From an uncultured Planctomycetota bacterium (lineage in GTDB: Bacteria; Planctomycetota; Phycisphaerae; UBA1845; UTPLA1), in assembly GCA_900696465.1 (NCBI GenBank), contig CAADGE010000015.1, forward strand, positions 1-52,661: a stretch of 52,661 nt of DNA. The letters are read 5' to 3'. The notes below the pieces were generated by a model, which did not search any database, was not told the origin of the DNA, and saw only the letters and a list, made by a program, of their open reading frames with translations. Shown piece by piece: positions 1 to 52,661 of this stretch; the first letter of the stretch is position 1, and each line of letters opens with the position of its first letter. The translations under genes were made by a program, and so were the position numbers.

Positions 1-2
1 CA

Positions 3-152
3 CATGACGAAGGCGCCGCGTGGGAGGCCTTCTACGAGTGGGCGTACGAACAATGCTGGGGCGGCGACTGCGAGGAATCGACGGCGGAACAGTTCCGCCG
101 CATGATCGACAAGAAGCGCGAACTGGGCCTCCCGCTGGAGCGCTCGTGGTGA
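3..152 (+). CDS. C-terminal end of an unidentified protein (partial, cut by window start)
   Basis: An open frame enters from the left edge and reads 49 residues to a TGA. The visible part is acidic and aromatic-rich (WEAFYEWAYEQCW, then a charged helix-like stretch FRRMIDKKREL) and ends in ERSW. It holds two cysteines six residues apart. I do not recognise the family. Codon use is GC-rich and regular, which supports a real coding end rather than a chance frame. The true start lies outside the window. Confidence 0.5.
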   Translation, partial: HDEGAAWEAFYEWAYEQCWGGDCEESTAEQFRRMIDKKRELGLPLERSW

Positions 153-484
153 TTCCTGCATCGACGGCTCACACCTCGTCGATTCAGATTGCAGCCCGTT
201 GTGAAAGTCGCATTGCCGAGAATCAACTCGCTTACTCGTATGGTTTCTCGCCTACCTCGGCCGACGAGGACGCCGGCCGCTGCTTTCGCCACGGACTGAT
301 AGAGGACCCGGTCGTGGTATCCCCACGCAGGCGAGGTGATCGCCTTGGAGACATCGTCCTTGCCGCACAGGACAACGCGCTGGGGGCTAGCTTGACAGGC
401 ATTTTGACGGGTTGTAGATTGCATGGCTCGCGATGTGGGATTGGCTACAATCCTGCCTGCGGTGATCGTATGCCTTGAAATGCA
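153..484. other. 332-nt intergenic region upstream of tRNA-Asp
   Basis: There is no convincing gene here. Open frames on both strands run into the tRNA and lack coding character or ribosome sites. The right part holds a good sigma-70-type promoter (annotated separately) and a second -10-like TACAAT at 446-451 without a clear -35. I see nothing else structured. Confidence 0.5.
392..420 (+). promoter_or_regulatory. Putative sigma-70 promoter for tRNA-Asp
   Basis: A perfect -35 box TTGACA (392-397) and a -10 box TAGATT (415-420) are separated by exactly 17 nt. The predicted start lies about 55 nt before the mature tRNA, which fits a short 5' leader. Confidence 0.55.
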
Positions 485-558
485 GGGGCTGTAGCTCAAT
501 TGGTCAGAGCGCCGGCCTGTCACGCCGGAGGTTGCGGGTTCGAGCCCCGTCAGCCTCG
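485..558 (+). tRNA. tRNA-Asp (anticodon GTC)
   Basis: A cloverleaf can be folded by hand. The acceptor stem is GGGGCTG with CAGCCTC (one G-U pair), the D-arm contains AGCTCAATTGGTCAGAGC, and the anticodon arm is CCGGC-CTGTCAC-GCCGG with GTC in the loop. The T-arm is CGGG-type with GTTCGAGCC. The discriminator base is G, the usual identity base for tRNA-Asp. The 3' CCA is not encoded. Confidence 0.95.
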
Positions 559-568
559 TTCCCCCTGC

Positions 569-606
569 AAGACCTCCGCATCCGCCATCGGGTGCGGAGG
601 TCTTTT
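569..606 (+). terminator. Rho-independent terminator after tRNA-Asp
   Basis: Inverted repeat AAGACCTCCGCA (569-580) and TGCGGAGGTCTT (593-604) is followed by a short T run. It lies 10 nt after the tRNA end. Confidence 0.85.
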
Positions 607-748
607 CATTTCACGCCGCTCCGTCAATTCGTTTCCGATCGCTCGACGACAATCACCCTGTTTGCGGTAGAATGTCCGGCCGTCATGCGGCGATAGGCAA
701 GTTTGTGCAGCCGCGGTTCGGGCGGATGCACAAGCGGACAGTCGCTCA

Positions 749-1645
749 ATGTGTTCTCGGATCGTCATGGGCAACGAATCAGATAATGTGATATCCATCC
801 GTCGCCTGCGAAAGACCTTTCGCAGCCGTGAGGGAGTGATCCAGACCGTTTTGGACGACATCACCTTCGATGTGCGGCGTGGTGAAACACTCATCATCAT
901 GGGCGGCAGCGGTTGCGGTAAAAGCACGCTTCTGAACTGCCTGATCGGCGAATATACGGTGGATGGCGGTGAGATCTGTTACCACACCAAGGACTCGGCC
1001 GAGCCGGTGAACATCGTCGGCCTCGACGAACGCCGCATGAACGACATCCGCAAGCGCTTCGGGATTCTTTTCCAGAGCGGCGCCTTGTTCAATTCGATGA
1101 CCCTCGCGGAAAACGTAGCCCTTCCGCTTAGTGAGCACAGCATCGTCGATCCCTCGATCATCGATATCGTCGTCACCCTCAAGCTTCAGCAGGTTCACAT
1201 GCTGCCGCACCGTGACAAGCTACCGGCACAGCTTTCCGGCGGACAGAAGAAGCGCGGCGGCCTGGCCCGTGCGACAGTGCTGGACCCCGAGATTCTGTTC
1301 TACGACGAGCCCTCAGCCGGGCTGGACCCGGTGACCAGCGCGGCGATTGACGAGCTGATGATGGATTTGTCCAAGAAACTGAACGTGACCAGCGTCGTGG
1401 TCACTCACGAGATGGATTCCGCATTCCGCATTGCGGACCGCATGGTCATGCTCGACCGGGGTCGGGTGCTGAAGATCGGCACACGGGCAGAGTTTGAAGC
1501 CCTGCGGGACACGTCGATCGACCGACTGACCACTCGCGAAGACAAACTGATGAATCAGTTCCTGAACGGCCACACTTCCGGGCCGCTGACCGATGCGGAA
1601 GGCATGAGCGAGTATGAAAAACTGCTCGTTGCCGGTGAGGAGTAG
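749..1645 (+). CDS. ABC transporter ATP-binding protein, MlaF-like
   Basis: This is the cytoplasmic ATPase of an Mla-type phospholipid transport complex, which trafficks lipids between inner and outer membrane. Visible motifs are Walker A GGSGCGKST (about 52-60), the Q-loop FQSGALF typical of MlaF (about 109-115), signature LSGGQKKR (about 162-169), Walker B ILFYDEPSAGLDP (about 182-194) and the H-loop VVTHEMDSAF. At 298 residues it is slightly longer than MlaF because of an extension after the H-loop. An alternative start is the in-frame ATG at 767; neither has a strong ribosome site. It is followed 8 nt later by the MCE protein, so the two are surely co-transcribed. No MlaE-type permease is beside it. 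Confidence 0.85.
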   Translation: MCSRIVMGNESDNVISIRRLRKTFRSREGVIQTVLDDITFDVRRGETLIIMGGSGCGKSTLLNCLIGEYTVDGGEICYHTKDSAEPVNIVGLDERRMNDIRKRFGILFQSGALFNSMTLAENVALPLSEHSIVDPSIIDIVVTLKLQQVHMLPHRDKLPAQLSGGQKKRGGLARATVLDPEILFYDEPSAGLDPVTSAAIDELMMDLSKKLNVTSVVVTHEMDSAFRIADRMVMLDRGRVLKIGTRAEFEALRDTSIDRLTTREDKLMNQFLNGHTSGPLTDAEGMSEYEKLLVAGEE

Positions 1646-1653
1646 ATAGACCG

Positions 1654-2982
1654 ATGCCCGCCGAAAGAAACGCGCTCAAAGTCGGAACCGTCACCGTTGT
1701 GACCATACTGGCGTTCTTCCTGATCCTCATCTGGATCAGCCAGGGCGTCTCCGGAAGAATGCAGACCGTTGCCGTTCGGTTTGATTCCTCGCCGGCCATG
1801 CCGACGCTCTCCGCGGGCTCCAGTGTTCTCGTCGGAGGCCAGCGCGTCGGCCGCATCACGCATGCCGAGCTTCGCCCGTATGAAGCCAGAGACGAAGCGA
1901 CTGGTGCGACCGTCACCCGCTACTACGTGTGGGTCAAGGCGGACATTCGGGAGGATGTGCGACTTCGGGCGGATTGTCAGGCCATCGCCGAAGGACCGCC
2001 GCTCGGCGGTGACGGTGTCCTGAAAGTACTAGTCGGCACCGCACCGCAGGCCTTCACGGCGGAATACATCGAGGGTTCGCAGCCGGCCGGTTTCGCGGCC
2101 ATTCTTTCGTCGCTGCAAAGTGAGTTCGACGGAGCCAATCCCTCGAGTCTCCTCGGTCAGATCAAGGCCCAGCTTGATCCGGAAGGAAGCCGTTCTCTCC
2201 TCGCGAAGCTGCTCATAAGCGTGGAGGACATCAACGCGATGACCGCCTCGATGTCCCGGGAGTTTGGCGCACAGGACCGCTCTGCCCTGTTGGCCAAAGT
2301 GCACGGCATCGCCGACAACATCAACGGCATGACGGCGTCCCTGCGGGCTGAGCTTGAGAGCGGCAATCGAGAGGCCCTGTTGGGCAAGCTCTCGCTGGCG
2401 ATGGATTCGGTGAACGACGGTCTCTCCACGGTGACACGCATCCTCTCGGCCAACGAGACCTCGATCAATCATTCCATCCTGAATGTGGAAATGACCACGG
2501 AACATCTGGCCACCGAGACAGACGCCTCGCGCCCCGACAGTCTCATCGCCCATTTCCGGAAGACCGGCGACCAGCTCAACAGCATGCTGGAGGACCTGCG
2601 CGCCGTCACCAGCACGACGCGCGAAGTCGTCCTGCTGAATCGCGACAACATCGATCGAATGCTGATGAACTTCAAGGAGTCGTCCGACCATATTAAGAAC
2701 GGCATGAAATACGTCATTCGGCATCCCTGGCGTCTCTTCAACGAGCCCAAGCCCCAGGAGATGCGCCAGCAGGCCATCTTTGATGCCGCCCGCAGTTTTG
2801 CGGAAGCCGCGACGCGGATCGATGACGCCTCCGGCAAGCTGCGCGCCCTGGCCGACCTGCACGGCGGAAACATTCCATCCGACAGTCCCGAACTGGCGCG
2901 CATCGAGGACGACCTCGCCCAGACGCGCGAGAAATACAAGAAAGCCGAAGACGAACTCTGGCGTCAGTTGAAGATTAATTGA
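1654..2982 (+). CDS. MCE-domain (MlaD-like) lipid-transport protein with long helical C-terminus
   Basis: This is probably the membrane-anchored substrate-binding subunit working with the ATPase just upstream. Residues about 9-30 form one uncleaved transmembrane segment. An MCE domain follows (about 38-128) with the hallmark GSSVLVGGQRVGRIT and the later GPPLGGDGVLKV. The remaining 300 residues look helical. Residues 180-268 contain three consecutive repeats of about 30 residues, with pattern LLAK...DINxMTAS...E and ending in D, N and E. At 442 residues it is more than twice the length of E. coli MlaD (183), so the helical part may bridge the periplasm. The lipid-transport role is family knowledge; the bridging role is inference. 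Confidence 0.8.
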   Translation: MPAERNALKVGTVTVVTILAFFLILIWISQGVSGRMQTVAVRFDSSPAMPTLSAGSSVLVGGQRVGRITHAELRPYEARDEATGATVTRYYVWVKADIREDVRLRADCQAIAEGPPLGGDGVLKVLVGTAPQAFTAEYIEGSQPAGFAAILSSLQSEFDGANPSSLLGQIKAQLDPEGSRSLLAKLLISVEDINAMTASMSREFGAQDRSALLAKVHGIADNINGMTASLRAELESGNREALLGKLSLAMDSVNDGLSTVTRILSANETSINHSILNVEMTTEHLATETDASRPDSLIAHFRKTGDQLNSMLEDLRAVTSTTREVVLLNRDNIDRMLMNFKESSDHIKNGMKYVIRHPWRLFNEPKPQEMRQQAIFDAARSFAEAATRIDDASGKLRALADLHGGNIPSDSPELARIEDDLAQTREKYKKAEDELWRQLKIN

Positions 2983-3042
2983 GGGTGCGAGGAGCGATCC
3001 ACTGCCCGGCAAATCCCGCGGGCGGTATCGTCGCTTTTGAGA

Positions 3043-4215
3043 TCAGTTCATCTCGCCCGGATGGAAAAGAAGCGGCTGATTATCGGGGCGCGGTGCCGCT
3101 TCGGCGCCCACTTCCGGCAGGACGAGCACGTCGATCACCGGTCGTTCGCTGTCGTCCGTCTCGATGCGAATCACGTCTCCGTAGGCCGGTGGTCGATACT
3201 GCCCGAGCGGCAGCGTGACCTTGATCTCGCGTGTGTTCGGCTTGGTGGGGTTCTGCGGCATTAGCTTCAGCTTGAACTCAGGGTTGCTGCACGAGATGGA
3301 CAGCAGCTCGAAGTGCTTCGACCCGTTGTTCTTGACGCTCAGGGCCCGGATCGGCTGAATCGGGTACTTGGGGTCCACATACATCTTCGGCGGCATGACC
3401 TCGATCCGCGGCGGGACATAGGCGTAGGCACCGATCGTGAAGCTGGGGCTTTCCGTCAGTCCGGTGGTAAACGTGATCTTGCCCTCGGTATATCCATCGG
3501 GAAACGGCGGGATGCCGGTGATGGTCAGTTCGTAGGTCTGATTCGGCTTCGTCTCACGCAGCTCGGCCTTGAAGCGCTCCGAGGCCTGATTGATGCCGAT
3601 CACTTTCAGGTTCAGGTCCAAACCGCTTGTGTTTTCCATGCGGATCACGCGGCGGAGATGCTGATCGGACTTGATCCGGCCGAAGTTTCCGTCGGCATAG
3701 CGGATCTCGTTGAACTCCGGCGTGCCGGGCCGTGCCACGCCGTCGTCAATCACTTCCAGCCGGCAGATCGTTTTGACGTGGCCGCGCATCTCCAGGGTCA
3801 GCCACGGCTGCGTCTTGTCATTCGTGCGTACCGAGATCGTCTCCGATACCGGGCCGTGCTTGCCGGCGGTATTCAGGGTGAACGGAATCCGTCCCTCGCC
3901 ACCGGGCGGAATCTCGCGCGTGTAGTCTTCAGCAATCGAACACGCACACTTGGGCTTGGCCTCGTGAATGATCAGCGGTTCGTTACCGACGTTGCGTATA
4001 ACGAACGGATACGTCAGCACCATGCCCGCCCAGGCATTACCGAATTCATGAACCGGCTGATCGAGCACCCAGCGTGGGCCGGATGCCGTCTCCGTCGTAC
4101 CTGTTGAGGCCGGCTTCGACGCATCGGCAGGTGGCGTCTGCCCGATCGCGGGAAGGGCCGTCATCATCGCGAGAGCAAGAACACAGATCCATCGAACGCC
4201 GGCCATGTGTCGCAT
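3043..4215 (-). CDS. Exported DUF1573-domain protein
   Basis: A 390-residue protein of unknown function. I chose the ATG at 4215 because GAAGGA sits 8 nt upstream and the following sequence is a clear signal peptide (RWICVLALAMMTALPAIGQ). A frame-open upstream extension to 4362 has no such support. A DUF1573 domain (immunoglobulin-like, common in Bacteroidetes and planctomycetes) is recognisable from VIRNVGNEPLIIHEAKPKCACS, then PPGGEGRIPFTLNT and SVRTND. The C-terminal half looks like one or two further beta-rich domains. The Cys pair in KCACS is typical of the family. It converges with the MCE gene and is probably periplasmic or outer-surface. Confidence 0.75.
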   Translation of the reverse strand: MRHMAGVRWICVLALAMMTALPAIGQTPPADASKPASTGTTETASGPRWVLDQPVHEFGNAWAGMVLTYPFVIRNVGNEPLIIHEAKPKCACSIAEDYTREIPPGGEGRIPFTLNTAGKHGPVSETISVRTNDKTQPWLTLEMRGHVKTICRLEVIDDGVARPGTPEFNEIRYADGNFGRIKSDQHLRRVIRMENTSGLDLNLKVIGINQASERFKAELRETKPNQTYELTITGIPPFPDGYTEGKITFTTGLTESPSFTIGAYAYVPPRIEVMPPKMYVDPKYPIQPIRALSVKNNGSKHFELLSISCSNPEFKLKLMPQNPTKPNTREIKVTLPLGQYRPPAYGDVIRIETDDSERPVIDVLVLPEVGAEAAPRPDNQPLLFHPGEMN

Positions 4216-4383
4216 GATTCCTTCACCCCTGTTTGCAAGTCTGCGGTAGCAGCAATCCCGCGGGATCGCACGCATCCAGTACCATATGAACCACGAAACT
4301 CGTTGCATATTGTAGCGATACAGTGTTGACGAGGTAAACCGCCGCAAACCGCCCCGTGCCACTCGGGAATCGCGTATGCGGAC

Positions 4384-4614
4384 CTAGGCCAGTAACTGAA
4401 AGACAATCAGCAGGACGACGCCGATCAGGCCCATGCAGACCAGGATCATGATGCACAACACGATGCTGGCCATCGGTATGCTCGTCAGTCGCTCGCAGCG
4501 CATCGTTTTATAGACCACGCTGATGCTGAGTGTCAGCGGGATGAGCATGGCCAGCCGGCCGGAGCCGGTGATCGAGATCGGCTGAATGAAGAGCGATGAC
4601 AGCATCTCGGACAT
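4384..4614 (-). CDS. Small hypothetical membrane protein
   Basis: This 76-residue protein has two predicted membrane helices (about 21-36 and 50-75) and ends in a very hydrophobic LIGVVLLIVFQLLA. The ATG is one base after the stop of the preceding membrane protein, so it is the last gene of a three-gene operon led by an FmdB-like zinc ribbon. I recognise no family. Confidence 0.55.
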   Translation of the reverse strand: MSEMLSSLFIQPISITGSGRLAMLIPLTLSISVVYKTMRCERLTSIPMASIVLCIMILVCMGLIGVVLLIVFQLLA

Positions 4615-4615
4615 G

Positions 4616-5080
4616 CTAGGTCTTTCCTCGGGTCATGGGCGGCGGACGCGACAGCGCCGCGTGCTGCCGGGCATCGCAACGGGCCAGTACGTCGATAATC
4701 ACCAGCACATTGAGCAACCCTGCAACGCCCGCATAGACGACAGAGATGTTCGACGCGGGCCAGGCCGCCTTCACCTCATCCTTGTACTTAACGCTGCGAT
4801 GGTGGCTCCAGTAGAGCGCCGCGAGGGCCTGTGTACCCGTACAGAGCTGCGCGGCGATCCACGCGCCGTTTTCCCGGGGAGTGATCGTGGTGCGAACGCC
4901 GCCTACCGCGATGCCGCCCCAGAACGTGACCGATATCACCACGAAGAAAATAATCCCACGGATGCGCTCGCCGATGATCCAGTGCCCCAGCCCCGGCAGC
5001 ACCCAGGCCAGCAGGGCGGCCAGCGGCGCGGGAACTCGAGTACCGATGGTCGGAAGCGGGGCTCGATTGGCACTGCTCAT
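4616..5080 (-). CDS. Hypothetical membrane protein, TM2-like 'PGLGHW' type
   Basis: A 154-residue protein. The ATG at 5080 (AGGA about 10 nt upstream) gives a sensible N-terminus, while the open extension toward 5251 overlaps the zinc-ribbon gene and has shadow-like composition. The segment ALLAWVLPGLGHWIIGERIRGIIFFVV resembles the PGLGxxxxGxxxRG turn of small TM2-like planctomycete membrane proteins. Three or four helices are predicted. It is the middle gene of the operon with the FmdB-like protein. Function is unknown. Confidence 0.6.
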   Translation of the reverse strand: MSSANRAPLPTIGTRVPAPLAALLAWVLPGLGHWIIGERIRGIIFFVVISVTFWGGIAVGGVRTTITPRENGAWIAAQLCTGTQALAALYWSHHRSVKYKDEVKAAWPASNISVVYAGVAGLLNVLVIIDVLARCDARQHAALSRPPPMTRGKT

Positions 5081-5102
5081 CAGGTGGATTCCTGGATCGA
5101 TC

Positions 5103-5330
5103 CTACAGCCCGCAGGGGCCGTTCGGGTCTCCGCATCGACCGCATCCGCCCACCGGCAGCGCCGCGGATGCGGGACTGGTCGCCGCGCGGGCGGCAAAGA
5201 TGCTGAACTTCCGGCTGACGTGTTTCGTTCCGCATGTCGGGCAGCAGACACTGTCCGCCGCCTTGGCGCTTCTCACCAGCTCCTCGAAGTCCTTTTTGCA
5301 ATTCTCGCAGTAGTATTCAAAAAGGGGCAT
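5103..5330 (-). CDS. FmdB-family zinc-ribbon protein
   Basis: This is a 75-residue protein with the characteristic start MPLFEYYCENCKKDFEELV and two CxxC knuckles (CENC about 8-11, CPTC about 30-33). These bind one zinc ion. The tail is Gly/Cys-rich (GGCGRCGDPNGPCG), as in many family members. FmdB-type proteins are proposed regulators or small adaptors; the role is not established. It leads a likely three-gene operon with two membrane proteins. Confidence 0.8.
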   Translation of the reverse strand: MPLFEYYCENCKKDFEELVRSAKAADSVCCPTCGTKHVSRKFSIFAARAATSPASAALPVGGCGRCGDPNGPCGL

Positions 5331-5493
5331 AAACCATCCCGATCAGCACGACACGCCGGCGCGGGCGAAGGCGGTCTCCTTCGTCGCCGCAGGAGTATAT
5401 CGGTCACCCGTCGGCCGTACAACGCAGGCGGTCGCGCGGCGCATAACCCAAGCGTGGTTCACGAACCGAACGACTGCTCATGTTGGAGGGGAC

Positions 5494-5522
5494 TTGCCAA
5501 TCGTCGGACCGCCTGCTTTAAT
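5494..5522 (+). promoter_or_regulatory. Putative sigma-70 promoter for tRNA-Glu
   Basis: -35 TTGCCA (5494-5499) and -10 TTTAAT (5517-5522) are separated by 17 nt, about 60 nt before the mature tRNA. Confidence 0.5.
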
Positions 5523-5583
5523 ACCCCCTGTCCCTCTTGAGTCTGGCTTGTCTGCGCGGGCAACCACGCAGCGGGCCTATCCG

Positions 5584-5656
5584 GCCCCCATCGTCTAGTG
5601 GCCTAGGATATCAGGTTCTCATCCTGGAGACCGGGGTTCGAGTCCCCGTGGGGGTG
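5584..5656 (+). tRNA. tRNA-Glu (anticodon CTC)
   Basis: The acceptor stem is GCCCCCA with TGGGGGT (one G-U pair at the end). The anticodon stem is TCAGG/CCTGG with loop TTCTCAT, giving CTC. The T-arm is CGGGG-TTCGAGT-CCCCG and the discriminator is G. CCA is not encoded. Confidence 0.95.
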
Positions 5657-5666
5657 CATTCGCACG

Positions 5667-5700
5667 AGCCCCGTCGACGCAGCGTCGGCGGGGCTTTTTT
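5667..5700. terminator. Terminator between tRNA-Glu and the convergent NAD synthetase gene
   Basis: A GC-rich hairpin AGCCCC...GGGGCT with an inner CGACG/CGTCG stem is followed by six T on the plus strand. It sits 11 nt after the tRNA and 6 nt beyond the stop of the convergent gene, so it may serve both. Confidence 0.85.
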
Positions 5701-5705
5701 GTTGA

Positions 5706-7361
5706 TCAGGAAAACTTCGCCGCAATCGGCATCCGTCGGCCAACGCCGAAGGCCCGGCTGGTGACCTTCAGGCCCGTTGCGGCTTGTTTGCGCTTGTACT
5801 CATTCACATCCACCATGCGGATCACTTTCCTGACGGTTGGCTCGTCGAAGCCAGCCGCTACGATGTCCGCAGCCGACTGCTCCAGCTCGATGTAGCGATG
5901 CAGGATGTCGTCGAGCAACTCGTAGGGTGGCAGCGTGTCCTGATCGCTCTGGTTCGGCCGAAGCTCCGCCGAGGGCACCTTCGTGATGCTGGACTCGGGA
6001 ATCACGGCCCGACCCTTTATCGCGTTAAACCATCGGGCGAGTTTATAAACCATTGTCTTAGGTACATCACTGATAACCGCCAGTCCGCCGCACATGTCGC
6101 CGTAGAGCGTACAGTAGCCGACCGCCAATTCGCTCTTGTTGCCCGTCGTCAGCAGCAGCCAGCCGAACTTGTTCGACAGACTCATCAGGACGTTCCCGCG
6201 AATGCGGGCCTGCACATTTTCCTCGGTCGTATCCGGCGGACGCCCGCGAAAGGCCGGGGTCAGGTGTTGCTCGAAGGCCTCGTGCATCGGACCGATCGGA
6301 ATCACCTGGTAGTCGATGCCGAGATTCTTGGCGAGGGAATGGGCATCCGCGAGACTGTGGTCGCTGCTGTAGCGCGACGGCATGGCCACGCCGTGAACGC
6401 GCACAGGTCCCAGCGCTTCGGCAGCGATGCAGGCCGTCAGCGCCGAATCGATGCCGCCCGAGAGACCCAGCACCACATCCGTAAAGCCGCACTTGGTCAC
6501 GTAATCCCGCGTTCCGAGAACCAGCGCCTGCCAGACGGATACGAGGTCCTCGGGATAGGGCTCGCGTGAAGCTCGGTCGGCACGTTCGGTGTCGAAAATT
6601 ACGAGGTCTTCCTCGAAGGCCCTGGCCCGGGCGAAGACGCTGCCATCAGCGGCGAACACGCAACTGGCCCCGTCGAAGATCAGCTCGTCGTTGCCGCCGA
6701 CCTGGTTGACGTACACGATCGGGATCCGCAGCTCAGCGGCCTGCCCGCCCATGAGCTGCTCACGCAGTGCCTGTTTACCCATCACGAAGGGCGATGCCGA
6801 GGCGTTCAGGATGATCTCCACGCACGCACGCTGTAGCTCGCGCGGCGGGTGCCGATCGTAAAGTTCACGACCAAGAATTCGCTTGTCATTCCAAAGGTCT
6901 TCGCAGATGGTCACGCCCACCCGATGGACGCGCCCTTTCAGTGCCCATTCGATGACACTTGGAGACTCCGCCGGCTCGAAGTAGCGATGCTCGTCAAAGA
7001 CGTCGTAGGTCGGCAGCAGCGTCTTGCAGCACTCCGCCTGAATCTTTCCACCGTGCAGAAATCCGAGCACGTTTCGCAATGCCCGTCCCACACTTCGCTC
7101 ATTCGGCCGCACGTAGCCCACCAGCGCCGCCGGTGACGCTACCATCTCCCGGGCGAGTTCTTCAGCAGCGCGAACGCAATCGGAAACGAAACGCGGCTTG
7201 AGCAGCAGGTCCTTCGGCGGATACCCGCAGAGCGTCAGCTCCGGGAAAATCGCAAGGTCCGCGTCTGCGGCCCTGGCCTGCTCCAGATAGCGCTGAATTC
7301 GACGAAGATTGCCGGAAAGATCGCCGATGACGGGATTGATCTGTGCCAGCGCAATGATCAT
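5706..7361 (-). CDS. nadE: Glutamine-dependent NAD+ synthetase
   Basis: This enzyme amidates nicotinic acid adenine dinucleotide to NAD+ with ATP, using ammonia released from glutamine. The N-terminal nitrilase-like glutaminase domain (about 1-260) shows the Glu-Lys-Cys triad: E41 in FPELTLCGYP, K113 in CCKTLLPTYD and C153 in VTICEDLWND. The C-terminal synthetase domain carries the PP-loop SGGIDS (301-306) and later the FHTGNKSE-like TTGNKSELAVGY. The length of 551 is usual for the two-domain bacterial form. It appears to be a single-gene unit. Confidence 0.95.
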   Translation of the reverse strand: MIIALAQINPVIGDLSGNLRRIQRYLEQARAADADLAIFPELTLCGYPPKDLLLKPRFVSDCVRAAEELAREMVASPAALVGYVRPNERSVGRALRNVLGFLHGGKIQAECCKTLLPTYDVFDEHRYFEPAESPSVIEWALKGRVHRVGVTICEDLWNDKRILGRELYDRHPPRELQRACVEIILNASASPFVMGKQALREQLMGGQAAELRIPIVYVNQVGGNDELIFDGASCVFAADGSVFARARAFEEDLVIFDTERADRASREPYPEDLVSVWQALVLGTRDYVTKCGFTDVVLGLSGGIDSALTACIAAEALGPVRVHGVAMPSRYSSDHSLADAHSLAKNLGIDYQVIPIGPMHEAFEQHLTPAFRGRPPDTTEENVQARIRGNVLMSLSNKFGWLLLTTGNKSELAVGYCTLYGDMCGGLAVISDVPKTMVYKLARWFNAIKGRAVIPESSITKVPSAELRPNQSDQDTLPPYELLDDILHRYIELEQSAADIVAAGFDEPTVRKVIRMVDVNEYKRKQAATGLKVTSRAFGVGRRMPIAAKFS

Positions 7362-7486
7362 GCTTAGCGTATTCTAGCGGTCTCGCGTGAGGGATGCGAA
7401 GCGGCAGACTCGCCTTGGAGTTGAACCGGGTTTTTCGGGGCAGTTTAACGAATCCGCGTTTGTTCCCACATTCTCTGGTCCGCTAC

Positions 7487-7516
7487 TTGTTACCGGGCTG
7501 CAATGCATGGTAAAAT
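7487..7516 (+). promoter_or_regulatory. Putative promoter for the secreted subtilase
   Basis: TTGTTA (7487-7492) and TAAAAT (7511-7516) are separated by 18 nt. The leader to the chosen start would be about 80 nt. Confidence 0.45.
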
Positions 7517-7604
7517 GGCCTCAGGTGCAATCGGAGACCGTGCGAATCAGGTCTGTCGACGCCTGGGGCCACCTGCCGACCGGGTTCATATACAGGAAAT
7601 CATC

Positions 7605-10253
7605 ATGACACGCTCGAATACCTGCATCGTTGCCCGTCGGTTTCATCGCTCGCCGCACCACACGTCCCGGTCGCGACGACGCATCGCTTGCCTTGCATGT
7701 ATGTTTGCCGGATGGCTTATGGCGGCTGTGCCGTCGCAGGCCCAGCACATGGTTCGCGATCAGAAGCGAGTCCTCGATGAAGCGAAGAAGAAGAACTTGC
7801 TGGTCCATAAGCAGGCGCCGGACGGACGAGGCATCGGTCTGCGCGCTTTTTACAAGGGCATGCCGCTGTACTACAAGACGTTCAACGCAACCGCAGCCCG
7901 AAGCACGAGCACTTATCCGCTTTACCCCGGCGGTGCTGCTGGGCTGAGTCTCACCGGTGCGGGCATTAAGCTCGGCGTCTGGGATGAAAGCCAGGTCCGC
8001 CTCGATCATGTCGAATTCAACGGTCGTGCCGTCCAACGTGACATTCCATACTACCTCAGCGACCACGCGACGCATGTGGCCGGCACCATGATCGCCGCCG
8101 GGGTCCGGCGGACGGCCCGGGGCATGTCCTTCGAAGCCGACATCGACTGTTTCGACTGGTTCAATGACACGCTCGAAATGGACGATATGGCACAGAATGA
8201 GAACTTGCGCGTTTCGAACCACTCTTACGGTCTGATTGTCGGCTGGATCATTCTCTATGTGGAACGTTGCGATGTCTGTCTGAACGAACCCCTGCCGGAT
8301 CCACCCTTCGCCTGGTTCTGGTTCGGTGACGTCACCGTCAGCCAGATCGAGGATTTCTTTTTCGGTTATTACAGCGCCGAAGCAAGGGAGTGGGACGCCC
8401 TCTCGGTAGACAACCCTCGTTACCTCTGGGTCAAGGCCGCCGGCAATGATCGCGACTACGGCCCGACGCCCGGCTTCTGGCACTACTACTGGGACGCCGC
8501 CGGCGCGCCGAACACGGTCAACTGCGGCGGTGGCCCCTTTCTGCCCGGCTGCTGGCGACTGAGCCACACGCCGCGCAACATTAACGGCAACAACGGCTAC
8601 GATACCATCAGCCATTCCGCCACGGCCAAAAACGGTCTCGTCGTCGGTGCGGTCAACGACGTGCCCAATGGCTATCAGAGCCCGGCCGGTGTCACCATGA
8701 GTTCGTTTTCCAGTTGGGGGCCGACGGACGACGGCCGCATCAAGCCGGATATCGTGGGCAACGGCGTTAACGTCCTGTCGTGTATTGCGGACTATCCGTC
8801 GGCCTACGACAGCTACAGCGGGACTTCGATGGCATCGCCCAACGTCAGCGGATCCATCGGCCTCCTCCTTCAGCATTGGCGAAACACGCACTCCGGCGAC
8901 GAGGACATGCTCTCCTCCACCATCCGCGGGCTGGTCATTCACACCGCCGATGAGTGCGGCAGCGCCCCTGGTCCCGACTACGCCTTCGGTTGGGGATTGA
9001 TGAACACCCGCCGCGCAGCGGAGCTGATCTCCCGTGATCAGTCACTGCCGCTGACCATCTCCGAGCACACACTGAACCAGGGCGAGCTCAAGGAATGGTT
9101 CATCGTTTCCGATCCCGCCGCATCTGAATTGCGCGTGACGATCTGCTGGATCGACCCGGCTCCGGCATCGCTCCCGCCCGTCTCCGTCGACCCGCGAAAC
9201 CGCGTGCTGGTCAACGATCTCGACCTGCGTGTCCTCGGCACGACACTGACCTACGAACCCTGGGTGCTGGACGTGGAGAATCCCAGCTTCCCTGCGACCC
9301 GCGGTGACAACATCGTGGATAATGTCGAACAGGTGGTTGTTCCCACCACGGTTTCGAATGCGTATCGCGTTCGAGTCTCACACAAAGGAATGCTCAACGG
9401 CGGCGCGCAGACCTTCTCCATGATCATTTCCGGCGCCAAGTCGATCCGCAGCGAGCCCGAAAACGTCGCCCCGCTCGTCGAATCGGTCACTCCTGCAGCC
9501 GGTGCTTCCGTCGGCTTTTTCAACACCGTCGTCGTTTACTTCAACGAGCCGGTCTTCGGGGTCCTGCCCAGTCATCTGTCGGTCGGCGGCTCGCCCGCGG
9601 CGCTCGTCGGCGGAAGCGGCGCCGGCCCCTACACCTTCAGCGGTTATGCCACCCCGGCGGATGGCGCCGTGAATGTGCAGTTGCTCGGAGGCGCGCAGGA
9701 CATGTTCGGCAATGCCTTCACCGGCGCAAGCTGGAGCTATCAAAAGACCGACTGCAACGCCAACGGCATTTTCGACAGCCAGGACGTCAACACCGGCGCC
9801 AGTGCCGACTGCAACCGGAACGGCATACCCGACGAGTGCGACGCCGACATCCTCCGGCTCGTGCGTCCGACCGGCGAGGTGGTTCCGTACGCGGAGGTCA
9901 AGGCAACCGGGGCGGCCACCTTCGTCGCCGGTGGCGTGCCGCCGCTGTCGTACCAGTGGACCATCATCACGCCGAGCGGCGCGGTAAGTTCTGGTAGCAA
10001 TGTTCCTGCTTTCGCTCCGACCGAGGCAGGCGACTACGAGGCGCGCCTCTCCGTATCGGATTCCACTGATTGCACGGTTTCAGGTGTCTATTTCATTCGT
10101 GTAAAGGCGGATGAAGTGGTCCCCGTCGCGCCGCCCATCCTCGGCGGCGGCGGAGTTTTCTGCCCGTTCATGGGTCTGCTTGCCGTAGCGGCGACGTTGG
10201 CCGGTATGATCACCCTTTGCGCGCGGCGGCGAAGCAAACCACGCACGCGATAG
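7605..10253 (+). CDS. Secreted S8 (subtilisin-type) serine peptidase with C-terminal Gly/Cys/TM/Arg tail
   Basis: An 882-residue exported protease. The ATG at 7605 follows AGGAAATCATC and begins an Arg-rich signal peptide (SRSRRRIACLACMFAGWLMAAVPSQAQ). The catalytic triad is visible: D127 in LGVWDES, H157 in ATHVAGTM and S408 in GTSMASP, with the oxyanion Asn in KAAGNDR. A long insertion rich in Trp/Tyr/Phe lies between His and Ser. After the catalytic domain come a beta-sandwich, the repeat DCNANGIFDSQDV / DCNRNGIPDECD typical of planctomycete secreted proteins, and a PKD/Ig-like domain. The protein ends in GGGGVFCP, a hydrophobic helix and CARRRSKPRTR, which looks like a surface-sorting signal. 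Substrate is unknown. Confidence 0.85.
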   Translation: MTRSNTCIVARRFHRSPHHTSRSRRRIACLACMFAGWLMAAVPSQAQHMVRDQKRVLDEAKKKNLLVHKQAPDGRGIGLRAFYKGMPLYYKTFNATAARSTSTYPLYPGGAAGLSLTGAGIKLGVWDESQVRLDHVEFNGRAVQRDIPYYLSDHATHVAGTMIAAGVRRTARGMSFEADIDCFDWFNDTLEMDDMAQNENLRVSNHSYGLIVGWIILYVERCDVCLNEPLPDPPFAWFWFGDVTVSQIEDFFFGYYSAEAREWDALSVDNPRYLWVKAAGNDRDYGPTPGFWHYYWDAAGAPNTVNCGGGPFLPGCWRLSHTPRNINGNNGYDTISHSATAKNGLVVGAVNDVPNGYQSPAGVTMSSFSSWGPTDDGRIKPDIVGNGVNVLSCIADYPSAYDSYSGTSMASPNVSGSIGLLLQHWRNTHSGDEDMLSSTIRGLVIHTADECGSAPGPDYAFGWGLMNTRRAAELISRDQSLPLTISEHTLNQGELKEWFIVSDPAASELRVTICWIDPAPASLPPVSVDPRNRVLVNDLDLRVLGTTLTYEPWVLDVENPSFPATRGDNIVDNVEQVVVPTTVSNAYRVRVSHKGMLNGGAQTFSMIISGAKSIRSEPENVAPLVESVTPAAGASVGFFNTVVVYFNEPVFGVLPSHLSVGGSPAALVGGSGAGPYTFSGYATPADGAVNVQLLGGAQDMFGNAFTGASWSYQKTDCNANGIFDSQDVNTGASADCNRNGIPDECDADILRLVRPTGEVVPYAEVKATGAATFVAGGVPPLSYQWTIITPSGAVSSGSNVPAFAPTEAGDYEARLSVSDSTDCTVSGVYFIRVKADEVVPVAPPILGGGGVFCPFMGLLAVAATLAGMITLCARRRSKPRTR

Positions 10254-10497
10254 AATGCCCCCGACTTGAATCGGCTTCGATTCGAACAATTCATGTCTCG
10301 AATACGCAGGCGACTCGCGACGCCGATCCCTTGTCCGGCCTGTCCCTGTCTTACGAACAGATGTATGCCCGTCGCCCAGTTATGATCTGCGGGTCGCCGC
10401 TTCGACCTGCCGCATGCTGGCTCCCCGCGAGATCATCGGTTAAAAATGGTCTGGCTCGGCGCAGTAGCCGGCCGCTGGAATCGAGGGAGAGGATTGT

Positions 10498-10899
10498 GTG
10501 AAGCCAGGGCTAGCGGTCGGTGCAACTTCTCAGGTCTGTTTCAAGGTCACATCGGAGATGTGTCCGGCTTTTGATGGCCACGTGGTCCATCGCGTCTGCT
10601 CGACGTGGTCGATCGTGCACTACATGGAGCTGGCCGGCCGCAGGGTGCTGTTGCCGCATCTGGAGGATGACGAAGAGGGCGTCGGCAGCCATGTGACATG
10701 CGACCATCTCGGCCCGGCGCCAGTCGGGGCGGAGGTACGCGTGACGGCGACGGCGACGAAAGTCTCTGCGCGGGAACTGGTGTGCGAATGCGTCGCCTAT
10801 CGCGGCGAAAAGCGGATCGCGACTGGCACGACGGTGCAGCGCATCTTTCCCAAAGCGGTGCTGGAGCGGATACTGAATCGGGGGGGAGGATCAGATTAG
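10498..10899 (+). CDS. FlK-like hotdog thioesterase
   Basis: A 133-residue single hotdog domain. It starts with GTG behind a strong GGGAGAGGA. The spacing of T36, E44 (YMELAG) and H70 (CDHLGPAPVG) is 8 and 26 residues, the same as the Thr42/Glu50/His76 triad known for fluoroacetyl-CoA thioesterase FlK. The segment GVGSHVTCDHLGPAPVGAEV is characteristic of the family. It probably hydrolyses a small or activated acyl-CoA; fluoroacetyl-CoA itself need not be the substrate. It leads a same-strand cluster with an EthD protein (64 nt later) and a crotonase-family enzyme. Confidence 0.75.
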   Translation: MKPGLAVGATSQVCFKVTSEMCPAFDGHVVHRVCSTWSIVHYMELAGRRVLLPHLEDDEEGVGSHVTCDHLGPAPVGAEVRVTATATKVSARELVCECVAYRGEKRIATGTTVQRIFPKAVLERILNRGGGSD

Positions 10900-10900
10900 C

Positions 10901-10931
10901 TTTGGATTTCAGATTCTGGATTGCGAATTGG
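10901..10931. repeat. Degenerate A/T-rich short tandem repeat
   Basis: About four loose copies of a GGATTTC/AGATTCT/GGATTGC-like unit occur directly after the thioesterase stop, in sharp contrast to the GC-rich surroundings. A similar patch occurs at 52390-52420. Such degenerate GAATTTCG/GGATTTCG strings are frequent between planctomycete genes. Confidence 0.35.
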
Positions 10932-10963
10932 GCAGAACAACATCAACATGAAAGGGTTGCCGC

Positions 10964-11272
10964 ATGGTTAAGCTCGTTGCCGTTTACAGCAAGCCGGAGG
11001 ACGCCGAGGCGTTTGAGCGACATTACTTCCAGACGCACCTGCCGATCGCAAAAAAAATGCCAGGGCTGGTGAAGTGCGAGATCGAGCGCGTGACCGGCTC
11101 GCCGATGCCGGGGACGGAGACGCCGTACCTCGCGGCGCACATGTATTTTGCAGACATGGGCACCTTGCACGCGGCGATGAAAAGCGAAGAGGGCAAGGCC
11201 GCGGCCAAGGACTTGATGAGCTTCGCCGGGCGGTACGTGCGCATGTTTTTCACGGAAGTCGTGGATCGCTGA
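10964..11272 (+). CDS. EthD-family small protein
   Basis: A 102-residue alpha+beta barrel (dimeric ferredoxin-like) protein. The N-terminus MVKLVAVYSKPEDAEAFERHYFQTHLPIAKKMPGL is the standard EthD opening, and H25 in 'THLPIA' is the conserved His. The C-terminus MSFAGRYVRMFFTEV is also typical. AAAGG precedes the ATG. EthD proteins accompany degradation pathways, but their chemistry is mostly unknown. Its position between a thioesterase and a crotonase suggests a role in the same acyl-CoA conversion. Confidence 0.8.
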   Translation: MVKLVAVYSKPEDAEAFERHYFQTHLPIAKKMPGLVKCEIERVTGSPMPGTETPYLAAHMYFADMGTLHAAMKSEEGKAAAKDLMSFAGRYVRMFFTEVVDR

Positions 11273-11325
11273 GTAACCGCGTGGTATGAGCGACGTTCTT
11301 GCGGTGCGGATGAGGTAATGCAGCG

Positions 11326-12162
11326 ATGACTTACAACGGAAAACCCGCCGAGTCGTTCGACTTCAAACACATCAAGTACGAAAAGCGCGACCTGAAGGCG
11401 ACGGTCACGTTCAATCGGCCACAGGTGCATAACGCCGTCAACGGCGAGATGCTCGTCGAGTTGAATGCCGCCTTTCAGGATGCCGCGTGGGATGATGACG
11501 TGCGCGTGCTCATCCTCACCGGCGCGGGCGACAAGGCCTTCTGCACCGGGGCGGACGTGAAAGAACAGGCCGAGGAGTTCGTCGGCAAGCCGAACACGTA
11601 CTGGAAGTGGATGGGCCTGTTCGTCGAGTGCCATGAGCGGCTGCGGAACCTCGGCAAGCCGACGATTGCCCGGCTCAACGGCATGGTCGTTGGCGGGGGC
11701 AATGAGTTCAACCTGTCGTGCGATCTGGCGATCGCAGCGGACGACATCATCATCAAGCAGGTCGGCGCGGCGCGGGGCAGCGTAGCCGCGGCGGGGGCGA
11801 CGCAGTTCCTCCCGCTGGTGGTGGGAGACCGTCGTGCGAGGGAGATTCTCTTTCTCTGCGAGGACATTCCGGCGGCCAAGGCACTGGAATGGGGGCTGGT
11901 TAATCAGGTCGTGCCGCGGGCGAAGCTCGACGCGGCGGTCGACGAGATGGCGAAAAAGCTGATCAACAAGCTGCCGGTCTGCCTGCGCTATGCGAAGGAG
12001 CAGCTCAATTTCTGGCGAAACCTGTCCTGGCACCTGACGATCGGCCACGCGAAGGAGTTTCTGTCGGTGAACAATCTTTCGCCGGAAGTCGCGGAGGGGA
12101 TGGCGGCCTTCGTGGATAAGCGGCCGGTCGATTACGACAAGGCCCGCCGAGCGATCGAGTAG
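11326..12162 (+). CDS. Enoyl-CoA hydratase/isomerase (crotonase) family protein, variant active site
   Basis: A 278-residue crotonase fold. The CoA/oxyanion elements are present (AFCTGADVKE about 71-80; GMVVGGGNEFNLSCD about 119-133). The first catalytic Glu is kept (E127 in GGGNE). The second, normally in FGQPE, aligns with G147 in IKQVGAARGSVAAAGATQ. The GATQFLPLVVGDRRAREILF stretch recalls the branch containing ring-hydrolysing BamA/Oah enzymes. It is therefore unlikely to be a plain hydratase; isomerase or hydrolase chemistry is possible. It ends the cluster with the FlK-like thioesterase and EthD protein. The exact reaction cannot be read from sequence. Confidence 0.8.
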   Translation: MTYNGKPAESFDFKHIKYEKRDLKATVTFNRPQVHNAVNGEMLVELNAAFQDAAWDDDVRVLILTGAGDKAFCTGADVKEQAEEFVGKPNTYWKWMGLFVECHERLRNLGKPTIARLNGMVVGGGNEFNLSCDLAIAADDIIIKQVGAARGSVAAAGATQFLPLVVGDRRAREILFLCEDIPAAKALEWGLVNQVVPRAKLDAAVDEMAKKLINKLPVCLRYAKEQLNFWRNLSWHLTIGHAKEFLSVNNLSPEVAEGMAAFVDKRPVDYDKARRAIE

Positions 12163-12192
12163 GCATTTCCTCGCCAGCGTCTCCGGGCGGGT

Positions 12193-14346
12193 TCAAAACC
12201 GCGGCTGCTTCTTGCGCTTCTTGGGCTGTTGCTGCTGCTCTTGCACTCGGGCGGATTGAATCTGGCGGGCCTCCTCGGCCTTCTTTGCCAGCCGCTCCAG
12301 GAATGACGGCTTGCCCCCGCCGGCAGCGTCGGGCCTGGGTTTCTTGACATCGAGCTCGCCGCGCTCGTCCTTCTCACGGATGTGCTTCTTGATCCGATAC
12401 TGCTCGACCATACCCAGCAGGTTCGAAGAGAGAATGTACAGATTCAGCCCGCTCGGGAAATTGTAGAAGATCAGCCCGAAGAAGATGGTCATGATGTTCA
12501 TCATCTTCTGCTGCTGGGCCACCGGGTCCGGCATCGGGTTGCCGTGCTCATCGACCTTCGGCGTCGCCGGCGTGGCCGGACGGGTGAGCTTCTGCATGAA
12601 CTTCTGTTGGGCATACATGGTGATGGTCATCAGGATCGGCAGGATGTTCAGTCCGTGAATCGGTCCCATCAATGCGCCAAGCAGTGGAATTGAGAATCCG
12701 GTCTTGAATGGGATCAGTGCATCCGGTGAAGACAGGTCGCGGATCCACCAGAAGAACGGCTCGTGCCGCAGGTCTACGTTCGTATTGAGTGTCACCCACA
12801 GCGCCACCCACACCGGCATCTGAAGGAAGAGCGGCAGACAACCGAGGATACCGCCGGCGGGGTTCACGCCCTCCTCGCGGTAGAGCTTCATCGTCTCTTC
12901 CTGCAGCTTTTGCTTGTCGTTCTTGTACTGCTGCTGGAGGGCTTCGAGCTTGGGCTTCAAAGCGCCCATCGCCTTCTGCATCTTCATCATGTTGATCTGG
13001 CCGCGCTTGGTGATCGGGTGCAGCACGGTGCGAACAATAATGACCAGAATGATGATCGCGATACCGTAGTTGCCCACGACACGATGGGCCGTCGTCAAAA
13101 GCCAGAGCATGATCGAAGGCAGCGGGCGGAAGGTGCACGTGCCCGACTGGTCCACGTGCTGCGCCACTTCGTAGCCGCGCGCCGCCGCTTCCGGCAGCGT
13201 ATCGAGCAGCCGATTGCTCTTCGGGCCGCAGAAGGCCTCCACGCGAAACTCGGTCGTCTGCCCGGGCTTGATCTCACCACTGGCGAAGACCTGTTCGAAG
13301 CCCAGGTCCTCCGTGGCATTGGCATCTTCAAAAAAAGCACGGCCGACCACCTTGACGAAGTAATCCGCATTCAGCGTCTCGCTACCTTCACGTGGCAGGG
13401 GGCACACAATGCACGCGAAGTATTTGCTGCCCAGCGCCGCCCAGAGCGTGTGACGATCTTCGCCGGGCGCCAACTCCTTGCGGGAATCCAGCTTGAAGAC
13501 GTCCGCACGCGTGGCATTCTGGCCGTCGAGGATTCGGCCCGTCTTGTCGACGACCGCCGAGACGATCCGGCGGAATTCCCGCTGCGGATCGTCGTTGCGA
13601 ATGCCGACCGGTCCGCGTTCGGTGATGACGACCTTGCGTGGCTGATCCGTCAGGTTCTCGATCGTGGTGTTCAGCTTGAGATGATACGAACCCTTCTCCA
13701 CCCGGAAGCTGCGTCGCAGCCGCAGGACCGGGCCAGTGGAGGTGCGGATCGTGGTTTCGAGCAGCGCCGTCTCGCCCGATTCATCCGTCGTCTTCTCGAT
13801 CGACCAGACAGCGTCCGCCAGCGGGATCGTCTGCTTCTCTTCAACAATCCGCAGCTCCTCGATGACAAACGATGCGTATCGTTGACCGGTCCGTGCATCC
13901 TCCACTTCGCTGAGCAGACGGTAGGGATCATGGCCGGGGTTCTTTCGATCTCGTGCGACCTGATTGCGATGATCCGACAGTGTGATCGTTGCTACGCCGG
14001 CCCCTTCCGGGGTGACGACGACCGCCATGTGATATGGATTTTCGCTGCCTCGGGTCGGGTCGTCCGGACGGTCGTCGCCGAGTGTCACCGGCTCCCGGGA
14101 AACGGCGCTGACGACCTGCGGCAAGTCTGTGGAGGGCGCGTCGCCGGTTGTGGTCGCTTCGGCGACGGCCGGCCGCGATTCAGCCGTTTCATCGGTTTGT
14201 GTCGTCGCGTCATCTGAGACGGATGCGGACGGGGTCGTCGCCGCCGGTTTCTGCGGGTACATGACCTCCGTCAGCTTGATCCAGCCGACCATGATCAGCA
14301 TGCAGATCGCGATTGCCAGAAAAGTTCGTCGGGTTTGCGGTTCCAT
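12193..14346 (-). CDS. yidC: Membrane protein insertase YidC
   Basis: YidC inserts and folds inner-membrane proteins, alone or with SecYEG. I chose the ATG at 14346 because it gives the classic N-terminus MEPQTRRTFLAIAICMLIMVGW; the upstream in-frame start at 14394 adds unrelated residues. The order is an N-terminal helix, an acidic Thr/Ser-rich linker, a large periplasmic P1 domain (about 95-420) and the conserved Oxa1 core. The core starts at NYGIAIIILVIIVRTVLHPI, with the essential Arg in VRTVL, and continues through PLFLQMPVWVALW and YNFPSGLNLYILSSN. The C-terminus is basic (QQQQPKKRKKQPRF), as in species where it contacts ribosomes. The length of 717 aa is longer than E. coli YidC (548). 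rnpA/rpmH are not adjacent. Confidence 0.95.
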   Translation of the reverse strand: MEPQTRRTFLAIAICMLIMVGWIKLTEVMYPQKPAATTPSASVSDDATTQTDETAESRPAVAEATTTGDAPSTDLPQVVSAVSREPVTLGDDRPDDPTRGSENPYHMAVVVTPEGAGVATITLSDHRNQVARDRKNPGHDPYRLLSEVEDARTGQRYASFVIEELRIVEEKQTIPLADAVWSIEKTTDESGETALLETTIRTSTGPVLRLRRSFRVEKGSYHLKLNTTIENLTDQPRKVVITERGPVGIRNDDPQREFRRIVSAVVDKTGRILDGQNATRADVFKLDSRKELAPGEDRHTLWAALGSKYFACIVCPLPREGSETLNADYFVKVVGRAFFEDANATEDLGFEQVFASGEIKPGQTTEFRVEAFCGPKSNRLLDTLPEAAARGYEVAQHVDQSGTCTFRPLPSIMLWLLTTAHRVVGNYGIAIIILVIIVRTVLHPITKRGQINMMKMQKAMGALKPKLEALQQQYKNDKQKLQEETMKLYREEGVNPAGGILGCLPLFLQMPVWVALWVTLNTNVDLRHEPFFWWIRDLSSPDALIPFKTGFSIPLLGALMGPIHGLNILPILMTITMYAQQKFMQKLTRPATPATPKVDEHGNPMPDPVAQQQKMMNIMTIFFGLIFYNFPSGLNLYILSSNLLGMVEQYRIKKHIREKDERGELDVKKPRPDAAGGGKPSFLERLAKKAEEARQIQSARVQEQQQQPKKRKKQPRF

Positions 14347-14472
14347 CAGGTGTCTTTCATGGCAGTTGGCGGCGAGCGGGAAGCTTAAATGCAAACGTCG
14401 GCGGATTCAAACGGATGATCGGGCAAGTTTGAGGCATGGGATGCGAAGCCGGCGGGATCCAATCCGTCGGTT

Positions 14473-15231
14473 TCATTTTCCTTCGAACAGCCGGGCTCCG
14501 AGAAAGTCATCGAGCTGCGGATTGTCTCGAATCTTTCGTGCCGTCACCTGTATGTTGTACTCCACGCGGATGAACTCCACCTGGTCGCCATCCACAATCA
14601 CGTAGGCCGCGCGCGGATCCCGATCACGCGGTTGACCGACCGACCCCACGTTGATGATGACTTTTTCATCGCCGATGGTGTAGCGCCGGTCATCGCCGAG
14701 TTCATCCGGCGGCTCAAAGTAGGGATCGTCCACAAACACACCCGGAACATGCGTATGTCCGCAGAAGCAGGTGAGCTGCTCCATGCGATCAAAATTGGCC
14801 TGAAGCTTCTGCGGTGCGGTAAAGACATCGTCCGGAAAAAGGTATTCATTGATCGGCTTGCGCGGCGAGCCGTGTACGAAAAGCAGGCCGTCCATCTCAT
14901 TGCGCGGTGATAAACCGCCGAGGAAGCGCCACCGCGCATTGCGGCGAGCGGCGTCGGTCTCGGCCTCCAGTGCCGAGCGCGTCCAGAACGCGGCCTTCTC
15001 TGCGGCCACGTTGAAATTCGCGGGCTCGTAAAAAACCGCATGGTCGTGGTTGCCGCACAGACTCCATTTACACACACGGGAAACCAGGTCCAGGCACTCT
15101 GCCGGGTCGGGGCCATAGCCGATGATGTCCCCCAGGCAGTAGATCGTCTCCACCTTTCGACGTGAGATGTCATCGAGGACGCGCTTAAGTGCTTCCAGGT
15201 TGGAATGAATATCGGAGATGATGGCAAACAT
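14473..15231 (-). CDS. Metallophosphoesterase family protein
   Basis: A 252-residue calcineurin-like phosphoesterase of the YfcE/diadenosine-tetraphosphatase-like group. All metal-binding motifs are visible in order: DIHSNLEAL (8-16), GDIIGYGPDP (about 38-47), GNHDHAV (about 60-66), VHGSP and CGHTHVPG. The segment INVGSVGQPRD is typical of this subgroup. The substrate is unknown; phosphodiesters or phosphoprotein are possible. It is cytoplasmic, with no signal peptide. It lies on the same strand as yidC but 126 nt apart, so linkage is loose. Confidence 0.85.
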   Translation of the reverse strand: MFAIISDIHSNLEALKRVLDDISRRKVETIYCLGDIIGYGPDPAECLDLVSRVCKWSLCGNHDHAVFYEPANFNVAAEKAAFWTRSALEAETDAARRNARWRFLGGLSPRNEMDGLLFVHGSPRKPINEYLFPDDVFTAPQKLQANFDRMEQLTCFCGHTHVPGVFVDDPYFEPPDELGDDRRYTIGDEKVIINVGSVGQPRDRDPRAAYVIVDGDQVEFIRVEYNIQVTARKIRDNPQLDDFLGARLFEGK

Positions 15232-15348
15232 GTGTCGGTGGTGATGATCTCGTCGTGTTCGATCCGTCTATTGGCGTCTTCGATAGGGGAAATTCGCTCA
15301 GGTCCCCCGCACAGGGTATTGCCGGATGTGCGGCGACTATTCGGTCGG

Positions 15349-15555
15349 CTACGTTTTCCGGTCGGCCCCGTCGCCGGATTTCGCCTCGTCAATGAGCATG
15401 ATAGGTATCCCGTCGCGAACCGGATAGCGAAGTCCGCACCCTCCGCAGACCAGCCAACCCTGCACCGATTGCTCCTCAGGCCGAGCTTCCTTTGGCTTTA
15501 CCGGCTGCTTGCAGCTCGGGCACACCAGAATCTCAAGCAACTCATTGTCGATCAT
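15349..15555 (-). CDS. Trm112-like (UPF0434) zinc-ribbon protein
   Basis: A 68-residue protein with LLEILVCPSCKQPVK, then LVCGGCGLRYPVRDGIPIMLIDEA, the standard signature of bacterial Trm112-like proteins (YcaR type). The two CxxC knuckles bind zinc. In eukaryotes and archaea Trm112 activates methyltransferases; the bacterial role is less clear, though neighbours are often methyltransferases or lipid A genes. It sits between a phosphoesterase and the MddA-like methyltransferase. Confidence 0.85.
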   Translation of the reverse strand: MIDNELLEILVCPSCKQPVKPKEARPEEQSVQGWLVCGGCGLRYPVRDGIPIMLIDEAKSGDGADRKT

Positions 15556-15646
15556 CGACTTAAAGCTCCTATCGGACGCTCAGCACCAATCACGCCGTCC
15601 GTGCCGACCTGCGAACGGGGCATGCTAGGTGATGCGGCGAGGCCCG

Positions 15647-16414
15647 TCAATCTGAGGTTGCAGAAGCGCGGCTGTCTGCGAGTGAGCGCCGGCGCGGCCA
15701 CGGAAGAAGCATCGGTGTCTGAGCCCGATACCGCCGGTAGTCCTCACCGAGAATCCGCTCGATATCGCGCTCTTCAAATGACACGCCGACCAGGATGTAG
15801 GTCGTAAACAGCAGGCAGAAAAGCAAATGTCCGCTGGTCATGTCCGGCGTGAACCAGAAGGCGATCAGAAAGCCGAGCATCAGGGGATTTCGCACCAGTC
15901 GATAAAGCGGCGGGCGCTTAAAGGGCGGATGCACGTACGGGCGTCCATGAAAATACAACCACACCTGCCGTAGTCCGAAGAGATCAAAGTGGTCAATCAA
16001 AAAGCTCGCGTAGAGCGCGATGCCCCAGCCCATCACTGAAACCGCGATCAGAAAGGTGCGAATCGTCGAATGGTCGACCTGCCAGATGACCGTCGGAATT
16101 GGTCTCCACTGCCAGAAAATCAGGCAGAACAACGCACTCGTAATCAGCACGTACGTGCTCCGCTCGATCGGCTTGGGAACCATGCGCGTCCACCACGCTT
16201 TGAAACCGGGGCGGGCCATCGTACTGTGTTGAACACCTAGCAATGCGACGAGGAGAGTGTTGATCAAGAGCGCCTGCGAGAGCGGGACGACCTCGCCCGT
16301 GTCGATCGACTTCGGCACGAGGAAGTTCTCGACGAAGCAGATCAGATAGAGAAACGTCCCGAAGAAGCAGAAATAGCACACCACACCGTAAAGCAGAAAC
16401 AGTGTCCGTTTCAT
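15647..16414 (-). CDS. mddA: Methanethiol S-methyltransferase (MddA-like, NnrU family membrane protein)
   Basis: This membrane enzyme is predicted to methylate methanethiol with SAM, giving dimethyl sulfide. The 255-residue frame starts at the ATG at 16414 behind AGAGGAAAACCACC. Family-typical stretches are LYGVVCYFCFFGTFLYLI, VPKSIDTG, LLGVQHSTMARPGFKAWWTR, ERSTYVLITS, FWQWRPIPTVIW, HFDLFGLRQVWLYF and EERDIERILGEDYRRYR. The NP-L and E-R-G-Y motifs near the end are the SAM-binding elements of isoprenylcysteine-methyltransferase-like proteins. Six helices are likely. It has its own spacing from kdsA (151 nt), so it may have its own promoter. A generic NnrU-like methyltransferase is the alternative. 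Confidence 0.75.
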   Translation of the reverse strand: MKRTLFLLYGVVCYFCFFGTFLYLICFVENFLVPKSIDTGEVVPLSQALLINTLLVALLGVQHSTMARPGFKAWWTRMVPKPIERSTYVLITSALFCLIFWQWRPIPTVIWQVDHSTIRTFLIAVSVMGWGIALYASFLIDHFDLFGLRQVWLYFHGRPYVHPPFKRPPLYRLVRNPLMLGFLIAFWFTPDMTSGHLLFCLLFTTYILVGVSFEERDIERILGEDYRRYRAQTPMLLPWPRRRSLADSRASATSD

Positions 16415-16565
16415 GGTGGTTTTCCTCTGCGTGACAATGTACGAGATTCGTAATCCGGTGCGATCGCCCGAAATCGGAACCATCCGACCGGCAGCGAGGA
16501 GCAGTTGCAAGACCAATTAGAGGATTCGAGAAGCCGCGAGTCAAATCAGAAATGCAGGAACGTCA

Positions 16566-17387
16566 TCAGCGGCCTGCGGACTCGCGAATCCGCAGGCACG
16601 TCGCAAGCAGTGATTCTACCTGATCGAGCGGGTAGACCGTCGCAGAGTCAGATTTTGCTACATCCGGCCGATCGTGAACTTCGAGAAACAGCGCATCGAC
16701 GCCCACCGCCATCGCTGCCTTCGCCAATAGCGGTACGTATTGCCGCAGTCCCCCGGATTGATGCCCCTGCCCGCCGGGAACCTGGCAACTGTGTGTGGCG
16801 TCGAACACGACCGCACAGAATGCCTGCATGATCGGGATGCCCGTAAAATCATTGACCAGCCGCCCGTAGCCGAAGAACGTGCCGCGATCGGTCAAGAGCA
16901 CGCGGTCATTACCCGCGGCACGGACCTTAGCGACCGCCTGTCCCATCTGCTCCGGCGACATGAACTGGCCCTTCTTGATGTTGACCACGCGACCGGTCTT
17001 GGCGGCGGCCACGATCAGATCGGTCTGGCGACAGAGAAAGGCGGGAATCTGCAAAATATCAGCAACTTCCCCCGCTGGTCCGGCTTGCGACTCCGTATGG
17101 ATGTCCGTGACGATCGGAACGCCGATTTCTTTCTTCACGCGCGCCAGCGTTTCGAGCCCCGGCTTCAGCCCCGGTCCTCGAAAGCCATCAATACTCGTCC
17201 GGTTGGCCTTGTCGAAGCTGCACTTGAAGACGTAATTGATGCCAAGCCGTCGGCACACGTCAGCGGTTGTCCGTGCGATGCGCAGGCAATGCTCACTCGA
17301 CTCGATGATGCACGGCCCGGCCAATAGCGCAAGTGGCTTTCCGTGTCCGATCTCGAACGGCCCGATGTTGACGGCTTCAATTCGCAT
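16566..17387 (-). CDS. kdsA: 3-deoxy-8-phosphooctulonate synthase (KDO-8-phosphate synthase)
   Basis: The enzyme condenses phosphoenolpyruvate with arabinose-5-phosphate to KDO-8-phosphate, the first committed step of KDO for the lipopolysaccharide core. Its 273 residues include LLAGPCIIES (22-30), KCSFDKANRTSIDGFRGPG, TDIHTESQAGP, IQIPAFLCRQTDL, KKGQFMSPEQM, TDRGTFFGYGRL and DATHSCQVPGG. C26 in AGPC marks the metal-dependent class II form (as in Aquifex); the E. coli type has Asn there. It supports a diderm envelope with KDO. Other KDO genes are not in the window. Confidence 0.95.
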   Translation of the reverse strand: MRIEAVNIGPFEIGHGKPLALLAGPCIIESSEHCLRIARTTADVCRRLGINYVFKCSFDKANRTSIDGFRGPGLKPGLETLARVKKEIGVPIVTDIHTESQAGPAGEVADILQIPAFLCRQTDLIVAAAKTGRVVNIKKGQFMSPEQMGQAVAKVRAAGNDRVLLTDRGTFFGYGRLVNDFTGIPIMQAFCAVVFDATHSCQVPGGQGHQSGGLRQYVPLLAKAAMAVGVDALFLEVHDRPDVAKSDSATVYPLDQVESLLATCLRIRESAGR

Positions 17388-17471
17388 TTGCGTTTACGCC
17401 TTTACTCGAGTGCGACAAGTATAGTCGCATACCAGAGACCCGGCAAAATTGTACGCCGCCGTGCTGCGCCG

Positions 17472-18164
17472 TCATCTCAGCGTCGGCATCCGCGGCTTGA
17501 TCGCCCCGCGCTCGTCATAGTTGGCGACTTCCGGTGGCGGCAGATCTCTCAGGTGGGATCGCTCATTCAGGCACACCAGCGTGCCGACACCCGCGCGATA
17601 GCGAAGCACGCTGACGGTCGCGTTGTCGATCGCGAAGCGGTACGACGGACCCGGCACATCTGACAACCACGAGTCGATCAACTTTGCAATCGGGCTGCCA
17701 TGACTCACGACCAGCACCGCTTCGTCCGTATCGCCCCAACGCTGCTTCAAATAATCGCCGAACGACAGCATCCGTGCGAACAACTGCTCACGGGTCTCAT
17801 CCACCGCAGGCAGGACAATCGGCCCGAACCAGTCCTCACAGAGACTCGCGATTGGCCGAGTCGCCAGGATTTCCGACATGGGCTCCAGTTCCGTATCGAT
17901 TCTTGTCCCCGCAGGCAGGTAGTAACACTCGTGTAACTCCGGCCGTACCCGGATCGGGAGCGATCTACTGCGGGCGATCGGTTCCGCCGTATCGAGACAC
18001 CGCCGAAACGGGCTGGAGTAAATGGCTGTGAATTGAATGCCTGACAGCCCGCGGACCAGCGCCTCCGTCTGGCACAGACCCAGGTGCGAGAGCGGCGGGT
18101 TCATGCTTTCGGAGAGCTGTGCGTTGGTCAGCGACTCGGCATGACGTACGAGATAAGCCAGCAT
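17472..18164 (-). CDS. Histidine phosphatase (phosphoglycerate-mutase-like) family protein
   Basis: A 230-residue protein. The ATG at 18164 (GGAG 11 nt upstream) places the signature LVRHAES at residues 5-11, as expected; longer in-frame starts add a basic non-conserved tail. H8 is the phospho-accepting His. SSPFRRCLDTAEPIA carries the second Arg, and VLVVSHGSPI carries the second His. The family includes phosphoglycerate mutases, alpha-ribazole phosphatase and broad phosphatases; the substrate cannot be told here. An acidic E is present in ELHECYY. It is cytoplasmic. Confidence 0.85.
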   Translation of the reverse strand: MLAYLVRHAESLTNAQLSESMNPPLSHLGLCQTEALVRGLSGIQFTAIYSSPFRRCLDTAEPIARSRSLPIRVRPELHECYYLPAGTRIDTELEPMSEILATRPIASLCEDWFGPIVLPAVDETREQLFARMLSFGDYLKQRWGDTDEAVLVVSHGSPIAKLIDSWLSDVPGPSYRFAIDNATVSVLRYRAGVGTLVCLNERSHLRDLPPPEVANYDERGAIKPRMPTLR

Positions 18165-18422
18165 GCAGGGGCGGCTCCAGTTCGATACATGCGGCCGTCT
18201 GATCGCGCGATGATACCGCGCCGCCTCCGTACCGCGGGTGTCATACTCTGCGGGATCATAACAGCGCCGCCCGAATGAATCATGCCGGCTAAATCGTAGC
18301 TTCGGACGGTTGTTTCGTTGACTTTTGACCTTCGCTGCCGTACCTTTTTGCGCACGGATGACATTCCACGCACGCTGGCCTTGCTTCACAGGCGGCTCGC
18401 GGGCCTACAGGGAGGTATGCAC

Positions 18423-20042
18423 ATGCCATCAGCGAATCGACAACTCCGGACGGCAGCTTTCGTCATGTCGCTTGCATTGGCCGCGGCGCAGATCGCGCAG
18501 GCCAGCGCGCCGGCCTTTCCCTGGGAAGGTGAAGTCAGCGGCAGCGGGGTCTATGTTCGCAGCGGCGCCGGAGCCAACTGGTACCCGACGACGAAGCTCA
18601 ACGCCGGCGATCGCGTGGTCGTTCTCGGTGAGAAGTTCGGCTGGTATCAGATCACGCCACCGCCCGGCAGCTTCAGCTTCATCGACATGGCCATGGTCGA
18701 TCGAAAGGCCGGCGCCAAGGCCGGCACCGTCAATCAGGACAAAGTATATGTCCGCGCCGGCAGCACATTGGAACAGCGCAAGAACGCTACGCAGCTCGTG
18801 CTTAACAAGGGGGCGACCGTCGAGATCATCGGCGAGGCCGAGGGCTTCTATAAAATCACCCCGCCTGCCGGTGCCTCGCTGTACATCTCCAAGCAGTATG
18901 TCAAGCCCGTGGATGGCAAGCTCACGACCGGCATGGTCGAGCGTTACCTTTCAACAAACCCGCCGCCCGCCCAGCCAAGAGCGGAGCCCGTCGAAACGGT
19001 GAGTGCCACACCACCATCATCGGACGCAGCATCCGGCCAGGTGAAGCAGCGCCCGAGCGATCTCGAACCGCTGGCCCGGGAGGAATCCGTCTCCTCGTCC
19101 GGACTCGCGCCTGATTCCGTGAAGCTGCCGCCGCCGCTGCCGGACTCCACGAGCGAACTGCCCGCCGAAGCCGAAGGCACCGAACCCGTCGAAAAGCCCG
19201 TGTCTGTCGATGCTCAGAAGACGATAGCAGAACCGGCCAAACCCGCTGTACCCCCCAAGTCCCAGCCGCAAAAGACCCCGCCGACATCGGCCGCGCGCGA
19301 CGCCGCGCGATCGGCGCCCGCTGAAAAAGTCGAGCCGGGGCTCAGCCGTTTCCAGGCCATGCTTTCCTTGTGCGAGAGCGAGCTGGTCAGTCTGCTCAGC
19401 AAGCCGCTCGAGCAGCAGGACCCCGGCCCGCTGCTCAAGAAGTACGAAGAAATCGCCGCCCAGACGGATGAGTATGTTCCTGCCGAGGTCGCCAAGATCC
19501 GCGTTCGGCAGTTGACCGATCGAATGAAACTGCGAGAAACCCACATGGCCCTGCATTCCGACCAGAAAGAACTGGCGGAGTACCGTGCCAACATGGATGC
19601 CGAGCGCATGAAGATCATGCGTCGCCGCGTGGAAGAAGCCCTCGATACGTTTGACCTCGAAGGTGAACTCCGCCGCAGTCTGGCCTTCGCTCCGGAGAAT
19701 CGTCGCTTCCGCCTCGTCGATCCTGAAACCGGCTCCACGCTGGCCTACGTGGACATTCCCCGATCAGTCGAAGAAAACCCCGAGTACCTCGTCGGTCGAA
19801 AAGTCGGCATCAAGGTCGCCGGACAGACTTTCAGCCCGTCGGCTCGCGTGCCGATTGCCGTTGCAAAGCGCGTGGTCGATCTCTCACCGCGCCAGTCCAA
19901 TCCAAACCCGCCCATCTCGCGCGATCGCCAGCAGAAGGGCAGCACGGCCGATCAACAGGCCGAATCGAATACTGACGGCGCGACCGTTCGCATCCCGCGT
20001 AAGACGGTGGCCACCGGCGATAACGATCCCGATGCCGAATAA
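18423..20042 (+). CDS. Exported protein with two bacterial SH3 domains
   Basis: A 539-residue secreted or periplasmic protein. GGGAGG lies 6-7 nt before the ATG at 18423 and only 1 nt before the ATG at 18417, so 18423 is preferred. Signal peptide: LRTAAFVMSLALAAAQIAQASA. Two SH3b repeats follow (GVYVRSGAGANWYPTTKL... and KVYVRAGSTLEQRKNATQL..., each ending in GWYQITPP or GFYKITPP), then a Pro/Glu/Ala-rich linker of about 130 residues. The C-terminal helical/beta part includes a segment LAYVDIPRSVEENPEYLVGRKVGIKV that looks like another small beta barrel. SH3b domains usually bind peptidoglycan. The family is unnamed to me. Confidence 0.75.
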   Translation: MPSANRQLRTAAFVMSLALAAAQIAQASAPAFPWEGEVSGSGVYVRSGAGANWYPTTKLNAGDRVVVLGEKFGWYQITPPPGSFSFIDMAMVDRKAGAKAGTVNQDKVYVRAGSTLEQRKNATQLVLNKGATVEIIGEAEGFYKITPPAGASLYISKQYVKPVDGKLTTGMVERYLSTNPPPAQPRAEPVETVSATPPSSDAASGQVKQRPSDLEPLAREESVSSSGLAPDSVKLPPPLPDSTSELPAEAEGTEPVEKPVSVDAQKTIAEPAKPAVPPKSQPQKTPPTSAARDAARSAPAEKVEPGLSRFQAMLSLCESELVSLLSKPLEQQDPGPLLKKYEEIAAQTDEYVPAEVAKIRVRQLTDRMKLRETHMALHSDQKELAEYRANMDAERMKIMRRRVEEALDTFDLEGELRRSLAFAPENRRFRLVDPETGSTLAYVDIPRSVEENPEYLVGRKVGIKVAGQTFSPSARVPIAVAKRVVDLSPRQSNPNPPISRDRQQKGSTADQQAESNTDGATVRIPRKTVATGDNDPDAE

Positions 20043-20090
20043 GCGGTCACGGCACACGACGTGCGCCCGCAGCCGGGTTTCGACGATTGC

Positions 20091-21227
20091 TTACTCGAAT
20101 GCTTCAGAAACGTCCGTGGGGGTTGCTTTGCTCAGCACCTCGCAGCCGTCGTGCGTGACCACGATCACGTCTTCGATGCGTATGCCGAAGCGTCCCGGAA
20201 CATAGACGCCCGGCTCGATCGTGGTGCACATGCCCGGCTCCAGAAGCGTCGGATTACCCGCGACCAGGTAGGGCGGCTCGTGCACGTCCAGGCCGATACC
20301 GTGCCCCAGTCGATGCGAGAAGTAGTCCCCGAGGCCCGCGCGCTCAATAACCTCGCGCGCTGCCCGGTCAACTTCCTGGCAGGCGATGCCCGGCCGAACC
20401 GTGCGGATTGCGGCCCGCTGTGCCTCGCGGACGACCGAGTAGGCCTGGCGAAGTTCTTCGGAGATGCCATCGACTGCGAAGGTTCGCGTCATGTCGCCGA
20501 GGTAGCCGTCGCGCTGGGCCACAAAGTCCACAATTACTCCGTCGCCGTTCAGAAATCGGCGTTGTCCGGTCGGTTGATGTGGCACGGAAGCGCTCTCACC
20601 GCCCTGGATCAGATGACCGAAACCCGACACGCCGGCCTTGGCGAGCGATTCCATCACTTCGCGGGCCAGGTCGGCTTCGGTGATTCCGGCGCGAAGTCGC
20701 TGCGAGACCAGTGGGAAGATTTTCGCGGTGTCCTCGCAGGCGGCTCGTATCGCCGCGATCTCCTCGTCGCTCTTCGTCACGCGGATGGTGTCGATTAATC
20801 CGGGATCGGTCGTGAGCCGGGCCATCGGCAGGGCGGTTTGAAGCCGCGCGTGCGCGCTGAGCCAGGTTTGTCCATCAAGAAGAATCGCAGCGCGATCAAT
20901 GCCCAGAAGCCGTGCCGCCTCCGCGGTCGCTGCGTAAGGATCGTCGTTTTCTTCCCAGGCGACCAGCTCGCTTCCCGTCGGTAAATTTCCGGCCATCTCC
21001 ACCTCGAAGGCGGGCACGACGAAGGCAATACGGCCATCTGCATTCAGCAGGCCGCAGACCAGGCGATCTGACGGTTCGAGCGGCACGCCGGTGAATCCGA
21101 GGATGTTCGACTTGCGAAAAAAGAGTACGCCTTGCGCTGCGTAAGTCGGCAGCAGCGAAGCAGCGCGATCGATGTGTTGTCGCACGAGGTCAGCCGAAAT
21201 GGCTGGCCGGGCAGTAGCTACGGTCAT
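20091..21227 (-). CDS. M24-family Xaa-Pro aminopeptidase/dipeptidase
   Basis: A 378-residue 'pita-bread' metallopeptidase that cleaves X-Pro bonds with two metal ions. I chose the ATG at 21227 behind AGGAATCGGAC; a TTG 18 nt upstream is the alternative. A creatinase-type N-domain (1-about 130) precedes the catalytic domain. Metal ligands are visible in order: D in VIVDFVAQRDGY, D in GDMTRTF, H in HRLGHGIGLDVHEPP, E in TTIEPGVYVPG and E in GIRIEDVIVV. An AT-rich stretch (about 21300-21340) upstream probably holds its promoter. It converges with the SH3-protein gene, the 3' ends being 48 nt apart. Confidence 0.9.
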   Translation of the reverse strand: MTVATARPAISADLVRQHIDRAASLLPTYAAQGVLFFRKSNILGFTGVPLEPSDRLVCGLLNADGRIAFVVPAFEVEMAGNLPTGSELVAWEENDDPYAATAEAARLLGIDRAAILLDGQTWLSAHARLQTALPMARLTTDPGLIDTIRVTKSDEEIAAIRAACEDTAKIFPLVSQRLRAGITEADLAREVMESLAKAGVSGFGHLIQGGESASVPHQPTGQRRFLNGDGVIVDFVAQRDGYLGDMTRTFAVDGISEELRQAYSVVREAQRAAIRTVRPGIACQEVDRAAREVIERAGLGDYFSHRLGHGIGLDVHEPPYLVAGNPTLLEPGMCTTIEPGVYVPGRFGIRIEDVIVVTHDGCEVLSKATPTDVSEAFE

Positions 21228-21407
21228 GTCCGATTCCTGTGTCAAAGCCCGGCGCTCGGCCGTGCTGAGTCGACGCTATGGAACGAATCTCAGCCGCCAT
21301 TTTAACGTTATCAATTTAAGATAGCACGCATTTTTTTTGGAGCTTTTTCAGCAGATTTGATCGCGCGCCTCTTAAACCGAAGAAGCTGGCAGGATTGAGT
21401 AAACACC

Positions 21408-22721
21408 CTAGTCTGCGATCGGACCATCGCCGATTACCCAGAATCGATTCTTTCCGGCGACCTTGGCTTGCAGCAGCGCCTGGTCAGCCGCTTCAATGAG
21501 TCCCACGGCGGTATTCGCCTGCCACGGGAAATGGGCAAGCCCGCCGCTGATGGTCAGACAGCCCTGGGCTTCCGGCCCCAGCCGCGTAAAAGTATGACCT
21601 TTGAGGGCTTCGCGGAATCTCTGAACGACCGCGACAAAACCCTCGGGATGTTGTGAGCCGAGTGTTCTGGGACCTTCAGGATCCCAGAAGATGACGATGA
21701 ATTCATCGCCGCCATACCGAGCCACAAGGTCCGTCTTCCGGCTGCACTTCTCAAACAGCCTGCCTACCTCGATCAGGATCTCGTCACCCGCATCATGGCC
21801 GTAGGTGTCGTTGTAGCGCTTGAAGTCATCGATATCGAACACCAGCGCCGTCACTGTGATGCGCAGTTCACGTGCCTGCGTGAGCTTCTCCTCGAGAAAT
21901 TGCAGCAGGTGCCGACGATTCGGCAGACCGGTCAAGTCATCGGTCAGCGCAAGATTCTGCCAATAGCGCACTCGCTCCGCGCCCTCGATCAATCGACCGA
22001 TCAGCACGCCGTAGTGTCGCAGCTTGGCAGTATCTTCATGCGTGAAGCCGCCGCTCCGGCTGGGACCGACGCGAATCTGGCCGACCCGGCGATCCTCGCG
22101 CGTGATGGGTTCGAGCAGGGCCGCCTGCTCGGCACTGCGAACCCCGTACCCCGCGCGGCCGACCCGGCCTTCGATCAGGATGGTGGCATCTTCCGCGTTC
22201 AGCGCTGTGCAGATCAGGGCAGCAAGGGCGTCAAGAGCATCCAGCGAACCGGCGGATAGGCGAGGCAGGACGTCGGAGAGCCGTTCCAGCTCCTCGGCCG
22301 ACGGTACCGGGACGACTTGCGGACGTTCGATCCAGCGCCGCTGCGTTCTGCGGGAGGGGATACCCAGTACGTCTTCAAGGTCCGTCGCATCCGGCGGGAA
22401 GATGACGTAGGCATCGGCGCCATGCTGTACGAGTCGTCGGCCGACTGACTCATACGCCGGTTCACAGCACACCACCAGCGGCGCATCACCGGCCACCTGT
22501 CGCATCGCGGAAATTGCTGCTTCCGGCTTTCGACAATGCGGATCGTGGCCGACCAGCACGGCCCGCGTCGGTGAGCGCGGTATCTCGGCGATCCCGTCGA
22601 GATACGTGTGGACGCCGTCGATTCGGTGCGGAGAAAAGCAGTCGGCGACCAGTGGTCCCAGCCGTTGCAGGTCGCCCACAATTAGCAGGCGACGATCTGC
22701 CTGTTCCTCGCGCGTCGTCAT
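21408..22721 (-). CDS. Diguanylate cyclase with receiver-like and GAF-like N-terminal regions
   Basis: This protein makes cyclic di-GMP from two GTP. The C-terminal GGDEF domain (about 265-430) has the intact active site RYGGDEF and the inhibitory I-site RKTD exactly five residues before GGDEF, so product inhibition is expected. The linker helix LALTDDLTGLPNRR is standard. Residues 1-about 130 look like a degenerate receiver (LLIVGDLQRLGP; AVLVGHDPHC lacks the usual phospho-acceptor Asp). Residues about 150-255 resemble a GAF domain. It overlaps the upstream gene by 4 nt (ATGA), indicating translational coupling. Confidence 0.9.
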   Translation of the reverse strand: MTTREEQADRRLLIVGDLQRLGPLVADCFSPHRIDGVHTYLDGIAEIPRSPTRAVLVGHDPHCRKPEAAISAMRQVAGDAPLVVCCEPAYESVGRRLVQHGADAYVIFPPDATDLEDVLGIPSRRTQRRWIERPQVVPVPSAEELERLSDVLPRLSAGSLDALDALAALICTALNAEDATILIEGRVGRAGYGVRSAEQAALLEPITREDRRVGQIRVGPSRSGGFTHEDTAKLRHYGVLIGRLIEGAERVRYWQNLALTDDLTGLPNRRHLLQFLEEKLTQARELRITVTALVFDIDDFKRYNDTYGHDAGDEILIEVGRLFEKCSRKTDLVARYGGDEFIVIFWDPEGPRTLGSQHPEGFVAVVQRFREALKGHTFTRLGPEAQGCLTISGGLAHFPWQANTAVGLIEAADQALLQAKVAGKNRFWVIGDGPIAD

Positions 22722-23551
22722 GGCGCCGTATCCTCCCCATCGGGGCTCGGCTCCGTCGGATCAGGCGCCAGCAGCGCTGACAATTCCTCGTCGGTAATCT
22801 GCGCCGGCATCTCCTCGGGATGTTTCGTCGCCGGCGCGGTAGCGGCCGACGGCGGCCTGCGACGAATCCGACGAGGATCGTTTCCGCCCTCGGAGCTGCC
22901 GGCCAGGCCCTGCATGCGTGCGCGGACCGCTTCGTGCAGCGATGGCCCCTCCGGCGCATCACCCGGTCCGCCGTCGGTGGAGAGTCCTCGCGGCTGAGTC
23001 CCCTGTGGCGGCGCTGTCATCGGCGTGGACGATTCGTTCCGCAGTGGTTTCGCGTCCTCAGGCGGATTTTCGATGCGAGGTGTCTTCTGATCGGGCGCTT
23101 TCGTTGGAGGAGCAGGTGGACGCGTCGCCGCATGCTGTTTACCTCTTCCGCCCGCTGTCCAGCGTGTGATAAAGGCCTGCGGGGTAACGCATTCACACGA
23201 AATATTCAGGGATTGGAGTCTTTCCGTGCTGCCGTCCAACAGTGCCACAGCGAATTCGACCGATGGAAAATAACGGGGAGCCAGCGAGATGAAAGCCGCC
23301 TCCATGCGATCCAGACCACGGATGTCAACGAGTACCGACTCGACCCCGGAATCCCGTGCCAGCAGTGCCATGGCGGCATAGACATCGTCAACCATACATG
23401 CTTTGCGGCCGCTTCGCCGCAGCGCATCCGCGCAGTGATCCAGGACCTCGTCATGCGTTGCGCCGACAAGAAGGATGCTCGAATGCGTTCTATCGGTAGA
23501 CAAGGACACGGTCCGCCCCGTGGAGTTGTGCCCGGCGCTGATCGGGATCAA
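22718..23551 (-). CDS. Hypothetical protein with receiver-like N-domain and disordered C-terminus
   Basis: A 277-residue protein. Residues about 24-130 have a response-regulator-like pattern (SSILLVGATHDEVLDHCADALRR; VESVLVDIRGLD with D76 at the phospho-acceptor place), but the acidic pair normally at the start is missing. The remaining half is Pro/Ser/Thr/Glu-rich and probably disordered, ending in an acidic helix (ITDEELSALLAPDPTEP). It overlaps the diguanylate cyclase start by 4 nt, so the two form one signalling unit. It may tune the cyclase; this is inference. Confidence 0.6.
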   Translation of the reverse strand: MIPISAGHNSTGRTVSLSTDRTHSSILLVGATHDEVLDHCADALRRSGRKACMVDDVYAAMALLARDSGVESVLVDIRGLDRMEAAFISLAPRYFPSVEFAVALLDGSTERLQSLNISCECVTPQAFITRWTAGGRGKQHAATRPPAPPTKAPDQKTPRIENPPEDAKPLRNESSTPMTAPPQGTQPRGLSTDGGPGDAPEGPSLHEAVRARMQGLAGSSEGGNDPRRIRRRPPSAATAPATKHPEEMPAQITDEELSALLAPDPTEPSPDGEDTAP

Positions 23552-23763
23552 TCGATGGTCTTGTGCTGGCAGGATGGGGCCGGTCGAACGCAGGAGTGTG
23601 CTTTCCGCGCTGCCGGGCAGCGTCTGGAAATCACCACGGAGCCGCCATCCGCCGCCGTCGCTCTCTCATTCAGTGTATGGGTACGTAAAACCCAAGTCAA
23701 AACTGGCAGGGATCGATGGCGGCGCTTTGCCGCTCGCCGCTGGGGCTCGTAATATCGTGATTC

Positions 23764-25317
23764 ATGAACGAGAACGAAATGGATAATCGGACTTACTCGG
23801 ACGGCTTCTCCTCGCGGAGCGTCGCAGCCCTGCTGGCTGCCTGCTGCTTCGTGCTGATTTCTGTTTCGCAGGTGTCGGCTGCGGAGGATGCAACTGCCGC
23901 ACAGGCCTTCCGAAAACAGTTGCACAACGTGCTAACCGGCCACGGCGACCCGAAGGCGCGAATGTCCGTCCGTGTCGTTGACTTGTCCACCGGTCAGAGC
24001 ATCTACGACCACGACTCCGATACCTGTCTTATTCCTGCGAGCAACATGAAGCTGATGGTCATAGCCGCTGCGATCGATCGCTTCGGGACGGATCACCAGT
24101 TCCAGACCATCCTCGCGATCCGCGGTCGCGATCTCGTCGTGGTCGGCGGTGGCGACCCGACCTTCGGTGACGAGAAGCTCTGCGCCGCCCGCGGCGAGGC
24201 CATCACCGCCGTCTTTCACGAATGGGCCGGGAAACTCAAGGCCGCAGGCATTCAGCAGGTCTCAGGAAACCTGGTGATTGACGACTCCTGCTTTGACCGT
24301 CAGTTCATTCATCCGAATTGGCCACCGGACCAGTTCCAGGCGTGGTACGAGGCCCCGATCGGCGGTCTCAATTTCAATGCGAATTGTTTCGATGTTTCCG
24401 TCAAACCCGGCAAGCCCGGACAGCAGGCCGCCGTTTCGCTGGTCCCCGGCAACGTCCTGCTCAAGATCGTGAACCAGACCAGGTCCGGTGAGAAACACCA
24501 GCCGGCCGCTCGCCGCAAGGCCGGTACCGACGAAGTGATCGTCAGCGGCAGCGTTACCCGATCAGACCGGCTTGGCCCGATTACCGTCCGCGATCCTGGT
24601 CTCTACTTCGGCTACGTCTTACGGACGGTTCTCGCTGCCAAGGGCATTCGGGTTCAGGGCAACGTAGTCCGCGAGAAAGTCGATCTCGGTCCGGATCGCA
24701 TTCCGGTCGGAGGTCATGGTGTAGCCATTCATCGCGCGCCGATGCTGGATGCCGCCCAACGCGCAGGTCGGCAGAGTCTCGGCATGATGGCTGAGGGGCT
24801 CATCAAGCTGCTCGCAAAGGAGGAAACAGGTGTGGGCTCGTGGGATGGTGGCCGGATGGCGATGGAAAAATTCTTCCTCAAATCCGGCGTTTCACCGGGT
24901 CAATTCACGGTAGACGACGGCAGCGGTCTTTCGCGCCGCAATCTGCTCAGCGCCACGGCGACCACGCAAGTCCTCGCCGCCATGTACAAAGCCCCCGGAG
25001 ACCGCTTTCAGGCCTTGCGAGATTGTCTCGCCCGGCCTGCACGCGACGGCACTCTCAAGCGTCGCATGACCGGCCCGGATACAAAAGACCGCATCTTCGC
25101 CAAGACCGGCTACATCAACGGCGTACGCACCCTCGCGGGCTATGTGCAGACGAAGTCCGGGAGATGGCTGGCGTTCGCCATTTACTACAATGGCACCGGC
25201 AAGACTCGTCCACTGGCGCAGCTTCAGGATAAGGCGTGTGAAATCATGGTCCGCTGGCCTGACCTCAGTACGACCGGTCAAACCGCCGGCGCGGCCTCAG
25301 ACGGGGCTTCCCGGTAG
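23764..25317 (+). CDS. dacB: D-alanyl-D-alanine carboxypeptidase/endopeptidase (PBP4, peptidase S13)
   Basis: This periplasmic penicillin-binding protein trims peptidoglycan peptides and cross-links. Its 517 residues begin with a signal peptide (VAALLAACCFVLISVSQVSAA). The SxxK motif is S93-N-M-K96 in PASNMKLM, followed by the S13-type insertion domains (GNLVIDDSCFDR, WPPDQFQAWYEAPIGGLNFN). The SGLSRRN segment (about 381-387) and K447-T-G in FAKTGYINGVRTLAGYV complete the active site. Two ATGs, 23764 and 23779, are possible; neither has a strong ribosome site. Its 3' end overlaps the convergent DUF1844 gene by 21 nt. Confidence 0.9.
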   Translation: MNENEMDNRTYSDGFSSRSVAALLAACCFVLISVSQVSAAEDATAAQAFRKQLHNVLTGHGDPKARMSVRVVDLSTGQSIYDHDSDTCLIPASNMKLMVIAAAIDRFGTDHQFQTILAIRGRDLVVVGGGDPTFGDEKLCAARGEAITAVFHEWAGKLKAAGIQQVSGNLVIDDSCFDRQFIHPNWPPDQFQAWYEAPIGGLNFNANCFDVSVKPGKPGQQAAVSLVPGNVLLKIVNQTRSGEKHQPAARRKAGTDEVIVSGSVTRSDRLGPITVRDPGLYFGYVLRTVLAAKGIRVQGNVVREKVDLGPDRIPVGGHGVAIHRAPMLDAAQRAGRQSLGMMAEGLIKLLAKEETGVGSWDGGRMAMEKFFLKSGVSPGQFTVDDGSGLSRRNLLSATATTQVLAAMYKAPGDRFQALRDCLARPARDGTLKRRMTGPDTKDRIFAKTGYINGVRTLAGYVQTKSGRWLAFAIYYNGTGKTRPLAQLQDKACEIMVRWPDLSTTGQTAGAASDGASR

Positions 25318-25683
25318 TGGGCCACCCGCTCCGCGCATGGCTTCCACGTAGGCCATGCGTAGCTGATGGAGCGTTGTATCCAGAAGTCGCTTTTCGTCCG
25401 GGCTGAGGTTGCCCTGCGTCTTCTTGTCCAGCACGTCCAGCATGTCGATGTGGTGCTTGGCCAGTTCCAGATTCGGGGGGATTTCCTGCCCGCCCGGCCC
25501 TGCGAAACCGCCCAGACCGACCAGGGCCTGCATGGCGATGATCTGCACCAGACCGACGAAATCGGCATTCGGCAACTGCCTCATGCCGGCCGTTTCGACG
25601 GATTCTGCTAGCCGGGCCTTCTCGGCGGCCGCCTGGCTTTTCCAATCGTCATCGATGTGCAATCGGGTGCCTTCGTCGGACAT
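25297..25683 (-). CDS. DUF1844-domain protein
   Basis: A 128-residue cytoplasmic protein of unknown function. GGAGG precedes the ATG by about 9 nt. The DUF1844 core is recognisable: FVGLVQIIAMQALVGLGG, then NLELAKHHIDMLDVLDKKTQGNLSPDEKRLLDTTLHQLRMAYVE. The N-terminal DDDWKSQAAAEKARLAE helix is also usual. The family is conserved in planctomycetes, acidobacteria and deltaproteobacteria. Its 3' end overlaps dacB on the other strand. Confidence 0.85.
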   Translation of the reverse strand: MSDEGTRLHIDDDWKSQAAAEKARLAESVETAGMRQLPNADFVGLVQIIAMQALVGLGGFAGPGGQEIPPNLELAKHHIDMLDVLDKKTQGNLSPDEKRLLDTTLHQLRMAYVEAMRGAGGPLPGSPV

Positions 25684-25949
25684 CGGGGCTGCCTCCGGAT
25701 AGTTCGTGTCTCATAGCCAATCGTTGATTCAATCCGTGACCCAGCAATAACTCAAAAATCGGCGTCCCGCAAGCAGGTCGGCAAAATCGTAAAAAAGGGC
25801 TTGCCCAAAGCGACCGAATCAGGCCAAACTGGTAGACCTTCTTCGACGTCGGTGACGTTGAGGAGCGGGCCACGGGCCGTCCGCGGTCGCGCTGACGCGT
25901 TTTCTCACACCAGACAACTTGGCCTCTTTTTGGGCAGGAGGACGAAACC
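25684..25949. other. Divergent intergenic region, DUF1844 / TldD-like
   Basis: This 266-nt gap must hold promoters for both directions. It contains the AT-rich patch around 25781-25800 (AAATCGTAAAAAAGGG) but no -35/-10 pair I would defend. The ribosome site GGAGGACGAAACC for the TldD-like gene is at its right end. Confidence 0.4.
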
Positions 25950-27704
25950 ATGAAACGACGAAGCCGTCACTTCGAGTGCCGATTCTTCGCGTGCGCGCTG
26001 GCCGCCGCGATGCTGCTGACGTGGTCGGCGCAGCAGGTCGTACAGGGAGCAGACAAAGCTCATCCGCTGCTGGACATCCTCCAGAGCGAGATGGACTTGT
26101 CCATGAAAGGACTGGTCGGCGCGGACGACATCAAGCCCTATTTCATCGAGTACACCGTCAGCGACCAGCACAGCATCAGCATCTCCGCGACGCTCGGTGC
26201 CCTGACCAACGAAAGCGAGAACCGCAGCCGTCTTCTCGATGTCAGCGTCCGCTGCGGCGATTACGCCTGCGACAACACACGGCAGATTCGTGGGCAGGGC
26301 TACCTGGGCGCATTGGAAGGCCGCATGGGTGGTCAGACGGCTCTCCCGCTTGATGACGACCCCATCGCCACGCGCCACGCCGTCTGGCTGGCGACGGACG
26401 AACAGTTCAAATCCGCCGTGCGTCGCCTTGCACAGGTCAAAGCCAACCTCAAGGTCAAGGTCGAGGAGGAAGACCCGTCCGACGATTTTTCGAAGGAAGA
26501 GCCGAGCGTCCACATCGGGCCCTGGGTCGAACAGTCCTGCGACCGCGTGTGGTGGGCCGAGCGGATGCGCAAGCTCTCGCGTCGATTTCGCGATCATCCG
26601 CAGATCTACAGTTCCAGTGTTTCGCTCAGCGGCAGCGCCGGCAATCGTCTCGCAGTCAACAGCGAAGGCAGCCGCCTCCAGTTCGGCAGGGGGTGGTGGC
26701 GCGTCGGTATCTACGCAACAACCATCGCCGAAGATGGAATGGAACTCTGGCAGTACAAGTCTTTCGACGCCCACAGCCCCGACGGTCTGCCGGATGAGAA
26801 CACACTCGCAGATGCCGTCGATCAGCTCATTCAGGAATTGAAGGCCCTGCGGGATGCTCCGATCGTCGATCCCTACACCGGTCCGGCCATTCTGATGAAT
26901 CGCGCCAGCGGCGTCTTTTTTCACGAAATCTTCGGCCACCGCATCGAGGGACATCGTCAGAAGGACGTTGAGGAGGGGCAGACCTTTGCCAAGAAGATCG
27001 GCAAGGAAGTCCTGCCGTCCTTCCTCAGCGTGATCGACGACCCTTCGAAACGACAATTCGGCAAGATCGACCTGAACGGCTTCTTTGAGTTCGACGACGA
27101 ATCCGTGCCTGCACAGCCGGCTCGCCTTGTTGAACAAGGCGTCCTGAAGTCGTTCCTGCTCTCCCGCTCACCGACTCGGGGATTTACCAAGTCCAACGGT
27201 CATGGCCGCGCACAACCTGGCATGAAGCCCGTCGCCCGGCAGGGAAATCTTTACGTCGAATCGACAAAGCAGGTTCCCTTTGCCGAGTTGCGAAAGCTGC
27301 TGATTGAAGAGGTCAGGCGACAGGACAAAGAGTATGGCCTGCTCTTCAGCGATATCTCCGGTGGCTTCACGATGACCCAGCGCTGGATGCCGCAGGCCTT
27401 CAAGGTCATGCCCATCCTCGTCTATAAGGTCTATGCTGATGGCCGCCCTGATGAACTCGTCCGCGGCGTCGACATCGTCGGTACGCCGTTGACCTGCTTC
27501 TCAAAGATCATCGCCACCGGCGACGACCCGGACGTGTTCAATGGCGTCTGCGGCGCCGAGTCCGGCATGGTTCCCGTCTCGGCGATCTCGCCGAGCATTC
27601 TGGTCGAACAGATCGAGATCGAGAAGAAACAGAAGGCCCAGGATCGCCCGCCGATTCTCGATGCCCCGATCGCATCCGAGCGGAAGGCCACGGCACAGCG
27701 TTAA
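25950..27704 (+). CDS. Exported TldD-like metalloprotease (catalytic type)
   Basis: A 584-residue member of the TldD/PmbA (peptidase U62) family. Unlike cytosolic TldD it has a signal peptide (FACALAAAMLLTWSAQQVVQGA), so it should act outside the cytoplasm. The zinc motif is present: H325-E-I-F-G-H330 in FFHEIFGHRIEGHRQ. Typical family stretches are NSEGSRLQFGR, DPYTGPAILMNRASGV, LLSRSPTRGFTKSNGHGR and FSDISGGFTMTQ. It is about 100 residues longer than E. coli TldD, mainly in the N-terminal domain (DIKPYFIEYTVSDQ). It is followed 30 nt later by a paralogue without the zinc motif, echoing the TldD/TldE heterodimer. Confidence 0.85.
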   Translation: MKRRSRHFECRFFACALAAAMLLTWSAQQVVQGADKAHPLLDILQSEMDLSMKGLVGADDIKPYFIEYTVSDQHSISISATLGALTNESENRSRLLDVSVRCGDYACDNTRQIRGQGYLGALEGRMGGQTALPLDDDPIATRHAVWLATDEQFKSAVRRLAQVKANLKVKVEEEDPSDDFSKEEPSVHIGPWVEQSCDRVWWAERMRKLSRRFRDHPQIYSSSVSLSGSAGNRLAVNSEGSRLQFGRGWWRVGIYATTIAEDGMELWQYKSFDAHSPDGLPDENTLADAVDQLIQELKALRDAPIVDPYTGPAILMNRASGVFFHEIFGHRIEGHRQKDVEEGQTFAKKIGKEVLPSFLSVIDDPSKRQFGKIDLNGFFEFDDESVPAQPARLVEQGVLKSFLLSRSPTRGFTKSNGHGRAQPGMKPVARQGNLYVESTKQVPFAELRKLLIEEVRRQDKEYGLLFSDISGGFTMTQRWMPQAFKVMPILVYKVYADGRPDELVRGVDIVGTPLTCFSKIIATGDDPDVFNGVCGAESGMVPVSAISPSILVEQIEIEKKQKAQDRPPILDAPIASERKATAQR

Positions 27705-27734
27705 CCGGCGACTTTGCAAACCGGAGGAATCATC

Positions 27735-29531
27735 ATGAATCGGTTGAATAAACTCGCAGCGATACTCGCGACCATTGCTCTGTTCGGCTCAACCAGTCTA
27801 CTCGCCGAGGACCGCCCGGCCGCCACGACGGCCGAGACGGTTCGCAAGGAGATGCAGCAGGATGTCGTCCTGCGCGCCCTGGTGGATGAACTGGCCCGAA
27901 ACATCGAGCGACTGAAGATCGAGGACATGGCCCAGCCCTATTTCATCGAATACGCACTGAACGATGGCACCGGTGCCTCCGTTTCCGCCCGGCTTGGCGC
28001 CGTCACCAGCCGCCGCGCCGATTCGCGCAGCCGCCGGCTCCGCACCGATGTGCGCGTCGGTGATTACGAACTGGACAACACCAACTTTCAGAGTGGTGGT
28101 TTCGGCGATTTTGGCTTCAGCGGCATGGGCGGTGGCATGTCCGGAATCAGCGTGCCGATCGAGGACGACTACACCGCCATCCGCCAGGCCCTCTGGTGGG
28201 CCACCGATCGCGACTACAAGTCTGTGGTCGAGGCCCTGGAGCGCAAGAGGGCCTTTATGGAAACCAAGCTGATTGAGGACAAGCCCGAGGATTTTTCGCG
28301 GGAGAAGCCCTCCGTGCATTTCGAGACGCCGGTCCGCGTCGAGCTTGACCTGGCGGCCCTCGAGAAGCTCGCCGTCGAATTATCCTCTATCTTTCGAGAG
28401 TTTCCCGACGTTCAGAGTTCCATCGTCAGTGCCTCCGGCGGCGCGTCGAATCGCTATCTGGTCAACAGCGAAGGCACCCGCATCCGCACGGCGAACACGA
28501 GCTATTCAATTACGATCACGGCTACCGTGCAGGCCGATGACGGCATGAAGATGACTGACACCATCACCGAGCGGGCCGAATCACTCGACAAGCTGCCGTC
28601 GCATTCCGATCTCGAAAAACAGTGTCGCGAGATGGTCGCACAGCTTCTGAAGATCAAGGACGCGCCTAAACTCGATGCCTATACCGGCCCCGTGCTGTTC
28701 GATGCCAGACCTGCGGCACAGATCTTTTTCCAGACCTTCTCATCCCGGTTCGCCGGGGGACAGCGTCCGGTCGGTGGGCAGGCGCAACCTGACGATTTCG
28801 AGAAGAAAATCGGCACCATCATCCTCCCCAAGAGCTTTACCGTGATGGACGACCCCACGCGCGAAGAGATCGATGGCACGCCCGTCGCCGCGCACTACCG
28901 GTACGATCAGCAGGGCGTTCCTGCGCAGCCCGTAACGCTTGTCGAGAAGGGCAAGCTGCTGGCCCAGGTCATGTCGAGGAACCCGTCTAAGGTTGCGAAG
29001 TCTTCTACCGGCCACGGTCGGGGAGACTGGCGCCCGAGTGCCTCGACGGGATGCCTGGTCGTCCAGACCAAGGGCGGCAAGAGTGTCGACGACCTCAAGC
29101 AGAAGCTCATCGAGCTCTGTGAGCAGGAGGACCTCGAGTTCGGCATTCGCATTGCAGCGCTGGGTGCCACCAGCGGCGGTATGGATAACCGCTTCAGCAT
29201 GCTGATGGAGTCCCTGGGCGGTGACTTCGGATTCAACCGCTTCGGCGGTGCGGCCGCGACACCCTTGGCCATCTACAAGGTCTATCGCGACGGACGTGAA
29301 GAACTCGTCCGTGGTGCCGAGATCGCCCGGATCGACCTGAAGGCCTTCAAACGAATCCCGGCCACAGGCAAAATGCTGTACGTCCACAACACCGGCAGCG
29401 GGGCCAGCGCCAAGACCGTCGCCGCGCCGGCCATGCTCTTCGAAGAACTGGACCTGGCGAAGATTGACCGCGACTTTGACAAACCGCCGATCCTCCCGAC
29501 GCCGCTCGCGCGGGCAGACAGGGAGAATTAA
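27735..29531 (+). CDS. Exported TldE/PmbA-like partner (zinc motif absent)
   Basis: A 598-residue paralogue of the gene upstream. The ATG at 27735 has an excellent GGAGGAATCATC site; the open extension to 27714 does not. A signal peptide is clear (KLAAILATIALFGSTSLLAE). Shared landmarks are QPYFIEYALNDG, GDYELDNT, FLVNSEGTRI-like YLVNSEGTRIRT, DAYTGPVLFDAR and a closing PPILPTPL. Where the partner has HEIFGH this protein has FQTFSS, so it cannot bind zinc in the same way. By analogy with TldE it is probably the non-catalytic subunit of a heteromeric exported protease. A Gly-rich loop (GGFGDFGFSGMGGGMSG) is inserted near residue 120. Confidence 0.85.
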   Translation: MNRLNKLAAILATIALFGSTSLLAEDRPAATTAETVRKEMQQDVVLRALVDELARNIERLKIEDMAQPYFIEYALNDGTGASVSARLGAVTSRRADSRSRRLRTDVRVGDYELDNTNFQSGGFGDFGFSGMGGGMSGISVPIEDDYTAIRQALWWATDRDYKSVVEALERKRAFMETKLIEDKPEDFSREKPSVHFETPVRVELDLAALEKLAVELSSIFREFPDVQSSIVSASGGASNRYLVNSEGTRIRTANTSYSITITATVQADDGMKMTDTITERAESLDKLPSHSDLEKQCREMVAQLLKIKDAPKLDAYTGPVLFDARPAAQIFFQTFSSRFAGGQRPVGGQAQPDDFEKKIGTIILPKSFTVMDDPTREEIDGTPVAAHYRYDQQGVPAQPVTLVEKGKLLAQVMSRNPSKVAKSSTGHGRGDWRPSASTGCLVVQTKGGKSVDDLKQKLIELCEQEDLEFGIRIAALGATSGGMDNRFSMLMESLGGDFGFNRFGGAAATPLAIYKVYRDGREELVRGAEIARIDLKAFKRIPATGKMLYVHNTGSGASAKTVAAPAMLFEELDLAKIDRDFDKPPILPTPLARADREN

Positions 29532-29657
29532 CAGACCTCGAAGTTCGTTGGATAGGGGACGTTCGTACCGGTCGAGAGAAGTCCGTCCGATGAAAAATAG
29601 AGGCCAGGGTCCGGGCGCGGCTGGGGGGAACCGCGTGCATCCGGAACGCCTGGCCGG

Positions 29658-29678
29658 GAATCTGAGTTTATCAGATTC
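29658..29678. repeat. Perfect 8-bp inverted repeat with 5-nt loop
   Basis: GAATCTGA and TCAGATTC flank GTTTA. There is no T run after it on either strand, so it is not a standard intrinsic terminator. It may be a protein-binding site or a Rho-dependent/processing hairpin downstream of the TldE-like gene. Confidence 0.5.
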
Positions 29679-29807
29679 ACGCCCCGGAAAACAAGACATT
29701 CTGTGGCGAACGGGCTTTTTATAGGCGCTCAATCTTTCCGTTGGGCTTGCGGGTGTCGCTGAGCAATTCTGCGCGCTTTGCCAACAGGACATGATCGATC
29801 GCGCCGG

Positions 29808-29833
29808 TTATCCACGTTCTAATCCGTGGACAA
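29808..29833. promoter_or_regulatory. Two inverted DnaA-box-like nonamers
   Basis: TTATCCACG (plus strand) and TTGTCCACG (minus strand, written CGTGGACAA on plus) face each other across 8 nt. Each differs from the consensus TTATCCACA at one or two places. They could also be read as an imperfect hairpin in a convergent gap. Function is uncertain. Confidence 0.35.
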
Positions 29834-29850
29834 CGAAGCGGTTGCGCAAT

Positions 29851-31107
29851 TCAGGATGAGGGACTACAGTGAACGTTTTCCCCGCCGATCCACACCTTAA
29901 CCAGATCACCCGTTCCGTGCAGAAGATTCCGCAACGGGTCCTGCGGGCCATTCGAACTCCATCGCACGGCAATAATGTCCGCGCGCTTGCCCGGCGAGAG
30001 TGTGCCGACTGCGTGACTCATAGCCAGCGCCTCGGCGCCGTGCCGTGTAGCCATGGCGAGAATTGTGGCCGGTTCGCTATCAGGAAAACACGTTTGGATG
30101 TATCGCATCTCGTCCAGCATGCTGAGGGTCGGCGTGCTCGCCAGACTGTCCGTGCCAAGGCAGACATTGACGCCCGCCGCCAGCAGCTCGCGCCACCGGT
30201 GCGGCGGATGTCCGAAATAAGAATGCGTCCGCGGACACCAGACAACGCTGCATCGACTTGCCGCGAGTCGGGCGATGGTCGCGTCATCGACGTAGTTTAC
30301 ATGCGCGAGGAGCATTTTTCGCCCGAGTGCGCCGCAAGACTCGAGATGCTTGAGCACATCACCAGGAGGTGTCGATTCTCCTCGCCGCACTTGATAGCGT
30401 GAGAGGTAATCCGCAACACGACCGCCGCCTTCGTGCAGCCATCGTGCCTCGTCCGCCGTCTCCAGGAAGTGCATGGTCAGCGGCGCATTGTGCTCGGTGG
30501 CCAGTTCAATAGCCGCGCACAGGTCGCTTCGAGTTACGGAGTAGGGGGCATGTGGAGAGATGCCCAGCCGAAGCCGGTCATCCTGCGTTATCGCACGTCG
30601 GAGTGAGTCGAATTGCTTGCAGAGCGTCACGGCATCGTTCGGCAGCGTCCGAGCGCCACTGATCAGTTCCAGATAGCAGACCTTGCGGATGGGTGATTGC
30701 ACAAGCAATTCGGCGCTGGCTCCCGTTCGAGAAATGTCGCCGATGGTCGTCGCGCCGCCGGCAATGCTCTCTGCCGCGCCATCCAGCACGGCCCGGCGTC
30801 GTTCTATTTCTGCATCGGGAGATCGGTTCAGCTTGACCAGTTCATCAAACCAGTCCCAGAGATTCCGCGATGTGATTCGCCCGCGAAGCCCGCCGAGTTC
30901 CAGATGAGTGTGGGCATTCACCAAGCCCGGCAGGAGAAGGACATCACCGAGGTCTTCAAACACGCCAGCGGCGCATGCGTCCGGTGTGCCGATGCTGTGA
31001 ATCCGGTCGCCGCGGACACAGACCACGCCGCCATCGATCGGCGGTCCATCCACCGGCACAACCCAGCGGGCCCGGTAACTCCGAATCGAATCAGATGAGT
31101 TCGTCAT
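29851..31107 (-). CDS. Amidohydrolase family deaminase (TrzN/AtzA / aminodeoxyfutalosine-deaminase type)
   Basis: A 418-residue metal-dependent deaminase or hydrolase. Metal ligands H66 and H68 lie in GLVNAHTHLELGG, with further ligands in SPHAPYS, MHFLETADE and the Asp in CLGTDSLAS. The ring-substrate deaminase subgroup (S-adenosylhomocysteine, aminodeoxyfutalosine, guanine) shares these features, including HVNYVDD. The HTHLEL form is common in aminodeoxyfutalosine deaminases of menaquinone synthesis, but substrate assignment by eye is weak. The ATG at 31107 lies 15 nt after the O-methyltransferase stop; a GTG at 31158 overlapping that gene is the alternative. The two genes are probably co-transcribed. 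Confidence 0.8.
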   Translation of the reverse strand: MTNSSDSIRSYRARWVVPVDGPPIDGGVVCVRGDRIHSIGTPDACAAGVFEDLGDVLLLPGLVNAHTHLELGGLRGRITSRNLWDWFDELVKLNRSPDAEIERRRAVLDGAAESIAGGATTIGDISRTGASAELLVQSPIRKVCYLELISGARTLPNDAVTLCKQFDSLRRAITQDDRLRLGISPHAPYSVTRSDLCAAIELATEHNAPLTMHFLETADEARWLHEGGGRVADYLSRYQVRRGESTPPGDVLKHLESCGALGRKMLLAHVNYVDDATIARLAASRCSVVWCPRTHSYFGHPPHRWRELLAAGVNVCLGTDSLASTPTLSMLDEMRYIQTCFPDSEPATILAMATRHGAEALAMSHAVGTLSPGKRADIIAVRWSSNGPQDPLRNLLHGTGDLVKVWIGGENVHCSPSS

Positions 31108-31121
31108 CGGCTGCGCTGCGC

Positions 31122-31787
31122 TCAGGCAAAGGCCCGATTGAGCTTCACACCGATCCACAGGCCATCACCGATTGGCACGATGATACGCTGCAGTGTCTCG
31201 ATCGTCGCCATGTGGTCGTTGAAGGCGCGGATGGCCGGCGCCTCCGGGTCCGTCGGTTGGTCGTCGAAAAGCTGACCGAATGCAAATGCGTTGTCCGCCA
31301 TGATCAGCCCGCCGTTCCGCACGAGTCGCAGACACTGCGACAGATAGTCGATGTAGCTCTTCTTGTCTGCATCGAGAAAGGCCGCGTCGAATGAGTTTTC
31401 GGCGAACCTGGCCAGCACTTCGTTGCCCTTGCCGCGATGAACCGTGATGCGCTCGCTCACGTCCGATCGTGCGATCCACTTTTCCGCGAAGTCCGCATGG
31501 GCCGGGACGATCTCAATCGTGTGTACGCGGCCGCCAGGTGGCAGTGCCCGCGCCATGCAGATCGCCGAGTACCCGGCCAGCGTTCCAACTTCGACGACCT
31601 CGCGGGCCATTGCCAGTCGGAGCAGGATCTGCATGAGCGCCGCCTGTTCCGGCGCGATCCAGATCGACGGAATCCCTTCAGATCGGGCGGCGTCTTTCAG
31701 CTCGCGCAGGAAGTCGTCCTCCTGCGTTGTTCGCGCGGCCAGATAGGCGAAGTGTTCCCGGGTCACCGAGCTGGACTGTTCAGACAT
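31122..31787 (-). CDS. Class I SAM-dependent O-methyltransferase (CCoAOMT/COMT-like)
   Basis: A 221-residue methyltransferase of the family that methylates catechol-type hydroxyls. Motif I is VVEVGTLAGYSAICMA (about 64-79), followed by GGRVHTIEIVPAHADFA. The metal-binding Asp region is FDAAFLDADKKSYIDYL and the second metal site is LIMADNAFAFGQ. The family length is usual. The acceptor is unknown. It is the first gene of a two-gene unit with the amidohydrolase downstream. Confidence 0.85.
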   Translation of the reverse strand: MSEQSSSVTREHFAYLAARTTQEDDFLRELKDAARSEGIPSIWIAPEQAALMQILLRLAMAREVVEVGTLAGYSAICMARALPPGGRVHTIEIVPAHADFAEKWIARSDVSERITVHRGKGNEVLARFAENSFDAAFLDADKKSYIDYLSQCLRLVRNGGLIMADNAFAFGQLFDDQPTDPEAPAIRAFNDHMATIETLQRIIVPIGDGLWIGVKLNRAFA

Positions 31788-31821
31788 GTCGTGATCCGTC
31801 GGGCGAGCGACCGGGCACAGG

Positions 31822-32319
31822 TCACTGTGTGAACTGCACCGAATCCAGAACCTGGTTCAGGATGTCCAGCAGGGTCTGGGAGTCAGTCTCGTCCAGCACA
31901 GAAATGATCAGGTTGTTTCCGCCGGGCAGGGTCGTTCCACCCGAATAGCTTGTACTCGTGCCCGAATCGCCCAGGTCCAGCGCCAGTTTCCGTACTTCGA
32001 ATGTGATCCCGTTGGGATTCGTGCGATCGGGCAGCTCCGTCACGGTCACGCCGTCAAGCGTTTGGTTGTTGTCGTTCGTCGGTTGACTGACCACCACGCT
32101 GATCGACGTTTGCGTCGACGACTGGACGTAATTCACACGGCTCAGCACCAAGAGGGCCTGGATCGTCGAAACCGCGCTGCACTCAAAGCCAGCAGGAACC
32201 GACAAGGTGAAACCAAAAGCCGAACCATTGAGCGGATTGGCACAGATCAGGGCCGGTCCATTGCAGTTACCGGCGACGCAACTCACGAGAAGCACAAGCG
32301 CAAGGATAAACTTTCGCAT
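31822..32319 (-). CDS. Putative lipoprotein of unknown function
   Basis: A 165-residue exported protein. AAAGGATCATCC precedes the ATG. The N-terminus MRKFILALVLLVSCVAGNC has a lipobox-like LVSC, so lipidation at Cys14 is plausible, although a second Cys (19) follows. The rest is Ser/Thr/Asn-rich and beta-prone (STQTSISVVVSQPTNDNNQTLDG), with a conserved-looking end SQTLLDILNQVLDSVQFTQ. I recognise no family. A hairpin GGTCGGC/GCCGACC (32342-32361) lies in the leader just upstream of the ribosome site. Confidence 0.6.
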   Translation of the reverse strand: MRKFILALVLLVSCVAGNCNGPALICANPLNGSAFGFTLSVPAGFECSAVSTIQALLVLSRVNYVQSSTQTSISVVVSQPTNDNNQTLDGVTVTELPDRTNPNGITFEVRKLALDLGDSGTSTSYSGGTTLPGGNNLIISVLDETDSQTLLDILNQVLDSVQFTQ

Positions 32320-32501
32320 GGATGATCCTTTCTTCTTCTTTGGTCGGCATCCGAGCCGACCGTTCGCTGCGAGTGCCGCGGATGATAGCTTGTGCCGCCA
32401 GGTCGGGCAAGCAAACGCATTTGCAGGCCCACGGATTGGAGTGCAGCAGTTTTGGAGCGGGGCTGTTGGCCCGTGGATACTCAGTGAAGCGTCGAAGTTT
32501 C

Positions 32502-32852
32502 TTAGCTCAGTCGCACGCCGAAGGACTCCAGCGCCGCGGAATCTGATGGGTAGAACTTGAAGAGCTTATCGAGCCCGGTCAGCGTGAAGACCTTCATCAG
32601 TTCCTTGCGGATGCCGGCAAAAACCATCGTGCCCTTGATCGCCTGGCTCTTGCGCTGCAATGTCATGAAGACGCCCAGCGCGTGCGACGAAAGAAATTTC
32701 ACGTTGGAAAAGTCCAGCACGAGCTTCTGCTTGTTCTGAACGTCGGTCAACTGGTACAAGTCGCGCCCGATCTGGTCGATGGTCGCCGCATCCAGTATCG
32801 AACTGTCCGTGAACGTTACAACCGTGACACCTGCATAGTCTTCGATCAACAT
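32502..32852 (-). CDS. STAS-domain anti-sigma factor antagonist
   Basis: A 116-residue SpoIIAA/RsbV-like STAS protein that would bind a partner-switching kinase (anti-sigma factor). Typical elements are VTVVTFTDSSILDAATIDQIGRDLYQL, KLVLDFSNVKFLSSHALGVFMTL (with the Ser-Ser at the phosphorylation loop) and FTLTGLDKLFKFYPS. I chose the ATG at 32852 for family length; ATGs at 32882 and 32963 are possible. No kinase or sigma partner gene is in the window. Confidence 0.85.
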   Translation of the reverse strand: MLIEDYAGVTVVTFTDSSILDAATIDQIGRDLYQLTDVQNKQKLVLDFSNVKFLSSHALGVFMTLQRKSQAIKGTMVFAGIRKELMKVFTLTGLDKLFKFYPSDSAALESFGVRLS

Positions 32853-33036
32853 GTGTGAACTCGCCACGTACCTGGGCTCCATCGCGATACCGGCCCGCTT
32901 ACCTTCCGGTCCCGCCAATGCTATCCTACCACCGGCAGCGTGAATCGCCAGAAGCACCGGCAAAACGCCATTACTCGGCAGCTATCGACGGTACGAAGCA
33001 GCCGGCAGGGTCCGAAACAGCCAGGTGGATTCGTGA

Positions 33037-33744
33037 ATGAATCAGTTCCGAATTGTCGCCGTGGAGACCTCCAGCCGGGTCGGTTCGGTCGCCCTCGCAC
33101 AGGGCGATCGAGTCCTCGGCGAGAGGCAGTTCGCCACCCAGACGCAACACGCCCGCGAACTGCTGCCGACGCTGGATGAACTGTGCCGTGAGCACGGCTG
33201 GCAGCCCGATCGTATCGATGTCTGCTGTGTTTCGATCGGCCCTGGAAGCTTCACAGGTCTTCGTGTCGCGGTCACATTCGCCCGGCATCTCGCGCTGGCT
33301 CGCGGCATCCGGATCGTGGCCGTTCCGACCCTGTCTGTGATTGCGGAAAATGCCACGGCCGTCTCGTCGCCGCCCAGTCCGCTGGCCGTTGTTCTTGATG
33401 CCAAGCGCGGTCAGGTCTTCGCGGGCGCCTTCGAGTACGAAGGCGACCGCTACCATGAAACCATCGGACCGTGTCTGGTCGAACCGCACGATTTCCTTTC
33501 GCAGTTCGGCGACCGAGTCTCTGTCATGGGCGAGGGTGTCGATTATCACGAGGACGCGATCCGTCGCGCCGGCGCGCAGCTGCTTGACCGCGGGCTCTGG
33601 ACGCCGCGTGCCTCCGGTGTGGTTACCGTTGCACGTCGAATGATCGAGGAAGGGTGCTTCACGCCGCCACGGAGTCTTGTGCCGTTCTACCTGCGCAGGC
33701 CCGAGGCAGAAGAAATCTGGGAGAAGCGGTTCGGCTCGAAATAG
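33037..33744 (+). CDS. tsaB: tRNA threonylcarbamoyladenosine biosynthesis protein TsaB
   Basis: TsaB is the scaffold partner of TsaD in making t6A37 on ANN-decoding tRNAs. The 235-residue frame has the ASKHA-like opening IVAVETSSRVGSVALA, then THARELLP-like QTQHARELLPTLDEL and the family hallmark GPGSFTGLRVAVTFARHLA. The next segment VPTLSVIAENA and the DAKRGQVFAGAFEY region also fit. The C-terminal PFYLRRPEAE is standard. AGGTGG lies upstream of the start. It is divergent from the STAS gene and stands alone; rimI and tsaD are not adjacent. Confidence 0.93.
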   Translation: MNQFRIVAVETSSRVGSVALAQGDRVLGERQFATQTQHARELLPTLDELCREHGWQPDRIDVCCVSIGPGSFTGLRVAVTFARHLALARGIRIVAVPTLSVIAENATAVSSPPSPLAVVLDAKRGQVFAGAFEYEGDRYHETIGPCLVEPHDFLSQFGDRVSVMGEGVDYHEDAIRRAGAQLLDRGLWTPRASGVVTVARRMIEEGCFTPPRSLVPFYLRRPEAEEIWEKRFGSK

Positions 33745-33800
33745 AGGCGAGCGAATCAACCGGCGGACGATGCGTCGGTGCGGCCCAGTCGCCTGCCGTC

Positions 33801-34274
33801 TCACCAGGGATACTGAACCGTCTGCGGCTTTGCAGGTCCAACGCCGACGGGCTCTCTGAAATTTCGCGCCGTCTGCCATCGACCGCCGTGGCCGGTCTGG
33901 TCCTTGGCCTTCCGGTGTGAGGACAAAAGATCGATCGGGTCAACGAGGCCGCTGCCCAGTTCCGGCGTGTTGAAGAAGCGGATGCCCAGACGTCGAACGC
34001 CGCGCTCCGTTGCGGAGCAGTTCACCACGATACCCGTCTCGATGCGATATCTGCCTTCGGATCCGCCATCGTTGTTCGGCGTTTCAAAGTGAACGTTCAG
34101 TCGTTCTCCGATCTGAGGTGCGTTGTGCGCTGTCGTCAGAATCGCCGCGCCCGTCGCGGAGAGGTCAAGTAAGTGTGCGGGTGTCTCGTGCGGATGGCCC
34201 TCGATCTGCAGTGTGATGGGTGTAAACGCGCTCGTCCGGGGTTCCACGCGGCGTTCCAGAGATCGAAGGTTCAT
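33801..34274 (-). CDS. PilZ-domain protein (cyclic-di-GMP receptor type)
   Basis: A 157-residue protein. The PilZ signature is visible: ERRVEPR (RxxxR, about 7-13) and DLSATGA (D/NxSxxG, about 37-43), then a beta barrel ending in VRRLGIRFFNTPE. A 40-residue basic tail follows. The ATG at 34274 is used; a GTG 9 nt upstream is the alternative. It should bind c-di-GMP. Together with the second PilZ gene 250 nt upstream it may form an output pair. Confidence 0.8.
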   Translation of the reverse strand: MNLRSLERRVEPRTSAFTPITLQIEGHPHETPAHLLDLSATGAAILTTAHNAPQIGERLNVHFETPNNDGGSEGRYRIETGIVVNCSATERGVRRLGIRFFNTPELGSGLVDPIDLLSSHRKAKDQTGHGGRWQTARNFREPVGVGPAKPQTVQYPW

Positions 34275-34522
34275 CGTTGTCACTCGTCTGCGGCGAGTTT
34301 GGTTGTAAACCGTCTGCGACCATCGACGGCTCGGCTTGTTCTTCCTGATCGGGCAGTAAAACAGGGGAGATTACTTAACAAGCGCAACGCAAGGTCCGCC
34401 CGCGACCGTGCCGATCCCACAACGCCAGCCGAGGAATTATCGCCCCGATTCGCACCAGCCCGCCTGCAGAAATTGCCGGATTGTCGATCGCGCGGCTGGT
34501 CATGGTCTCCCGGCGAATGGTG

Positions 34523-34897
34523 CTACCGGCTGAACTTGAGCTTTACACCGATCTTGTATCCCCCGATCGTCTGTGTGCAGTGAACGATGCGACCGGAGAG
34601 CATGATGGTCTCGTCCCCGCGATGCCATTCGATGTCGATCCGGAAGCGGTCCGGGACTTCTTCGGGTGCGATGGCCGTAATCCCCTCGCTGGACACCTGT
34701 ATCAGAGACCACGTCCGCTGCTTCATCCCCTCGTCCGTGGCGAAGCGGACCTTGATCTCCCCGTTGCACGGATAACGTCGATGGGTCCTGCGAAACTTCG
34801 GCTCCACCTCTGGCTCGCCGAGCGTCGAGATCAATTCCACCCAGCGGCAATGCAAGGTCGGTATGTGTGTGCGAGTCTGCGTGGCAACGTCGTTCAT
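34523..34897 (-). CDS. Second PilZ-like protein
   Basis: A 124-residue protein with an optimal AAGGAGG site before the ATG at 34897. The RxxxR-type motif is FRRTHRRYPCNG and the following QVSSEGI is an SxxG motif in which the usual leading Asp is Gln. The barrel ends in GGYKIGVKLKF. It has an N-terminal extension (about 45 residues) of unknown fold. Binding of c-di-GMP is likely but the altered motif lowers certainty. Confidence 0.7.
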   Translation of the reverse strand: MNDVATQTRTHIPTLHCRWVELISTLGEPEVEPKFRRTHRRYPCNGEIKVRFATDEGMKQRTWSLIQVSSEGITAIAPEEVPDRFRIDIEWHRGDETIMLSGRIVHCTQTIGGYKIGVKLKFSR

Positions 34898-35172
34898 GGA
34901 GCGCCTCCTTCGAGACCGTGCTACCCACCCTTCATGGGTAGTCATCTCATCGGTAAGCGGCCATCACGGAATGACGATCATCGGGTGAAGAGTGTTGACG
35001 TCACGCACAAGGTCCCGAAAGGCATCGAGAATCGCCCGAGATAAACAGAGCGAGAATCGCAGGTGCGGGAAAATATGGATGTCCGAAAAAGAGGCAGACA
35101 AGCTCGGCGTACTTGAAGCGTTTCACAATCGGGCCCTGCCGTGCAGGCGATGGGAAGGTCGCCAATCAAGAT

Positions 35173-35439
35173 TCAGCCGCTGCGACCGGTTATGGCCCGG
35201 CACGTGACGCGCCCGTCTGCCGATTCGCCACACATCGGACAGGCGAAGCGAAGCGTCAGCTCCGCGCGATCCTCCATCATCAGCGCGAGCTGGACATCCC
35301 GTAAATCCACGGGTTGCGGCCCGCCCGGCCCGAAGTGCATCGCCATCGGCTCCCGATCCGTCTGGATGCCCACGGCGAATTCGATGTATTCATCGCAGTG
35401 CGGGCAGGTTCCGGTGTAGTCGCCGGTGAATCGTTGCAA
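35173..35439 (-). CDS. Small zinc-ribbon-like protein, TTG start
   Basis: An 88-residue protein with CPHC (12-15) and CPMC (68-71), which could form one zinc ribbon, and an acidic central segment. The start is TTG with GGAGGAAG 7-9 nt upstream; the nearby ATG is in another frame. Strand and spacing suggest an independent small gene beside tRNA-Arg. I recognise no family. Confidence 0.55.
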   Translation of the reverse strand: MQRFTGDYTGTCPHCDEYIEFAVGIQTDREPMAMHFGPGGPQPVDLRDVQLALMMEDRAELTLRFACPMCGESADGRVTCRAITGRSG

Positions 35440-35540
35440 GCGTGACTTCCTCCATAGTCGAGATCATCCGGCATCCTGCCGGTGACGATTATCGCCCGTC
35501 CGTTCTGCAGTTTCGGAATGGCCCGTGCATAAATCTCAAA

Positions 35541-35614
<74 letters not shown>

Positions 35615-36021
35615 TGCTGGTAAGTGCCAATCAAGCGTCAAATCGTTCTTTTCCAGATTATGCCAGGAACCGATCATCGTCAACGCGACAAGGTGGTATC
35701 GAATCGGGTGCTGGCAGCTATGCACGAAATACCGCGGGGCGACTCGGCGAATCATCGAAACACCACGCGCTAGCAGTGTATGGGGGCGTTACTCCGACCA
35801 GCATCCACGCAAGTTCAGCGGCGTTACCATGCCATCGCACCAGCACTCAACAGCAGCGCCTATCTCGACCACTTCTGCCGACAAATCAGGCGCAAGCGTC
35901 GATTCTTCGCCGCATAGACCCCGTTTCGGAGCGCGCTGCGTCCTGACGAGTTGTCGAGGCCTCCGATCAAGCGTTATGCTCCGGCTCGGAGTATCGGCAA
36001 CCGTTCGATCATCGAGCCACC
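35615..36021. other. 407-nt divergent intergenic region
   Basis: This gap holds the tRNA-Arg promoter on the minus strand (separate entry). Beyond about 35690 there is no supported gene. A 119-codon plus-strand frame runs through the tRNA and is rejected. The promoter of the downstream transporter operon must lie here but I cannot point to its boxes. Confidence 0.45.
35655..35683 (-). promoter_or_regulatory. Putative sigma-70 promoter for tRNA-Arg
   Basis: Read on the minus strand, TTGACG (35683-35678) and TAATCT (35660-35655) are separated by 17 nt. The predicted start is about 35 nt before the tRNA. Confidence 0.5.
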
Positions 36022-38061
36022 ATGACGCCCATCGACTGGTTCATCGTTGCCTGCATGTACCTGCTGCTCTTCGCCGGCGCCATGAAGGCCGGTCGGCGGA
36101 TGCAGAGCGTTGCCGATTATCTCTCCGCGGGCCGCACGGCCGGTCGCTATCTGCTCGCCATCGCCTGCGGAATGGCCGGTCTCGGCGGCATCAGCATCAT
36201 TCGCGATTTTCAGATGAACTACGAAGCCGGCTTCGCCATGGCCTGGTGGGGCATGAGCATGTCCGTCGTCCTGGTCATCCTCGCCGTGACCGGCTGGGTG
36301 AATTATCGCTTCCGTGCGACGCGATGCCTGACACTGGCTGAGTTCTTCGAGCGCCGCTACAGCCGTCGATTCCGTATCTTCGCAGGTCTCGTCGCCTTCG
36401 GTGCAGGCATCATCAATTTCGGAATCTTTCCCGCGGTCGAAGCCCGGTTCATCATCCACTTTCTCCATCTCCCCGAAGGCCTGTCGCTCGGCGGAATCAC
36501 GGTTTCGACTTACCCGGTGATCATGTTGTTCCTGCTCGGCACGGCGGTCTGCTTTGTCTTTCGCGGCGGCCAGGTCACCGCCATGATGACCAGCTTCCTG
36601 CAGGGGGCTTTCGCCAATCTGGTCTTCGTGATCCTCGCGGTCTTTCTGCTGCTGCTGATTCCCTGGCGGCAGATCAGTGAGGTGCTCACGCAGGTGCCTC
36701 CCGGTCATTCGAAGATCAATCCCTTCGACACGGGCTACGTCGAAACGTTCAACTTTCGCTTCTTCATCATCGGGGTCATGGGCGTCGTCTACAACGCGAT
36801 GTCCTGGCAGGGCACCCAGGGCTACAACAGCTCCGCACGCAGCGCCCACGAAGCCAAGATGGGCATGGTCATCGGCACCTGGCGCGGCTATCCGCAGAGT
36901 CTGCTCATCATGCTGGTGCCGATATTGATCTTCGTGGTCATGCACCATCCTTCCTGGAGCGATCTTCAGCTCCGTGTTGATGCAGATCTGTCGCTCATTC
37001 CGAACAGCGAAGTTCGAAGCCAGATGCGGGTGCCGATCGCGCTGGCAGAGCTGCTGCCCACGGGTCTTCTCGGGGCCTTTGCCGCGCTGATGCTCTGTGC
37101 TTCCATCAGCACTCAAAGCGCCTACATGCATTCATGGAGCAGCATTCTGATACAGGATGTGATCCTTCCCTTGCGCGGCAAGCCGATCTCACCTGCCCGA
37201 CACCTGCTTCTGTTGCGGCTTTCTGCAATCGGCGTCGCCTCCTTCACCTTTGTCTTCGCCATGTTCTACGAGCAGAATCAGGCCATCGCCCTCTTCCTCG
37301 CGCTGACCGGCGCGATCTTTGCCGGCTGGTCCGGGGCGGTGATCATCGGGGGGCTCTACTGGCGGCGCGGTACGACACAGGGCGCCTGGGCTGCGGCGAT
37401 CCTGGGCATCGGCATTGCCCTTGGAGGTCTGATCCTGTCCAGCGCCAATGCCGACTATCAGACTACGGGGCGCGCGCTCTGGGGCTGCGCCGACTGGCTG
37501 GGGGCGGATCGAACGGCGGCCATCGGCGCCTGGTTGAATCAACATCTTCCCAACGGGCAGGAACTCTGGGGCCTGGCCATGCCCACGTGCATGACCACCT
37601 ACATCATCGTGTCGTTGATTTATCGCCCGAGAAAGTTTGAGTTGGACCGCCTCCTGCATCGCGGCAGATTCGCCGTGGAGTCGGACGTGCCGACGACGCA
37701 GGGTGAACCGTCCTTCGGGTGGCGCGTGCTGGGCATGAATCGGTATTTTACCCGCCGCGATCGGTTCCTGTACATTCTGACATATCTCTGGACCGCCGGC
37801 TGGGTCGTGATCTTCGCGATCGGCACGGTGTACATGCTGACGGTCGGGTCCTCTGCGGATACCTGGCGGCGATTCGATCCGGGGTGGATGAAGTTCTGGC
37901 AGGTATATATCTGGATACAGGTCGGCATCGCGCTGACGGTGGTCATTTGGTTCACCGTCGGTGGCATTCGGGATGTCGTGAACATGTTCCATCAGCTTCG
38001 TACCATGAAGCGCGACATCCACGACGATGGTGTCGTGCGCGAGGAGCCGTCGGCCGGATGA
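36022..38061 (+). CDS. Sodium:solute symporter (SSF) family transporter
   Basis: A 679-residue integral membrane protein with 13-14 predicted helices. The N-terminus IDWFIVACMYLLLFAGAMKAGRRMQSVADYLSAGRTAGRYLL has the SSF pattern, including ADYLSAGR. Later stretches such as AFAALMLCASISTQSAYMHSWSSILIQDV and ALFLALTGAIFAGWSGAVIIGGLYWRR match the conserved helices 8-11. Co-substrate is probably Na+. It overlaps the GH130 gene by 4 nt and that gene overlaps GH38 by 4 nt, so the likely solute is a mannose-containing sugar. The SSF family alone does not tell the substrate. Confidence 0.9.
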   Translation: MTPIDWFIVACMYLLLFAGAMKAGRRMQSVADYLSAGRTAGRYLLAIACGMAGLGGISIIRDFQMNYEAGFAMAWWGMSMSVVLVILAVTGWVNYRFRATRCLTLAEFFERRYSRRFRIFAGLVAFGAGIINFGIFPAVEARFIIHFLHLPEGLSLGGITVSTYPVIMLFLLGTAVCFVFRGGQVTAMMTSFLQGAFANLVFVILAVFLLLLIPWRQISEVLTQVPPGHSKINPFDTGYVETFNFRFFIIGVMGVVYNAMSWQGTQGYNSSARSAHEAKMGMVIGTWRGYPQSLLIMLVPILIFVVMHHPSWSDLQLRVDADLSLIPNSEVRSQMRVPIALAELLPTGLLGAFAALMLCASISTQSAYMHSWSSILIQDVILPLRGKPISPARHLLLLRLSAIGVASFTFVFAMFYEQNQAIALFLALTGAIFAGWSGAVIIGGLYWRRGTTQGAWAAAILGIGIALGGLILSSANADYQTTGRALWGCADWLGADRTAAIGAWLNQHLPNGQELWGLAMPTCMTTYIIVSLIYRPRKFELDRLLHRGRFAVESDVPTTQGEPSFGWRVLGMNRYFTRRDRFLYILTYLWTAGWVVIFAIGTVYMLTVGSSADTWRRFDPGWMKFWQVYIWIQVGIALTVVIWFTVGGIRDVVNMFHQLRTMKRDIHDDGVVREEPSAG

Positions 38062-39032
38062 AGCGCCATCCGAACAATCCGATTCTCACGCGGCAGGACA
38101 TTCCGCCGATCACGCCTGAGCTGGTTGATGTCACGTCGGTCTTCAACCCCGGAGCGGTTCACTGGCAGGGCGAGGATCGCCTGCTGCTCAGGGTGCAGAC
38201 GCGCGGACGGGAGACGCGACTCCTCTGGGCCGATCGAATGGATGGCTCGAATGAAAAATGGAACGTGCGGCCGCAGCTTGTTTCCCTCAGGGGGATCGAA
38301 CGGCTGCCGGTACGGGCCTATCACGTCTACGACCCGCGCCTGACCGTGCTCGAGGGAAATCTCTATGGCGTGTTCGCAGTGGATACCGATGTGGGCTGTC
38401 GATTGGCGATTGGAATCTGCCGGGACGGTCACCATTTTGAGCTGATCTCTTTTGATCCCGATGGCGACCGAAGAAACGGCGTCCTGTTTCCCGAGCGAGT
38501 CGGCGGGCGTTTTCTCCGCCTGCAGCGCCCTAATGCGCAAACCCTCGCAGGCGGACCTCGCTCCGGCTCACAGATCGAACTGGTTGAATCAGATGACCTT
38601 GTCACCTGGCGCGTTGTCGGCCCTGTGATGGATGGCCGCTGGCGATACTGGGATGAGTTGATCGGATCCGGTCCGCCGCCGATTCGCACGCACGCGGGAT
38701 GGCTGCATCTGTATCACGGTGTCGCCACGCACTTTGCGAGCGTGAATATCTATCAGGTGGGTGCCGTGCTTTTGGACGACTCGAATCCCGCCCGGGTAAT
38801 AGCACGAAGCCGGCTCAATCTTCTCGAACCTCGTGAACCCTACGAATTGACCGGCCAGGTTCCCAACGTCGTTTTCCCGGGAGGCATGCTCGTCGATTCG
38901 TGCGATGCGAGCGGAGTCGCCACGCCGTACAGCGTGCTGCGAGTGTACTATGGCGCGGCGGACACGTGCGTCGGCATGGCAATGACGAGCGTGAAGGAAC
39001 TCCTTGACGCATGTGAGCCCGTTACATCATGA
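38058..39032 (+). CDS. Glycoside hydrolase family 130 protein (mannoside phosphorylase type)
   Basis: A 324-residue five-bladed propeller enzyme. GAGGAG precedes the ATG, which lies inside the transporter's stop; the longer in-frame extension to 37719 is a shadow of the transporter. GH130 features in order: HPNNPILTRQDIP, SVFNPGAVHWQGEDRLLLRVQ, YDPRLTVLEGNLYGVF, GVLFPERVGGRFLRLQRP, IELVESDDLVTW, GSGPPPIRTHAGWLHLYHGV and VPNVVFPGG...VYYGAADTCVGMA. Characterised members phosphorolyse or hydrolyse beta-mannosides (for example mannosyl-GlcNAc). No signal peptide, so it acts in the cytoplasm on imported sugar. Confidence 0.85.
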   Translation: MKRHPNNPILTRQDIPPITPELVDVTSVFNPGAVHWQGEDRLLLRVQTRGRETRLLWADRMDGSNEKWNVRPQLVSLRGIERLPVRAYHVYDPRLTVLEGNLYGVFAVDTDVGCRLAIGICRDGHHFELISFDPDGDRRNGVLFPERVGGRFLRLQRPNAQTLAGGPRSGSQIELVESDDLVTWRVVGPVMDGRWRYWDELIGSGPPPIRTHAGWLHLYHGVATHFASVNIYQVGAVLLDDSNPARVIARSRLNLLEPREPYELTGQVPNVVFPGGMLVDSCDASGVATPYSVLRVYYGAADTCVGMAMTSVKELLDACEPVTS

Positions 39033-41842
39033 AGAAACCACGCATCGCCCACATCGTTTCACATACCCACTGGGATCGGGAGTGGTATCGCACGTTTCAC
39101 GTTTACCGTGTCTGGCTCTGCCGCACGGTGAAAGCCGTACTTGCGGCACTCGAACAGGACCCCGCGTTCAAACATTTCCTGCTCGACGGTCAGGCGGTGA
39201 TCCTCGAAGACTACCTTGAAGTGCATCCGGAAGACGAGACTCGCATTCGCGAGCATGTGCGGACCGGTCGGCTTACCATCGGCCCCTGGTACATGCTTCC
39301 GGACGAATTCATCGTCAGCGCGGAGTCGCTGGTACGCAATGTGCTCGTCGGTCACGCTGTCTGTCAGAAACACGGCGGCCAGAACCGTGTCGGCTACATG
39401 CCGGACACGTTCGGACACGTCGCCCAGATGCCGCAGTTACTTCGCCAGGCGGGGCTCGATTCGTTCATCTACTGGCGCGGCAACGGCGACGAGATCGATG
39501 AACTGGGCCTCGAATATACATGGGAGGCGCCCGACGGAAGCAGCGTGCTCGCCATTCAGCAGGCCGGCGGATATTGCAATGCAGCAGGGCTCGGTCATCG
39601 GGAGATCTGGCATGCGCACACGCGAAAGACCGTCGATCTTCAACTTGCATCCCAGCGAGTGGGCGATCTGCTCCATGCGATCGGCGAACGAGCCAATACC
39701 CCTATCGCGCTCCTGAACAACGGCTGTGATCACTTTCCGCCGCAACGGGACTTCGGTCGTGTGCTGTCACAGCTTCAGAAGGATCATCCCGCCGTCGAGT
39801 TTCGCCACGGCCCGCTCACGGACTATCTGGCAGATGTCCGCCGTTCTGCATTCGAGCCGAAGCGATTTTGCGGGGAGATGATGAGCGGCAAACTGGCGCA
39901 CATCCTGTCCGGCGTGTGGTCGGCGAGAATGTACATCAAGCAACTGAACGACCGCTGCCAAACCCTGTTGGCGTCCTACCTGGAACCATTCTCTGCATAT
40001 GTTCACTTCATGCGGGGTCACGATTACCCCGCTGGCGCGATCGGGTACGCATGGAAGCTCCTGCTTCGGAATCATCCCCACGATTCGATCTGTGGATGCA
40101 GCATTGACGAGGTACATGCCGACATGATGCCGCGGTTTCGCGGCGTGATCGATACAGCCGAAGAAACGCTTGTTCGCCAGATGGAATCGCTCGCACCGGA
40201 GTTTGCCCGGGAAGACGCGGGCGACCGCGACACGGTGTTGTGCGTGATGAACACGGTGCCGCATCATCGTCAGGCAATCATCGAGCGGCTGGTGATTCTG
40301 CAACCCTGCTGCGCGGACGTCAGCGCGCTCCGCCTGCTCGATTCAGCCGGCCGCGAAATGACGTGCCGGATCGTTGACGTGTCGCATGTCGAACGATTCT
40401 GGGGTGTGGATTACCGCCTGTTTCTCGATGTCCGACCGCAGCTCGAGCAGTTCGATATCTATCGCCGCGACTTCGGGCCGCGCATTCTGAAGAATCGAGT
40501 CGAAACACCGCTGACCGATCGTTACGTCCTGCTTCAGTTCCTTGCGAGCGACCTGCCGGCGGTCGGACATGTCAACTACTTCCTTACGGATCGTCCACCA
40601 GTGGAACCGGGGGAGCCGCCGCCCCCTTCGGTCGTTGTGAACGGCTCGACCATTGAAAACTCGCACGTCCGGATCGTCGTTCAGCCGAACGGCACCTTCG
40701 ATCTGACGGACAAGCAAAGCGGCAGAACATTTTCCGGTCTCAATCTTCTCGAAGACACCGAGGACGTAGGCGATGAATACGACTACTCGCCCGGCGAACA
40801 ATCCTCCACTGTCACGTCGGCAGCTGTAGCAGGCGGATTATCCGTTTACCGTGATACGGGTCTGGTCGGCACGCTGGAGGTGAGTTTCGTATTGTCTCTG
40901 CCGGCCGAAATACAGCCGGATCGACGGGCACGGTCATCGCGAATGATCAACTGCCCCGTGCGCATGAGGATCGGACTCAATGCGCTGGACAGCGTGGTGG
41001 ATATCAGCGTTGAAATCGAAAATGGCGCGAAGGATCATCGTCTCCGGGCATGTTTTCCCGCCGGCATCCGCACCCATCACGTTCACAGCGACGGACATTT
41101 TCTCGTCAACCGCCGTCCGGTCGATCGCCCAAGCGGCGAAGCGTGGGTGCAGCCGAGTCCGCGCACCTATCCGCAGCAGGAATTCTCCGCAATTGAGGAT
41201 GAGCGTGGAGGCCTGGCGATCTTCAATCGCGGACTACCGGAGATTGAGCCGATGCGCGACCAGAAGGGCGGCGTCGGCCTGTCGCTGACCTTGCTGCGCT
41301 GCGTCGGATGGCTGTCGCGCGACGACTTCCCGACGCGCCGCCGACAAAATGCCGGACCCACCGTGGCAACGCCCGACGCGCAGTGCATCGGCACACATCG
41401 ATTTGAGTATGCGGTGATGCCGTTCCGAGGAAGCTGGTTGCAGGCGGGTGTCAAACAGGCCGGCCAGTCCTGGCATGCGCCGCCACTGGTCGTGCAGGGT
41501 GTCGAAGATCAGCAGGCGGAGGGCGGCATCGGCCTAGTTCGGGCTTCTTCTAAGCAGGTGGCGATCACGGCCATCAAAAAGCACGAATCGCGCGATACAC
41601 TGATCGTGCGGCTGTACAACCTCGCCGATGCACCGATCAGGGAGCGGCTCGAATTCGGCCGAAAGCTGAAGGCCGTGTGGAGCACCAATCTGCTCGAAGA
41701 GCGTCAGGGCGACCTTCCCGTCATCACCGAGAATGCGGTCACACTGGAACTCGGGCCGCACCGCATTGCAACAATTGAGTGCGAATTCCAGTCTCGCGAC
41801 CCTGAGACTCCGGACGGCGGCGATCACCAACCAGAAGCATGA
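39029..41842 (+). CDS. Glycoside hydrolase family 38 alpha-mannosidase
   Basis: A 937-residue zinc-dependent retaining alpha-mannosidase. Zinc ligands H12 and D16 lie in SHTHWDREWY, the nucleophile D126 in GYMPDTFGH, and the second His cluster in NNGCDHFPPQ and LLLRNHPHDSICGCSIDEVHADM. LDGQAVILEDYLEV (about 52-65) is also diagnostic. The C-terminal beta-sandwich domains follow. There is no signal peptide, so it is cytoplasmic like bacterial MngB-type enzymes. It is the last gene of a 4-nt-overlap operon after the transporter and the GH130 enzyme. Together they would import a mannoside and cut both alpha and beta linkages. Confidence 0.92.
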   Translation: MKKPRIAHIVSHTHWDREWYRTFHVYRVWLCRTVKAVLAALEQDPAFKHFLLDGQAVILEDYLEVHPEDETRIREHVRTGRLTIGPWYMLPDEFIVSAESLVRNVLVGHAVCQKHGGQNRVGYMPDTFGHVAQMPQLLRQAGLDSFIYWRGNGDEIDELGLEYTWEAPDGSSVLAIQQAGGYCNAAGLGHREIWHAHTRKTVDLQLASQRVGDLLHAIGERANTPIALLNNGCDHFPPQRDFGRVLSQLQKDHPAVEFRHGPLTDYLADVRRSAFEPKRFCGEMMSGKLAHILSGVWSARMYIKQLNDRCQTLLASYLEPFSAYVHFMRGHDYPAGAIGYAWKLLLRNHPHDSICGCSIDEVHADMMPRFRGVIDTAEETLVRQMESLAPEFAREDAGDRDTVLCVMNTVPHHRQAIIERLVILQPCCADVSALRLLDSAGREMTCRIVDVSHVERFWGVDYRLFLDVRPQLEQFDIYRRDFGPRILKNRVETPLTDRYVLLQFLASDLPAVGHVNYFLTDRPPVEPGEPPPPSVVVNGSTIENSHVRIVVQPNGTFDLTDKQSGRTFSGLNLLEDTEDVGDEYDYSPGEQSSTVTSAAVAGGLSVYRDTGLVGTLEVSFVLSLPAEIQPDRRARSSRMINCPVRMRIGLNALDSVVDISVEIENGAKDHRLRACFPAGIRTHHVHSDGHFLVNRRPVDRPSGEAWVQPSPRTYPQQEFSAIEDERGGLAIFNRGLPEIEPMRDQKGGVGLSLTLLRCVGWLSRDDFPTRRRQNAGPTVATPDAQCIGTHRFEYAVMPFRGSWLQAGVKQAGQSWHAPPLVVQGVEDQQAEGGIGLVRASSKQVAITAIKKHESRDTLIVRLYNLADAPIRERLEFGRKLKAVWSTNLLEERQGDLPVITENAVTLELGPHRIATIECEFQSRDPETPDGGDHQPEA

Positions 41843-42071
41843 TTCGGTAGCTGCCAACTCATCCCGCGGCAGATTCTCGCTCACGAACAGCAGATTATCG
41901 GTTCCTGCGGGGTCGAATTTTAGCGACCTCCGGCATATGATGTATAGACTCGGCCCCCTTGGCGAGCGACTCCGCAGCGTGTCGCCCCTCCGATTCGCCT
42001 CGAGGTGTGCCGGTCAGGGTCGGATTGAGGCGGGTCAATCTGCTCCTCCGAGTACCTGTGAGGCGGGGAAA

Positions 42072-44270
42072 ATGGGCGCGACGTTTTACCGAGTAACCTT
42101 ACTCACGCTGTGGGCCTGCGCAGCGATCGTGTCGGCAACGAGCGCTGCCGCATACGCACAGGCACCAGTGCCCGACGGCGCCCGCGATCATACGAAACTC
42201 CTCCTTCGCACCGGTACGGTCGACCTTGCTTCCCGTCCATCGCTGCACCGCACAGGCGCGGCCTATGAAGCCGACACACCCTATGTCATTCATCTGGACG
42301 GCCCAATGACACCCGAGCGCCGCGCCGCGCTGGAGGCAGTCGGTGTGGTCCTGCAGCAATATCTGCCGATGCACGCCTACCTTGCGGACCTGGGAAAGGC
42401 CGACCCAGATGCCCTGGCCGCGATGGAGTTCGTCGACTGGATCGGCGCGTTTGATCCCGCTTGGAAACTCAGCCCGGACATCGGCCCGCGGACCTTCCGC
42501 GAGCCGGATCGGCAGGCACTGGAGCGCGGCGGTCGAAAGCGGCTCATCGCAGAGTACTTCACCGACGCGCCGCAATCGCGCATCCGACGTGATCTGGAAA
42601 AGCTAGGAGCAAAAGTTCGTGGTCCGTCGCGCGCCGGCGATCGGCGTCAGTGGATCGTCGAGATGGACCAGGCGCGCATCGCCGCACTCACGCAGGACAA
42701 GCGCATCCTGTTTGTGGAAGAAGCACCTGAGGCCGAACCCCGAAACGCCAGCAGTTCGTGGATCATCCAGAGCAACACGTCGAACTACCGTCCCCTCTGG
42801 GACGCGGGTCTCCTCGGCCAGGGACAGATCATCGGCATCATCGACTGGGACATGCGTGCAGATCATTGTGCTTTCGAGGATCCGGATGGCCATCCGATCG
42901 GCCCGCTTCACCGCAAGATACTTGCCTATTACGGCATGGGCATCAACCCCGGGTTCGGCTATCACGGTACCCACGTCGCCGGTGTAGTCGCTGCCGATGA
43001 GCTGGCCAACACCAACCCCGAACTCAAAGGCATGGCCTACAAGTCGAAGATCGTCTTCCAGCATTACAACGGCGTCCTTGAAGGAGGCACGCTCAACGTC
43101 TTCAATCGGCTCACCATCGCCCACGATGACGGTGCCCGTGTGCATAACAACAGCTGGGGCAACAACGACTTCTTCTACAACGCCTGGGCTCGTGACATCG
43201 ATCTGTTTACTCACACAAATGAAGAGGACCTTGTCCTCGTCGCCGTTATCAACGGCGGCCAGGTCCGCGCACCGGAAAATGCCAAGAACTGCCTCGCGGT
43301 TTCCGGCTCTCGCGACGCGCCCAATCAGCACCAGCATTGCGTGGGTGGCTCTGGGCCCACGGCCGACGGCCGTCAGAAACCCGAGGTCCTCGGCGTCGCA
43401 TGTGGTTCGCGTTCCGCGGATGTCAACAACATCTGCGGGAACAGTGACACGGGTTTTGGCGGCGGCACTTCGTACGCTACGCCCGGCGTCTCAGGGATGG
43501 CCATTCTCATGCGGCAGTATTTCATGGAGGGCTTCTTCCCGACCGGCGCCGCCAACCCCTTGCACGTCTTCATACCGAGTGGCGCGCTCCTCAAGGCCCT
43601 GATTGTCAACAGCGCGGTCGATATGTCAGGTGTCGCTGGCTATTTTACGGCCACCGAAGGTTGGGGACGCATCCTCACGTATGACACGCTCTACTTCGCA
43701 GGCGACGTCCGCCGTCTGCTCCTGGAAGACATCCGTCACGCCGATGGCTTGTCGACCGGTCAAACCGAATCTTATTACGTCTCCGTCGGCCCCGGCGCGA
43801 CGCCGCTCAAGATCACGCTCAACTGGACCGATGCCCCCGCCGCCGTCATGGCCGCTTTCACACCGATCAACAATCTCGATCTGGTTGTCACCTCGCCGAC
43901 GGCTGTTGTCTACAAGGGCAACGTCTTCAGCGGCACACAGTCTACCACCGGCGGCGCCGCGGACGCGGTCAACAATCTGGAGCAGGTCCATCGCACAACG
44001 CCGGCATCGGGAATCTGGCGCATCGACGTAAACGCCACAGCCGTGAATGTCGGCACGCAAGGGTACGCACTCGTCGTCACCGGCGATGTCGACTGTCTCC
44101 GAGGCGACGTCAACGGCGACGGCATCGTCAACGGCGAAGACATCGGCCCGTTTGTGCGGGTCATCCTCGAAGGCGGCACCTTCTTCCAGCGATGCACCGC
44201 CGACATGAACATCTCAGGCGAGGCCGACGTACTGGACGTGGACGGCTTCGTGGCCGCATTGCTGAACTGA
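42072..44270 (+). CDS. Secreted S8 serine peptidase with C-terminal type I dockerin-like repeats
   Basis: A 732-residue exported subtilase. The ATG at 42072 starts a signal peptide (VTLLTLWACAAIVSATSAAAYA); the open region back to 41733 is not coding-like. Triad: D258 in IIGIIDWDMR, H301 in GTHVAGVV and S467 in GGTSYATPG. The oxyanion Asn is in VAVINGG, where most family members have AAGN. The N-terminal 230 residues look like an inhibitor-type propeptide (HTGAAYEADTPYVIHLDGPMTPERRAALEA-like). The C-terminus has two calcium-loop repeats, GDVNGDGIVNGEDIGPFVRVI and ADMNISGEADVLDVDGFVAAL, typical of dockerins. A scaffold partner is not in the window. Confidence 0.88.
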   Translation: MGATFYRVTLLTLWACAAIVSATSAAAYAQAPVPDGARDHTKLLLRTGTVDLASRPSLHRTGAAYEADTPYVIHLDGPMTPERRAALEAVGVVLQQYLPMHAYLADLGKADPDALAAMEFVDWIGAFDPAWKLSPDIGPRTFREPDRQALERGGRKRLIAEYFTDAPQSRIRRDLEKLGAKVRGPSRAGDRRQWIVEMDQARIAALTQDKRILFVEEAPEAEPRNASSSWIIQSNTSNYRPLWDAGLLGQGQIIGIIDWDMRADHCAFEDPDGHPIGPLHRKILAYYGMGINPGFGYHGTHVAGVVAADELANTNPELKGMAYKSKIVFQHYNGVLEGGTLNVFNRLTIAHDDGARVHNNSWGNNDFFYNAWARDIDLFTHTNEEDLVLVAVINGGQVRAPENAKNCLAVSGSRDAPNQHQHCVGGSGPTADGRQKPEVLGVACGSRSADVNNICGNSDTGFGGGTSYATPGVSGMAILMRQYFMEGFFPTGAANPLHVFIPSGALLKALIVNSAVDMSGVAGYFTATEGWGRILTYDTLYFAGDVRRLLLEDIRHADGLSTGQTESYYVSVGPGATPLKITLNWTDAPAAVMAAFTPINNLDLVVTSPTAVVYKGNVFSGTQSTTGGAADAVNNLEQVHRTTPASGIWRIDVNATAVNVGTQGYALVVTGDVDCLRGDVNGDGIVNGEDIGPFVRVILEGGTFFQRCTADMNISGEADVLDVDGFVAALLN

Positions 44271-44349
44271 TGCGTCACGAAGCGCACGCTACACGGCGAA
44301 CAACATCCGACCAGGCCGTACCGGGGGAGGCAGGAGTGAATAATCGGTG

Positions 44350-45993
44350 ATGCTTGGTTCACAAACGCTTCAGAGTGCGGCACGATCACGAGAAGAAAAC
44401 TTCGACGACGCCCCGATACAAGCTGCACGAAGTCCGATTCCTCGCGACGCCTGCCTGAAAGCGACCGCAATCCTCACGATCGTATTCGTGTATCTGGTTC
44501 CCGCGCCGTCGAAGGCGGAGATTCTTGAATCCCAGGTTCTCGTCGTCTACAACTCCGCCGCCGCCGGTGCCACCGACCTCAAGGATGCCTACCTGGCCGC
44601 GCACCCCGGCATCCCTGCCGCCAACGTTCTCGACTTGAACAGCGCGACGCTTGACCGGGCAGAAGTCACGCACGCCCAGTTCGCCACGCTGATCAGAAAC
44701 CCCATTCGAAATTATCTGTTGAGCATGGCGGGCCCCGCGCCGCAGCAGATCGTCTCAATCGTCCTGATCCGTCCCTTTCCGCATCGCGTGCTCGATATGA
44801 ACCAGTCGACCGTCGGAGATTTCCCGAGCAATGCCGGACCGCGCTTCAACGCCGGAAATGCCAATTACGCCTCAGTCGATTCCGAATTGGTTCTCCTCTG
44901 GCACGATCTCAACACCGGCGAAGCCGACGGCACGATGGACTCACTGGCGGACAACATCATCGACAATCCCTACCACACCAGCGCCGCTCCGATCGAGTCC
45001 TTCTCCCGTGCGAATATCACCACCCCCAAGAGCTACACCAATCGCGGGAACGTCGCGTGGGTCCTCGGTGGAAACGGCGCGACGCAACTCACGCCCGGAG
45101 ACATGTACCTCGTCACTCGTATCGATGGTCCTACGCAGGACGACGCTATCGCCGGACTGCATCGCGCACAGAACCTGCGCATCAACAAGGCCCTCGTCCG
45201 CATCATCCTCGATGAATACAACACCAGCTCCGGACAGGACCTCGACAATCACCGCCTCTTCGCCATCAACTGTCCCTTCTTCGCCGGCAACGATTACGAG
45301 GAAACAGCAGCTCTGCTGATTGCCGACGGTTGGAATGTCCGCTACGACAACACCGCGGACTTCATCGAGGCCCACGAAGAACCCAACCCGATCATTGCCT
45401 ATGCCTCGTATGGAGAGAACCACAGTCAGAACGGCCTGGGGCAGAATCCCCCCGGTAACGGAACCTATATGATCGGCTTCGATTACCCGCCCGGCGCGAT
45501 CTTCAACACCATCGAATCTTTTAATGCCCGCGCCTTCAACGGTCTCGACACACGCTTCAACCAGGGACAGGTGGCCGCCTTCATCAGCGCCGGCGGCACC
45601 TTCGGCGTCGGCCATGTCTGGGAACCATTCTCCTTTTCGATTCCCGACAACGAGTTTCTCTTTGTCAATTTCCTCGTCAACGGATTGTCCTGGGGGGAAG
45701 CTGCCTACACGTCGCTTCCCGGTCTGAGCTGGCAATATCTGGTGGTCGGCGATCCGCTGGCCCGGGCGACGATCGTGAATGACCCCGGATTACCGAAGGG
45801 TGATCTCAACGGCGACGGCAGCGCGGATGGTCTCGACATCGCCGTATTCATCGACCTCGTGCTGAACGGCGTGACGGGCTACCACACTGCGTATCCCGCA
45901 CTCGACCCCATCGCCCGCGGCGACTTTACAGGCGACTATCGCGTCGATCTCGACGATCTGCCCGGCTTTCTCAATACCCTTCTCGCTCCCTGA
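44350..45993 (+). CDS. TIGR03790-like secreted protein with dockerin-like C-terminus
   Basis: A 547-residue exported protein. The ATG at 44350 is preferred over the GTG one codon before it; GGAGG/AGGAG lies somewhat far upstream. A hydrophobic signal (ATAILTIVFVYLVPAPSKAE) sits unusually far in, about residues 40-58, so a later start is possible. The opening of the mature part, ESQVLVVYNSAAAGATDLKDAYLAAHPGIPAANVLDL, matches the style of TIGR03790 proteins of unknown function. The C-terminus carries dockerin-like GDLNGDGSADGLDIAVFIDLVL and GDFTGDYRVDLDDLPGFLNTLL. It follows the dockerin subtilase by 79 nt on the same strand and is probably exported with it. Confidence 0.65.
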   Translation: MLGSQTLQSAARSREENFDDAPIQAARSPIPRDACLKATAILTIVFVYLVPAPSKAEILESQVLVVYNSAAAGATDLKDAYLAAHPGIPAANVLDLNSATLDRAEVTHAQFATLIRNPIRNYLLSMAGPAPQQIVSIVLIRPFPHRVLDMNQSTVGDFPSNAGPRFNAGNANYASVDSELVLLWHDLNTGEADGTMDSLADNIIDNPYHTSAAPIESFSRANITTPKSYTNRGNVAWVLGGNGATQLTPGDMYLVTRIDGPTQDDAIAGLHRAQNLRINKALVRIILDEYNTSSGQDLDNHRLFAINCPFFAGNDYEETAALLIADGWNVRYDNTADFIEAHEEPNPIIAYASYGENHSQNGLGQNPPGNGTYMIGFDYPPGAIFNTIESFNARAFNGLDTRFNQGQVAAFISAGGTFGVGHVWEPFSFSIPDNEFLFVNFLVNGLSWGEAAYTSLPGLSWQYLVVGDPLARATIVNDPGLPKGDLNGDGSADGLDIAVFIDLVLNGVTGYHTAYPALDPIARGDFTGDYRVDLDDLPGFLNTLLAP

Positions 45994-46093
45994 GTGCTGC
46001 CGATAGGAGCGGGTTGAGTTGTACGCCGTCTGTCGGTTAAAGTGCCCGCCGGCGCGGTCACAGGTTACTGCCGCGCGTAACCAGCGAGGCATC

Positions 46094-46669
46094 ATGGCGA
46101 TACAATTCTTCTGCGCGGCATGCAAGCAGCCCATCGAAGTTGACGACGAATTCGCGAACCAGGCCGTGACCTGTCCTTATTGCCGCAAGGTCGTGACCGC
46201 ACCGCCGTTATCTGACCTCTCGGTTACCCGGCAGGCCGCCGAAGCTCGCGAACCGGGCGCCCCTGGCCCCGATTCGGACATGCCGCCGTTTACGCCGGTA
46301 CTGAGCAACAACTGGGGCTGGGTGGCCCTCGGCTGCCTGACCGGCGTACTGGTTATCCTTGCCATCTTCTGCGGTACGGCCCTGTCCATCATTCGTGAAT
46401 TGCCCAAAGACATGCCGCCGGAGCAGATGCAGAAGGCCATGGCCGACGAGATGCAGGCCCGCAGCGGCCTTCAGTACCTGAGCTACGCCATGCTGGCACT
46501 CCTGCTCGTCGGAAATGCCGCGGCGCTCTATTGTCTTGCGAAGAAGAAAGTTCCTCGCTGGCCGGCGATTGCGACCCTGGTCGTTCTGGTGCCCGTGATG
46601 CTCTGTTTCTGTTTCTCGATCGTCATGCAGGTCTCTCAGGCCCTCTCGCAGGGCGCGCCGCCGGGTTGA
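46094..46669 (+). CDS. Zinc-ribbon membrane protein of unknown function
   Basis: A 191-residue protein beginning MAIQFFCAACKQPIEVDDEFANQAVTCPYCRKVV, a two-knuckle (CAAC/CPYC) zinc ribbon common at the N-terminus of planctomycete membrane proteins. A Pro-rich linker and three transmembrane helices follow (about 76-98, 130-152, 157-180). The ATG at 46094 follows GAGGCATC. The end SQALSQGAPPG is flexible. Role unknown. Confidence 0.7.
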   Translation: MAIQFFCAACKQPIEVDDEFANQAVTCPYCRKVVTAPPLSDLSVTRQAAEAREPGAPGPDSDMPPFTPVLSNNWGWVALGCLTGVLVILAIFCGTALSIIRELPKDMPPEQMQKAMADEMQARSGLQYLSYAMLALLLVGNAAALYCLAKKKVPRWPAIATLVVLVPVMLCFCFSIVMQVSQALSQGAPPG

Positions 46670-47010
46670 GGCGCGTGACAGCGATCGTTCGACGAAGCCA
46701 CCATGCCGCGAGTGTCCGGTAATGGTGGCGGTCGGACGGAACCACGTTCTGCATTTCCCATGTTGCCGCCTGTCGACTTTTCACGCGACAGTCCGGCTAC
46801 TTTTAGCGGACGCTTGCTTGATGACCTGAGATCACCGCACTGCACAAAGCGCGAGGAGATTTTTTTGCGAGTCGGATTGCCACCGAATTCGTTGACACAC
46901 GCTGCGCGGGCTGGTAACTTCGAGGAGTAAGTCAGAACGAGGCAGCACCGGCGCGGTCGCGGGGGGATGGGCTCGCCGTTCGCAGGGGCCGAATCAGGAG
47001 CGAGGTTTGC
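46670..47010. other. 341-nt intergenic region
   Basis: Contains a good promoter for the next gene (46892-46920) and a run of seven T at 46860-46866. A 75-codon plus-strand frame (46703-46930) has no ribosome site, runs through the promoter, and is not supported as a gene. Confidence 0.5.
46892..46920 (+). promoter_or_regulatory. Putative sigma-70 promoter for the DUF2203 gene
   Basis: Perfect -35 TTGACA (46892-46897) and -10 TAACTT (46915-46920) separated by 17 nt. The leader would be about 85 nt. Confidence 0.5.
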
Positions 47011-47472
47011 ATGGAAGTCTACGAAGCACCCAAGTCACAGTCCCGCCCCGTACGAAATCGACGGCGAAAGCTTTTCACCCTGGAACACGCCAATCGTACG
47101 CTTCCGCTCGTGCGCCGAATCGTGGCCGACATGGTCAAGCAGTACAAGCGCGTCTGCATCCTTGAAGAGCGCTGCCACATTCGACGGCCCTCCGTCAGTC
47201 AGGAAGCGCACCAGAAGGTCCGCCTCCAGTATGATGCCGAGCTTGAAAAGCTCCGCGGCCTCTACGAAGAACTCTCCGCCATCGGTTGTGAGCTCAAGGA
47301 TTGGCGCCTCGGGCTTATCGACTTTCCCGCCATGCGCGATGGGAGAGAAATCGAACTCTGCTGGCGCCTCGGCGAGTCAGACATCGCATTCTGGCACGAA
47401 ATCGGCGCCGGATACGCCGCCAGGCAGCCAATCGGCGAAGCACTGGCCGCGGAACCGGCGCATCAGGCCTGA
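47011..47472 (+). CDS. DUF2203 family protein
   Basis: A 153-residue cytoplasmic protein of unknown function. The core is typical of DUF2203: KLFTLEHANRTLPLVRRIVADMV, a central coiled-coil (EAHQKVRLQYDAELEKLRGLYEELSAIGCELKDWRLGLIDFPA), and REIELCWRLGESDIAFWHEIGAGYAARQP. GAGGTTTGC precedes the ATG. An intrinsic terminator follows 86 nt after its stop. Confidence 0.88.
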   Translation: MEVYEAPKSQSRPVRNRRRKLFTLEHANRTLPLVRRIVADMVKQYKRVCILEERCHIRRPSVSQEAHQKVRLQYDAELEKLRGLYEELSAIGCELKDWRLGLIDFPAMRDGREIELCWRLGESDIAFWHEIGAGYAARQPIGEALAAEPAHQA

Positions 47473-47558
47473 TGGTTGCCGATGCGGCTGCCGGCGCGGT
47501 CGCCCGTCGGTTTTCCCCGGTACGCACCGAGGAATTGACCATCCTGTTGCATTCTGTT

Positions 47559-47590
47559 AAGCCCTCGGTCATCTCGTCCGAGGGCTTTTT
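47559..47590 (+). terminator. Rho-independent terminator (or attenuator) between DUF2203 and dprA
   Basis: AAGCCCTCGG (47559-47568) pairs with CCGAGGGCTT (47578-47587), loop of 9 nt, followed by TTT. It ends only 18 nt before the dprA start codon. Confidence 0.85.
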
Positions 47591-47608
47591 CGTTTGTGCG
47601 AGGGCCAG

Positions 47609-48787
47609 ATGGCGACCGAGCGGGCAGTCGAGTCAGCAGTCATCAGCGAAATCGGCAGGAAGTACCTCCGGCTCACGCTCTGTCCGGATGTCGGTCCGAT
47701 CCGGCTTGCGAATCTGTTACGAGAACTCGGAGGCATCGATGAGGTCCTCGGTGCTTCCGTCGCGAGACTGCAATCCGTCGAACGCGTCGGCCCGAAAGTC
47801 GCCGAGGGGATCGCCCGCACGCGCGACAAGGCCGATGTGGACGGCGAAGTCGCGCTTGCAGAAAAGCACGACGCGCGAATTGTCTGTCTGGCCGACGAAC
47901 AATACCCGCTCGCGCTTTCGCGGATCAACGATCCGCCGCCCTGCCTTTACATCCGCGGCATGTTGGTGCGTCAGGACATTGCTGCGCTTGCAATCGTCGG
48001 CTCGAGGGCCTGCACGCATTACGGCGCCGAACAGGCGGAGCGGTTCGGCGCGCTGATCGCCGGAACCGGCCTGACGGTCGTCTCCGGCATGGCTCGCGGC
48101 ATCGACAGCGCCGCCCACCGCGGAGCACTCGCTGCAGGCGGGAGAACGCTCGCGGTCCTGGGTTGTGGACTTTGTTACCACTATCCGCCCGATTCCGTAG
48201 AACTGGCCGCGCGCATCGTGGAGCGCGGTGCCATCCTCAGCGAGCTGCCCATGCGCACCGCGCCTGATGCCAAGAATTTCCCGCCGCGTAACCGCATCAT
48301 CATCGGATTGTCGATGGGCGTACTCGTCGTTGAGGCCGCGCGGCGAAGCGGCGCGCTCATCACGGCACGGCTCGCCGTCGAGTACGGCCGGGAGGTCTTC
48401 GCCCTGGCCGGCCGCGTGGACACGCCGCAGGCCGAGGGTTGCCTCGAACTGATCAAACAGGGCAGTGCCAAGCTGGTGACGCGACTGGAAGACATCCTCG
48501 CGGAATTCGGTGAGGCCGGCGCAGCCCTGCAGGATGCGGCTCGACCCAGCCACCCGGCGGAGCGATCAGTCGAATCGTCGTCACTGCCGCCGGTCGCGCT
48601 GGATGCACCGGAGAACAGGATCGTTACCGCGCTGGATCGGGACGCCCTCGGCATTGATGCGCTATGCGAACGGACCGGCCTCCCGCCCGCGCGTGTTGCC
48701 GTGGCGCTGACCGGCCTTCAGTTAAAGGGCTTGGTCCGCCGACTTGCCGGCGAGACCTACGAGCGCACCGGTAAACGAGCGAGCTGA
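47609..48787 (+). CDS. dprA: DNA-processing protein DprA
   Basis: DprA loads RecA on incoming single-stranded DNA during natural transformation. Its 392 residues comprise an N-terminal HhH/SAM-like region (LTLCPDVGPIRLANLLRELGG), a Rossmann-fold core (AIVGSRACTHYGAEQAERFGALIA; VSGMARGIDSAAHRGALAAGGRTLAVLGCG; NFPPRNRIIIGLSMGVLVVEAARRSGALITA; GRVDTPQAEGCLELIKQGA-like) and a C-terminal winged-helix DML1-type domain (about 325-385). The ATG at 47609 follows GAGGGCCAG; a GTG 15 nt upstream is possible. The gene begins right after a terminator hairpin. A short hairpin GAAGCG/CGCTTC (48786-48800) overlaps its stop. Confidence 0.95.
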   Translation: MATERAVESAVISEIGRKYLRLTLCPDVGPIRLANLLRELGGIDEVLGASVARLQSVERVGPKVAEGIARTRDKADVDGEVALAEKHDARIVCLADEQYPLALSRINDPPPCLYIRGMLVRQDIAALAIVGSRACTHYGAEQAERFGALIAGTGLTVVSGMARGIDSAAHRGALAAGGRTLAVLGCGLCYHYPPDSVELAARIVERGAILSELPMRTAPDAKNFPPRNRIIIGLSMGVLVVEAARRSGALITARLAVEYGREVFALAGRVDTPQAEGCLELIKQGSAKLVTRLEDILAEFGEAGAALQDAARPSHPAERSVESSSLPPVALDAPENRIVTALDRDALGIDALCERTGLPPARVAVALTGLQLKGLVRRLAGETYERTGKRAS

Positions 48788-48908
48788 AGCGCATCGCTTC
48801 GACCCTGACTGATGGCGATGCGACATGTGCTCAGCCCGGCTTATGGGCCACCTTCGTCCGCGAATGTCCGATTGCCACCAATCGCCGCTGAAACCGACCC
48901 GCCCCGTC

Positions 48909-48938
48909 TTGAACACGACCGCTTGTTGGCGATAAGAT
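48909..48938 (+). promoter_or_regulatory. Putative promoter for the prepilin-like gene
   Basis: TTGAAC (48909-48914) and TAAGAT (48933-48938) separated by 18 nt, in the 257-nt gap after dprA. The leader would be about 100 nt. Confidence 0.35.
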
Positions 48939-49044
48939 AAGCAGGTCTGCGGATGTTCATGCGAGCCAGAGCGTCCGAACACTTGGCAGCACGGTATCAC
49001 ATTCAGCGGTCGATGGACCGCAACGATCTCGTCGGACACGCTCC

Positions 49045-49971
49045 ATGACCAGTCGCGCACGCCCTCCCCGGTCTGCATTCACGCTCATCGAGCTGCTGGT
49101 AGTCATTTCCATCATCTCGCTGCTGATTGCGCTGCTGCTGCCGGCGCTCTCCTCGGCGCGGCAGACCAGCATCGGCCATGTCTGCCTGGCCAACCTGCGT
49201 ACCCTCGGTCAGGGGCTCACCATGTACTCCACCGACCACCGCGATCAGCTTGTCCCCGGTCGTCTGCCGCGTGTGGACAACGAAAACTGGCGGGCACTCG
49301 TCTACGGCGGCTGGAAATATCGACCGACCTTCCTGACCATGATGGGTACGAATGTGGGCATCCAGCCCTTCGACGAACCGATCGCCAATCGATTCGACCT
49401 GGATCGCTTCGGCCAGCGAGGTGAGCGCCAGGACTATGCCAGCAAAGTCTATGTCTGCCCCGCCGTGAGCGATTGGACCGACGAGCGCAACGGCAGCTAC
49501 GGCTACAACTATCAATTTCTCGGTAACTCCCGCTTGAGTGATCCGTCCGACATTTCCTCGTTCAAGAACTGGCCGGTTTCCGTCACCCGCATACGAGACA
49601 CCTCGCGCACCGTCGCCGTGGCGGATTGCATGGGCACGGCGGCGAGCTTCGCCCCTGATCAGCGATGGCCCTACGAAAATAACGCCGAAGACGGTCGTCG
49701 TTATGGCAACGAGGGCTTCAACCTCGATCCACCACGCATCGATCGCGCCCGGGGAGAGGCCGCCAAGTTTCCCGATCGTCGCAGCGCCGCCGATCCCCGG
49801 CATCTCGGCCGTATTGCCACGCTCTGGGTAGATACTCACGCTGACTTCCAGACGACCAAGTCCCTCGGTTATCAGCTCAACGACGACGGCAGCTTCGCCT
49901 GGGAGGGCAACAATGCGCTCTGGTCGGGCAGCGGCCGCGACGTACCATGGACTCCGGACTACGGTCTCTAA
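49045..49971 (+). CDS. Prepilin-type (pseudopilin) protein, planctomycete H-X-DG type
   Basis: A 308-residue protein with a type IV pilin-like leader: RPPRSAFTLIELLVVISIISLLIALLLPAL. Cleavage would fall before F12, with Glu at +5 (E16) as required; the -1 residue is Ala rather than the common Gly. The exported part has family-typical SARQTSIGHVCLANLRTLGQGLTMYSTDHRDQLVPG and a late LWVDTHADFQTTKSLGY in place of the H-x9-DG motif. Planctomycetes carry dozens of such secretion/surface proteins. No pilus or type II secretion genes are next to it. Confidence 0.85.
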   Translation: MTSRARPPRSAFTLIELLVVISIISLLIALLLPALSSARQTSIGHVCLANLRTLGQGLTMYSTDHRDQLVPGRLPRVDNENWRALVYGGWKYRPTFLTMMGTNVGIQPFDEPIANRFDLDRFGQRGERQDYASKVYVCPAVSDWTDERNGSYGYNYQFLGNSRLSDPSDISSFKNWPVSVTRIRDTSRTVAVADCMGTAASFAPDQRWPYENNAEDGRRYGNEGFNLDPPRIDRARGEAAKFPDRRSAADPRHLGRIATLWVDTHADFQTTKSLGYQLNDDGSFAWEGNNALWSGSGRDVPWTPDYGL

Positions 49972-50057
49972 GCCCGCGCTGCCCGCACGTCTCTGCTACA
50001 TACCTCGACTGATCTCCTCGATACGCGAAGCCCGTCGCATCGGCTATCCTTTCCCGG

Positions 50058-51350
50058 ATGAATCTGCCGGTCCTCCTTCCCGATCTGAAATCCCAGCAGT
50101 GGGATTGTTACGGCTGCACCAGATGCTGTCGCGAACTCGTGGTCCATCTCACGCAGCGCGACATCGACGAGATCGAACGGCAGGGCTGGCGGCAGCGAAT
50201 GTCAGAGCCGCCGTACATCCGACTCGGCCGTGAGCGCGTTCTGAACCATCAACCCGGCGGCGGGTGTGTGTTCCTTACCGAGGACGGTCGCTGCCGGATC
50301 CACGCCGAATTCGGCGCCGAGGCCAAGCCGCTGGCCTGCCGGCTCTACCCGTTCACTTTGCATCGAGAAGGCGATGCGATCCGCGCCGGCCTGCGTTTCG
50401 ACTGCCCCAGCGCAGTTTCCAATTCTGGATCAGCGCTCACTTCGCATCGCAAACACTTGACGCGACTTGCCGCGGAGCTGCACGACGCAGGCCCTTCGCT
50501 GTTGGGCGATCGCGCTGCACCGGCATGTCTGACCGACGGCCGCCAACTGACCAACGCGGAGCAACACTCCTTCATCCGCTGCCTGGATAGCTGGCTGCGC
50601 GACGCGAATCGCCCGCTGTCGCAGCGATTGCTCGGAATGTACCATCTGATTTGCACGCTGAGTCGGGCCAAGCTCCAGAAAGTCCGCGACGAAGAATTCG
50701 TCGAGTTGCTCGACCTGCTGGCGATCGACCTGCCCGCAGCCACGGATGAACTTCGTGCACAGGCCGCCCCTCCGCCCTCGTCGCGCGACGGGAAGCTCCT
50801 GCGCATGAACATCTTCGCGCACTGCGAGCACGTCACACTCGCACAGGCACGTCGATCGTTTCTTGCGGGCCTGACCTACCGCTTCGATCAGCTCAGCCGA
50901 GCGCGCCGATTCGTCAGAGGCGTCGGACCCGTGCCGAAACTCGTCGCGGGTTTCCACGGCGGTACGTTCGCTGAGGTTGCGAGGACCGCATGTCCGATCG
51001 GCGTGCGTCGGCAGGTAGATGAGCTTCTGACGCGATATCTGCGTGCTCGATTGCTCGGCGGCACGGCCTTCGGTGCGGGCTACTACGGTTGGGCTGCGGT
51101 CGACGGTCTATCGGCTCTGTTGCTGGCCGTCTGCTGCGTGGACTGGCTGGCTCGGTATTTCACCGTGACGGAGGGTCGCGCGGCGATCATGATCGAAGAC
51201 GTCCATCACGCCCTGGGTGTGGTGGATCGCACAGCGGGGAGGGCGCGAGAACTGGGCACAAGGGCGGCGCGGCTGCGGGTCCGTTACCTTGCGAGCGAGG
51301 GGGGGATTGAACGGCTCGTGCGGTCAGCAGGGATCGTCGGCGAGGCATGA
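50058..51350 (+). CDS. YkgJ-family cysteine-cluster protein, long form
   Basis: A 430-residue protein. The YkgJ/CxxCC zinc- or iron-sulfur-binding cluster is at the N-terminus: C17, C20, C23 and C24 in WDCYGCTRCCRELVV, then CVFL...CRIH and CRLYPFTLH. The cluster part (about 120 residues) is followed by about 300 residues of helical, Arg/Leu-rich sequence without motifs I know. Many relatives are annotated 'flagellin N-methylase', which rests on little evidence. The metal cofactor and function are open. Confidence 0.75.
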   Translation: MNLPVLLPDLKSQQWDCYGCTRCCRELVVHLTQRDIDEIERQGWRQRMSEPPYIRLGRERVLNHQPGGGCVFLTEDGRCRIHAEFGAEAKPLACRLYPFTLHREGDAIRAGLRFDCPSAVSNSGSALTSHRKHLTRLAAELHDAGPSLLGDRAAPACLTDGRQLTNAEQHSFIRCLDSWLRDANRPLSQRLLGMYHLICTLSRAKLQKVRDEEFVELLDLLAIDLPAATDELRAQAAPPPSSRDGKLLRMNIFAHCEHVTLAQARRSFLAGLTYRFDQLSRARRFVRGVGPVPKLVAGFHGGTFAEVARTACPIGVRRQVDELLTRYLRARLLGGTAFGAGYYGWAAVDGLSALLLAVCCVDWLARYFTVTEGRAAIMIEDVHHALGVVDRTAGRARELGTRAARLRVRYLASEGGIERLVRSAGIVGEA

Positions 51351-51387
51351 AGTGCCGAAGATGTGACACGAAGCGGATTGCGCGTGC

Positions 51388-52143
51388 TCAGGCGACGCCG
51401 ATCGTAAGGAAAATCGGCGCCCAGATGTTGGTCTTATGCTGGCGAATGTCACGGAAGCCGGCGTCCTCGAAGTAGCGACGCATCTGGCTCCACGGGGCGT
51501 GAAAGACGCGGCCCTGCGGCGTGCTCTCGGCCTTTGTGATGAACACGTCGAAGAGCACCCAACCGATGACATTATCACGAAAACCGTCGATCAGCATGAG
51601 ACGCCCGCCGGGGCGGAGGATGCGGCGCATCTCGCGGATCGTCGCGGCCTGGTGCGGGTAATGATGAAACGAGTGACTGCACGTGACCACGTCGAATGAC
51701 CCGTCGGCAAACGGTAGGTGCTCGGAGTCACCGTTCACGAAGACCGGCGCGTCCTCAATACCGCGGGACTTGCCGTGCGCCACCTCGCACATGCTGCCCG
51801 AATAGTCCAGGCCGATCAGGAGGTTGCTGGGCAGGATGCTCCCGGCGACCATGGCCAGCCAACTCCCGGTGCCGCAACCGATATCGAGCAGGTCGAAGGG
51901 GGCCGGATCATCTTTTCGCCAGCGGTAAAGTTCCTCCATAAACATGCGATAGGCCGGCTGAAAGAGCAGGTGCTGTACGATGGACCGGTCGTAAGTTCTC
52001 GCCCAGCCGTCAAACTGGCTTCGGGCACGATGTTTGACGGCATGGCCGACGGGTTTCGGCGCGTGCGGTACGTCGTCGCTGCGGTTGTTGTGCGCTTCGG
52101 TCATACGCATGGAGCATTGATCAGATGTTGGCACGGGATGCAT
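51388..52143 (-). CDS. Class I SAM-dependent methyltransferase (UbiE/Methyltransf_11 type)
   Basis: A 251-residue methyltransferase. Motif I is LLDIGCGTGSWLAMVA (about 85-100), then LIGLDYSGSMCEVA, motif post-II NGDSEHLPFADGSFDVVTCSHSFHHYPH and motif III MRRILRPGGRLMLIDGF. QFDGWARTYDRSIVQ near the N-terminus is typical of the UbiE-like subgroup. The start is uncertain between ATGs at 52143, 52110 and 52104. Substrate unknown; ubiquinone/menaquinone synthesis is possible but not shown. Confidence 0.85.
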   Translation of the reverse strand: MHPVPTSDQCSMRMTEAHNNRSDDVPHAPKPVGHAVKHRARSQFDGWARTYDRSIVQHLLFQPAYRMFMEELYRWRKDDPAPFDLLDIGCGTGSWLAMVAGSILPSNLLIGLDYSGSMCEVAHGKSRGIEDAPVFVNGDSEHLPFADGSFDVVTCSHSFHHYPHQAATIREMRRILRPGGRLMLIDGFRDNVIGWVLFDVFITKAESTPQGRVFHAPWSQMRRYFEDAGFRDIRQHKTNIWAPIFLTIGVA

Positions 52144-52461
52144 CTTGCGCGGGATCTCATTCGGCCGGGCAGGCGTCTGCGGGGCCGTCCATTGGCCACC
52201 ACTGCCCGATCACTATATGTCTCATCGGCAGCCCCGGCAAGAATGCCGCTTAATCTCGTGGTGGAAACGGATTCGACGCAGGGCCTGGGGCTGGTAACTC
52301 TGGGCTTGCACTTGGGGCCTGAGGCGTGTGTGCCTGCCCATGAGACCAGAGGCGCGAGGCGGCTTTTTCATGTGCACGCTACAGGTGATGAATGGCGAAT
52401 TTCGAACGACGAATTACGAAGGGCGGCGAGCAGGAGCGCCGGCGTCGAAGCGCCACGGCGT
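52144..52461. other. 318-nt region between methyltransferase and broken PEP-CTERM gene
   Basis: No supported gene. A 265-codon plus-strand frame running from 51718 is antisense to the methyltransferase. The right part holds an AT-rich degenerate repeat (52390-52420). Confidence 0.45.
52390..52420. repeat. Degenerate A/T-rich short tandem repeat
   Basis: A string of GAATTTCGAA / GAATTACGAA-like units, much richer in A+T than the surroundings, resembling the patch at 10901-10931. It lies just beyond the stop of the PEP-CTERM gene end. Confidence 0.35.
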
Positions 52462-52661
52462 TCACGCCGTACGACGCAACATGATCCCGGGGCGGGGTTT
52501 GAAGATCGAGATTGACAGTACCAACAGCGCCAGCGTGGCCGGTTCGGGGACGGGGGTGATGGCAAAGCAGACAGCGCCGGCGTCCGTCATGGGTATCGTC
52601 GCGTCGAGCCGGCAGGCCAACCCGGGCCATCATCGTCGGAAGGACCGAGAAAAAAGTGCGG
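52462..52661 (-). CDS. C-terminal end of a PEP-CTERM protein, partial and apparently frameshifted
   Basis: Reading the minus strand, the frame ending at 52462 gives TDAGAVCFAITPVPEPATLALLVL followed by a short hydrophobic stretch and RR, a recognisable PEP-CTERM (exosortase) sorting signal, with VPEP at about 52536-52550. In the same frame a TGA occurs at 52630-52632. The neighbouring frame is open to the window edge and reads FFLGPSDDDGPGWPA. Joining the two with one extra C near 52611 gives a continuous coherent protein. So either a real frameshift or a one-base assembly error is present. The transmembrane part is short and contains Lys and Pro. The N-terminus is outside the window. Confidence 0.55.

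Follow-up and report, generated by a model that had tools for sequence, protein, structure and literature searches.

Two adjacent genes on the forward strand of the window (the whole stretch of DNA analysed here, 52,661 nucleotides) encode an intact and a degenerate TldD-like protein, referred to as exD and exE. Together they probably constitute a Sec-exported, closed-chamber "pencil-sharpener" peptidase that trims unfolded peptides in the cell envelope, where export, assembly and catalysis are what we infer. A broader proposal is tentative, and we consider it rather unlikely: that such pairs are a new and widespread ATP-independent envelope peptidase of the closed-chamber type, with an active/dead split independent of that in TldD/TldE, and that they serve envelope biogenesis, working in Acidobacteria next to the LptF-LptG exporter of LPS.

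The first gene, ORF1 (exD, 584 amino acids, positions 25950..27704), starts with ATG and is preceded by a Shine-Dalgarno-like AGGAGG sequence (25936..25941). The second, ORF2 (exE, 598 amino acids, 27735..29531), likely starts at ATG 27735, with a Shine-Dalgarno-like GGAGG upstream (27723..27727); the alternative TTG start at 27714, present in the open reading frame listing, has no such site. A pairwise alignment of the two over 556 columns gave 34% identity (E 1e-91), the median D-E identity within 65 loci being 29%, and both proteins carry the PYFIEY (residues 63 and 68) and GDYxxDNT (residues 103 and 109) motifs that the initial annotation had described as shared. Both belong to the TldD/PmbA superfamily, as ORF1 matched PF19289 with 107.1 bits (E 9.5e-31) and ORF2 with 51.3 bits (E 1.1e-13) at a cut-off of 22; ORF2 also matched PF19290 (E 9.5e-5). 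A profile search found no other PF19289 matches in the genome.

The predicted structures place both proteins in the TldD/E fold. The D half of the model aligned to TldD (5njc_A) with a Z-score of 35.7 over 448 of 479 residues, and the E model, in which the exE fold was predicted with confidence, aligned to 5njf_C with a Z-score of 24.5 over 440 of 480 residues. In Foldseek searches with the D and E models, the 16 matches at E <= 0.001 were TldD/PmbA entries each time, while the ORF2 sequence by itself retrieved no TldD structure from the PDB at E <= 1. The first-domain profile, PF01523, did not match ORF1 or ORF2 at E <= 0.001; still, the model covers the N-domain fold, with residues 35-561 of exD lying on residues 4-481 of TldD. 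This alignment from residue 35 onward rules out a new N-terminal domain, and what had initially been taken for enlarged N-terminal domains is an ordinary TldD N-domain. The HExxxH motif of exD lies 63 residues later than that of E. coli TldD (325 versus 262), of which approximately half (about 33) is signal peptide. ORF1 scored far below the TldD equivalog cut-offs (50.4 versus 513 bits for NF008006 and 76.7 versus 635 bits for NF040952).

The division of labour between one catalytic and one non-catalytic subunit was borne out by aligned pairs from the window and from 64 named loci out of 80; loci were left out where a gene was cut or of odd length. Alignment A1 does not include the split D of L099, nor A2 the E proteins of L063 (frameshifted) and L091. 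The HEIFGH motif of exD (residues 325-330, 26922..26939) retains the annotated H325, E326 and H330, and C534 (27549..27551), within VCGAESG, lies opposite VCGKEG of E. coli TldD in the alignment to 5nj5 and corresponds to C454, a metal ligand in that enzyme (PMC5810440). ORF1 and all 65 D rows thus combine HExxxH with a distal cysteine, C534 being the predicted third ligand, and as all 65 keep the same four residues, the catalytic residues of exD are not a chance occurrence. In exE, the segment opposite HEIFGH is QTFSSR (28731..28748); its degenerate nature had been recognized correctly, but the segment quoted at the time, FQTFSS, begins one residue too early. The third-ligand cysteine is also missing from exE in the pairwise alignment with exD, and the His and Cys ligands are lost as a site throughout the 65 E rows. 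A search for a replacement metal site in exE gave none: His or Cys conservation stays below 85% in every column of these rows; the best-kept His checked belongs to an NGHGR motif that is common to D (50 of 65). E diverges faster than D (mean identities of 34% and 49%, respectively, over the 65 aligned pairs), so that a drift of E to another role is possible.

Several observations suggest that exD and exE form one complex, as had been proposed; we infer this from synteny, gene fusions, overlapping junctions and the joined model. In 76 of 80 named loci, E immediately follows D (two of the 76 are fusions); among the other four, three genomes have a further E-profile match elsewhere and the fourth D is at a contig end. 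D-E fusions occur four times (L081, L096, L161 and L166, the last cut at its 5' end), and no hydrophobic stretch is present between the halves of these four. The junction is a 4-nt overlap (-4) in 37 of 74 cases and -1 in a further seven. D and E distances were strongly correlated over the 65 aligned pairs (r = 0.92; the highest value in 1000 permutations was 0.12). The joined-pair AlphaFold2 model had a pLDDT of 85.9 and a pTM of 0.84, which, coming from a joined chain, suggests rather than proves an interface.

Signal-peptide-like N-termini, annotated initially on both proteins, were recovered on both with a lax, home-made heuristic (a hydrophobic stretch, net charge, and small residues at -3/-1). 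The putative Sec-type signal peptide of exD spans approximately residues 1-33 (25950..26048), with a possible cut between VQG and AD and low model pLDDT over residues 1-30 or so; that of exE spans approximately residues 1-24 (27735..27806), with a possible cut between LLA and ED. Among the relatives, with the window included, 33 of 38 D and 32 of 35 E proteins were positive, as were 75/80 D and 71/74 E proteins of the named loci. Start-codon choice favoured signal-peptide-like starts, which affects both these counts and those of the junctions. Only two of 44 canonical-type ORFs were positive, both with Tat motifs, and 252 of 666 ordinary neighbouring ORFs were positive, a background that includes true exported proteins. 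As both window proteins and most of their relatives are positive by this lax test, a cytoplasmic location is spoken against, and the pair is predicted from its sequences to reside outside the cytoplasm.

The second protein had been treated as a TldE, which did not hold up. ORF2 did not match NF008268 (TldE/PmbA) at E <= 0.1, exE grouped with exported D proteins in the tree, and a single origin of E with PmbA/TldE was rejected by the AU test (p = 0.0008). The tree was a quick one built from hand-picked rows (the window and 16 of 64 pairs, 28 of 44 canonical-type ORFs, and 7 single proteins); the program flagged a meeting of long branches, and we settled on the AU test with the tree already in view. 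Because of this grouping and the rejected single origin, the dead subunit appears not to be a TldE orthologue, and the active/dead split probably evolved twice; the dead partner probably arose when a gene of the exported lineage was duplicated, independently of the split between cytosolic TldD and TldE.

Most likely, both subunits are exported by Sec-type signal peptides and pair outside the cytoplasm, where the predicted 1:1 heterodimer would enclose a hollow core. By analogy with TldD, exD would bind one Zn or Fe via H325, H330 and C534, with E326 as the general base, and exE, lacking a metal site, would close the shell. The pair would then thread in unfolded peptides or N-termini and clip them stepwise with no strong sequence preference, as transferred from the TldD/E model outlined in PMC5810440. 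The role may well be a general one, in which unfolded peptides of the envelope are trimmed or cleared, a suggestion based on the compartment, on how widely the family occurs and on the acidobacterial link to lptFG.

That link could be read more narrowly, with the complex acting as an envelope-biogenesis factor linked to LPS transport, trimming unfolded partners of the Lpt machinery or clearing them away. In 19 of the 28 Acidobacteria/Aminicenantes-labelled loci with downstream sequence, the next gene downstream is a fused lptF-lptG gene (PF03739, E 1.8e-150 for a representative); the gap measures 2-18 nt in 15 of these, and D identity among the 19 falls as low as 53%. However, nine of the 28 lack it, it was not found in the other 100 of the 119 loci, many with short flanks and the window among them, and operon adjacency may mean shared expression only; we regard this reading as unlikely. 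Presence of the family across many phyla argues for a general role and against an enzyme dedicated to processing one exported substrate, for example the leader peptide of a RiPP or a peptide antibiotic, comparable to the E. coli MccB17 role but acting after export. RiPP maturation is a known role of TldD/E (PMC5810440; PMC10885120), yet no RiPP gene was found among the neighbours in the seven scanned representatives of the 16 neighbour clusters present in at least 5 of the 119 loci (several of the planctomycete ones are in part repeats of the same genomes). The scanned neighbours in the window (a PBP4-type peptidase, DUF1844, an amidohydrolase, an O-methyltransferase, GGDEF, SH3, a symporter, sugar enzymes and a subtilase, plus five without a family) also count against such processing, which is very unlikely. 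The window falls in no neighbour cluster of at least 5 loci, and no conserved functional neighbours were found in planctomycetes.

Two further alternatives concern the chemistry and the partner. The TldD/PmbA superfamily is said to include N-deacetylases, and there is a slim chance that the pair is an exported amidase or N-deacetylase instead of a peptidase; both the fold and the metal ligands match those of TldD, a peptidase, although these do not separate the activities. It is also conceivable, if extremely unlikely, that exE is a degenerate duplicate being lost and that D acts alone as a homodimer, as single-gene relatives may. The faster evolution of E and the existence of single HEAMGH/HEALGH relatives are consistent with this, but the retention of E beside D, the fusions, the many overlapping junctions and the confident fold of exE are not.

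The exported pair resembles E. coli TldD/TldE (PmbA), a heterodimeric metalloprotease (MEROPS M103; PDB 5NJ5 and related), in its predicted fold, which extends over both domains in each subunit, in its division into two subunits, and in that just one of these has the metal site made of HExxxH and Cys. It differs in the signal peptides carried by D and E alike, the motif position, the missing PF01523 match, the equivalog scores and the apparently separate derivation of the dead subunit; moreover, the E. coli subunits are 18% identical according to PMC5810440, a lower value than those given above for the window and the 65 loci. Tat-signal TldD proteins from the same order (e.g. L103, L104, L108, L110 and L111), in relatives of the window genome, are likewise TldD-fold catalytic proteins that are apparently exported, but they are of the canonical PF01523 type, with HESCGH/HETCGH, a twin-arginine motif and a lipobox-like Gly-Cys; their TldE partners have no signal where the start is readable, and they occupy a separate tree branch. 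The nearest tree group consists of single TldD-like proteins from other planctomycete families (L043-L056, HEAMGH/HEALGH), 31-35% identical to exD, but the two examples read (L100 and L101) have no signal peptide and no partner homologue in the stretches examined.

Outside the cytoplasm, classical compartmental proteases would have no ATP to drive them. If the exported trimming peptidase is real, the principle of an active site hidden in a shell would also be used there, across many phyla; TldD/E itself is described in PMC5810440 as an intracellular protease whose promiscuous active site is hidden in this way. A separately derived dead partner would amount to nature repeating the experiment on why proteases of this kind require an inactive half, the D-E fusions would be ready single-chain constructs, and the acidobacterial tldDE-lptFG gene order would offer a testable link to outer-membrane assembly. 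Among the papers listed by searches of the open-access literature, with subscription papers mostly outside their scope, none dealt with an exported TldD/E pair as judged by title and abstract opening.

The exported subfamily is present in many phyla. Sequence searches gave at least 586 confirmed matching stretches, which are not distinct loci (with two patterns, one locus may count twice), and 80 distinct loci were kept. Seven contigs, recognised by their length, occur in both of our locus sets, 1 and 2 (L148/L087, L150/L072, L151/L070, L153/L068, L157/L066, L164/L089 and L179/L095), so the counts of the two sets were not added. The pair gave no match in the two relatives of the same genus and is therefore probably dispensable. 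PF01523 was found in 10 of 14 control genomes and nowhere in the whole window genome. The pair occurs in 24 of 61 relatives, and three of the 24 also have PF01523; of 20 other genomes with the pair, sampled from the 80 named loci, 16 hold PF01523 proteins as well. That export simply relocated the cytosolic pair is thus not general. In all, 47 plasmid records matched, none over 80% of the query, and the 15 matches listed were partial, with 23-28% identity.

Two genes on the forward strand of the window, separated by 30 nt and each preceded by a Shine-Dalgarno-like site, encode a predicted catalytic TldD-like protein, D (ORF1, positions 25950 to 27704, 584 aa), and its putatively non-catalytic paralogue, E (ORF2, positions 27735 to 29531, 598 aa), which share 34% identity. 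Each scores above the curated cut-off for PF19289, the PmbA/TldD C-terminal domain, and ORF2 additionally matches PF19290. The first TldD domain, PF01523, was detected in neither protein, nor anywhere else in the window's genome; run on 14 control genomes, the identical search was positive in 10. ORF1 and ORF2 hold the only PF19289 matches in the whole genome, and a search of it with an exported-E profile returned only these two. When the PDB was searched by sequence, ORF1 retrieved TldD (5nj5, E 5.9e-14), and ORF2 retrieved no TldD/PmbA entry at E ≤ 1. Upstream of the pair lies a gene for an S13/PBP4-type D-Ala-D-Ala carboxypeptidase whose N-terminal segment is hydrophobic (23764 to 25317, forward strand). 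Further downstream, a subtilase (S8) domain protein (41733 to 44270, forward strand) adjoins GH130 and GH38 genes (37719 to 41842) and a sodium:solute symporter.

E. coli TldD is described as using H262, H267 and C454 as ligands and E263 as the base, and TldE as having none of TldD's metal ligands (PMC5810440). The motif HEIFGH in ORF1 supplies H325, E326 and H330, and C534 aligns with the Cys of VCGKEG in TldD. In an alignment of 65 D-E pairs (the window's own and 64 from the 80 distinct loci retained after a wide genome scan), every D row has H325, E326, H330, E333, H335 and C534, and the commonest residues of E differ at these six columns. At the E326 column 15 of the 65 E rows have Glu, the ligands not being retained as a site, and no alternative His or Cys column reaches 85% in these rows.

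As ORF1 and ORF2 are in the same frame, the pair could be folded as one tethered chain of 1193 aa with the single stop between the genes read as Gly, using 9 paired rows and 26 E rows as input. The AlphaFold2 model had a mean pLDDT of 85.9 and a pTM of 0.84; since loosely placed halves would be expected to score much lower, the two halves are predicted to hold a defined mutual arrangement. The D half superimposed on TldD with a Z of 35.7 (rmsd 3.4, 448 residues), and Foldseek gave it 16 matches at E ≤ 0.001, to TldD/PmbA structures. E modelled alone (pLDDT 88.8, pTM 0.86) matched 5njf_C with a Z of 24.5, tied with TldE and PmbA entries.

In a quick tree of 69 hand-picked rows with long branches (17 of exported D, 17 of exported E), each exported kind formed one group with support 99*, and the two were joined with support 83, not starred. 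Together with the singles, TldD-like proteins with HEAMGH or HEALGH, they occupied one side of a branch (100*), with PmbA/TldE and canonical TldD on the other. Forcing exported E with PmbA/TldE cost 67 log-likelihood units (AU test, p = 0.0008, chosen once the tree was known). The grouping and this p value therefore suggest, short of proof, that the dead partner most likely originated as a paralogue of exported D. The group nearest the exported pair consists of singles from other planctomycete families (L043-L056); neither a signal peptide nor a partner was seen in the two singles that were read (L100 and L101).

Among 61 relatives, 26 gave a match; 24 belong to the exported TldD-like family, all 24 carrying both kinds, and G021 and G038 gave weak matches to PF01523-type proteins outside it. 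Across the phylum, 145 of 294 sampled genomes matched, mostly as weakly as canonical proteins do. A contig scan of 84,980 species confirmed at least 586 stretches as relatives, a count in which any locus may appear twice; the 80 distinct loci, kept among the matches listed and assigned to phyla by record title, come mainly from Acidobacteriota (29), Planctomycetota (13), Verrucomicrobiota (4), Elusimicrobiota (4) and many candidate phyla. Binning errors probably account for some record names, as the genes seem not to fit them (L150, "Alphaproteobacteria"; L220, "Bifidobacterium breve"). E lies immediately downstream of D, or is fused to it (two cases), at 76 of the 80 loci; three of the others are in genomes with another E-profile match elsewhere, and the fourth is a D at a contig end. 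Junctions overlapped by 4 nt in 37 of 74 cases and by 1 nt in 7, with starts chosen in preference for signal-like ones, and D and E distances were correlated (r = 0.92, 65 aligned pairs). Four D-E fusions were seen (L081, L096, L161 and the 5'-cut L166): all three complete ones have a signal-like start, and in no case are the two halves separated by a hydrophobic stretch.

Export was judged by a lax test that picks the most signal-like start and looks for a 10-residue hydrophobic stretch, a positive N-region and small residues at -3/-1. It was positive for 33 of 38 D and 32 of 35 E proteins among the unnamed relatives and the window, for 75 of 80 D and 71 of 74 E proteins at the named loci, and for 2 of 44 canonical-type TldD/PmbA ORFs, both with Tat motifs. 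The background was 252 of 666 neighbouring ORFs, genuine exported proteins among them. Several D and E negatives have a strongly hydrophobic N-terminus and failed on net charge or the cleavage-site rule. At the acidobacterial locus L176, the E gene (9665 to 11419) starts with SRRQFAALLAAARSLSA, which resembles a Tat more than a Sec signal.

In seven genomes of the window's order, a canonical-type TldD has a twin-arginine motif and, after it, a lipobox-like Gly-Cys (Tat-type loci L222, L223, L224, L226, L228, L230 and L232; also L102-L104, L107, L108, L110 and L111). As the exported pair and this Tat-type TldD occur in one order, TldD export seems to have arisen there more than once. In the six of these seven genomes where the TldE start could be read, the partner appears signal-less by eye; such partners may be Tat hitchhikers, or may be left behind.

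TldD/E is described as a hollow heterodimer enclosing the active site, thought to be entered by substrates through a narrow channel, that clips unfolded N-termini with slight sequence preference (PMC5810440). By analogy, an envelope version of this scheme would be an enzyme that trims unfolded peptides without ATP. The window's locus is absent from every recurrent neighbour cluster. The most widely spread cluster, by a large margin, is a fused lptF-lptG gene, found directly 3' of E at 19 of the 28 loci that carry an Acidobacteria or Aminicenantes label and have sequence downstream (L176, L182, L184, L185, L187, L189, L190, L194, L198-L201, L203, L205, L207-L209, L215 and L218). At the remaining 100 of the 119 loci, many of which have short flanks, it was not found. 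This adjacency points to a role in envelope biogenesis in one phylum, without fixing the substrate. Among the open-access papers listed by literature searches, judged by titles and abstract openings, none dealt with an exported TldD/E pair; a "Peptidase U62", MXAN_2519, is named among outer-membrane-vesicle-enriched Myxococcus proteins (PMC4158809).
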